From contig NZ_JASHJL010000049.1 of assembly GCF_030733205.1 (NCBI RefSeq), positions 1 to 40,207 of the forward strand: DNA of 40,207 nucleotides, given 5' to 3'. Each line of letters opens with the position of its first letter. Within the stretch, counting starts at the first letter, position 1. The notes beneath the pieces are model-generated. The model was not told the origin of the DNA, did not search any database, and saw nothing but the letters and a program-made list of their open reading frames with translations. The DNA is from Mameliella sp. MMSF_3455. Its GTDB lineage: Bacteria; Pseudomonadota; Alphaproteobacteria; Rhodobacterales; Rhodobacteraceae. A program made the position numbers and the translations under genes. Below are positions 1-40,207 of the stretch, one piece after another.

Positions 1-55
1 GCGCCAATGGTACTGCGTCTCAAGACGTGGGAGAGTAGGTCGCCGCCAAACCTAG
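1..55 (+). rRNA. rrf: 5S ribosomal RNA, 3' part only
   Basis: The first ~55 bases match the 3' half of an alphaproteobacterial 5S rRNA: the loop E/helix IV-V stretch with GGTACTGCGTCTCAAGAC, then GGGAGAGTAGGTC and a final GCCGCCAAACCTA strand that would close helix I. The 5' half lies outside the window. The exact mature 3' end is uncertain by a few bases. It is followed by a terminator, as expected at the end of an rRNA operon. rRNA repeats commonly break draft assemblies, so the left window edge is probably a contig edge. Confidence 0.9.
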
Positions 56-92
56 TAAAAACCACACCTCTCTATGCGATGTAAGAAACAGG

Positions 93-125
93 AACCCCGT
101 TCGGCTTTGCCGGCGGGGTTTTTTC
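93..125 (+). terminator. Rho-independent terminator of the rRNA operon
   Basis: Inverted repeat AACCCCG ... CGGGGTT with an inner CGGC-TTT-GCCG stem, followed directly by a run of T (119-124). It lies 38 bp after the 5S tail. It also sits just beyond the 3' end of the minus-strand LysR gene, so it separates the two units. Confidence 0.9.
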
Positions 126-134
126 TATGTCGGA

Positions 135-1325
135 TCACAGGTTCCGCGCGGCCTCGGTCAGCAGATCCAGCATGCGGCGTTGCGCCGTTGTGGGCATCCA
201 GTCACGGCGCAGCGTGACACCGATCTTGCGTGCAGGAACATCCGGTTGAACCGGAAGTGGCGTCATCAGGCGGTGCCGGACCTCGGCTGCGGCCTGCCAG
301 CCTGAAATGCAGCCGAGCATGTCGCTTTGCCGCAAGGTCTCGCGCATCAGCAGGACCGAACCACTTTCGATGACGTTTTCGGGAGGCCGCAGACCGTGTT
401 TGGCAAAGAACTCCTGGAACTGAAGTCGTGCGGGCGCTCCCTCGCGGGGGACGATCCAAGGCCATCGAGCAAGGTTTTCGATGGTCAAAGACGTCTCGCC
501 GGCCAGGGGATGCTCCGGTCCGGATACGAAACACAACCGGTCTTCAAAGAGCGGCCGTTGCTCGACCTCCGCCGCGGGGGCAGGGCTGCGTAGCGCTCCG
601 ATGATGGCATCGACCTCGCCGGCAACGAGCCCGGCCAAAAGATCCTCGTAGCGACTGTCATGCACGATGACGGGCGTTTCGGGACGTTCCTGCCGGAAGG
701 CCACCAGGGCGGCGGGCAACAGGTCGGATCGCGACAGGGGCAGGGCGCCCAGAACCACGCGCCCGCCCTCTCGCCCGTCGAACTCTGCAAGATCCGCCTC
801 GGCCTGGTCCAGTTCGGCAAAGGCGAGTCGTGCGGCCCTGCAAAGCGACAGGCAGGCCCGGTGCGGGACCAATCCGTTACGTGCGCGATCGAACAATGAA
901 CGATCAGCGGCCCGTTCCAAATCCGTCACGGCGCGATGGACCGTCGGTTGCGCCAGGCCCAGTTGCCGTGCGGCCAGTGAGACATTGCCGGTCTGCGCTG
1001 TGGTGATCAGAGCGGTGAGCTGTGAATGTGTCGCCACGCGCGACAGGCCGGGCGCCAGGGATTCGAGGGCAGGGTCCAGCCGGTCGAGCGCGCGCCGAAC
1101 CCGTGCCAGCAGCACCAGACCACGATTCGTCGGAAATGCCCCGGCGCTGTTGCGGTCGAACAGGGCGCTGCCCACAGCCGTTTCGAGCTTGTGCAGGGCA
1201 TGGGTGACGGCGGTCTGTGACAGGCCGCTGACCTGCGCCGCACCGGTCAGCGAACGGTGATCTGCTATCGCAGGCAAAAGGCGCAGGTGCCGCAGGTTGC
1301 GTGGGATCGTTCGTCCTGTTGTCAT
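135..1325 (-). CDS. LysR-family regulator with two tandem N-terminal HTH domains
   Basis: Protein of 396 residues, against about 300 for an ordinary LysR regulator. Residues ~8-75 form one LysR helix-turn-helix (SLTGAAQVSGLSQTAVTHAL). Residues ~100-165 form a second (NVSLAARQLGLAQPTVHRAV). Residues ~185-390 are the periplasmic-binding-like effector domain. The start ATG (1323-1325) lies one base after the dctM stop, so it is the last gene of the gntR-ligM-dctPQM unit. It probably senses a substrate or product of that pathway. Double-HTH LysR proteins occur in Proteobacteria, but the ligand here is unknown. Confidence 0.85.
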   Translation of the reverse strand: MTTGRTIPRNLRHLRLLPAIADHRSLTGAAQVSGLSQTAVTHALHKLETAVGSALFDRNSAGAFPTNRGLVLLARVRRALDRLDPALESLAPGLSRVATHSQLTALITTAQTGNVSLAARQLGLAQPTVHRAVTDLERAADRSLFDRARNGLVPHRACLSLCRAARLAFAELDQAEADLAEFDGREGGRVVLGALPLSRSDLLPAALVAFRQERPETPVIVHDSRYEDLLAGLVAGEVDAIIGALRSPAPAAEVEQRPLFEDRLCFVSGPEHPLAGETSLTIENLARWPWIVPREGAPARLQFQEFFAKHGLRPPENVIESGSVLLMRETLRQSDMLGCISGWQAAAEVRHRLMTPLPVQPDVPARKIGVTLRRDWMPTTAQRRMLDLLTEAARNL

Positions 1326-1326
1326 G

Positions 1327-2631
1327 TCAGTTGAACATCGTGTCGGGCAGGATCAAAGAGATCTGCGGGAAGGCGATCAGGACCGCCAGCGTTCCGATCA
1401 TCGCCAGCCAGAAGGGCAGGACACCGCGAAAGATGGTCCCCAGTTCCACACTGGGCGCCACGGACTTGACGATAAAGACGTTGATGCCCACCGGTGGCGA
1501 GATCAATCCAATTTCCAGCGTCAGGACAACAAGAACGCCAAACCAGATCGGATCGATCCCCAGGTCGACGATGACCGGAAAGAAGATCGGCAGGGTCAAC
1601 ACCAGCATCGCAAAACCTTCGAGAAAGCAGCCCAGGACGAGGTAGACGAAAAGGATCACCACGAGGGTGCCGATTGCTCCTGCCTCCAGTCCCGCCAGGA
1701 ACTCTCCGACTACCGTGGGAATATGGCTGAGGGCCAGGAAAGGGTTGATCATATGCGCTGCGATCAGGATCAGCATGACCGTCGCCGTGGTCACGATGCT
1801 GTCCTTGGCGGCCTCCCAGAAGGCGCGGATCGAGAGGGTTCTGGTGACACCCCCGTAGAGTATCACCAGCCCGGCCCCCACGCCGGCCGCCTCCGTCGGA
1901 GAAAAAAGCCCGGCGTAGATGCCGCCGATTGTCAGCAGGATCACCACGAGGATGGGCAGTGCGCCCAGCAGCTTGCGGCTTTTCTCGTCGATCGTGGTTT
2001 GCGGTCCGGCGGGGCCGAGGGCGGGGCGGAGCCAGCACATGATGGTGATGGTCAGGATGAAGGCGCTCAACAGCAGCAGCCCGGGCAGGACGCCTGCCAG
2101 GAATAGGCGACCGATGCTCTGTTCGGTCAGGATCGCATAGATGACAAAGCCGGTGGAGGGCGGGATCAGGATGCCCAGAGTGCCGCCGGCGGCGACCACA
2201 CCTGTCGACAGGCGCGGATCATAGTCGAAACGGTCCATCTCTCGCAGGCTGACCTTGCCCATCGTCAGGGCGGAGGCGACGGACGATCCCGACAAGGCCG
2301 CGAAACCGCCGCAGCCGATCACCGTTGCCGAGGCCAGCCCGCCGCGGACTTGGCCGATCACCGCATAGGCGGCATCGTAGAGCTGCCGGCTCATCCCGGT
2401 GACCGTGGCCACGTTGCCCATCAGGATGAACAGGGGGATGATGACCAGTTCCGGGTTCGAGGCCAGCGTAAAGGTCTCGGAGGCCAAGAGCCCCATTGCC
2501 GCGTTCCAGCCGTTCAGGTGCCAGATCCCCAAAAAGCCCACCAGGAACATGGCAAAGGCCACGGGAATACGCAGGATCAGCAGGATCAGCAGGACCGCGA
2601 TCCCCAAAAGGCCGATGGCGCCGATGGTCAT
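1327..2631 (-). CDS. dctM: TRAP transporter large permease (DctM)
   Basis: 434 residues, the usual DctM length, with about 12 hydrophobic segments from residue 4 onward. It is the ion-coupled transport subunit of a tripartite ATP-independent periplasmic transporter in the inner membrane. Typical DctM stretches are visible, such as GNVATVTGMS, ALSGSSVASALTMG and the P-rich GILIPPSTGFVIYA. The ATG at 2631 is chosen because it overlaps the dctQ stop in an ATGA coupling and begins the first helix. An upstream in-frame extension lacks hydrophobic character. The substrate cannot be read from sequence; a methoxylated organic acid is suggested by the neighbouring O-demethylase. Confidence 0.93.
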   Translation of the reverse strand: MTIGAIGLLGIAVLLILLILRIPVAFAMFLVGFLGIWHLNGWNAAMGLLASETFTLASNPELVIIPLFILMGNVATVTGMSRQLYDAAYAVIGQVRGGLASATVIGCGGFAALSGSSVASALTMGKVSLREMDRFDYDPRLSTGVVAAGGTLGILIPPSTGFVIYAILTEQSIGRLFLAGVLPGLLLLSAFILTITIMCWLRPALGPAGPQTTIDEKSRKLLGALPILVVILLTIGGIYAGLFSPTEAAGVGAGLVILYGGVTRTLSIRAFWEAAKDSIVTTATVMLILIAAHMINPFLALSHIPTVVGEFLAGLEAGAIGTLVVILFVYLVLGCFLEGFAMLVLTLPIFFPVIVDLGIDPIWFGVLVVLTLEIGLISPPVGINVFIVKSVAPSVELGTIFRGVLPFWLAMIGTLAVLIAFPQISLILPDTMFN

Positions 2632-3140
2632 GTGGTCTTGCTCCATTCCCCGCGCACGTCGCGTCGGGACAGGGACAGTTCCACCGCCCGTAGACACATG
2701 CCCAGAGAGGTCAGGGCAGCAAACCCGCACAGCCCCCACTGAAACCAGGCCTTGGGCAGCCGCAGGAGGTTGGTCGACAGGTTCAGCATCTGGCTCAGCT
2801 TGGCGCTTTCCCAGACCGCCCAGGCGATGAAGGCAAAGATTGCGGCGCCCAAGAGCGCAGAGAAGATGTCGATGATCCGGTTCATCAACGGCGGATAGGT
2901 CTTCTGGAACAGGTCGACGGCGATATGTCCGCCGTTCCGGTCACAGAGCGCCATGCCGCCAAAGACCAGCATGACCATGATCATGGTGATCAGGTCCTGG
3001 CTGCCGAACATCGGATGACCGAAGGCCCGCCCGATCACGTCCACCAGGATCACGCCGACCTCCGCGATCAGGGCCAGGGCGCCGATCCCCGCGGACAGGC
3101 GGATCAGCCCGTCCGCGGTTTTCCTGAGCGCGTTCAGCAC
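2628..3140 (-). CDS. dctQ: TRAP transporter small permease (DctQ)
   Basis: 170 residues with four hydrophobic segments (around 15-35, 45-68, 90-112 and 130-150), the usual DctQ plan. The motif VDVIGRAFGHPMFGSQDL after helix 1 is characteristic. The start is GTG at 3138-3140, immediately after the dctP stop (3141-3143), and the end overlaps dctM by ATGA, so dctPQM is translated as one block. It joins the large permease and likely docks the binding protein. Confidence 0.92.
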   Translation of the reverse strand: MLNALRKTADGLIRLSAGIGALALIAEVGVILVDVIGRAFGHPMFGSQDLITMIMVMLVFGGMALCDRNGGHIAVDLFQKTYPPLMNRIIDIFSALLGAAIFAFIAWAVWESAKLSQMLNLSTNLLRLPKAWFQWGLCGFAALTSLGMCLRAVELSLSRRDVRGEWSKTT

Positions 3141-4118
3141 TCACTCGCCCCGCATCTTGGCAAGCGCGGCCTCTCCGCTGACTTCGCTGACGTAACCGTT
3201 CACCACGTCGGCGACGGCATCGGCAAAGGCCTGGGCCTCTTCCGGGCTGAGATCGATCACCACGTTGGTATTGTCGGCGCGGGCCGTCTCCAGCGCGGCA
3301 TCCGCCGTCGCGTTCCATGCCATCTCGGCGGACTTGGAAACCTCCATTCCGGCGACGGCATCGACGGCGGCCTTGGCCTCCGCGGACAACTTATCATAGG
3401 ACGACTGGCCCATCACCGTGTAGAACGCGAGGCGGCCAAGGTTGGCGCCCACGGTATAGCTGTTGGCGACTTCGTCCAGCTTGAAGTCCGACAGCGTCGA
3501 TGCCCCGGTGATCACGCCGTCGATCAGGCCGGTCTGCAGGGCGTTATAGACCTGGTTGATCGGCATCTGTACCGGTGTCGCGCCAAGGGCCTCGGCCACT
3601 TCGGCGGCAGTGGCGCCGGCGACGCGCACCTTCAACCCTTCGAGGTCCGCAGGTGTGCGGATCTGCACGTCCTTCATGATGAAAATATTCGGCTCCGAGG
3701 TCCAGAGCGCGATCGGCTTTGTAGCCGGGAACTCTCCCTTGATCTCGTCGAAGGCGGCCCAGAGCGCCTCATAGCCCGGCTGGTCCAGCGGGATGGCGTT
3801 GGGCAGTTCGACAATCATGGTCTTGCCGAACTGCGACGAGGTATAGCCCGGAAGGCCCCAGACCATGTCCGCGACACCCTGCACGGCGCGGACATATTGT
3901 TCGACCGGGCCGGCGCCCAACTCGCCGCCGTGATAGCCGCGCACGCTGACCGCGCCATCGGTGGCCGCCGACAAATCGGCATTCAGCCTTTCGATCACGC
4001 TGGCGTTGATGGTGTGGAACGGTGGGGTGAAATTGGCGAATTTCAGCTCCTGGGCCTGCACGCTCATGGCAGAGGCGACGGCAAGTGCGGCGCCCGCGAA
4101 CAGATGGGTCATTTTCAT
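3141..4118 (-). CDS. dctP: TRAP transporter substrate-binding protein (DctP)
   Basis: 325 residues. Residues 1-22 form a signal peptide ending at VQA before QELKFANF, consistent with a periplasmic solute receptor. DctP family features include LKVRVAGATAAEVAEALGA and the hinge-region NQVYNALQTGLIDGV, which carries the family helix after the ligand arginine (R in KVRV). ATG 4118 is chosen because GGGAGG sits 8 bases upstream. A second ATG two codons later is less well spaced. It is separated from ligM by 120 bp containing a strong stem-loop. The ligand is unknown. Confidence 0.93.
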   Translation of the reverse strand: MKMTHLFAGAALAVASAMSVQAQELKFANFTPPFHTINASVIERLNADLSAATDGAVSVRGYHGGELGAGPVEQYVRAVQGVADMVWGLPGYTSSQFGKTMIVELPNAIPLDQPGYEALWAAFDEIKGEFPATKPIALWTSEPNIFIMKDVQIRTPADLEGLKVRVAGATAAEVAEALGATPVQMPINQVYNALQTGLIDGVITGASTLSDFKLDEVANSYTVGANLGRLAFYTVMGQSSYDKLSAEAKAAVDAVAGMEVSKSAEMAWNATADAALETARADNTNVVIDLSPEEAQAFADAVADVVNGYVSEVSGEAALAKMRGE

Positions 4119-4168
4119 TTGATTATCCTCCCGGTTGGCATGGCCGGCCCTCCCCGGCACGGTCCACC

Positions 4169-4200
4169 CCCGGGCAGAGTAGCGCATGACCTTGCCCGGG
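4169..4200 (-). other. Stem-loop in the ligM-dctP spacer
   Basis: CCCGGGCA (4169-4176) and TGCCCGGG (4193-4200) are perfect 8-bp arms around a 16-base loop, read in the minus-strand transcript between ligM and dctP. No T-run follows, so a transcript-processing or stabilising element is as likely as a partial terminator. Such structures upstream of binding-protein genes often allow more binding protein than the other operon products. Confidence 0.5.
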
Positions 4201-4238
4201 ACACATATTCATTCCGCCCGAAGACGCATGAATTCTTG

Positions 4239-5645
4239 CTATTCCGCCGCCTTCGTCCGCCAGCTGTCGGCATAGTTCTCGCGGGCTTCCTTGGCATAGG
4301 GCGTGGGCGAGACGCGCACCCGGATCTCGGCCTGCTTGTGCTTTTCGGTCGATGTCTTGGCGGTATCGTCCGGCTCGCCCCAGCGCAGGGTCAGCACGTC
4401 GCCCACCTGCACGTCTTTGTGCACCACCCCCAGCGACAGCATGCAGCGTTCGTTCCAGCTATAGCCGTTGAACATCGACATGCCGACCATCTGGTCGCCC
4501 TGCATCACCATGTCGGCGCTGGACGAGGCATAGTTGGGCTGCGGAAAGTCGATCCATTTGTAGGGTGTGCCCTCCTCGAAACCGCTGGCGATGACTTTCA
4601 GCACATCCTCGCGGTTCCATTCAAAGGTCACCTTCTTGCGGTGGGCGCCTTCGGCCTTGATCTTTTCCAGTGCCGCCTTGCCGATGAAATCGTCCTTCTT
4701 CCAGCCGATGTAGAAATCATAGCCCAGTTCGAACGGGTTGACGTAATAGTCCTCGATGTTTTCGCTGACAAAGCTGCCGCCGATGGCGCCCGCCGCCTCG
4801 TACATGTCGGCGCCCAGCCAGTCGCGGTAATCCGCCAGCATCCCGTCGCCCGTGTAGATGCCGGGCAGGGGAGAGGGGATCCAACCGGATTCCAGCGTGT
4901 TGGTCGAATAGGCGCGGCTGCCGCATTGCACGATGTCCACGCCGGCCTCTGTCGCGGACTCCAGGATCACCGAGTGGATGTAGTCCTTGTCCTTGTAGGG
5001 GCCCCAGACCTCCAGCCCCGGCGCGCCGGACATGCCGTGGCGCAGTGCCTGCACCTTCTTGGAGCCGATGTTGATCCAGTCGACGTGAAAGAACTTGATG
5101 TCGGGGATCGGTCCGCCATTCATCTTCTCGAAGATCTTGTAGGCCTCGGGCCCCTGGATCTGATAGCGGTAGTGCTCGCGCAGCACGCGCTCGCCCTCGG
5201 GGCGCGATGGCGACCGGGGGTCGTGGCGAAGGCGCACGTTCCACTTGCCCCAGGCCGCGGCGAACATCAGCCAGTTCGAAGTCGGCGCCCGGCCGACGAG
5301 GATATACTTGTCTTCGCGCTCGCGGAAAATGATGTGGTCGCCGATGACATGGCCGTTGGGGGTGACCGGGACAAAGTGCTTGGCCCGGTTCAGGTCGAAA
5401 TTGGCGAAGGAGTTGATGCCGTGATGCGACAGGAACTCCGTCGCCTGCGGGCCTTCGACGATGACCTCGTCCATGTGGTGGCTCTGGTCGAACAGCACCG
5501 CGCTTTCGCGCCAGGCGGCCTGTTCATTGCGCCAGTTCTGGAATTCCGGCGTCACCACGGGGTAGACATACATCCCGGCCTGGCTGTTGCGCAGCATCTC
5601 GACCGGAGTGTTCCACGTCTTCATCGCGTCGTTCAGACTGGGCAT
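4239..5645 (-). CDS. LigM/DesA-like tetrahydrofolate-dependent aryl O-demethylase
   Basis: 468 residues, matching LigM (vanillate) and DesA (syringate) O-demethylases of the GcvT/aminomethyltransferase fold. These move an aryl methyl ether carbon to tetrahydrofolate, giving 5-methyl-THF and a phenol. Residues that act in LigM are all present near the same positions: Q54 and H57 in FDQSHH, R119 in VGRAP, Y246 in GSRAY. The motifs EMLRNSQAGMYVYPVV and NTLESGWIPSPLP are close to LigM. ATG 5645 has GAGAGG upstream. It lies 31 bp after the GntR gene and upstream of a TRAP importer, which suggests uptake and demethylation of a methoxylated acid. The substrate could differ from vanillate; plain GcvT and DmdA fit less well. 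Confidence 0.85.
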   Translation of the reverse strand: MPSLNDAMKTWNTPVEMLRNSQAGMYVYPVVTPEFQNWRNEQAAWRESAVLFDQSHHMDEVIVEGPQATEFLSHHGINSFANFDLNRAKHFVPVTPNGHVIGDHIIFREREDKYILVGRAPTSNWLMFAAAWGKWNVRLRHDPRSPSRPEGERVLREHYRYQIQGPEAYKIFEKMNGGPIPDIKFFHVDWINIGSKKVQALRHGMSGAPGLEVWGPYKDKDYIHSVILESATEAGVDIVQCGSRAYSTNTLESGWIPSPLPGIYTGDGMLADYRDWLGADMYEAAGAIGGSFVSENIEDYYVNPFELGYDFYIGWKKDDFIGKAALEKIKAEGAHRKKVTFEWNREDVLKVIASGFEEGTPYKWIDFPQPNYASSSADMVMQGDQMVGMSMFNGYSWNERCMLSLGVVHKDVQVGDVLTLRWGEPDDTAKTSTEKHKQAEIRVRVSPTPYAKEARENYADSWRTKAAE

Positions 5646-5676
5646 GCTTGGTTCCTCTCTCCCTGTGTCAGTCGGA

Positions 5677-6402
5677 TCATTCCGCGATCAGCGACAGGCC
5701 GGGCACCTTTTCGGCAAGGGCCGGCTCTTCTCTTGTCACGTAGTCAAGGTTGGTGCGGGCCAGACGCGCGTGTTCGCGGGCCAGCGCCTCGGCGCGGCTG
5801 CCCTGGCGGTCCATGATCGCCTCATAGATGGCGCGGTGCTGTCGTTGTGCATGGGTCAGGCTTTCGCGGAAATCGGGGATCAGTTCCTGCCCCTGCATGA
5901 AGGCGGAGGGTGAGGCAGCCGGCAACCGTCCGGCGCGCGCGACCTCGCGCGCCACGATTGCGCTGCCCGCGAGGTTGGCCAGCAGGTCGTGGAATTCGCC
6001 GTTCAAGGTGACATAGGCCTTGAAATCAAGTGGGGCTGCGACGGCTTCGTCCAGTTGCGCCAGGACTTCGTTCATGCGTTCGGCCAGTTCGGGAACCGCG
6101 CCGCGTTCCGCGGCAAGACGGGCGGCTGTGCCTTCAAGGACGCCGCGCAGCTCGATCGCGTCGTGGATATCGGCACAGGTGAACTTCGCCACGCGGCAGC
6201 CACCGGTTTCGATCCGTTCCAGAAGGCCTTCGTCCACCAGCCGATCCATCGCCTGTCGCAAGGGCGTTCGGGACAGGCCCAAGCGGTCCGAAAGCGCGGT
6301 TTCGGCCAGGCGCTCGCCCCTGGCATAGACGCCGTTCAGCACGAGCGAGCGCAACTCGATCAGGGCGCGTGCGAACTGCGCGCTGCGTTCCTGGCGATTC
6401 AT
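5677..6402 (-). CDS. GntR-family regulator, FCD (FadR-like) subfamily
   Basis: 241 residues. The winged HTH is in residues ~10-75 (LAETALSDRLGLSRTPLRQAM), and an FCD all-helical ligand domain spans ~85-225 with the metal/ligand histidines in GEFHDLL, QRQHRAIYEAI and REHARL. ATG 6402 is preferred because GGGAGGAG lies just upstream; an in-frame extension to 6456 would run through the operator. First gene of the ligM-dctPQM-lysR unit, so probably an autoregulated repressor responding to the aromatic or demethylated product. Confidence 0.88.
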   Translation of the reverse strand: MNRQERSAQFARALIELRSLVLNGVYARGERLAETALSDRLGLSRTPLRQAMDRLVDEGLLERIETGGCRVAKFTCADIHDAIELRGVLEGTAARLAAERGAVPELAERMNEVLAQLDEAVAAPLDFKAYVTLNGEFHDLLANLAGSAIVAREVARAGRLPAASPSAFMQGQELIPDFRESLTHAQRQHRAIYEAIMDRQGSRAEALAREHARLARTNLDYVTREEPALAEKVPGLSLIAE

Positions 6403-6435
6403 GGGTCTCCTCCCCCAATCTTTCCGAGAGGGTAT

Positions 6436-6447
6436 TCTGTATACAGA
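6436..6447. promoter_or_regulatory. Operator 1 for the GntR/ligM operon
   Basis: Perfect 12-bp palindrome TCTGTATACAGA, 34 bp upstream of the GntR start. TGTATAC-type sites are common for FadR-subfamily GntR proteins. A second related site lies 63 bp away centre to centre, about six helical turns, which suits two dimers on one DNA face. Confidence 0.75.
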
Positions 6448-6496
6448 TTCTGTCAATGGGGTGTCTTTATGTGCGAATTGAGTGCGTCATTCCTGA

Positions 6497-6512
6497 ATTA
6501 TGTATACAGAAT
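6497..6512. promoter_or_regulatory. Operator 2 for the GntR/ligM operon
   Basis: ATTATGTATACAGAAT, a 16-bp near-palindrome with 14 of 16 positions paired around the same TGTATACA core as the first site. The rest of 6403-6655 shows no gene; it holds the promoter region of the minus-strand operon. Confidence 0.7.
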
Positions 6513-6655
6513 GTCTGAGGCCAAGGTGAGCACGTCCAGCCGACGCCAGACGTCGGGGCGTCTCACCTCTGAATTCGCGACAGGATTCAACGCGCCGCGG
6601 CCATGTTCCGCGATCTGTCATGTCCGCCCGATCAGATATGCACGTTGCCCGGTGT

Positions 6656-7573
6656 TCAGTCGCCGCGCCGGATCATTTCCTTGTAGAGTGCGCGGATGCG
6701 GTGGAACACCGGCCCCGCCTTGCCGCCGCCTATCACGCGCCCGTCGATCTCGAAGACCGGTGTCTGCGCGCCGAAGGTGCCCGTCAGAAAGGCCTCGTCG
6801 GCGCCGTAGGTGTCGACCAGAGAATAGTTGCGTTCATGGACCGGGATGCCGTTCTGGCGGCAAATGTCGATCACCTTTTGCCGCGTGATTCCGTTCATGC
6901 AGTAGTCCCCGGTCGAGGTCCAGACCTCGCCCTTGCGCACGATGAAGAAGTTGCAGGCATTGGTCGTGTTCACGAAACCGAAAGGGTCCAGCATCAGCGC
7001 CTCGTCGGCGCCGGCCCGAACAGCATGGTTCAGCGCGATGATGCAGTTCAGCTTGGAATGCGAGTTCAGCTTGGCATCCTGCGTCAACGGCAGCCCGCGA
7101 TGATGCGGTACGGTGAACAGGGAAATGCCCCGGTCGATCACGCTGTCATCGGGTTTCGAATGCTCCGCGATGATGACAATGGTGGGGCCGTAGACGCTGA
7201 GATGCGGGTGCTGGAACGGCTTGCGCTTGCGCCCGCGTGTCACCATCAGGCGGATGTGAACATCCGTCGTCATCCCGTTCGCCGACAGCGTGTCCCATAT
7301 GGCCCGCGTCAGTTCCTCGCGCGTCTTGCCGATCTCCAGTTCGAGGTAGAGCGCGGCTTCGAAGAGCCGATCCAGGTGGTCGTCCAGGAAGGGGATCCTG
7401 CCATCATACAGCCGCAGGCCTTCCCAGATCCCGTCCCCCAGCAGGAACCCGCTGTCATAGACGGACACCCGCGCCTCGTCCCGGTGGACGATCTCGCCGT
7501 CGACATAGATCAGAATGTCATCGTTGCGCGCGTCCGGCGCGGCGTCATGGGTCGAAACATGGTTGTCGGTCAT
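6656..7573 (-). CDS. PLP-dependent class IV aminotransferase (BCAT/D-amino acid transaminase-like)
   Basis: 305 residues of the fold-type IV aminotransferase family. N-terminal marker SVYDSGFLLGDGIWEGLR (~37-54), PLP lysine K168 in QDAKLNSHSKLN, and the substrate/cofactor loop GFVNTTNACNFFIV (~199-212), followed by GITRQKVIDIC. It would transfer an amino group between an amino acid and a 2-oxoacid in the cytoplasm. ATG 7573 has AGAGGGGAA upstream; a longer in-frame reading would overlap the divergent XRE gene. Divergent from the XRE-cupin/kbl/tdh unit, so possibly linked to threonine or glycine metabolism. BCAT, DAT and ADC lyase cannot be separated with certainty. Confidence 0.85.
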   Translation of the reverse strand: MTDNHVSTHDAAPDARNDDILIYVDGEIVHRDEARVSVYDSGFLLGDGIWEGLRLYDGRIPFLDDHLDRLFEAALYLELEIGKTREELTRAIWDTLSANGMTTDVHIRLMVTRGRKRKPFQHPHLSVYGPTIVIIAEHSKPDDSVIDRGISLFTVPHHRGLPLTQDAKLNSHSKLNCIIALNHAVRAGADEALMLDPFGFVNTTNACNFFIVRKGEVWTSTGDYCMNGITRQKVIDICRQNGIPVHERNYSLVDTYGADEAFLTGTFGAQTPVFEIDGRVIGGGKAGPVFHRIRALYKEMIRRGD

Positions 7574-7667
7574 CGTGTTCCCCTCTGGTCCGGCGCGATG
7601 CTGACATGGAGTGATACCAGAGGAAAGCGGGCTTGCCCCGCGGGCAGCGTGCCGGTATTTCTCCGGT

Positions 7668-8228
7668 ATGACGGAAAACGCTGACGCCATCTTGGCCAAA
7701 CTTCCCTCTCGTCTGCGCGAGGCGCGCCGGGCGCAGGGGCTGTCTCTGGATGCCGTGGCCAAGCTGTCGGGCGTGTCCCGCAGCATGGTCAGCCAGATCG
7801 AACGGGGTGAATCCTCGCCCACCATCGCCACGCTCTGGAACCTGACCCGCGCGCTGCAGGTCGATTTCGCCGGTTTGCTGGAAGAGGCGCCGGCGCGCCA
7901 GATCGAGGTGCTGCGCGCGGGGGACGTGCCCACGATCGAGAACCGGGGTGCGGGCTGCACCATCCGCATCCTGTCGCCACCCGAAGAGGCCGGCCGGCAC
8001 GAAGTCTACGAGTTGCGCTTTGCCGCTGGCGGGGTGCTGGACAGCCTGCCGCACACGCGCGGCGCGCGCGAGCATCTCAGCGTGATCGAAGGCGAAGTCG
8101 AGGTGACAAGCGGTGCGGGCAGCGATCGGCTCGGCCCCGGGGATACCGCGCGCTATGCCGCCGACGTGGCACACCGTATCGCGGCCTCTGTCCCGGCGCG
8201 CGCCTTCCTGGTGGTGCAGGATGCGTGA
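7668..8228 (+). CDS. XRE-family regulator with C-terminal cupin domain
   Basis: 186 residues: HTH_3 at ~10-65 (LSLDAVAKLSGVSRSMVSQIERG, SSPTIATLWNLTRAL) and a cupin at ~110-180 (EHLSVIEGEVEV, LGPGDTARYAADVAHRI). This is the common HTH-cupin regulator plan in which a small metabolite binds the cupin. ATG 7668 is chosen by domain boundary; the Shine-Dalgarno sequence is weak. It lies upstream of kbl-tdh and divergent from the class IV aminotransferase, so it probably controls threonine breakdown. Inverted repeats between it and kbl are candidate sites. Confidence 0.85.
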   Translation: MTENADAILAKLPSRLREARRAQGLSLDAVAKLSGVSRSMVSQIERGESSPTIATLWNLTRALQVDFAGLLEEAPARQIEVLRAGDVPTIENRGAGCTIRILSPPEEAGRHEVYELRFAAGGVLDSLPHTRGAREHLSVIEGEVEVTSGAGSDRLGPGDTARYAADVAHRIAASVPARAFLVVQDA

Positions 8229-8241
8229 TTTGCCAGTATAG

Positions 8242-8280
8242 CGGATAATTTTCCGTAATCCCGAAAATCCCCTATTTCGG
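8242..8280. promoter_or_regulatory. Two adjacent inverted repeats upstream of kbl
   Basis: CGGATAATTTTCCG (8242-8255, 12 of 14 positions paired) and CCGAAAATCCCCTATTTCGG (8261-8280, perfect 6-bp arms), with centres 22 bp apart, about two helical turns. They share the CGGAAAA/TTTTCCG theme also seen around the XRE start (TTTCTCCG...CGGAAAA, 7660-7679). Candidate operator pair for the XRE-cupin regulator in the kbl promoter. Confidence 0.5.
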
Positions 8281-8322
8281 AATCTCGTCCGTCATGTTAG
8301 CGTTTCCGCAATGGAGGCTGAC

Positions 8323-9510
8323 ATGACACACCGATTCCTGACCCATCTGACCGAGACCCTGAGCCAGATCGAGGCCGACGGCATGATGAAGCGCGAGCGC
8401 CTCATCAGTTCGCCGCAGGGCGGTGAGATCATGGTCGATGGCGAGACGAAGATCTGCCTTTGTGCCAACAACTACCTTGGCCTGGCCGATCATCCCGACC
8501 TGATCGCTGCGGCCAAGGCGGCGATGGAGCCGAAGGGCTACGGCATGGCCTCCGTCCGGTTCATCTGTGGCACTCAGGACCTGCACCGAGAGTTGGAGAC
8601 CCGGCTGGCGAAATTTCTGGGCAAGGATGACTCGATCCTCTTCGCGGCCTGTTTCGATGCCAATGGCGGGCTTTTCGAGCCGCTGTTGGGGCCGGAGGAT
8701 GCCGTTATCTCGGACGCGCTTAACCATGCCTCGATCATCGACGGCATCCGCCTGTGCAAGGCGCGGCGCTATCGCTATGCCAATTCCGACATGGCGGACC
8801 TGGAGGCGCAGTTGAAACAGGCGCGCGCGGATGGTGCGCGGTTCATCATGATCGCCACCGATGGTGTTTTTTCGATGGATGGCTACCTTGCCAAGCTGCC
8901 AGAGATCACGGCGCTGGCAGACCAATACGATGCGCTGGTCATGGTGGACGACTGCCACGCGACCGGCTTCATGGGGCCGCAGGGGCAGGGGACGCCGGCG
9001 CATTGCGGGGTCGATGTCGATATCCTGACCGGCACGCTGGGCAAGGCGCTGGGAGGCGCCATTGGCGGCTACATCGCCGGGCCGCAGCCAGTGATCGACC
9101 TGTTGCGTCAACGCGCGCGGCCCTACCTGTTTTCCAACGCGCTGCCGCCGGCGGTCGTGGCCGCGGGGATCGAGGCCATCCGACTGGTCGAGGAAGGCGA
9201 CGATCTGCGGGCGCGACTTTTCGACAATGCCGCCTACTGGCGCGCGGGCCTGACGGATCTGGGGTTCGACCTGCTGCCGGGTGAGCATCCGATCATCCCG
9301 GTCATGCTGGGCGAGGCGAAACTGGCGCAGGAAATGGCATCGCGGCTGTTCGAGCGGGGTGTCTATGTCTCGGGTTTCTTCTTTCCGGTGGTGCCCAAGG
9401 GACAGGCGCGCATCCGCACGCAGATGAGCGCCGACTTGACGCGCGAGCATCTGGACAAGGCGCTGGCAGCCTTTGCCGAGGTGGGCCGAGAGTTGGGAGT
9501 GATCCGATGA
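8323..9510 (+). CDS. kbl: 2-amino-3-ketobutyrate CoA ligase (glycine C-acetyltransferase)
   Basis: 395 residues, close to E. coli Kbl (398). An alpha-oxoamine synthase that cleaves 2-amino-3-oxobutyrate with CoA to glycine and acetyl-CoA. PLP lysine K241 in [17 protein letters not shown] (~209-216), and the substrate-site stretch [11 protein letters not shown] near residue 50. The start at 8323 uses GGAGG five bases upstream; an ATG at 8311 would place that site inside the gene. The end overlaps tdh by ATGA, so the pathway pair is translationally coupled. Confidence 0.96.
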
Positions 9511-10547
9511 AAAGCAACCAGATGAAAGCGCTTGTGAAAGCAAGACCCGAGGAAGGCCTGTGGATGGAGCGCGTGCCGGTTCCCGAGATCGGACCGGATG
9601 ACGTGCTCATCAAGATCAAGGCGACGGGCATTTGCGGGACGGATATCCATATCTGGAACTGGGACGACTGGGCGCAAAAGACCGTGCCGGTTCCCTTGGT
9701 GACGGGGCATGAATTCGCCGGCGAGATCGTCGAGATCGGCCGCAACGTGGATGACCTGACCATCGGTCAGCGCTGCAGCGGCGAGGGGCATTTGATCGGC
9801 AAGCACTCGCGCCAGTCACGGGCCGGCAAGTTCCATCTCGACCCCGAAACGCGGGGTATCGGCGTGAACGAGCAGGGGGCCTTTGCCCAATACCTGCGCC
9901 TGCCGGCCTTCAACGTGGTGCCGTTGCCGGACAGTATCCCGGACGAGATCGGGGCGATCCTCGATCCGCTGGGCAATGCGGTGCACACGGCGCTGAGTTT
10001 CGATCTCGTCGGAGAGGACGTGTTGATCACCGGCGCGGGGCCCATCGGCATCATGGCCGCGGCCGTCGCGCGGCATGTCGGCGCCCGGCACGTCGTGATC
10101 ACGGATGTGAACCCTGACCGGTTGGCGCTGGCGGCGCAGGTGGCGGACGTGGTGCCGGTGAATGTTGCGGAGGAAGACCTGAAGGATGTCGAGGCGCGGC
10201 TAAAGATGAAAGAGGGCTTCGACGTGGGTCTTGAGATGTCCGGAAACCAGCAGGCGCTGGACCAGATGGTCGAGACGCTGGTGATGGGCGGGCGCGTCGC
10301 GCTGTTGGGCATTCCGCCGGGCAAGTCGCCGGTCGACTGGTCGCGCATCGTCTTCAAGGCGATCACGATCAAGGGGGTCTATGGGCGGGAGATCTTCGAA
10401 ACCTGGTACAAGATGATCGCCATGCTGGAAAACGGCCTGGATGTCAGCCGGGTCATCACGCATCGGTTCCCTGTCGACAGTTTCGAAGAGGGCTTTGCGG
10501 CGATGAAATCGGGCAAGTCCGGTAAGGTGGTGCTGGACTGGGCGTGA
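9507..10547 (+). CDS. tdh: L-threonine 3-dehydrogenase lacking the structural zinc site
   Basis: 346 residues, zinc-dependent medium-chain dehydrogenase oxidising L-threonine to 2-amino-3-oxobutyrate with NAD+, the step before Kbl. The catalytic zinc site is intact: C43 (GICGTD), H68 and E69 (GHEF). The Rossmann motif GAGPIG is present, and [12 protein letters not shown] matches E. coli Tdh. The structural-zinc loop is altered: the four cysteines of E. coli Tdh align with G98, S101, S104 and D112. The rest of the loop and its length are kept, so this is not a frameshift. Confidence 0.95.
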
Positions 10548-10554
10548 TGGGAAA

Positions 10555-10584
10555 CCCTGTACGTTTTGTACAAAACGTACGGGG
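10555..10584. promoter_or_regulatory. Perfect 22-bp palindrome after tdh, with extended stem
   Basis: GTACGTTTTGTACAAAACGTAC (10559-10580, split here as GTACGTTTTGT / ACAAAACGTAC) is a perfect 22-bp inverted repeat, extended by CCC/GGG outside one T-G pair. It lies between the convergent ends of tdh and the ScfR regulator. As RNA it could form a 9-bp stem with a GTAC loop plus a CCC/GGG base, but there is no T-run. A second TTGTACAA occurs at 10596-10603. It may be a protein-binding site or a bidirectional 3'-end hairpin. Confidence 0.55.
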
Positions 10585-10629
10585 AATCCGGCATTTTGTA
10601 CAAGGCGGCAAGGTCTTGTTAACGCGGGC

Positions 10630-12033
10630 TCAAACGGCGTAGCGCGTCGCGCCGCGCCGGTTCTCGTCCACCGGTTCGGAAAGGACCACCGCCTGGTGCG
10701 CGCGCTGATCGCAGTTGGCGCGGGGGCAGACCCGGCAGTTGATGCCGATCTCGGCCGCATGGGGGCGCCGGACGTTCAGGTCCTCGGCGTAGCCGATGCT
10801 GCCGACGTGTTCCATCGCGCAGCCCATCGCCACCGCCAGCCGCACGTCCTGCCTGTGGCGGGCAAAGCTGGGCCGGTCCACCGTGCGGGCAAAGACGAAG
10901 AACTGTGATCGGTCGGGCATCTCGGCCACCTGCGGCAGAATCAGGCCCGGTGTCCGGAAACAGGTGTGCACTTCCAGCCGGGGGCAGGCACCGCCGTATT
11001 CGGCCAGGTGAAAATCGGTCGAGTTGAATCGCTTGGTGACGTTTCCGGCCTTGTCGATCCGCAGGAAGAAGAACGGTACGCCGCGCGCTCCGCTGCGTTG
11101 CAGCGTGGTGGCGCGGTGGCAGGCCTGTTCGAAGCTGACGCCGAACCGCGTGGCCAGGTGGTCGAAGTCGTACTTGCTCTCCAGCGCCTCGGCGAGAAAG
11201 CGGTCATAGGGCATCAGAACGGCGGCGGCAAAATAGTTGGCCAGCTCGACCCGGCAGCGGGCGCGCCCCTTGGCATCGGTCAGGCCGCTGCGGCCCAGGA
11301 TGTCGTCCAGCAAGTCCTTCTGTTCCACCAGCGCCGCGACATGGACCAGCTGGAACACCCGGTTGGGATGGTCCAGTGCCTCGGACAGGCGGACCTCGCG
11401 GCGCTCGTCGTCATATTCCCTGAGCGAGGTCGGCATCTCGGCCACCGGCACCAGCCGCACCCGCAGGTCCAGCCGGTGCCGAAGGCGCAGTTTCAGCGCG
11501 GGGTAGATGTCGTCGGGCGCGACGTTCTCGCCGAACCAGAACCCTTCGGCGGCCTGTTCCAGGGCCTCGAAGTGGTTGCGGTTGCTGCGGAAAAAGTTGT
11601 GCACCACGGCCTCGGAGGTCTGCGGCAGGACGCGCTGCCCGGTCTCGCCGGAGCTGGCCACGCTCATCAGCTGGTCATTCGTCGCCATGAAGGCGCGGTG
11701 CAGTTTCAGAAAGCAGGCGGCGAGGTCGGGGCTGTGCGCCAGCGCGGCGCGCAGTTGCGGCAGATCGGGGCGGGCGCCTTCGAACAACGGGTCCTGAAGG
11801 ACGCCGCGGATGTCGGCCAGTTGCGCCGTGTCGTCGTCCTCGGCGATGTCGCGCCAATCGACGCCATAGGCCTCGAACAGCTTGAGCAGGACCGGGACCG
11901 ACACGCTGCGCTCGTTCTTTTCCAACAGGTTCACGTAAGAGGTCGAGATGCCCAGGCGCTTGGCCATCTGCACCTGGGTCTGGCCGTGTTCGATGCGCAG
12001 GCGGCGCAGGCGGGGTCCGATGAAGGTCTTCAT
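10630..12033 (-). CDS. ScfR-family (PccR/RamB-like) short-chain acyl-CoA regulator
   Basis: 467 residues: XRE HTH at ~8-62 (VQMAKRLGISTSYVNLLEKNER), an IrrE/ImmA-like DUF955 region (~155-330; LVHVAALVE, ELANYFAAAVLMPYDRFL) and a C-terminal cysteine-bearing domain (CAMEHVGSIGYAEDL, INCRVCPRANCDQR) typical of short-chain fatty acyl-CoA regulators. Members control propionyl-CoA, glyoxylate or methylcitrate genes. The gene is divergent from sgaA-mclA-mtk-meh-mct, so that operon is the likely target. The upstream repeats of ATTTTACA are candidate operators. The ligand is probably an acyl-CoA (inference). Confidence 0.88.
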   Translation of the reverse strand: MKTFIGPRLRRLRIEHGQTQVQMAKRLGISTSYVNLLEKNERSVSVPVLLKLFEAYGVDWRDIAEDDDTAQLADIRGVLQDPLFEGARPDLPQLRAALAHSPDLAACFLKLHRAFMATNDQLMSVASSGETGQRVLPQTSEAVVHNFFRSNRNHFEALEQAAEGFWFGENVAPDDIYPALKLRLRHRLDLRVRLVPVAEMPTSLREYDDERREVRLSEALDHPNRVFQLVHVAALVEQKDLLDDILGRSGLTDAKGRARCRVELANYFAAAVLMPYDRFLAEALESKYDFDHLATRFGVSFEQACHRATTLQRSGARGVPFFFLRIDKAGNVTKRFNSTDFHLAEYGGACPRLEVHTCFRTPGLILPQVAEMPDRSQFFVFARTVDRPSFARHRQDVRLAVAMGCAMEHVGSIGYAEDLNVRRPHAAEIGINCRVCPRANCDQRAHQAVVLSEPVDENRRGATRYAV

Positions 12034-12036
12034 GGT

Positions 12037-12101
12037 ATTTTACAGTATACTAAATTTTACACTTTGACAATTTTCCATGTTTGTAAAATCTCGCATTTAC
12101 A
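12037..12101. promoter_or_regulatory. ATTTTACA repeats and divergent promoters, ScfR/sgaA
   Basis: ATTTTACA occurs at 12037-12044 and 12054-12061, inverted as TGTAAAAT at 12082-12089, and as ATTTACA at 12095-12101. A TTGACA at 12064-12069 could be the -35 of sgaA; TATACT on the minus strand (12049-12044) could be the -10 of the regulator. The repeats bracket these elements, as expected for ScfR control of both directions. Exact promoters are not certain. Confidence 0.55.
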
Positions 12102-12174
12102 GCAGGACCCGGCTTTGTTTCCGGTTGCTGAATGTCTGGCGCATGGTGGCGCTCAACCGCAAGGGAGGAGCACC

Positions 12175-13377
12175 ATGCGCACCGGACAGACCCATCTTTT
12201 CATCCCCGGCCCGACCAATGTGCCGGAGGTCGTGCGTCAGGCGATGAATGTCCCGCAGCAGGACATGCGCGCCAGTGATTTCGGCGAGTTGACCCTTGGC
12301 CTGTTTTCCGACCTCAAGCGCGTGTTCAAGACCGCGACCGGCGAGGTGATGCTGTTTCCGGGCTCTGGCACCTCGGCCTGGGAGGCGGCGATCACCAACA
12401 CGCTGAACCCGGGCGACAAGGTGCTGATGGCGCGCTATGGCCAGTTCTCGACGCTCTGGGTCAAGATGGCAGAGATGCTGGGACTGGAACCCGTCGTCGT
12501 CGATCTGCCCTGGGGCGCCAGCGCGCCGGTGGGCGAGTTCGAGCGCATCCTTGGCCGCGACGTGCATGACGAGATCAAGGCGGTCTTCGTCACCCACAAC
12601 GAGACCGCGACCGGCGTCGTGTCGGACGTGGCGGCGGTGCGCCGGGCACTGGACAGCACCTTTCACGACGCGCTGCTCTTTGTCGACGGTGTCTCTTCGA
12701 TCGGGTCGATGGAGTTCCGCATGGACGACTGGGGCGTCGACCTGGCCGTGACCGGCAGTCAGAAGGGCATGATGATGCCGGCGGGGCTGGGCATCCTGGG
12801 GGTCAGCCAGAAGGCGCTGGAGGCGTCGAAGACGGCCACCATGCGCCGCGCCTACTATGATTTCGCCGACATGCGGGCCTTCAACGCCGATGGCTACTTT
12901 CCCTACACGCCGCCGACGCCGCTGCTGCACGGGTTGCGCGCGTCGCTGGACCGGATCTTTGCCGAGGGGCTGGAGGCGGTCTTTGCCCGCCATGCCCGCC
13001 TGGCCGAGGGTATCCGCCGGGGCGTGCAGGCCTGGGGGCTGGAGCTGGTGGCCGAACACCACAGCTATTACTCGGATACGGTCAGTGCGGTCCGCGTGCC
13101 CGCAGGCGTGGATGCGCGCGAGGTGTTGCGCATTGCTTATGACGATCTCAACGCCTCTTTCGGGTCTGGTCTGGGCCGGTTGAACGGCAAGGTCTTTCGC
13201 ATCGGTCATCTTGGCGATTTCAACGAGGGCATGGCGCTGACCGCGCTGAGCCTCGCCGAACTGGCCCTGATGCGGGCGGGCGCCGCCGTGGTCCCCGGCG
13301 CGGGCGTCGGTGCGGCGCAGGCCTGGTTCGCGGGCGGTGCCGAAACCCGGCAGCCCTTCGCGGTGGCCGCCGAGTAA
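12175..13377 (+). CDS. sgaA: Serine--glyoxylate aminotransferase
   Basis: 400 residues, fold-type I class V aminotransferase of the SgaA/AGXT type. It transfers the amino group of serine to glyoxylate, giving hydroxypyruvate and glycine, a serine-cycle step. N-terminal LFIPGPTNVPEVV, PLP-phosphate loop FPGSGTSAWEAA (~61-72), HNETATGV (~141), DGVSSIG (~171), PLP lysine K197 in GSQKGMMMPAG. The start at 12175 has AAGGGAGG upstream. First gene of a six-gene operon; an 87-bp spacer with a nested stem-loop separates it from mclA. Confidence 0.94.
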   Translation: MRTGQTHLFIPGPTNVPEVVRQAMNVPQQDMRASDFGELTLGLFSDLKRVFKTATGEVMLFPGSGTSAWEAAITNTLNPGDKVLMARYGQFSTLWVKMAEMLGLEPVVVDLPWGASAPVGEFERILGRDVHDEIKAVFVTHNETATGVVSDVAAVRRALDSTFHDALLFVDGVSSIGSMEFRMDDWGVDLAVTGSQKGMMMPAGLGILGVSQKALEASKTATMRRAYYDFADMRAFNADGYFPYTPPTPLLHGLRASLDRIFAEGLEAVFARHARLAEGIRRGVQAWGLELVAEHHSYYSDTVSAVRVPAGVDAREVLRIAYDDLNASFGSGLGRLNGKVFRIGHLGDFNEGMALTALSLAELALMRAGAAVVPGAGVGAAQAWFAGGAETRQPFAVAAE

Positions 13378-13393
13378 CCCCATCCCGACACCC

Positions 13394-13437
13394 GGGACCA
13401 TTTGAACGCGCCTCCCCAAGGGGGCGTGGCCGGTCCC
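13394..13437 (+). other. Nested stem-loop between sgaA and mclA
   Basis: An outer pair GGGACC (13394-13399) / GGTCCC (13432-13437) encloses an inner hairpin CGCCTCC (13409-13415) / GGGGGCG (13420-13426). No T-run follows. It probably affects mRNA processing or partial attenuation between sgaA and the rest of the operon. Confidence 0.5.
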
Positions 13438-13464
13438 CTCATGCTTTGAAGAAAGGTAAACCTC

Positions 13465-14424
13465 ATGTCCCACACGCTGCACCCGTTGCGCAAACAGCGT
13501 CTGCACCGCTCTGAACTGGCTGTGCCCGCCTCGAACCCCGCGATGGTCGAAAAGGCCGCCGACAGCGCCGCCGACTACGTCTTTCTGGACCTCGAGGACG
13601 CGGTGGCGCCGCCGGAAAAGGACCAGGCGCGCAAGAACGCGGTCGAGCTGCTGAACGACATCGACTGGGCCGGCAAGGGCAAGACGGTGTCGGTGCGGAT
13701 CAACGGGCTGGACACGCATTACATGTACCGCGACGTGGTCGACATCATGGAAAAGGCCGGTGACCGGGTCGAGACGCTGCTGGTGCCCAAGGTGGGCGTG
13801 CCAGCGGACCTCTACATGGTCGAGGCGATGATCAACCAGATCGAACAGGCCTGCGGCCTGACCCATCGCGTGGGGCTGGAGGCGCTGATCGAAACCGCGC
13901 TGGGCATGGCCAATGTCGAGGCCATCGCGCAGTTCGGCGGGCGGCTGGAGGCGTTGCATTTCGGCGTGGCCGATTACGCGGCCTCGATGCGGGCGCGCAC
14001 CGTGAACATCGGCGGTCTGAACCCGGATTATCCGGGCGATCAGTGGCATGCCTCGATCACCCGGATGGTCATTGCCTGCCGCGCCTACGGGCTGCGCGCC
14101 ATCGACGGACCCTTTGGCGATTTCGCGGACGGGCCGGGCTTTGTCGCTGCGGCGCGCCGTGCCGCGGCCCTGGGCTGCGAGGGCAAATGGGCCATCCACC
14201 CCAGCCAGATCGCCATGGCCAACGACGTCTTCAGCCCGCCCGAGGCCGAGGTCTCCAAGGCCGAACGGATCATCGAGGAACTCAAGGCCGCCGAGGCTGC
14301 GGGCAAGGGGGCGGCCAGTCTCGACGGCAAGATGATCGACGCGGCCAGCGAGAAGATGGCCCGCAACGTGATCGACATGGCGCAGGCGATTGCCAGCAAG
14401 GAAACCGGCATCGCCGCCGAATAA
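13465..14424 (+). CDS. mclA: Malyl-CoA lyase (MclA/Mcl1 type, CitE/HpcH family)
   Basis: 319 residues. Cleaves L-malyl-CoA to acetyl-CoA and glyoxylate in the serine cycle; homologues also condense glyoxylate with propionyl-CoA to beta-methylmalyl-CoA. Acyl-CoA lyase residues present: R78 in RINGLDT, E143 in [14 protein letters not shown]170 in [10 protein letters not shown]. The N-terminal [14 protein letters not shown] and [11 protein letters not shown] strongly resemble Methylobacterium MclA. Compared with that protein, the segment after [11 protein letters not shown] is about 20 residues shorter. With Meh and Mct downstream, it could also act as the citramalyl-CoA lyase, as the trifunctional Chloroflexus enzyme does (inference). 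Confidence 0.92.
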
Positions 14425-14447
14425 TCCGCCGAGAGGGAGGACAGAAA

Positions 14448-15623
14448 ATGGACATTCATGAACATCAGGCCAAGGAAATCCTGAAGAGCTTTGGCGTCCC
14501 GGTGCCGCGCGGCGGGCTGGCCTATTCGCCGGAACAGGCGGCCTATCGCACCCGCGAACTGGGCGGGAATGCCTGGGTCGTCAAGGCGCAGATCCATTCC
14601 GGCGGGCGCGGCGAAGTGGGCGGCGTCAAGGTCTGCAGGTCCGAACAGGAGGTGGCCGAGTTCGCCCGTGGCCTCTTGGGCCGGCAGCTTGTCACCAAGC
14701 AGACCGACGCCAACGGCAAGGGCGTCTTCCGGCTCTGGGTCGAGGAGGCCTCGGACATCGCGCAGGAACTCTACCTGGGCTTCGTGCTGGACCGAAAGAC
14801 AGAGCGCATCATGATCGTCGCCTCCGGCCACGGCGGGATGGAGATCGAGGATCTGGCCGAGGAGGATCCCGACAGCCTGGTGCGGTCGGTGGTCGATCCG
14901 GCGGTGGGGCTGGCCCTCTACCAGGCGCGCGAACTGGGGTTTCGGCTGGGTCTTGAAGGCAAGCAGGTCGACCAGTTCTCGACCTTTCTGCGGGCTTGTT
15001 ACCGCGCTTACCGCGATCTGGACGCCATGATGGTCGAGATCAACCCGCTGGTCATCACCGGCGCGGGCGATCTGGTGGCGCTGGATGCGAAAATGTCCTT
15101 TGACAGCAACGCCCTGTATAAACATCCCGGCATCGCCTCGCTGCGTGATCCGTCGCAAGAGGACCCGCGCGAGTCCCATGCCTTTGACAATGGCCTTGCC
15201 TATGTCGGGCTCGATGGTGACATCGGCTGCATCATCAACGGGGCCGGGCTGGCGATGGCCTCGATGGACATGATCCAGCTGGCCGGCGGCGAACCCGCGA
15301 ACTTCCTCGACATCGGCGGCGGCGCCTCGCCCGAGCGGGTCTGCCAGGCTTTCCGCACGGTTCTGTCGGATCAGAACGTCGCCGTGATCCTGGTCAACAT
15401 CTTCGCCGGCATCAACCGCTGCGACTGGATCGCGAAAGGGGTCATCCAGGCCTACAAGGAGGTGGGGATCGAGATCCCGGTGGTTGTGCGGCTGAGCGGC
15501 ACGAACGTCGAGGAAGGCCAGAAGATCATTCGCGAAAGCGGGCTTCCGATCATCTCTGCCGACACGCTGGAAGAGGCGGCCGAACGGGCCGTCGCCGCCC
15601 GCCCGCAATCCGCGGCAGCCTGA
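14448..15623 (+). CDS. mtkA: Malate--CoA ligase (malate thiokinase) beta subunit
   Basis: 391 residues, matching MtkA (390) of methylotrophs. ATP-grasp subunit homologous to SucC; with MtkB it forms malyl-CoA from malate, CoA and ATP. Residues 1-10 [10 protein letters not shown] start the family; [11 protein letters not shown] is the ATP-grasp loop (~47-57), [12 protein letters not shown] the metal site (~198-209), LDIGGGAS and [16 protein letters not shown] the C-terminal CoA-ligase part. The strong ribosome site GAGAGGGAGG fixes ATG 14448. Succinate specificity cannot be excluded by sequence alone, but mclA next door supports malate. Confidence 0.93.
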
Positions 15624-15635
15624 GGAGTATGCGAA

Positions 15636-16532
15636 ATGGCTATCCTGATTGATGAAAATACCAAGGTCGTTGTCCAGGGCCTTTCCGGCCGGATCGGGCA
15701 GTTCCATGCCCAGGAAATGATCGAATACGGCACGAGGGTCGTTGCCGGCGTCACGCCCGGCAAGGGCGGCAGCACCGTCCTGAACCGCCCGGTCTTCAAC
15801 ACCGTGCGCGAGGCGGTGGAGCAGACCGGGGCCGAGGCGAGCCTGCTGTTCGTGCCACCGGCCTTTGCCGCCGACGCGATGATGGAGGCGGCGGATGCGG
15901 GCATCCGGACGGCGGTCTGCGTGACCGACGGTATCCCGGCGCAGGACATGATGCGTGTGAAACGCTTTCTCCGCCGCTACCCGCGCGACCGCAAGATGCG
16001 CCTGATCGGGCCGAATTGCGCGGGCATCATCAGCCCCGGCAAGGGCTTCATGGGGATCATGCCGCCCGCCATCTACATGCCGGGCCGCGTGGGCATTGTC
16101 GGACGATCGGGCACGCTGGGCTACGAGGCCGCCAGCCAGATGAAGGCGCTGGGCATCGGCATTTCGTCTTCCATCGGGATCGGTGGCGATCCGATCAACG
16201 GATCCAGCTTCAAGGACATCCTGGAACTCTTTGAAAACGATCCGGAAACCGACGCGGTGATGATGATCGGAGAGATCGGAGGCCCGCAAGAGGCCGAGGC
16301 CGCCGCCTATGCCCGCGACCACATGACGAAGCCGGTCGGCGCCTATATCGCGGGCCTCGCCGCGCCCAAGGGGCGGCAGATGGGCCACGCCGGCGCGATC
16401 ATCAGCGCCTTTGGCGAGAGCGCGCAGGAAAAGGTCGAGATCCTGTCGTCGGCCGGGATCACCGTGGCGCCGAACCCCTCGGCGATGGGACGGACGATGG
16501 CCGAGGTGCTGGGCCTGAAGGCCGCGGCATGA
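15636..16532 (+). CDS. mtkB: Malate--CoA ligase (malate thiokinase) alpha subunit
   Basis: 298 residues, SucD homologue. N-terminal CoA-binding Rossmann fold (VVVQGLSGRIGQFH, ~11-24), LIGPNCAGIISPG (~123-135), VGIVGRSGTLGYE (~152-164) and the phosphorylated histidine H251 in QMGHAGAI. It carries the phospho-enzyme chemistry for malyl-CoA synthesis. Starts 12 bp after mtkA and overlaps the next gene by ATGA. Confidence 0.93.
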   Translation: MAILIDENTKVVVQGLSGRIGQFHAQEMIEYGTRVVAGVTPGKGGSTVLNRPVFNTVREAVEQTGAEASLLFVPPAFAADAMMEAADAGIRTAVCVTDGIPAQDMMRVKRFLRRYPRDRKMRLIGPNCAGIISPGKGFMGIMPPAIYMPGRVGIVGRSGTLGYEAASQMKALGIGISSSIGIGGDPINGSSFKDILELFENDPETDAVMMIGEIGGPQEAEAAAYARDHMTKPVGAYIAGLAAPKGRQMGHAGAIISAFGESAQEKVEILSSAGITVAPNPSAMGRTMAEVLGLKAAA

Positions 16533-17398
16533 GCGCCGCGTCCCTCATGGAGCCGGACTATACCAACTGGATCGGTCGCAGCGAGACCCGCGAGGGGGGC
16601 GTCACGCCCAACCTCGCGGGGATGCTGAACGCCGCCGTCAGCCACGACCTGTCCCCGGAGCGCGATGTGCGCCCGGGGATGGAGTTGCCAAGTCTTTGGC
16701 ATTGGGTCGCTTTTCCGGAATTCGTCCCGATGAGCGACCTGGGGGAGGACGGACACCCGGCGCTGGGCGGCTTTCTGCCGCCCTTGCCCTTCCGCCGCCG
16801 CATGTGGGCGGGCGGGGACGTGCGGTTTGGTGGTGTGCTCCACGTCGGCGAGCGGCTGACCAAGGTCTCGACCATCCGGGCGGTGACCCAGAAAGACGGC
16901 AAGACCGGGCCGATGGCCTTTGTCACCGTCGATCATGTGACCACCGGAGACAAAGGCGGCGTGATCGAGGAAGAGCAGAACATCGTCTATCTCGACATTC
17001 CGCCGGTCTTCCGTCCGCCGCGCCAGATGGCGGTCCCCGAACGCTTGGCCTACGATGAGCGCGTCCCGATGAACGAGGTTCGGCTTTTCCGTTATTCCGC
17101 AGCGACTTACAACGCACATCGCATCCACTATGACCTGCCTTACGCGCAGCAGGTGGAGAAATACCCGGCGCTTGTCGTGCATGGCCCCATGCAGGCGACC
17201 ATGGCGATCGAGGCCGCCGAACGGCACACGGGCAAGCGACCGTCGCGTTTCACCTACCGGGTGGTGCACCCGATGTTCCATGACGCCGACCTGCGTCTTG
17301 TGGGGGCATTGGACCCTGCGGGCGGGGCCATCGAGGTCGGGACGGCCACCTTCGAGGACTACCTTGGCCTGCAGGCAAGAATGGAGTGGACGGCATGA
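16529..17398 (+). CDS. meh: Mesaconyl-C4-CoA hydratase-like protein (MaoC/HTD2 family)
   Basis: 289 residues with two hot-dog halves: an N-terminal dehydratase-like domain (~10-155) and a C-terminal MaoC-like domain (~165-285) with FRYSAATYNAHRIHYDLPYA and LVVHGPMQATMAIEA. This plan fits mesaconyl-C4-CoA hydratase, which makes citramalyl-CoA in the 3-hydroxypropionate bi-cycle, and related 3-methylfumaryl-CoA hydratases. The call rests largely on the neighbour mct, which supplies that substrate. Coupled by ATGA overlap on both sides. The symbol is provisional. Confidence 0.75.
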   Translation: MSAASLMEPDYTNWIGRSETREGGVTPNLAGMLNAAVSHDLSPERDVRPGMELPSLWHWVAFPEFVPMSDLGEDGHPALGGFLPPLPFRRRMWAGGDVRFGGVLHVGERLTKVSTIRAVTQKDGKTGPMAFVTVDHVTTGDKGGVIEEEQNIVYLDIPPVFRPPRQMAVPERLAYDERVPMNEVRLFRYSAATYNAHRIHYDLPYAQQVEKYPALVVHGPMQATMAIEAAERHTGKRPSRFTYRVVHPMFHDADLRLVGALDPAGGAIEVGTATFEDYLGLQARMEWTA

Positions 17399-18633
17399 GC
17401 GGCATTCTGGACGGTATGCGGGTGGTCGAAAGCTCGGCTTTCGTGGCGGTGCCCCTGGCGGGCATGACACTGGCCCAGATGGGCGCGGACGTGATCCGTT
17501 TCGATCTGCCGCAGGGCGGGATGGATTATAAACGTTGGCCTGTAACATCCTCCGGGGAAAGCCTTTTCTGGGCCGGAATGAACAAGGGCAAACGCTCTGT
17601 CGCGCTGGACGTGAAATGCCCGCGCGGGCGTGAGATCGCACAGGAAATCATCTGTGCCCCGGGTGAGGACGCGGGGTTGTTCATCACCAACCTCGCCGCG
17701 CAGGGCTGGACCGACTACGAAACGCTGAAGGCGCGGCGCAAGGATCTGTGCATGGTCTCGCTGCGCGGCGACCGGCACGGGAAGCCGGCGGTGGATTACA
17801 CCGTGAATCCCAGCCTGGGCTTTCCGATGGCGACGGGTCCGGAAGGGTCGTCCGACCCGGTGGCCCATGTCCTGCCGGCGTGGGACTGCATCGCCGGCAA
17901 CATGGTGGTATCTGGCCTATTGACGGCGGAAAGATTGCGTTTTCGCAAAGGGTTGGGGCAGTTTGTTGATCTGACGCTGAAGGATGCGGCGGCGGCGATG
18001 CTGGGCAATCTTGGCATCATCGGAGAGGTTGCGGTCAACGGCACCGACAGGGCCAGGGCGGGCAATTCGCTTTATGGGGCCTACGGGCAGGATTTCGTCT
18101 GTGCCGATGGCCGGCGCGTCATGGTGATTGCCCTGACCCCGCGCCAGTGGAAAAACCTGATGAAGGTCACCGGCACCGAACAGGACATGGGATACCTGGC
18201 GGCGCGACTTGGCGTCGATCTGATGCAGGAAGGGACCCGCTGGACCTATCGCGCCGAGATCACAAAAGTGCTAGCTCCGTGGTTTGCTCGGCGCAAGGTG
18301 CGCGAGTTTGCATCGGATTTCGACAAGGGCGGCGTGACCTGGTCGCAGTTCCGCAGCTTTGCCCAGGCGCTGCGCGAGGATGCGGACCTGACGCCCGAGA
18401 ACCCGATGTTCGCGGAAATCGAGCAGCCGGGGATCGGTCGCTACCCTGTGCCCGGTTCGCCGTTCAGCTTTGCCGGGCTCCCGCGCGAAGTGCCGCGTCC
18501 CGCGCCGCACTTGGGTCAGCACACCGAAGAGGTCCTGGCCGATGTGGCGAAACTGCCGGAAGGTGAGATCGGCAAGCTGATGGACGAAGGCGTGGCGGTT
18601 CAGCCGCGCGGCGATTTCCGGCTGGCCTCGTGA
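17395..18633 (+). CDS. mct: Mesaconyl-CoA C1-C4 CoA transferase (2-methylfumaryl-CoA isomerase)
   Basis: 412 residues, family III (CaiB/BaiF) CoA transferase. It resembles the Chloroflexus Mct across its length as I recall that sequence: SAFVAVPLAGMTLAQMGADVIRFD, DYKRWPVT, SLFWAGMNKGKRS, ICAPGEDAGLFITN, VDYTVNP and HVLPAWD. D164 in PAWDCIAGN aligns with the nucleophilic aspartate of the family. It moves CoA within mesaconyl-CoA from C1 to C4. ATG 17395 overlaps the meh stop. Last gene of the operon; a clear terminator follows. Confidence 0.88.
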   Translation: MSGILDGMRVVESSAFVAVPLAGMTLAQMGADVIRFDLPQGGMDYKRWPVTSSGESLFWAGMNKGKRSVALDVKCPRGREIAQEIICAPGEDAGLFITNLAAQGWTDYETLKARRKDLCMVSLRGDRHGKPAVDYTVNPSLGFPMATGPEGSSDPVAHVLPAWDCIAGNMVVSGLLTAERLRFRKGLGQFVDLTLKDAAAAMLGNLGIIGEVAVNGTDRARAGNSLYGAYGQDFVCADGRRVMVIALTPRQWKNLMKVTGTEQDMGYLAARLGVDLMQEGTRWTYRAEITKVLAPWFARRKVREFASDFDKGGVTWSQFRSFAQALREDADLTPENPMFAEIEQPGIGRYPVPGSPFSFAGLPREVPRPAPHLGQHTEEVLADVAKLPEGEIGKLMDEGVAVQPRGDFRLAS

Positions 18634-18695
18634 AAACCGCCAATTGAAATGGTGGTCGGAGTGCACCCGGCCAAACAATGGAGCTGGCCATAACG

Positions 18696-18726
18696 CCCCG
18701 GGAAGCCACGGTTTCCCGGGGTTTCT
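18696..18726 (+). terminator. Terminator of the sgaA-mct operon
   Basis: Perfect 9-bp arms CCCCGGGAA (18696-18704) and TTCCCGGGG (18713-18721), 8-base loop, followed by TTTCTGCG. It lies between the mct stop and the convergent oxyR stop. The T-tract is short but the stem is very strong. Confidence 0.75.
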
Positions 18727-18729
18727 GCG

Positions 18730-19638
18730 TCAGTGGAGCGCCAACCGCCCGGCCATCGCGGCGCTGCGCACGGTTTCCGAGAAACGGCGGAATTGTTCGG
18801 ACAGGGGGCTGGAACTGCGCCAGACCATGCCGATGGTGCGTGTCGGTTGCGGCTCGGCGAAGCGGGCGATGGACACACGGGCGGCGGGCGTTTCGACGGG
18901 CACCGCCATCTCCGGGATGAGGGTCACACCCAGCCCGGCGCCGACCATCTGGACCAGCGTCGTCAGCGACGAGCCGTCCAGCCCGTCGCGCGGCGTGGCG
19001 GAACTCAGCTTGCAGAAGCTCAGCGCCTGGTCACGGAAACAATGCCCCTCTTCCAGCAGCAGCAGGCGCATCTTTTGCAGCGCCTCGCCGTCCGGCACCG
19101 GCGCGTCCGCCTCGGTCTCTGGCCGGACAAAGACGAAACTTTCGTCGAAGAGCGAGACTTCGTGCAGGCCGGCCTCGCCGACGGGCAGGGCGAGGATCGC
19201 GGCGTCTATCTTGCCCTCGTGCAGTTCCACCAGCAGCCGGGGTGTCAGCGTTTCGCGCACATGCAGGTCAAGCCCGGCGTGGTTGCGGTTCAACTCGGCA
19301 AAGAGGGCAGGCAGCAGGTAGGGCGCGACGGTCGGGATCACGCCCAGCCGCAACCGGCCCACAAGGTCGCCTTGTGCGGCGCGGGCCAGGTCCTCGAACT
19401 CGTCCACGGCGCGCAGGATGTCGACCGCCCGGCTGAGGCAGGCTTCTCCGAGGGCGGTCAGCCGCACCTGCCGCGCGCCGCGTTCGAAGAGCGGCGCGCC
19501 AAGGTCCGCCTCCAGATCGCGGATCTGCACCGACAGCGCCGGCTGCGAGATCGAACAGGCCGCGGCCGCGCGTCCGAAGTGGCCGTGCCGGGCCAGCGAT
19601 TCGAAATAGCGGAGTTGGCGGAGAGTCAGATTTTTCAT
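18730..19638 (-). CDS. oxyR: OxyR, LysR-family peroxide sensor
   Basis: 302 residues. LysR HTH at ~3-62 (FGRAAAACSISQPALSVQIRD) and effector domain ~90-295. The redox pair C200 and C209 is present in GHCFRDQALSFC, aligning with C199/C208 of E. coli OxyR. Hydrogen peroxide would oxidise these to a disulphide and activate transcription. Divergent from katG, its usual target. The start has AAAGTTATGG-type spacing upstream with GGGGAAA as a plausible ribosome site. Confidence 0.95.
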   Translation of the reverse strand: MKNLTLRQLRYFESLARHGHFGRAAAACSISQPALSVQIRDLEADLGAPLFERGARQVRLTALGEACLSRAVDILRAVDEFEDLARAAQGDLVGRLRLGVIPTVAPYLLPALFAELNRNHAGLDLHVRETLTPRLLVELHEGKIDAAILALPVGEAGLHEVSLFDESFVFVRPETEADAPVPDGEALQKMRLLLLEEGHCFRDQALSFCKLSSATPRDGLDGSSLTTLVQMVGAGLGVTLIPEMAVPVETPAARVSIARFAEPQPTRTIGMVWRSSSPLSEQFRRFSETVRSAAMAGRLALH

Positions 19639-22006
<2,368 letters not shown>

Positions 22007-22029
22007 TCGAGCCGGGTTGAATGACTTGA

Positions 22030-22066
22030 AAGGGGGCGCTCCGGGAGACCGGGGCGCCCTTTTTCG
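22030..22066 (+). terminator. Terminator after katG
   Basis: AGGGGGCGCTCC ... GGGGCGCCCTTTTT forms a GC-rich stem of nine pairs (one T-G) with a GGGAGACC-type loop and a T-run at 22060-22064. The following stretch to about 22260 shows no gene or other structure I can support. Confidence 0.92.
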
Positions 22067-22275
22067 GTTTGGTCGCCGGGACGGGACTGTTTGCGGCTGC
22101 GCCGCAAAGGCGCCCGCCCGCCGACCCGTTTGGACGGGCTGCGCCTGTTTTCGGTGTCCAGGGAACTCGGGAGCAAGCTGAGCGCCGGGTGTGTCGGCGC
22201 CTGAAATGTTACCGAATACTACCTAGTGCGAAATCGTGTAACTTTTCCTTGCGCGAATCTCCGCGTTCCCGTATT

Positions 22276-22296
22276 CCGACCGTGTGGTCGATTAAT
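22276..22296 (+). promoter_or_regulatory. Candidate TetR operator in the paa operon promoter
   Basis: CCGACC-GTGT-GGTC-GA-TTAAT. The arms CGACC/GGTCG flank a 4-base spacer, and the downstream TTAAT could be part of a -10. It matches the element in front of the TetR gene (31283-31303) at 15 of 15 fixed positions (CCGACCnnnnGGTCnnTTAAT). Further upstream, TGTTAC (22206-) and GTGTAAC (22236-) form a spaced inverted repeat of unknown meaning. Confidence 0.65.
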
Positions 22297-22312
22297 GGGA
22301 GGAGTGTCGGTC

Positions 22313-23515
<1,203 letters not shown>

Positions 23516-23540
23516 AGTCTATCAGCAGGGAGGCTCTGCA

Positions 23541-24518
23541 ATGTATGCACAGATGATCAAGTCGGAGGCGACGCAGGAAGACCCCGAGAAGCTTGCCGCC
23601 TTCCAGGCCCGCATCGACGCGGGCGAGAAGATCGAGCCCAAGGACTGGATGCCGCAGGGCTATCGCAAGACGCTGATCCGCCAGATCGGCCAGCACGCGC
23701 ATTCCGAGATCGTGGGCCAGCTGCCAGAGGGCAACTGGATCACCCGCGCACCCACGCTGGAACGCAAGGCGATCCTGCTGGCCAAGGTGCAGGACGAGGC
23801 AGGGCATGGCCTGTACCTTTATTGCGCGGCGGAAACACTGGGCGTGACGCGCGATGAACTGACCGAGATGCTGCTGGACGGGCGGATGAAATACTCGTCC
23901 ATCTTCAACTATCCGACGCTGACATGGGCCGACATGGGCGCGGTCGGCTGGCTGGTCGATGGCGCGGCGATCATGAACCAGGTGCCGCTTCAGCGGACGT
24001 CCTTTGGCCCCTATTCCCGCGCGATGATCCGGATCTGCAAGGAAGAGTCGTTCCACCAGCGGCAGGGCTACGACATCATGATGAAGATGGCGAACGGCAC
24101 GCCCGCGCAGAAGAAGATGGCGCAGGATGCGCTCAACCGCTTCTGGTATCCCTCGCTGATGATGTTCGGCCCCTCGGACAAGGAATCCGTGCACTCCGAG
24201 CAGTCGATGGCCTGGAAGATCAAGATGAACACCAACGACGAGTTGCGCCAGAAGTTCGTCGACCAGACGGTGCCGCAGGCGGAATACCTTGGCCTGACCG
24301 TCCCGGACGAGAACCTGAAATGGAACGAGGAGACCGGGCACTACGATTTCTCGCAGCCCGACTGGTCCGAGTTCTTTGACGTCCTGAAAGGCAACGGCCC
24401 GTGCAACCGCGAACGCCTGGCGGCGCGGAACAAGGCCTGGGACGATGGCAAATGGGTGCGCGACGGGCTCTTGGCCCATGCCGAGAAGAAGGCCGCGCGC
24501 CGGGTTGCGGCAGAGTAA
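23541..24518 (+). CDS. paaA: 1,2-phenylacetyl-CoA epoxidase, catalytic subunit PaaA
   Basis: 325 residues. Diiron monooxygenase subunit that epoxidises the ring of phenylacetyl-CoA. Strong agreement with E. coli Paa[20 protein letters not shown] (ligand E), [11 protein letters not shown] (ExxH), WLVDGAAI (D) and [12 protein letters not shown] (ExxH). GGGAGG lies before ATG 23541. Followed by a membrane-protein gene rather than directly by paaB. Confidence 0.97.
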
Positions 24519-24528
24519 GAGAGACCCG

Positions 24529-24927
24529 ATGGAAGCCCCCAATCCCCTCCTGCGCGGCCTGCTGTTGCTCTGCGTGGCTTTCTTTGCCTGCATGGGGGCG
24601 GCGCATTTCTTCCGGCTGAAGATCCCTGTCCTGTTCGTGTACTGGGATCCGCCGTTCTACGCCTACCAGGACAAGATCATCGCCTTCACGCTGGTCACCT
24701 ACATGGCGCTGTTTTTCGGGGCTGCCCGGCACAGAATCATGGTGCCCTACGCGCTTGTCTCGATCTGGGCCACCGTGGGTGGGCTTGCGCTGGTGAACCT
24801 GTCCGACGCCCTGGCGCAGGTGCTGAACGGCGGGGGCACGCTGGCCTACTGGTTGATCACTGCCGCCTTTGGCGGATTGGCCGCCGTACTGACATTGATT
24901 TGGGTCCGCGACGCACGCGCGACCTGA
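24529..24927 (+). CDS. Small four-helix membrane protein inside the paa operon, unknown function
   Basis: 132 residues with four hydrophobic stretches (~8-27, 50-65, 71-92, 104-124), so probably four membrane helices. Between helices 1 and 2 there is an aromatic loop, FRLKIPVLFVYWDPPFYAYQDK. No family recognised. It lies 10 bp after paaA and 19 bp before paaB, in frame with good coding character and its own ATG, so it is co-transcribed. A gene between paaA and paaB is not part of the E. coli or Pseudomonas layouts. Helping uptake of phenylacetate or anchoring the epoxidase are guesses only. Confidence 0.8.
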   Translation: MEAPNPLLRGLLLLCVAFFACMGAAHFFRLKIPVLFVYWDPPFYAYQDKIIAFTLVTYMALFFGAARHRIMVPYALVSIWATVGGLALVNLSDALAQVLNGGGTLAYWLITAAFGGLAAVLTLIWVRDARAT

Positions 24928-24946
24928 CACCGGAGGAGAAACGACC

Positions 24947-25285
24947 ATGAGTTCCCCCAACTCCGCCTATCCGGACACGCCGGAACAAGCGATGAAACCC
25001 AAGCGCCACGAATGGCCGCTCTGGGAGGTCTTCATCCGCGGCCAGCATGGCATGAGCCACCGCCACGTCGGGTCGCTGCACGCGCCTGACGCGGACATGG
25101 CGGTCAAGAACGCCCGCGACGTCTATACCCGCCGCAACGAGGGGGTGTCGATCTGGGTGGTCGAGGCGCGGCACATCGCGGCCTCCTCGCCCTCGGAAAA
25201 GGGGCCTCTCTACGAGCCCTCCGAGAGCAAGGTCTATCGCCACCCGACCTTCTTTGACATCCCCGAGGAAGTGGGGGCGATGTAA
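24947..25285 (+). CDS. paaB: 1,2-phenylacetyl-CoA epoxidase subunit PaaB
   Basis: 112 residues. Small non-catalytic subunit of the epoxidase: WPLWEVFIRGQHGMSHRHVGSLHAPD, NARDVYTRRNEGVSIWVV and the PSEKGPLYEPSESKVYRHPTFF-type C-terminus are characteristic. GGAGGAG upstream. Ends in TAATG, sharing one base with paaC. Confidence 0.95.
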   Translation: MSSPNSAYPDTPEQAMKPKRHEWPLWEVFIRGQHGMSHRHVGSLHAPDADMAVKNARDVYTRRNEGVSIWVVEARHIAASSPSEKGPLYEPSESKVYRHPTFFDIPEEVGAM

Positions 25286-26046
25286 TGACCCGCGACATGG
25301 CGTTTTTCGAATTCCTCCTGCGGATGGGGGACAATACCCTCGTGCTTGGTCACAGGGTGAGCGAGTGGTGCGGACATGCGCCGGTGCTGGAAGAGGACAT
25401 CGCGCTGGCCAATACCGCGCTGGACCTGATCGGGCAGACTCAGATGTGGCTGGGCCTTGCCGGAGAGGTCGAGGGTCAGGGCCGCTCTGCCGACGATCTG
25501 GCGATGCTGCGTGACGCCTGGGACTTTCGCAACGTCCTGCTGGCCGAACAGCCGAACGGCGATTTCGGCCAGACGATGATGCGGCAGTATCTCTTTGACC
25601 AGGCACATGTGCTGCTCTTGGAAAAGCTGGCCGGGTCCTCGGACGAACGGGTGGCGGCGATCGCGGCGAAATCGGTCAAGGAGGTGGCCTATCACGTCGA
25701 ACGCTCGCGCGACACGGTGATCGGTCTGGGCGACGGCACAAGCGAAAGCCACCGGCGGATGCAGGCGGCGCTGGACCTGCTCTGGCCCTACGCGGGCGAG
25801 ATGTTCACCGATGACGAGGTCAGCGGGATCATGGCGGGCGAGGGCATCGCGCCGGAGCCGTCCAGCCTGCGCGCGGCCTGGGACGCGGCGGTGCAGCAGA
25901 CCATGAGCGAGGCCACGCTGGTCATCCCCGACAGCGACTTTGCCCATGCGGGCGGCAAGACCGGGTTCCGGCATACCGAACACCTGGGCCACATGCTGAC
26001 GCAGATGCAATGGCTGCAACGGGCCTATCCGGGCGCGCGCTGGTAA
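25285..26046 (+). CDS. paaC: 1,2-phenylacetyl-CoA epoxidase structural subunit PaaC
   Basis: 253 residues, ferritin-like fold. Partner of PaaA in the (PaaAC)2 core. Visible PaaC features: LRMGDNTLVLGHRVSEWCGHAP, LANTALDLIGQ, NGDFGQTMMRQYLFD, KEVAYHVERSRDTVIGLGDGT. Start overlaps the paaB stop by one base. Confidence 0.96.
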   Translation: MTRDMAFFEFLLRMGDNTLVLGHRVSEWCGHAPVLEEDIALANTALDLIGQTQMWLGLAGEVEGQGRSADDLAMLRDAWDFRNVLLAEQPNGDFGQTMMRQYLFDQAHVLLLEKLAGSSDERVAAIAAKSVKEVAYHVERSRDTVIGLGDGTSESHRRMQAALDLLWPYAGEMFTDDEVSGIMAGEGIAPEPSSLRAAWDAAVQQTMSEATLVIPDSDFAHAGGKTGFRHTEHLGHMLTQMQWLQRAYPGARW

Positions 26047-26052
26047 ACCGCC

Positions 26053-26511
26053 ATGACCGTGAGTGTGGATCAGATCTGGGGCTGGCTGGACGAGGTGCCG
26101 GACCCCGAGATCCCCGTGATCTCTGTCGTCGACCTGGGCATCGTGCGCGAGGTCGTGCTGGAGGGCGAGACCGTCAAGGTGGCGGTGACGCCGACCTATT
26201 CCGGGTGCCCGGCCACCAGCGTGATCTCGATGGATATCGAGACGGCGCTGCGCGACCGGGGCATCAAGGACGTGAAGATCGAGACGCGGATCGCCCCGGC
26301 CTGGACGACGGACTGGCTGAGCGAGAAAGGGCGGTCCCGGCTGGAGGACTACGGGATCGCCCCTCCGCAACCGGCGGGCGGGCCGGAAAGATGTCCGCAT
26401 TGCGGCTCAAGGAACGTCACCCGTGTGAGCCAGTTCGGCTCGACCCCCTGCAAGGCGCATTGGCGGTGTACCGACTGCCTGGAGCCTTTCGACTATTTCA
26501 AGTGCATCTGA
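26053..26511 (+). CDS. paaD: Epoxidase maturation protein PaaD
   Basis: 152 residues: a MIP18/SufT-like domain (~5-95; VPDPEIPVISVVDLGIVREV, TPTYSGCPATSVI) and a C-terminal zinc-ribbon with four cysteines (CPHCGSRN ... CTDCLEPFDYFKC). It is thought to help assemble the iron-sulphur or diiron centres of the Paa complex. Six bases after paaC. Confidence 0.94.
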   Translation: MTVSVDQIWGWLDEVPDPEIPVISVVDLGIVREVVLEGETVKVAVTPTYSGCPATSVISMDIETALRDRGIKDVKIETRIAPAWTTDWLSEKGRSRLEDYGIAPPQPAGGPERCPHCGSRNVTRVSQFGSTPCKAHWRCTDCLEPFDYFKCI

Positions 26512-26523
26512 GGAGTGAGGCCC

Positions 26524-27591
26524 ATGCCGCGCTTTCATGAACTGACCGTCCGTGACGTGAAAAAGACCATCCGCGATGCGGTTGTCGTGACGCTGGAACC
26601 GGCGAACGGCGAAAGCTTTGACTTTATCCAGGGGCAGTACCTGACCTTCCGTCGCGATTTCGACGGCACCGAGGTTCGGCGATCCTATTCGATCTGCGCC
26701 GGCCGTGGAGAGGGCGTGCTGCAGGTTGGCATCAAGAAGGTCGAGGGCGGCGCCTTTTCGACCTGGGCCAACGAGGACCTGAAACCGGGCATGGTGCTGG
26801 AAGCGATGGAGCCGATGGGCAGCTTTCACACCCCGCTCGACCCGGCGGCCAGCCGCAGCTACCTGGGCTTTGCCGGCGGGTCGGGGATCACCCCGGTGCT
26901 GTCGATCCTCAAGACCGTGCTGGCGACGGAGCCGCGGTCGGATTTTACGCTGGTCTATGCCAACCGGGGCGTGAACTCGATCATGTTCCGCGAGGAACTG
27001 GAGGATCTGAAAAACCTCTACATGGGGCGGCTCAACATCATTCACGTCCTGGAATCGGACGCGATGGACATCGACCTGTTCCAGGGCCGCGTCGATGCCG
27101 AGAAATGCGATGCGCTCTTCGAGCACTGGATCGACGTCGAGACTGTCGACACCGCCTTTATCTGCGGGCCCGAGCCGATGATGCTGGGCATTGCCAAGGC
27201 GCTGAAGGATCACGGGCTGACCGAGGAACAGATCAAGTTCGAGCTTTTCGCCAGCGCCCAGCCCGGACGTTTGCCACAGAAGGCGCGCGGCGCGGACGGC
27301 GCGAAGGGCGCACAGCGCACGCAGGCGACCGTGACGCTGGATGGCACGACGCGCAGCTTTGAAATGGACAAGGACCTTTCTGTTCTCGACGCGGCATTGG
27401 AAAACGCGCTGGACGCGCCTTATGCCTGCAAGGCCGGGGTCTGTTCCACCTGCAAGTGCCGGGTGATCGAAGGCGAGGTCGAGATGATCGCCAACCACGC
27501 GCTGGAGGATTACGAGGTCGAACGCGGCTACGTCCTGTCCTGCCAGTCCTACCCGCTCACCGATCGCGTGGTCGTGGATTACGACCAGTAA
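26524..27591 (+). CDS. paaE: Phenylacetyl-CoA epoxidase reductase PaaE
   Basis: 355 residues. FAD-binding domain (~1-105; RRSYSICAG), NAD(P)H domain (~110-235; GFAGGSGITPVLSIL, CGPEPMM) and a C-terminal plant-type [2Fe-2S] domain with CKAGVCSTCKC and a distal cysteine in VLSCQS. It passes electrons from NADPH to PaaA. The ATG at 26524 is preferred over a GTG three codons earlier because GGAGTGAGG precedes it. Confidence 0.96.
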   Translation: MPRFHELTVRDVKKTIRDAVVVTLEPANGESFDFIQGQYLTFRRDFDGTEVRRSYSICAGRGEGVLQVGIKKVEGGAFSTWANEDLKPGMVLEAMEPMGSFHTPLDPAASRSYLGFAGGSGITPVLSILKTVLATEPRSDFTLVYANRGVNSIMFREELEDLKNLYMGRLNIIHVLESDAMDIDLFQGRVDAEKCDALFEHWIDVETVDTAFICGPEPMMLGIAKALKDHGLTEEQIKFELFASAQPGRLPQKARGADGAKGAQRTQATVTLDGTTRSFEMDKDLSVLDAALENALDAPYACKAGVCSTCKCRVIEGEVEMIANHALEDYEVERGYVLSCQSYPLTDRVVVDYDQ

Positions 27592-27602
27592 CGGAGGCTG
27601 CC

Positions 27603-28364
27603 ATGACGGACGAGATGAACATAGCCGAATACCTTTCCCAAGGCGGGCGGCTGACCAACCCGGCCAACGTGCCGCCCCGCTACCGTGCCGAGCTGATGAA
27701 GCTGATGAGCATCTTCGTCGACAGCGAGTTGGCGGGGGCGGCCGGTTTTGCCGACGTGATCAACGCCGGGCCGGGGATCAAGGAACGCATCGCCGCCGCG
27801 CGGATCGTGCTGGAAAAGACCGATCACGCCGACAAGGTGCTGCGCCTGATGGGCGAATTCGGAGCCAATACCGACCGCTATGTCGGCCACCATCCCTGGA
27901 CGGACCGCCTGCCGCGGGACACCGCACCGGGATCGACACGGTCGGCCCATGACATGCGCCTGTCGGTCTTCAACTACCCGCTGGAGGGCTGGGTCGACGC
28001 GGTGGTGATGAATCTCTGCATGGGCCACGCGGTCGCCGTGCAGCTGGAGGACATGGTGCGCGTCACCTACCAGCCGCTGGCCGAGGCGCTGCGCGAGGTC
28101 ATGCCGGTGGAACGGCGCCACACCGAACTGGCCGAGGAAGGGCTGGAGCGGCTGGCGGCCGAGGGGCAGGGGGCGGCGATTGCCGACAGCCTGGCCTATT
28201 GGCGGCCCCGTGTCGCGGCGGTCTTTGGCGATCCGTCCGATGATCGCATGGCGCAACTGCAGGCCTGGGGCCTGCGCCACGCCAGCGCGCCGGAGATGCG
28301 GGCCGAATGGGAAAGGCGGCTGGAGGCCGCGCTGGCCCGGCTGGGCCTGACAGAGACGGCCTGA
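27603..28364 (+). CDS. Additional PaaA/PaaC-like ferritin-fold protein with altered diiron site
   Basis: 253 residues, Phenylacetic acid catabolic family. Compared with PaaA: E42 is kept (DSELAGA), the DEAGH motif reads EKTDH so H75 is kept but the glutamate position is K72, the aspartate of WLVDGAA is replaced (LCMGHAV), and the last ExxH is kept as E170-R-R-H173. FNYPLEGW resembles PaaA FNYPTLSW. The metal site therefore seems partly lost, as in the structural subunit PaaC, or rebuilt using E71/E149. It sits 11 bp after paaE with a strong GGAGG. Its role, perhaps a modified subunit or a second oxygenase, is not known to me. Confidence 0.8.
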   Translation: MTDEMNIAEYLSQGGRLTNPANVPPRYRAELMKLMSIFVDSELAGAAGFADVINAGPGIKERIAAARIVLEKTDHADKVLRLMGEFGANTDRYVGHHPWTDRLPRDTAPGSTRSAHDMRLSVFNYPLEGWVDAVVMNLCMGHAVAVQLEDMVRVTYQPLAEALREVMPVERRHTELAEEGLERLAAEGQGAAIADSLAYWRPRVAAVFGDPSDDRMAQLQAWGLRHASAPEMRAEWERRLEAALARLGLTETA

Positions 28365-28429
28365 TCAAACGGGCATGAGACAGAGATTCAACGAACCGCC
28401 GGGCGCGACCGGCAGGACAGGGGGGAAGG

Positions 28430-30466
28430 ATGAGCCTTCTTGAGATCAAGAGCTATGCGGCGGGCCAGTGGGTGGCTCCGGGTGCAGGCGCACGCAGCTT
28501 TGAAAACGCGGTCACCGGCGAGGTGCTGGGCCACGCGGGCAACGATGCGCTGGACGTCGAGGCGATGCTGGCCTTCGCCCGCGACAAGGGTGGCCCGGCA
28601 CTGCGCGCAATGACCTTTCACCAGCGGGCCAAGATGCTCAAGGCGCTGGCGCAGCATCTGTCGCAGCACAAGGACGCGCTGTATGACCTGTCGTTCAACA
28701 CCGGGGCGACGGCGCGCGATCACGGGCTGGACATCGACGGCGGCATCGCCACGCTGTTCGTCTTTGCCTCCAAGGGGCGGCGCGAGATGCCGGACGGGCA
28801 TGTCTACCTGGACGGCGATGTCGAACAGATGTCGCGCTCGGGGCAGTTCCTGGGGCACCACATCTGCACGCCGTTGCAGGGCGTTGCGGTGCATATCAAC
28901 GCCTTCAACTTCCCGGTCTGGGGGATGCTGGAAAAGCTGGGGCCGACCCTGCTGGCGGGGGTGCCCGCCATCGTGAAACCGGCCACGGCCACTTGCTACG
29001 TCACCGAACTGGCGGTGCGGCTGATGCTGGAAAGCGGGCTGCTGCCCGAAGGCGCGCTGCAATTCGTGGCCGGTGGTCTGGGCGACATGCTGGACCGGCT
29101 GACCTGTCAGGACGCGGTGAGTTTCACCGGCTCCGCCGACACGGCGCTGAAGCTGCGGTCGAACCCGCACCTTTTGCGGGAGTCCGTGCGCTTCGTTGCG
29201 GAACAGGACAGCCTGAACGCCTCGATCCTGGGACCGGATGCGGAACCGGGCACGCCGGAGTTCGACCTGTTCGTCAAGGAAGTGCACCGCGAGATGACCG
29301 TGAAGGCGGGGCAGAAATGCACAGCGATCCGCCGCATCATCGCGCCCGAGGCGCAGGTCCCGGCGGTGATCGAGGCGCTGAGCGCGCGGCTGGCCAAGAC
29401 GCCGATCGGCGATCCCCGCGCCGAGGCGACGCGCATGGGGGCGTTGGTCTCGAACGGGCAGAAACGCGACGTGCTGGACAAGGCCAAGGTGATCGGCGCC
29501 GAGGCAGAGCGCGTCTTTGGCGACCCCAACGCCTTTGAGGTGCAAGGCGCGGACGGGGCCAAGGGGGCCTTCCTGCCGCCGATGCTTTTCCACTGTGCCG
29601 ATCCGGACAAGGCAGAGCGCATCCACGACACCGAGGCCTTTGGCCCCGTGTCCACGGTCATGGGCTATCGCGACCTGGGGCACGCGGTGCAGATCGCCAA
29701 TCGTGGCGGCGGGTCGCTCGTGGCGTCTGTCATCACGCATGATCCGGCGGTCGCGCGCGAGGTGGCGCTGGGCGCGGGGGCGTTCCACGGGCGGCTGTAC
29801 TTCAACGATCGTAACAGCATGAAGGAAAGCACCGGCCACGGCTCTCCGATGCCGCATCTTGTTCACGGCGGTCCCGGCCGTGCGGGCGGCGGCGAGGAAA
29901 TGGGCGGCGTGCGCGGCGTGATGCACTACATGCAGCGGACCTCGATCCAGGGCAGCCCGGAGATGCTGAGCGCCATTGGTAACCGCTGGGTTCCCGGCGC
30001 CGAGGAAAAAGAGGCACCGGCGCATCCCTTTACCCGCGGTTTCGACGACCTGGCGATTGGCGAGACGCTGCACGCGGGCCCGCGTGAGATCACGCTGAAG
30101 GACATCGAGCATTTCGCGGAGTTCACTGGCGACACCTTCTATGCGCACATGGACGAGGAGGCCGCGGCGCGGAATCCCTTCTTCCCGGGTCGCGTGGCGC
30201 ATGGCTACCTGCTGCTGAGTTTCGCGGCGGGCATGTTTGTCGAGCCGAACGAGGGGCCGGTGCTGGCCAATACCGGGCTGGACGGGCTACGCTTCATGAA
30301 GCCGGTGGTGGCCGGGGATGCGCTGAACGTGCGCCTGACCGTCAAGCAAAAGACGCGCCGGACGGATGACTATGGCGAGGTGCGCTGGCACGTGACGCTG
30401 ACGAACCAGGACGGCGACAAGGTGGCGGAATACGAGCTGCTGACGATGAACGCCTACAGCGCCTGA
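28430..30466 (+). CDS. paaZ: Bifunctional PaaZ: oxepin-CoA hydrolase and semialdehyde dehydrogenase
   Basis: 678 residues. N-terminal aldehyde dehydrogenase (~1-515) with nucleophile C297 in KAGQKCTAIRRI, INAFNFPVWGMLEKLGP and the FTGSADTAL cofactor loop. C-terminal MaoC-type hydratase (~530-678) with FTGDTFYAHMDEEAA, GRVAHGYLL and hot-dog strands. It opens the oxepin-CoA ring and oxidises the resulting aldehyde to 3-oxo-5,6-didehydrosuberyl-CoA. GGGGGAAGG just before ATG 28430. Confidence 0.97.
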   Translation: MSLLEIKSYAAGQWVAPGAGARSFENAVTGEVLGHAGNDALDVEAMLAFARDKGGPALRAMTFHQRAKMLKALAQHLSQHKDALYDLSFNTGATARDHGLDIDGGIATLFVFASKGRREMPDGHVYLDGDVEQMSRSGQFLGHHICTPLQGVAVHINAFNFPVWGMLEKLGPTLLAGVPAIVKPATATCYVTELAVRLMLESGLLPEGALQFVAGGLGDMLDRLTCQDAVSFTGSADTALKLRSNPHLLRESVRFVAEQDSLNASILGPDAEPGTPEFDLFVKEVHREMTVKAGQKCTAIRRIIAPEAQVPAVIEALSARLAKTPIGDPRAEATRMGALVSNGQKRDVLDKAKVIGAEAERVFGDPNAFEVQGADGAKGAFLPPMLFHCADPDKAERIHDTEAFGPVSTVMGYRDLGHAVQIANRGGGSLVASVITHDPAVAREVALGAGAFHGRLYFNDRNSMKESTGHGSPMPHLVHGGPGRAGGGEEMGGVRGVMHYMQRTSIQGSPEMLSAIGNRWVPGAEEKEAPAHPFTRGFDDLAIGETLHAGPREITLKDIEHFAEFTGDTFYAHMDEEAAARNPFFPGRVAHGYLLLSFAAGMFVEPNEGPVLANTGLDGLRFMKPVVAGDALNVRLTVKQKTRRTDDYGEVRWHVTLTNQDGDKVAEYELLTMNAYSA

Positions 30467-30482
30467 GCGCAGACAGGAGACG

Positions 30483-31253
30483 ATGGACAGCACGGCCTTC
30501 GAAGCAGCGGTCAGCGACCTGCGGGGCGAGATTCCCCCGCGCGTCTGGTCGCTGCTTGTCACCGTATTCGGGGATCTTGCGCAGGATGGTTCGGCGCTGC
30601 CGGGGACCGTCCTGGGCGAGATCATGAACCGTGTCGGCATCAAGCCCGAGGCCATGCGCGTGGCGCTGCACCGCCTGCGCAAGGACGGCTGGATCGAAAG
30701 CGAGCGGGCCGGACGGTCCAGTCTGTATCGCCTGACGGCCGAGGGGCGGGCCCAGACCGTCGCCGCCAGCCCGCGCATCTATGCCGCCGACCCGCCCGCA
30801 AATGCAGCCTTCCTGGTGCTGACCGATCCGGCCTCTCCGCTGGAATGGACGCGTAACGATGTCTGGGTCACGCCGCATGCGGTGCTGACGGCGCATCCGC
30901 CCGCCGGGGCAGAGGCCTTTGCCACGCCGATTGATCCCGACCGGCCCTTGCCGCGCTGGATGCGCGACAAGACCTGCGATGCGACGACCGTGTCCCTCTC
31001 GGCTGACCTCGCGGCCCGCCTGACGCGGGCCGAGGCGGCGCTGGAGGCTGCCGGCGCGCCGGACCCGTTGCAAACCGCCGCCCTACGGGTGCTGATCGTG
31101 CACAGCTGGCGGCGCATCGTGCTCAAGGTGCCGGAACTTCCGGATTTCGTCCTGCCCGCGGATTGGGCCGGCCCGGCCTGTCGGGCCGGCACGGCGCGGC
31201 TGTTGCGGCGCCTGCCCGCGCCGGGATTGGACAGGCTGTCGGCGGCGGCCTGA
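30483..31253 (+). CDS. paaX: PaaX-family transcriptional repressor
   Basis: 256 residues. N-terminal winged HTH (~15-85; LGEIMNRVGIKPEAMRVALHRLRKDGWIESER, AGRSSLYRLTAEGR) followed by the PaaX effector and C-terminal domains (VLIVHSWRRIVLKVPELPDFVLPADWAG). PaaX usually represses paa genes until phenylacetyl-CoA binds. It is shorter than E. coli PaaX (316), which fits the Rhodobacterales form. Last structural part of the operon, 16 bp after paaZ. Confidence 0.9.
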   Translation: MDSTAFEAAVSDLRGEIPPRVWSLLVTVFGDLAQDGSALPGTVLGEIMNRVGIKPEAMRVALHRLRKDGWIESERAGRSSLYRLTAEGRAQTVAASPRIYAADPPANAAFLVLTDPASPLEWTRNDVWVTPHAVLTAHPPAGAEAFATPIDPDRPLPRWMRDKTCDATTVSLSADLAARLTRAEAALEAAGAPDPLQTAALRVLIVHSWRRIVLKVPELPDFVLPADWAGPACRAGTARLLRRLPAPGLDRLSAAA

Positions 31254-31276
31254 CGCGGCGCCGATCCTGTCCGATG

Positions 31277-31305
31277 TTGTCACCGACCATTCGGTCAGTT
31301 AATTT
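31277..31305 (+). promoter_or_regulatory. Promoter and operator of the TetR gene
   Basis: TTGTCA (31277-31282), a 17-base spacer, then TAATTT (31300-31305) form a plausible sigma-70 promoter. The spacer holds CCGACC-ATTC-GGTC (31283-31296), the same arrangement as at 22276-22296 before the paa operon. A TetR dimer here would block the promoter. Confidence 0.65.
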
Positions 31306-31354
31306 CCCCGCAAAACCCCGGTATGAAGACCGGACAAGGGAGCGAGGAGAGACC

Positions 31355-31951
31355 GTGGCACGCCCCATCGCCAAGGATCACGACGAGAAACGCGCGCAAA
31401 TCCTGAATTGCGCGGCACAGGTCTTTGCCGCCGAAGGGTTCGACCGTGCCTCGATGAACCGGATCGCGGCGGGATGCGGAATCTCGAAGGCCAATATCTA
31501 CCACTACTACGCGGGCAAGGACGCGCTGCTGTTCGACCTTCTGGACAGCTACCTGTCCGCTTTGCACGCCCGCGTCTGCGTCGAACCTGCGCCCGAGGCC
31601 ACCCCCGAGGATCGGCTGCTGGACACGGTGCGTGCGGTGCTGCGAGCCTACCAGGGGGCCGACGACCATCACAAGGTACAGATATCCGCGCTGGACGCGC
31701 TGCCCGAGGACAAGCAGAAGGTGCTGCGCGCCTACCAGCGCGACATGGTCAACCATCTCTCGGCCATCCTGGCAGAGATCGCGCCCGACAAGCTGGGGGG
31801 GGACCCGCGCAAGCTGCGCTCTGTCACCATGTCGGTCTTTGGCATGCTGAACTGGTACTACATGTGGAACACGGGCGCGGGCAGCGAGGCCCGCGAGGAA
31901 TACGCCCAGCTTGTCACCAACCTCACGCTGAAAGGCGTGCAAGGGGTGTGA
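31355..31951 (+). CDS. TetR/AcrR-family regulator, probable PaaR-type
   Basis: 198 residues starting at GTG 31355, chosen for GAGGAGA five bases upstream and because ARPIAKDHDEKRAQIL begins a normal TetR N-terminus. HTH at ~30-52 (SMNRIAAGCGISKANIYHYYAGKD), ligand domain ~65-195. It belongs to the acyl-CoA-catabolism type of TetR regulators. Its promoter and the paa operon promoter share an operator, so it likely controls both, with phenylacetyl-CoA as possible ligand (inference). Confidence 0.87.
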   Translation: MARPIAKDHDEKRAQILNCAAQVFAAEGFDRASMNRIAAGCGISKANIYHYYAGKDALLFDLLDSYLSALHARVCVEPAPEATPEDRLLDTVRAVLRAYQGADDHHKVQISALDALPEDKQKVLRAYQRDMVNHLSAILAEIAPDKLGGDPRKLRSVTMSVFGMLNWYYMWNTGAGSEAREEYAQLVTNLTLKGVQGV

Positions 31952-31997
31952 CGCCGGATACCTTGACGCCGACCTTGTAGACCTTGCAGGCGGTTCT

Positions 31998-32049
31998 GGA
32001 TGCTCTTGTCCGCCGTCTCCTCAAGGGGCAAGAGTATCCGGATCTTTTT
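31998..32049 (+). terminator. Terminator after the paa/TetR region
   Basis: GGATGCTCTTGTCC (31998-32011) pairs with GGGCAAGAGTATCC (32026-32039), with two G-T pairs, leaving a ~14-base loop; TTTTT follows at 32045-32049. Upstream, ACCTTG is repeated three times at 31961-31988. Confidence 0.7.
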
Positions 32050-32126
32050 GCCGCGTTTCCTTGTGCCGCGGGTCGCCGGGACAGGCGGACGTTCGTGATC
32101 GATCCCCCTGTGACCGGTATTGGACC

Positions 32127-32900
32127 TCAGACCGTGAAGGCCCTGCGGAAAGCGTCCAGCGCGGTTTCGGGATCGCTCTTGGCGTAGCCCTCGAAGGCGA
32201 CCGGTCCGTCATAGCCCATGTCGGCCAGCGCGCGGGCGATGACGGGATAGTTCATCTCTCCCGTGCCCGGCTCGAACCGGCCCGGGTTGTCGGCGACCTG
32301 GTATTCGCCGATCCAGGGCAGGCAGGCCTCGGCCCAGCGGATCACGTCACCTTCGCCGATCTGCGTGTGGTAGAGATCGAGGTTGATCCGCAGTTGCGGT
32401 CGATCCACCGCCGAGACCAGCGACAGGACATCGGCGGTCGTATTGAACGGACAGCCGGGATGTTCGCGCAGGTTGAGGTTTTCCAGGGTGAAGGTCACGC
32501 CTTCTTCCTCGGCCATGTCGCAGATCCGGTGCAGCGTATCGCGCGCCCGCAGCCACATGCCGGGGGCAAAGGCCCCGTGTCGGGGGATCGGCAATCCACC
32601 GTCGCCCAGGCCGGTGCCATGCAGGTTCAGCCGCGCAAAGCCCAGCCGCTTGCCCACTTGCGCGGTTTCCCGGGCCGATTTCACCAGCAGGTCGGCGCCT
32701 TCGGCATCCGACAGGCGCCCGTGCAAATAGCCGTTCATGATGGTGAAACTGGCGCCGGTCTTTTCCAGCGCGTCCAGGTCCCAGTCCGGCCAGTTCCAGA
32801 GGCCGACGCCAAAGCCCATCTCGTCCAGGCGCGCGGCGCGCCAGGCGATGGGTTTGTCCAGCCAGAGCATTTCCGCGCACGCGGCAAGTTGGAATGTCAT
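32127..32900 (-). CDS. Hydroxypyruvate isomerase-like TIM-barrel protein
   Basis: 257 residues, AP endonuclease 2/xylose isomerase-like TIM-barrel family. Metal-site motifs in Hyi order: LNLHGTG, TLENLN (E), NLDLYHTQIGEGD (D/H), QVADNPGRFEPGTGEMNYP and VAFEGY (E). It most resembles hydroxypyruvate isomerase or inosose/sugar epimerases. ATG 32900 is immediately before the Rieske gene end (32902), so the two are one unit. Substrate uncertain: hydroxypyruvate, or an inositol-like keto sugar given the MocA-like neighbour. Confidence 0.8.
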   Translation of the reverse strand: MTFQLAACAEMLWLDKPIAWRAARLDEMGFGVGLWNWPDWDLDALEKTGASFTIMNGYLHGRLSDAEGADLLVKSARETAQVGKRLGFARLNLHGTGLGDGGLPIPRHGAFAPGMWLRARDTLHRICDMAEEEGVTFTLENLNLREHPGCPFNTTADVLSLVSAVDRPQLRINLDLYHTQIGEGDVIRWAEACLPWIGEYQVADNPGRFEPGTGEMNYPVIARALADMGYDGPVAFEGYAKSDPETALDAFRRAFTV

Positions 32901-32901
32901 C

Positions 32902-33213
32902 TCAAAGCTCCACGAAGATGCGGCCGTTCTCGACCTTGGTGAGGTAGGTGTGCAGGTTTTCGCAGGCGGGGGGCGTTTCCACCTCGCCCGTGGTGCAGTC
33001 GAAGATCGACGAATGCTTGGGGCATTCGATCGTCGCCTCGACCACCAGACCGTTTTCAAGGTGCACGTCCTCGTACGTGCACAGCCCGTCGGTGCAATGG
33101 TGGTTGTCCTGGTGGTCGCGTACGATCACGAAGGTTCGGCTGCCGTGATCGAAACGGACAAGGTCCTCTTTGTCGATGTCGCCGGTGGCGCAGGCATCAA
33201 TCCATTCGGACAT
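32902..33213 (-). CDS. Rieske [2Fe-2S] ferredoxin, MocE-like, with CTY in place of CTH
   Basis: 103 residues, single Rieske domain of an oxygenase ferredoxin such as MocE. The second half of the cluster motif is present (CPKH, ~64-67), but the first reads C-T-Y (codon TAC) where the family has C-x-H; a nearby histidine follows four residues on in CTYEDVHL. One C-to-T change would explain it. It would have delivered electrons to an oxygenase; the candidate partner in this locus, the desaturase/hydroxylase at 34500-35235, is a pseudogene. Confidence 0.82.
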   Translation of the reverse strand: MSEWIDACATGDIDKEDLVRFDHGSRTFVIVRDHQDNHHCTDGLCTYEDVHLENGLVVEATIECPKHSSIFDCTTGEVETPPACENLHTYLTKVENGRIFVEL

Positions 33214-33312
33214 TTGGGTCTCCGTGGTTTATCGGGCGTCGCTGGCGCCAGGGCACGGGCAGCATGTCGTGCCGCAACGTGGAGCCGAGCCTGTCGTAGA
33301 TAACGCCGGCTT

Positions 33313-34317
33313 TCATGCGTAGAACCCCGGTCTGGCGATCTTTTCGACCACACATTTTTGACCTGTTTCCAGCGCCCTGACCCCGGTCTGTGCAACCTGT
33401 GCGGCGCAGTAGCCGTCCCAGCAGTCCGCAGCCGTCGCCGGAAAGGCGCCGGTTTCCACGAAGCGCAGGAAATCGCGGTTCTGGCGGACGTAGGCCTCGT
33501 GATAGCGCCCGCGCCAGTCGGCCTCGTAGCGGGTGGTGGCGGCCAGTTTCATGTCGGTGCGGGTGTAGGCGAGGTTGTTCATGGCGATGCTGCCCTGTTC
33601 GCCCACCAATTCCGCGCGCACGTCGTAGCCATAGGCGGCGTTGTTGTTGACCTCGATGGTCACAAGCTGGCCGTCATCGGTTTCCAGGACCATGACGACC
33701 GGGGCCACGACGGAATCCGATCGCCGGGGCTGGTAGGCAGAGATTGCGGTGAATTCGCAGCCCAGGACATGACGGGCGACATCGAATTCATGCGGCGCGG
33801 AATTGGTGATTGCCATCGCGCCGGTGAAATCGGCGGCCGGGGTTTCCACGTTGCGGTGAAAATTGTGCATCATCAGCGCGCGGCCCAGTTGGCCACTTGT
33901 CACCGCCTCCTTCATTTCGACGTAGGACTGGTCATAGCGGCGCATGAAGCCCAGCATGACGTGTTTTGTCCCTGCGGCCTCTTCGGCCTGCATGACCTCG
34001 ATGCATTCTTGTGGCGACTGCGACAGGGGCTTTTCGCAGAGCACGCGCTTGCCCGCGCGGATAGAGGCCATGCTGAGCGGCGCATGGGTGAAATCGGGGC
34101 TGGCGATGATGACCGCGTCGACATCGTCGCGGGTGATTGCGGCCTCGGGATCGGTTGTGACATCGGTGGCGCCCAGATTGTCAGCCACCGCTCGCGCGCG
34201 GTCGGCGTTCATGTCGCAGACCAGTTGAAGGGTGGCGCCGGGCATGTCCTCGGCCACGATTGCGGCGTGATCGGCCCCCATCAGTCCCGCGCCGATCACG
34301 GCGATGCGAATGCTCAT
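33313..34317 (-). CDS. Gfo/Idh/MocA-family NAD-dependent dehydrogenase
   Basis: 334 residues. Rossmann domain with VIGAGLMGADHA (~7-18), CEKPLSQSPQE (~92-102, conserved lysine in EKP), and the C-terminal sheet with NSAPHEFDVARHVLG (~170-184, catalytic H/D region). It oxidises a sugar or inositol-type polyol. ATG 34317 follows GGAGCACAG. The frame stays open upstream into the decayed desaturase, which is not part of this protein. Substrate not determinable; myo-inositol-like is the usual guess. Confidence 0.87.
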   Translation of the reverse strand: MSIRIAVIGAGLMGADHAAIVAEDMPGATLQLVCDMNADRARAVADNLGATDVTTDPEAAITRDDVDAVIIASPDFTHAPLSMASIRAGKRVLCEKPLSQSPQECIEVMQAEEAAGTKHVMLGFMRRYDQSYVEMKEAVTSGQLGRALMMHNFHRNVETPAADFTGAMAITNSAPHEFDVARHVLGCEFTAISAYQPRRSDSVVAPVVMVLETDDGQLVTIEVNNNAAYGYDVRAELVGEQGSIAMNNLAYTRTDMKLAATTRYEADWRGRYHEAYVRQNRDFLRFVETGAFPATAADCWDGYCAAQVAQTGVRALETGQKCVVEKIARPGFYA

Positions 34318-34499
34318 CCTGTGCTCCGTCATGATATTGGATCCGCGAAGGATGCCCGTGAACGCGTTGCCGTCAAAGGCCCAGATGTGGAATGGCGGAT
34401 GTGAAAGGCCGTGGTGAACTGGGGGCATGGTTGTCGTGAGGCGGTGCGGGGTGCCTTCACGGCGCCTTGCAGGTGTTCCTCCTTCGGCGGGCATGCCGA

Positions 34500-35235
34500 C
34501 TTTCCGGGTATTTGCGCGCGCCTTCTTTTCCCGGAAACCCGCCTTCATCCTTTCGTCGGCCTCCTTGGAGCCGTCGTGCCAATAGCCCAGCCACTTATCC
34601 AGCGGGACCAGCCCGTCGGCGCCGTAGTTCACTTCGAAGTACTTGTGGTGCAGGTAATGGGCTTAGGCATGGCTATCGAGCGCGGTCTCGTCAGTGATTT
34701 CCAGCTTGTCAAAGCCGATGTGCCCGTTGATCGCACCGTAGCCGACCGCATGGCTGTTGAACATCATCACGATCCGGTTGGACGGGATCAGCAGGTGCCA
34801 AGCGACCTCGCCGAAATACAGCGTGTGCTCGATCCAGTGCATCGACAGCGACGGTCAGGGCGACGGGTTGATCGAATTGTGGTGCACCGAATGCATGTGC
34901 TTGTAGAGAAAGGGCGTGTGGACAGACGGTGGATGCAGAAGAAGTGAATCTCGTGGATGGCGGGCACCAGCAGCGTCAGCACCACCAGCCACTGCCAGTT
35001 GTCCTGCCAGTCGACTTTGCCGAAGGCGTGGATGCCATTGCCATAGCGCCACAGCACCAGCACCTCGACCAGGATCCAGATCGGGATGCCGATCAAGAAG
35101 CTGCGCAGGAAGTTGTCCAGGTTCCGGCTCTTGAACCAGAACACGTCGGAGGGGGACTCTGAAGGAAACCTGGCGTTGTATTTGAGCCGCGTGCCCTGCT
35201 TGCGCCGGATGTAATAGAACAGCTCGATCGTGCCC
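34500..35235 (-). pseudogene. Decayed sterol desaturase/fatty acid hydroxylase family gene
   Basis: Readable pieces in three frames: FYYIRRKQGTRLKY and NLDNFLRSFLIGIPIW to EIHFFCIHR (35230-34925); after a frameshift, HTPFLYKHMHSVHHNSINPSP (34925-34860); after a stop near 34858, SLSMHWIEHTLYFGEVAWHLL and on to ITDETALDSHA; then a TAA at 34665-34663 and HYLHHKYFEVNYGADGLVPLDKW. The two HxxHH boxes of the family are recognisable, but about 80 N-terminal residues are missing. Non-functional. Confidence 0.82.
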
Positions 35236-35399
35236 TCCCCAGCGTCTTGCCGACACGCGCAGAGGTGTGCGGCGGCCGATGCATGTAGTCTTGACGAGGG
35301 GAGACGCATCAAATCAAGTTCGCTGGCGTGATCGGAGTGATTTCAAATCATTTCAACTCATGCGCCCTTTGCGATGAAACGAAATGAAAGGGCCCCGGC

Positions 35400-36040
35400 A
35401 TGGTGAAGCGACCGACAATACCTGACCTGGCAAGGGCGGCGGGCGTCTCCGTTTCGACGGTCAACCGCGTGATCAACTCTCCAGACCATGTTCGCCAGCC
35501 AACCCGCGAACGAGTGCTGCGCGCGGCGCAGGGGATCGGGTTCTACGGGTTTGGTGTCATTGAGTTTTCCGTTCAGGCGGGGCGTGAGCTGCATCGTCCC
35601 GGCGTACATTTGCGAGGCGATAGACTCCCTTCTGGTGCGGGGCGCCCCGGTCATCGGGCTGCTCTCTCCCCTGACAGCGCGGGGGAACGTGGGCTATGTG
35701 GGGCTGGACAGTTTCAAGGTGGGCCGCACCGCCGCCTAGGCTTTTGATAAGAACTGCCACCAGAGGGGCGAAATCGGCATCTTCGTGGGCAACACGCGTT
35801 ACCGCAACCAGGACATGAACGAGAGCGGTTTTCGCTCTTATTTCCGAGAGAGGGATCCGGCTTCACCCTGTTGGAACCGTGCGCGACATTTGAATCGGCG
35901 GATGTGGCGCGTGAGATGACAGAAGAGCTGTTTGCCCGGCACCCCCGAGATGTGCGGCATGTTCATTTCGGGCGGAGGGATCACGGGGGCGCAGCACGTC
36001 ACGCTGGATTTCGACATCCATACATCCGAAAATCTGTGAC
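35400..36040 (+). pseudogene. Decayed LacI-family regulator gene
   Basis: The LacI HTH is intact at 35400-35550 (PTIPDLARAAGVSVSTVNRVIN). The frame then shifts: LVRGAPVIGLLSPLTARGNVGYVGLDSFKVGRTAA continues in another frame and meets a TAG at 35737-35739. Further LacI-like pieces follow (GEIGIFVGNTRYRNQDMNESGF) with more stops. It probably regulated the neighbouring sugar/inositol locus on the minus strand; both genes have decayed together. Confidence 0.82.
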
Positions 36041-36073
36041 CCGATCCTGACCGGCGCGCGCTTATGCCTCTTG

Positions 36074-36091
36074 AATTTATCATGATGAATT
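36074..36091. promoter_or_regulatory. GntR operator copy 1 (AATTTATCATGATGAATT)
   Basis: An 18-bp palindrome with 16 of 18 positions paired, 38 bp before the GntR gene at 36129. The left 12 bases, AATTTATCATGA, recur exactly twice at 38509 and 38537, so this is probably the regulator's own site. Confidence 0.75.
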
Positions 36092-36128
36092 GCTTGTCTC
36101 TGGCAATGTCGTCACGGTTCCGTTTCCC

Positions 36129-36902
36129 ATGACCGGGGTCAAGAGCCCAGGCCCCCTGACGCGCGACGGCACGCGCCGGTCGCGCCCGGTGCGTGTGGCC
36201 GAGGCGATCAAGGACCTCGTGGTTGAACGCGGGCTGCAGCCGGGGGACCGGCTGCCCGGCGAATCCGAACTGATCGCAGAATTCGGCATGTCCAAGGGCA
36301 CGATCCGCGAGGCGATGCGCCTGTTGCAGGCGCAGGGCCTTGTGGTGACCAAGACCGGCCCGGGTGGCGGCAGTTTCGTGGGCGAGGTCGGCAAGGACCG
36401 GGCCCATGCGCTGCTGGGCAACTATTTCTACTTCCGCAATATCTCGATCGACGACATCTACCAGGTCCGCATCGCCCTTGAGCCGGAACTGGCGGCCTCT
36501 CTGGCCGGGCGGCTGACGCCCGAGCAACTGGCGGAACTGGAACAGATCATGACCACCTACGCCGAACCCGCCGAGGATGCCGAGGGCGAACGCGCCCAGC
36601 ACGTCGCCTCCCTGGTGTTCCACGCGCGGCTGGCAGAGTTTGCGGACAACGCTTTGCTGGGGTTCTTCATCGGTTTCATGGCGCAGATCCTGGCCGACCT
36701 GACCGTTTACAAACGCCTCTACTCCAAGCCGAACCACGAACTCTGGCGGCAGGGGCGCGACCACCAGGCCGGGCTGGTCGAGGCCTTGCGCGACGGCGAC
36801 GGCGAAGCCGCCCGCGCCATCATGCGCGAACACATGGAAATGGCGCGCCGCCTGATGGAGGATCAGGAGGCGGTGGTGATGAAACGGTTCATGGCGGAAT
36901 GA
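36129..36902 (+). CDS. GntR-family regulator, FCD subfamily
   Basis: 257 residues. Winged HTH at ~20-85 (GDRLPGESELIAEFGMSKGTIREAMRLLQAQGLVVTKTGPGGGSFV), FCD domain ~105-250 with D/H ligand residues in IYQVRIALEPE, VFHARLAEF, RDHQAGLVEAL and REHMEMARR. ATG 36129 is preferred; a TTG at 36090 would lie inside the operator. Coupled to glsA by ATGA overlap. It likely represses itself, the DUF1028 gene and the ABC transporter in response to an amide or amino-acid ligand. Confidence 0.87.
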   Translation: MTGVKSPGPLTRDGTRRSRPVRVAEAIKDLVVERGLQPGDRLPGESELIAEFGMSKGTIREAMRLLQAQGLVVTKTGPGGGSFVGEVGKDRAHALLGNYFYFRNISIDDIYQVRIALEPELAASLAGRLTPEQLAELEQIMTTYAEPAEDAEGERAQHVASLVFHARLAEFADNALLGFFIGFMAQILADLTVYKRLYSKPNHELWRQGRDHQAGLVEALRDGDGEAARAIMREHMEMARRLMEDQEAVVMKRFMAE

Positions 36903-37822
36903 GCGTGGCGGGGCTGGCAGAAGAGCTGGATCGGCTCGTGGCCGAGGCGCGCGGCGCGGGCAACTGGGGACGTCCGGCGGATTACATCCCTGAGCTGGCC
37001 AAGGTCGATCCGGCACAGGTGGGGGTTGCCATTTGCCTGGCCGATGGGACGGAACTGGGGGCGGGCGAGGCCGACACCCGCTTTTCGATCCAGAGCATTT
37101 CGAAAGTCTTTTCCCTGGCCGCCGTTCTGGGACGGCTGGGCGATGACCTCTGGCGCAGGGTGGGGCGCGAACCCTCGGGCACCGCATTTGACAGCGTTTT
37201 CCTGCTGGAGCATGAGAACGGCCGCCCGCGCAATCCCTTCATCAACGCGGGTGCGCTGGTGACCACTGATGCGCTGCTTGGCGGGCGCGAACCGCGGCAG
37301 GCGCTGTCTGAAATCATGCACCTGGTCCGCGCGGCGGCCGAGGACGACGACATCCACATCGATCGCGCGGTGGCGGACTCCGAAAAGGCCACGGCCAGTC
37401 GCAACATGGCGCTGCTCTACTACCTGCAATCGCATGACAACCTGCTGAATCCGCCCGAGATGGTCATGGGCACCTATGCCCATCAATGCGCCATCGAGAT
37501 GACGTGCCGCCAACTGGCGCGGGCGGGGCGGATGCTGGCGATGTTGCCCGGCGTGCCGGCGATGATCTCGCCGCTCAGGGCGCGGCGGATCAATGCGCTG
37601 ATGATGACCTGCGGGCAATACGACGGGTCGGGCAATTTCGCCTTTCGCGTCGGTCTGCCGGGCAAGAGCGGGGTTGGCGGGGGGATCCTGTTGGTGGCGC
37701 CGGGCGTGGCCTCGATCGCGGTCTGGTCGCCGGGGCTGGATGGCTACGGCAACTCGCAGGTGGGCACCTGGCTGGCCGAGCGGATCGCCGGTTACACCGG
37801 CTGGTCGGTCTTCGCGCCATAG
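36899..37822 (+). CDS. glsA: Glutaminase
   Basis: 307 residues, serine-dependent beta-lactamase-related glutaminase that hydrolyses L-glutamine to glutamate and ammonia. Active-site S66-I-S-K69 in SIQSISKVF, NPFINAGAL (~113-121), YLQSHDNLLNPP, GGGILLV near the C-terminus. Starts in the ATGA overlap with the GntR gene. Its last 31 bases overlap the 3' end of the convergent DUF1028 gene. Confidence 0.95.
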   Translation: MSVAGLAEELDRLVAEARGAGNWGRPADYIPELAKVDPAQVGVAICLADGTELGAGEADTRFSIQSISKVFSLAAVLGRLGDDLWRRVGREPSGTAFDSVFLLEHENGRPRNPFINAGALVTTDALLGGREPRQALSEIMHLVRAAAEDDDIHIDRAVADSEKATASRNMALLYYLQSHDNLLNPPEMVMGTYAHQCAIEMTCRQLARAGRMLAMLPGVPAMISPLRARRINALMMTCGQYDGSGNFAFRVGLPGKSGVGGGILLVAPGVASIAVWSPGLDGYGNSQVGTWLAERIAGYTGWSVFAP

Positions 37823-38481
37823 GGTTTCGCCCGCTCGGGGTCATCGAGCGTCGGCACCATGACGGCCCAGTCGGCATAGTCGCCGCTGGTGGCGCGCCGG
37901 TGCAACGCCCGCAGATCCGCCAGCGGGGTTTCGGAATGATCCACGCGCAGGGTCAGCGGCGCCATGTCCCGCCCGACGACCAGCAGCGCGGCAGAGAGCA
38001 GCCCCCGGCTGTCGCCCCCGGCAGCCGAGGCCGCGTCGAGGGCCGCCAGCAGGCGCAGATCGAATGTCCCTTCGGCGGCCAGGAACCCGTCGAGCATTGC
38101 CTGCAGCACGTCCTCCGAAGACAGCAGGTTGCCGGTGACGATCACCTTGTCGGCGCTGCGCGCGCCCGCCGCCTGGATGCTGTCGGCGCCGGTAAAGCTG
38201 GCGGTGCCGCCTGTCGGGTCCAGCGTCGCCAGTTGCCGCTGACCGCGCCCGCTGTCGGCGCCGGTCACACGGTCCACGGCATTCTGTGCGGACACCCCGG
38301 ATTTCATCAGGGCCAGGGTCTCTGTTCCCCACATGGTCGAGGGCAGGGACCCCTGCGAGGCCGACATTCCCGATTCGGCATCCCCGCGAAGAACCCAGCC
38401 GCCGACGCAGAGACTGCCGGTCGTGGCGGCGCCTCCGTAGCGGCCTGTTTTTTCATCCATTGCAAGGATCGAGATCGTCAT
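37792..38481 (-). CDS. DUF1028 Ntn-hydrolase-like protein
   Basis: 229 residues of the DUF1028 family, related to Ntn hydrolases. N-terminus MTISILAMDEKTGRYGGA with Thr2 as possible nucleophile after Met removal, then GMSASQGSLPSTMWG and FTGADSIQAAGARSADKVIVTGNLLSS, typical of the family. The reaction is not established to my knowledge. ATG 38481 has GAGGAGG upstream. Divergent from the ABC binding protein and convergent with glutaminase, so a role in hydrolysing an imported amide or gamma-glutamyl compound is plausible (inference). Confidence 0.82.
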   Translation of the reverse strand: MTISILAMDEKTGRYGGAATTGSLCVGGWVLRGDAESGMSASQGSLPSTMWGTETLALMKSGVSAQNAVDRVTGADSGRGQRQLATLDPTGGTASFTGADSIQAAGARSADKVIVTGNLLSSEDVLQAMLDGFLAAEGTFDLRLLAALDAASAAGGDSRGLLSAALLVVGRDMAPLTLRVDHSETPLADLRALHRRATSGDYADWAVMVPTLDDPERAKPYGAKTDQPV

Positions 38482-38508
38482 GCGGGAGCCTCCTCATCAT
38501 GAGACTTG

Positions 38509-38526
38509 AATTTATCATGAAAATTT
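38509..38526. promoter_or_regulatory. GntR operator copy 2
   Basis: AATTTATCATGAAAATTT, 14 of 18 positions paired, in the divergent promoter between the DUF1028 gene and the ABC transporter gene. The centre lies 28 bp from copy 3. Confidence 0.72.
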
Positions 38527-38536
38527 GGCCTCATGC

Positions 38537-38554
38537 AATTTATCATGAAAAATA
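38537..38554. promoter_or_regulatory. GntR operator copy 3
   Basis: AATTTATCATGAAAAATA, same 12-base core as copies 1 and 2. A weaker TCATGA half-match lies at 38497-38502. Together the sites would let one GntR protein control both directions. Confidence 0.72.
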
Positions 38555-38598
38555 AAAAATGAAGAACAAGACCCAAGGACAACAGCGGAGGTAACGCA

Positions 38599-40176
38599 AT
38601 GTCGCTCTTCTCATTCACCCGCCGAGGGCTGCTTGCCGCCGGGACGGCGCTTGCGCTGACAGTCGGCACATTTACCGGGGCCGAGGCCCAGACGCCGCCG
38701 GGCGTCCTGATCGTCGGCCAGATCGCCGAGCCCAAGGCGTTGGACCCGGCAGCGGTCACGGCGGTCAACGACTTCCGCATCCTGATGAACGTCTACGACG
38801 GACTGGTGCGTTACAAGGATGGCACGCTGGAGGTCGAACCGGCGCTTGCGACCGACTGGACCATTTCCGAGGACGGGACCGAATACACCTTTTCGCTGCG
38901 CGAGGGCGTGAGCTTTCACGACGGCAGCCCGTTCAACGCCGAAGCGGTGAAGTTCAACTTCGAGCGGATGCTGAACGAGGATCACCCCTATCACGACACG
39001 GGTCCTTTCCCGTTGGCCTTCTTCTTCTCGGCGGTGGAAGCCATCGAGGTGGTGGATGACCTGACGGTGAAATTCACCCTGAACGCACCCTACGCGCCCT
39101 TCCTGTCGAACCTCGCCTATCCCACCGGCCTGATCGTCTCTCCCGCCGCGGTCGAACAGCACGGCTCGGATTTCGGGCGCAACCCATCGGGCACCGGCCC
39201 GTTCACCTTTGCCGAATGGCGGTCGAACGAGGCCGTGGTGATCGAGGGCAACCCCGACTACTGGGACGGCGCGCCCGACCTGCAGGCGGTGGTGTTCCGC
39301 CCGATCACCGATGCCAACACCCGCACGGCAGAGATGCTGGCCGGAGGCATCGACCTGATGGTGGAAGTGCCGCCCGTGGCCCTGTCCGAGTTCCAGGGCG
39401 CGGAATATACCGTGCATGAACAGGCCGGCCCGCATGTCTGGTTCCTGATCCTGAACGCCAAGGAAGGCCCCTTTGCGGACAAGAAGGTGCGCCAGGCGGC
39501 GAATTACGCGGTCAACAAGTCGGCCATCGTGGACGACGTTCTGGAAGGCACTGCTGCTGTGGCCGCCGGACCGACGCCGCCGGCCTTTGCCTGGGCCTAC
39601 AACGAGGACCTCGAGCCCTATCCCTACGACCCGGACAAGGCCCGCGCGCTGCTGGCCGAGGCCGGTGCCGAGGGGGCGGAACTGACATTTTTCGTGACCG
39701 AGGGCGGTTCCGGCATGCTGGATCCGATCGCGATGGGCACGGCGATCCAGGCGGACCTGGAAGCCGTCGGCTTTGACGTCACGATCGAGACCTACGAGTG
39801 GAATACCTTTCTGGGAGAGGTGAACCCGGGGCTGGCAGGCAAGGCGGACATGGCCGAGATGGCCTGGATGACCAACGACCCGGACACGCTGCCCTTCCTC
39901 GCGTTGCGCACCGATGCCTGGCCCGAGGCGGGCGGGTTCAACTCGGGCTATTACTCGAACCCGAAGGTGGACGAACTGCTGGAAGCGGCCCGCGTCGCCA
40001 CCGACCAGGACGAGCGCGCGCGTCTATACAAGGAGATGCAGACCATCGTGCAGGAGGATGCGCCCTGGGTCTTTGTCGCCAACTGGAAGCAGAACGCGGT
40101 GACGAGCGAGCGGGTCGAGGGCTTTTCCCTGCAGCCGTCCTTCTTTCTGCTGCTGGATGACGTGGTGAAGAACTGA
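38599..40176 (+). CDS. ABC transporter substrate-binding protein, family 5 (peptide/nickel type)
   Basis: 525 residues, DppA/OppA-type SBP_bac_5. Residues 1-31 are a signal peptide with a twin-arginine TRRGLL, ending EAQA-like before TPPGVLIV; periplasmic. Family features: LDPAAVTAVNDFRILMNVYDGLV, YTFSLREGVSFHDGSPFNAEAVKFNFERM, GTGPFTFAEW, AEMLAGGIDLM, KKVRQAANYAVNK and the C-terminal NSGYYSNPKVDELLEAAR. GGAGGTAA before ATG 38599. The permease and ATPase genes presumably follow beyond the window. Ligand unknown; peptide, amide or opine-like compounds are all possible. Confidence 0.93.
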   Translation: MSLFSFTRRGLLAAGTALALTVGTFTGAEAQTPPGVLIVGQIAEPKALDPAAVTAVNDFRILMNVYDGLVRYKDGTLEVEPALATDWTISEDGTEYTFSLREGVSFHDGSPFNAEAVKFNFERMLNEDHPYHDTGPFPLAFFFSAVEAIEVVDDLTVKFTLNAPYAPFLSNLAYPTGLIVSPAAVEQHGSDFGRNPSGTGPFTFAEWRSNEAVVIEGNPDYWDGAPDLQAVVFRPITDANTRTAEMLAGGIDLMVEVPPVALSEFQGAEYTVHEQAGPHVWFLILNAKEGPFADKKVRQAANYAVNKSAIVDDVLEGTAAVAAGPTPPAFAWAYNEDLEPYPYDPDKARALLAEAGAEGAELTFFVTEGGSGMLDPIAMGTAIQADLEAVGFDVTIETYEWNTFLGEVNPGLAGKADMAEMAWMTNDPDTLPFLALRTDAWPEAGGFNSGYYSNPKVDELLEAARVATDQDERARLYKEMQTIVQEDAPWVFVANWKQNAVTSERVEGFSLQPSFFLLLDDVVKN

Positions 40177-40185
40177 TCGCGAGTC

Positions 40186-40207
40186 GGGGGGGGGGGGGGG
40201 GGGGGGG
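40186..40207. other. Poly-G run at the window end
   Basis: 22 consecutive G from 40186 to the last base, right after the ABC gene stop. Together with the rRNA start this suggests a contig end; a sequencing or assembly artefact is more likely than a real tract. Confidence 0.7.

Follow-up and report, generated by a model that had tools for sequence, protein, structure and literature searches.

The second cycle of the carbon-fixing 3-hydroxypropionate bi-cycle of the hot-spring bacterium Chloroflexus employs mesaconyl-CoA C1-C4 CoA transferase (Mct), mesaconyl-C4-CoA hydratase (Meh), malyl-CoA lyase (Mcl) and the C1-hydratase Mch, and yields pyruvate and acetyl-CoA; partial forms of the bi-cycle occur in Kentron, Thiosymbion, Competibacter, Accumulibacter and Riegeria. 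The reductive citramalyl/ethylmalonyl-CoA pathway, an in-silico design, likewise leads from acetyl-CoA and HCO3- to pyruvate via the upper ethylmalonyl-CoA pathway, mesaconyl-CoA and citramalyl-CoA (PMC10521678). Itaconate degradation clusters (Ich, RipB/RipC) contain a MaoC hydratase and also produce citramalyl-CoA, and plasmids of Sinorhizobium and Aminobacter carry a four-gene sgaA-mcl-mtkAB cassette with a short-hairpin Mcl.

We analyzed a 40,207-nt stretch of the Mameliella sp. MMSF_3455 genome (the window), in which six closely spaced genes on the + strand, sgaA-mcl-mtkA-mtkB-meh-mct, occupy positions 12175-18633. All four enzymes of the bi-cycle's second half are present as homologues, with Mcl, Mct and Meh in the operon and Mch outside it on another contig (C49), and the proposed operon route shares the bi-cycle's two products; we limit the bi-cycle claim to this half. 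Unlike the bi-cycle, the operon has malate thiokinase (Mtk) instead of succinyl-CoA:malate transferase, together with sgaA, it lies beside an ScfR regulator gene, and its host carries ethylmalonyl-CoA pathway genes. Its bacterial group is absent from the bi-cycle distribution list in the relevant part of PMC6593406. Compared with the designed pathway, homologues of most parts reside here in one natural genome. The operon's MaoC protein is a relative of the MaoC hydratase of the itaconate clusters; however, no itaconate CoA-transferase or Ccl is recognized among the six genes, which have Mct in their place. The plasmid cassette matches the operon in four genes, their order and the Mcl subtype, but both cassette loci inspected lack meh-mct. 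We consider it probable, though far from certain, that the operon forms a central-carbon module responsive to acyl-CoA: a glyoxylate-assimilating half of the bi-cycle, switched by a CoA ester, in which Mtk replaces succinyl-CoA:malate CoA-transferase.

Gene content and enzyme identities

The first gene, sgaA (12175..13377, ATG start), is assigned to a serine/aspartate-glyoxylate aminotransferase by NCBIfam and solved-relative matches; its best solved relative is the serine-glyoxylate aminotransferase 6pk1, and it scores 550 bits against the BhcA model, below the 650 cut-off. After an 87-bp gap follows mcl (13465..14424), whose product has the malyl-CoA/beta-methylmalyl-CoA lyase 5ugr as its best solved relative (390 bits) and belongs to the short-hairpin subtype, the hairpin being shortened by about 15 residues. 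A 23-bp gap separates it from mtkA (14448..15623), the malate thiokinase beta subunit, which passes the cut-off of the malate-CoA ligase model NF010647 (678 bits; cut-off 604). The alpha subunit gene mtkB (15636..16532), 12 bp downstream, is identified by the succinate-CoA ligase alpha model NF004230 (428 bits; cut-off 336) and by its position behind mtkA. The MaoC hydratase gene, a putative meh (16529..17398), overlaps mtkB by 4 bp, and mct (17395..18633) overlaps the MaoC gene by 4 bp; the start ATG 17395 is preferred because its Met aligns with the Met where the match to solved Mct begins. On the same strand 3' of mct, a 12-pair hairpin (18695..18722) is a possible terminator; the region 18634-18740 as a whole folds with a z of -2.4, which 4 of 200 shuffled sequences match, and the hairpin is absent from the consensus terminator scan. 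An earlier note had placed the six genes at 12175-18633 with overlaps or a 12-bp gap at the last three junctions, all of which is correct, and its identification of SgaA, malyl-CoA lyase, malate thiokinase A and B, a mesaconyl-C4-CoA hydratase-like protein and Mct holds by homology.

Mct scores 525 bits against TIGR04253 (next model, 105 bits). The cut-off of 725 is not reached, so we call the protein Mct-like, with a putative function. Its matches to the solved structures 7xkg and 8apq reach 500 and 497 bits, as against 103 bits for the next CoA-transferase, and it is 55.7% identical to the solved C. aurantiacus Mct. Key residues of that enzyme are named in PMC9813914; D165, R47 and Y136 are kept, as D167, R50 and Y138 by 415-residue numbering, and Leu43 is replaced by Met. 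These three residues do not discriminate, since they are retained in 102 of 103 alignment rows, the exception being the outgroup, and the Asp in all 103. In the Mct tree, which has one very long-branched outgroup, the Chloroflexi Mct occupies a position between the clade of the window and the Mct of mch-meh-mct-mcl clusters. The Mct of the Competibacter meh-mcl-mct cluster groups on the side of the window, and uncharacterized Mct-like proteins are found beyond the Chloroflexi. The bit scores and the tree both bear out the earlier grouping of Mct with the Chloroflexus enzyme and not with other CoA-transferases. The fused operons do not form a single clade: there are three label changes (gains or losses), two of them forced by well-supported branches, and one clade is found in 0% of 200 bootstrap trees (p-AU 1.3e-63).

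The MaoC protein has no NCBIfam match at E <= 0.001. It carries Pfam PF13452, and its best solved relatives are the itaconyl-CoA hydratases 8huc and 8khg (179 and 176 bits). Judged by homology, it is a hydratase of the Ich/Meh type, about equally close to the Meh of bi-cycle clusters (44.8% identity) and to the P. aeruginosa itaconyl-CoA hydratase (44.0%), which also hydrates mesaconyl-C4-CoA (PMC12290011). In four loci (L167, L169-L171) a homologous MaoC gene adjoins mct, with mch nearby, and the deep branches of the MaoC tree are open or long.

An R. sphaeroides Mcl, related to the operon Mcl but with a longer hairpin, forms citramalyl-CoA reversibly, although the paper's title still calls it bi-functional (PMC3832036). 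By analogy, the operon Mcl may itself cleave citramalyl-CoA, and a separate citramalyl-CoA lyase is therefore possibly dispensable. We rejected the short hairpin as a specific mark of citramalyl-CoA lyases, as it is also found in the Sinorhizobium and Aminobacter Mcl, which have no adjoining meh-mct.

Recurrence and genomic context

Among 68 Mct loci collected by similarity, 21, counting the window, have the identical six-gene order, and this recurrence is not explained by chance. Five further loci show MtkB-Meh-Mct interrupted by contig ends, and one has mtkB-mct without meh. In genome G144 the operon lacks meh. Genera with named isolates that carry the operon include Mameliella, Sagittula, Antarctobacter and Maliponia. 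In a search that may have passed over the records nearest to the window's genome, no plasmid record covers 80% of the operon at a single place.

The operon's type of MtkA occurs in 12 of 21 genera with Mct versus 6 of 128 without, even when unlinked (Fisher 2.3e-8), and its absence from the other nine Mct genera indicates that Mct also works without this MtkA type. Mch was detected in 17 of 21 Mct genomes (132/149 overall) and Ccr in 20 of 21 with Mct (116/128 without); both are so common in the family that their co-occurrence with Mct is uninformative. The isocitrate lyase model PF00463 had no match at E <= 1e-60 in any of the 149 genomes. Because PMC10370305 names an icl of R. capsulatus, showing that the family holds isocitrate lyase, we read this zero as a failure of the model or threshold; the comparison with Mct was dropped and nothing is drawn from it.

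Elsewhere in the window's genome are an Mch homologue (PF19315, on C49), a Ccr over its model cut-off, an Ecm-like mutase close to it and an Mcl1-like gene (C73). The mutase scores below the equivalog cut-off for methylmalonyl-CoA mutase, as an Ecm should. The search for mch and ethylmalonyl-CoA pathway genes that the earlier note had suggested thus recovers homologues of Mch, Ccr and Ecm. Its remark that Mch and a citramalyl-CoA lyase are missing from the window is accurate for the window itself, though Mch lies on C49 and Mcl may perform the cleavage. The hpr it sought appears as a hydroxypyruvate-reductase-like gene in another cluster (C82), together with mtkAB, mcl and PEP carboxylase genes beside TMAO demethylase. 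The C82 cluster is a fuller serine-cycle set than the operon.

A proposed route to pyruvate

From gene content, gene order, residues, distribution and block conservation, we infer the activities and flux direction that follow, as well as the regulator's site and ligand. MtkAB would spend ATP to convert malate into malyl-CoA, Mcl would split malyl-CoA into acetyl-CoA and glyoxylate, and SgaA would drain glyoxylate to glycine. Mct would shift the CoA within mesaconyl-C1-CoA, from position C1 to C4. Hydration of the resulting mesaconyl-C4-CoA by Meh would give citramalyl-CoA, which Mcl, or else a CitE-like lyase encoded on the chromosome, would cleave to pyruvate and acetyl-CoA. Mesaconyl-C1-CoA might come directly from the ethylmalonyl-CoA pathway, for a net conversion of acetyl-CoA and HCO3- to pyruvate, or from glyoxylate and propionyl-CoA via Mcl and Mch in reverse. 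The second option is the assimilation of glyoxylate and propionyl-CoA into pyruvate and acetyl-CoA put forward earlier, which stands as a possibility with enzyme identities by homology; that proposal did not trace mesaconyl-CoA to the ethylmalonyl-CoA pathway, its likely source.

In an unlikely alternative, the six genes are a second serine-cycle operon that serves methylotrophic growth and carries two extra acyl-CoA genes by chance. This reading gains from the Aminobacter plasmid, where sgaA-mcl-mtkAB is followed, in place of meh-mct, by genes annotated as D-glycerate dehydrogenase and a DUF4147 protein, which we take to be glycerate-kinase-like. It also gains from formate-tetrahydrofolate ligase (FTHFS) in 20 of 21 Mct genomes and from a described roseobacter that is methylotrophic and has genes of the serine and ethylmalonyl-CoA pathways (PMC5934484). 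However, FTHFS is widespread in any case, occurring in 7 of 9 other genomes searched, and the one Mct genome where it was not found (E <= 1e-100) is the window's own, which also has the C82 cluster with another mtkAB and mcl and with hpr- and ppc-like genes. Methylotrophy-type MtkA shows no co-occurrence with Mct (1 of 21 genera with Mct versus 12 of 128 without), and the adjacent regulator is of the ScfR type. The suggestion that the operon makes glycine and serine from C1 units is accordingly weak: sga, mtk and mcl are indeed present, but hpr and ppc lie outside the operon, and the fuller C82 cluster and undetected FTHFS leave it little C1 role.

A role in breaking down free C5 acids (mesaconate, itaconate or methylsuccinate), in which Mct would be an intermolecular CoA-transferase and the MaoC protein would hydrate itaconyl-CoA, is quite unlikely: the 44% identity to the dual-activity P. 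aeruginosa enzyme and the long acyl-CoA dehydrogenases adjoining the remoter Mct-like proteins are set against a score of just 92 bits for the succinyl-CoA:mesaconate transferase model versus 525 for the isomerase model, six genes that include no C5-acid transporter or further CoA-activating gene, and the operon's association with Mtk and ScfR. Flux in the opposite direction, from pyruvate and acetyl-CoA to glyoxylate and propionyl-CoA as in the citramalate cycle once proposed for purple bacteria (PMC8307300), is very unlikely, since the lyase step, though reversible, gave citramalyl-CoA to acetyl-CoA at only 1 to 2.5 despite a 200-fold pyruvate excess (PMC3832036), and Ccr in 20 of 21 Mct genomes makes glyoxylate available from the ethylmalonyl-CoA pathway.

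The proposed heterotrophic, CoA-ester-switched half-cycle would be a natural route to pyruvate, from acetyl-CoA or propionyl-CoA, that has drawn little notice. Aerobic conversion of acetyl-CoA to pyruvate is a central question in metabolism and synthetic carbon fixation. Nearly every part of such a route appears to be present in a single genome of this marine group, along with a regulator dedicated to it and an operator-like block whose conservation is sharp. If true, the known range of 3-hydroxypropionate bi-cycle enzymes would widen, and ready-made parts would exist for a pathway so far designed on paper. More speculatively, roseobacters might possess a complete oxygen-tolerant conversion of acetyl-CoA and HCO3- to pyruvate (upper ethylmalonyl-CoA pathway plus Mct, Meh and a citramalyl-CoA-cleaving Mcl), with the operon and its CoA-ester-sensing ScfR regulator as the exit switch; in a few Ccr-bearing lineages where Mch is not detected, the route might even replace the normal lower branch. 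We consider this extension possible but less likely than not. Among Ccr-positive genomes, Mct occurs in 4 of 8 without detected Mch versus 16 of 128 with it (p 0.017), or in 3 of 8 once the distant G068 Mct is left out (p 0.083). Among those without detected Mch and with at least 97% completeness, Mct occurs in 2 of 5 (G030 and G083), and no Meh was found in the stretch around either mct. Replacement of Mch by Mct is a lead only.

The ScfR regulator and the operator-like block

Divergent from the operon lies a regulator gene (10630..12033, - strand) of the ScfR family (RamB/PccR/MccR type). Its product has the C-terminal ScfR domain (PF09856, 192 bits), an HTH (HTH_3) and an IrrE-like domain (PF06114), the combination that defines the family, and scores 351 bits against the RamB model, below the 700 cut-off. 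A 55-bp two-part operator-like block (12056..12110, + strand; weight matrix score 81.5) keeps a constant register in 29 of 29 intergenic regions between the ScfR gene and sgaA, its upstream half being visibly shifted in one (L150). The earlier note was silent on both the regulator and the block.

We claim no wider regulon: allowing up to two mismatches, the 27-base core pattern matches the genome once, the reversed control pattern also matches once, and the block was not found upstream of stand-alone meh-mct pairs. The regulator would switch the operon, and its probable ligand is a CoA ester belonging to the pathway that the operon would encode. Beta-methylmalyl-CoA is the preferred ligand of a P. 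denitrificans ScfR regulator (PMC10370305). The ScfR regulator and the operator-like block together point toward control by acyl-CoA rather than by C1 compounds.

Operon architecture and recurrence

The genes sgaA, mcl, mtkA, mtkB, meh (the MaoC protein) and mct occupy positions 12175-18633 (+), and both the coordinates and the junctions between the six genes are borne out as the earlier note described them, the final two junctions being ATGA overlaps of 4 bp each. We prefer ATG 17395 to GTG 17386 as the start of mct because its methionine aligns with the one that opens the match to the solved enzymes. A 12-pair hairpin (18695-18722) lies 3' of mct and is absent from the list of a consensus terminator scan; an oxyR-like gene (-) and then katG follow downstream.

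The operon is real, conserved and recurrent. In a sample of 149 genomes, one per genus of the window's family, 21 match Mct (E <= 1e-40), and because one of these (G068) carries a distant type at 44% identity, 20 genomes have a close Mct. All six genes form an operon in the window's genome and in G024, G035 and G140, and G144 has the operon without meh. Across the phylum, 25 of 398 sampled genomes match Mct at E <= 1e-80, distant types included. We also examined 68 Mct-hit loci collected in similarity searches with Mct, MtkA or Meh: all six genes are present in 21, MtkB-Meh-Mct stand at a contig end in 5 further loci, mtkB then mct occurs in 1, meh-mct alone in 18, and neither gene is directly upstream of mct in 23, some of which (e.g. 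L068, L167) have meh nearby, past the distance limit. The records that hold six-gene operons bear the titles Mameliella, Sagittula, Antarctobacter, Maliponia, Natronohydrobacter and Roseinatronobacter. Three changes (gains or losses) are required to place the fused operons on the Mct tree; a single change was found in 0% of 200 bootstrap trees, and one clade of fused operons is rejected with p-AU 1.3e-63, for a grouping already visible in an earlier tree.

Enzyme identities and the proposed pathway

The activities of all the operon's enzymes are inferred; those of Mct and Meh are likely. Mct scores 500 and 497 bits against the Roseiflexus and Chloroflexus enzymes versus 103 against the next CoA-transferase, shows 55.7% identity with C. 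aurantiacus Mct and falls under the curated TIGR04253 cut-off (525 vs 725). It retains Asp165, Arg47 and Tyr136, described as the catalytic and carboxylate-holding residues (PMC9813914), with Leu43 replaced by Met; the three residues are present in all aligned Mct-like sequences and so do not discriminate among them. Genes for distant Mct-like proteins (42-53% identity) adjoin genes for long acyl-CoA dehydrogenases in Variovorax, Paraburkholderia, Ancylobacter and Sphingomonas and on plasmid pAKD34, and Azospirillum has such a dehydrogenase gene two genes from its Mct-like gene; the wider Mct family therefore probably has other uses, which counts against the proposed pathway. In loci L184-L188 (plasmid loci), one of them on the IncP plasmid pAKD34, the neighboring dehydrogenases are ~550 aa long and could be methylsuccinyl-CoA dehydrogenase-like.

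The MaoC protein, 96% identical to its Mameliella alba counterpart, matches itaconyl-CoA hydratase (8huc/8khg) and has the stretch FRYSA-T-N-HRIHYD in common with it, and itaconyl-CoA hydratase is reported to double as a mesaconyl-C4-CoA hydratase (PMC12290011). However, the protein is equally close to itaconyl-CoA hydratase and to the Meh of the bi-cycle, and the deep part of its tree is weak; both count against the proposed pathway. A second MaoC protein of the itaconyl-CoA hydratase/Meh type, 42% identical to Meh over 219 residues, is encoded on contig C35 of the same genome (L105 3404-4207, -).

MtkA scores above the malate-CoA ligase cut-off of its family model, and MtkB matches the model for succinate-CoA ligase alpha subunits. 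SgaA scores under the BhcA cut-off. The solved protein nearest to it is serine-glyoxylate aminotransferase 6pk1, and that nearest to Mcl is the malyl-CoA/beta-methylmalyl-CoA lyase 5ugr. In alignment, Mcl keeps the residues mapped to Glu141, Asp168 and Asp299, which are named for the R. sphaeroides enzyme (PMC3832036). The operon-type Mcl lacks ~15 residues of a beta-hairpin insertion present in methylotroph Mcl (32 of 53 aligned sequences, namely 13465-14424 and 31 other loci), and loci L181 and L182 from Sinorhizobium and Aminobacter have the short hairpin as well.

In the proposed pathway, MtkAB would convert malate, ATP and CoA to malyl-CoA, which Mcl would split into acetyl-CoA and glyoxylate. 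Mct and Meh would convert mesaconyl-C1-CoA, which is also an intermediate of the ethylmalonyl-CoA pathway, to citramalyl-CoA. Mcl may then split citramalyl-CoA into pyruvate and acetyl-CoA, because the R. sphaeroides Mcl, termed bi-functional in the title of PMC3832036, forms citramalyl-CoA reversibly; the same source gives a citramalyl-CoA to acetyl-CoA ratio of only 1 to 2.5 at a 200-fold excess of pyruvate. An in silico design of this same route from acetyl-CoA to pyruvate is described in PMC10521678 (acetyl-CoA + HCO3- + 2 NADPH + UQ -> pyruvate, -39 +/- 9 kJ/mol). According to PMC6593406, enzymes of the 3-hydroxypropionate bi-cycle occur in Chloroflexi, four gammaproteobacterial clades, Accumulibacter and Riegeria. 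For Roseobacter strain La 6, the text of PMC5934484 describes serine-pathway and ethylmalonyl-CoA genes and contains neither malyl nor mtk. A literature search on mesaconyl-CoA, malate thiokinase, citramalyl-CoA and the Roseobacter serine cycle, with most subscription journals outside its scope, found no description of the operon.

The divergent regulator and its intergenic block

Upstream of the operon, a divergent gene (10630-12033, -) encodes a regulator with HTH, IrrE-like and ScfR C-terminal domains. All 29 extractable ScfR|sgaA intergenic regions share a block that consists, in order, of ACA repeats, TGTAAA (in a few, TGTGAA), a TCGCATTTACAGC-like element and a (G/A)ACCC-like element; its right half keeps a single register in all 29, and its upstream half is visibly shifted in locus L150. 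A weight matrix built from the 29 blocks and scanned over 1.77 Mb of fetched loci gave 33 sites scoring >12, 32 of them >58, a count inflated by near relatives; 3 Mb of random sequence gave no site >12. The 32 comprise the 29 training sites and three new ones (L025, L151, L154), which precede the same kind of operon, and the remaining site (score 36) lies on the opposite strand of the same intergenic region in L049. The core pattern has one match in the window's genome, as does its reversed control. Among regulators described elsewhere, RamB of P. denitrificans, a ScfR relative, recognizes a motif of two boxes and gives its strongest response to beta-methylmalyl-CoA (apparent KD 700 uM; PMC10370305), and PccR of R. 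sphaeroides is stated to govern propionyl-CoA carboxylase (PMC12632250). We infer that the window's regulator senses an acyl-CoA of the operon's metabolic neighborhood.

Just past the regulator gene is a kbl-tdh pair (8311-10547, +; threonine to glycine and acetyl-CoA), an arrangement repeated in four related loci.

Relation to the serine cycle and the ethylmalonyl-CoA pathway

Across the family sample, MtkA falls into two score classes. The window's class occurs in 12 of 21 Mct genera versus 6 of 128 others (Fisher 2.3e-8, an optimistic value as the genera are related), and the methylotrophy class in 1 of 21 versus 12 of 128. However, 9 of the 21 Mct genera lack the matching class, which counts against the proposed pathway. 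In six genomes (G062, G068, G104, G125, G030 and G021), a ScfR gene and mtkAB form a unit that also holds sgaA and/or mcl and lies apart from mct, and G083 has sgaA-mcl-mtkAB with no ScfR recognized.

The window's genome (5.7 Mb in 111 contigs, completeness 100) supplies several of the genes that the earlier note had suggested seeking in the genome: a Mch homologue (PF19315), Ccr with an Ecm-like mutase close to it, and, on contig C82, a hydroxypyruvate-reductase-like gene. CitE-like genes lie near Mch and on contig C40, and a Mcl1-like gene on contig C73. Ccr is found in 20 of 21 Mct genomes versus 116 of 128 others, too frequent to be informative, and Mch in 17 of 21 (132 of 149 overall). 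Both G030 (L037) and G083 (L033) are Ccr-positive and have mct, with no Mch detected and no meh found near mct, which counts against the proposed pathway; they possibly have an altered ethylmalonyl-CoA pathway.

The earlier note's proposal that the operon also makes glycine and serine from C1 units is weakly supported: sgaA, mtk and mcl are present, but formate-tetrahydrofolate ligase (FTHFS) was not found in the genome at E <= 1e-100 (all 20 remaining Mct genomes have it, as do 7 of 9 further genomes searched), and a fuller serine-cycle cluster lies on C82 (L107 171-13246). This second cluster contains an aminotransferase with weak family matches and no Pfam match at 1e-5, mtkA, mtkB (scoring like its window counterpart), the reductase-like gene and PEP carboxylase (ppc), and it adjoins mcl, a response regulator and a TMAO demethylase. 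Its type of MtkA occurs in 12 other family genomes of the 149, none with Mct, and in one fetched locus (L135) stands beside a TMAO demethylase at high identity. A methylotrophic serine cycle, if running in this genome, thus has its own cluster, and therefore the window's operon probably serves another role.

Elsewhere in the window, a vanillate/3-O-methylgallate O-demethylase gene (4239-5645, -; NF047885, above cut-off) adjoins TRAP transporter genes and, being close to the operon, could supply C1 units to tetrahydrofolate. Phenylacetate-catabolism-type genes at 22226-31253 (+) encode a thiolase, two PaaA_PaaC proteins, a Fer2/NAD-binding reductase, a PaaZ-like fusion and a PaaX-like protein.
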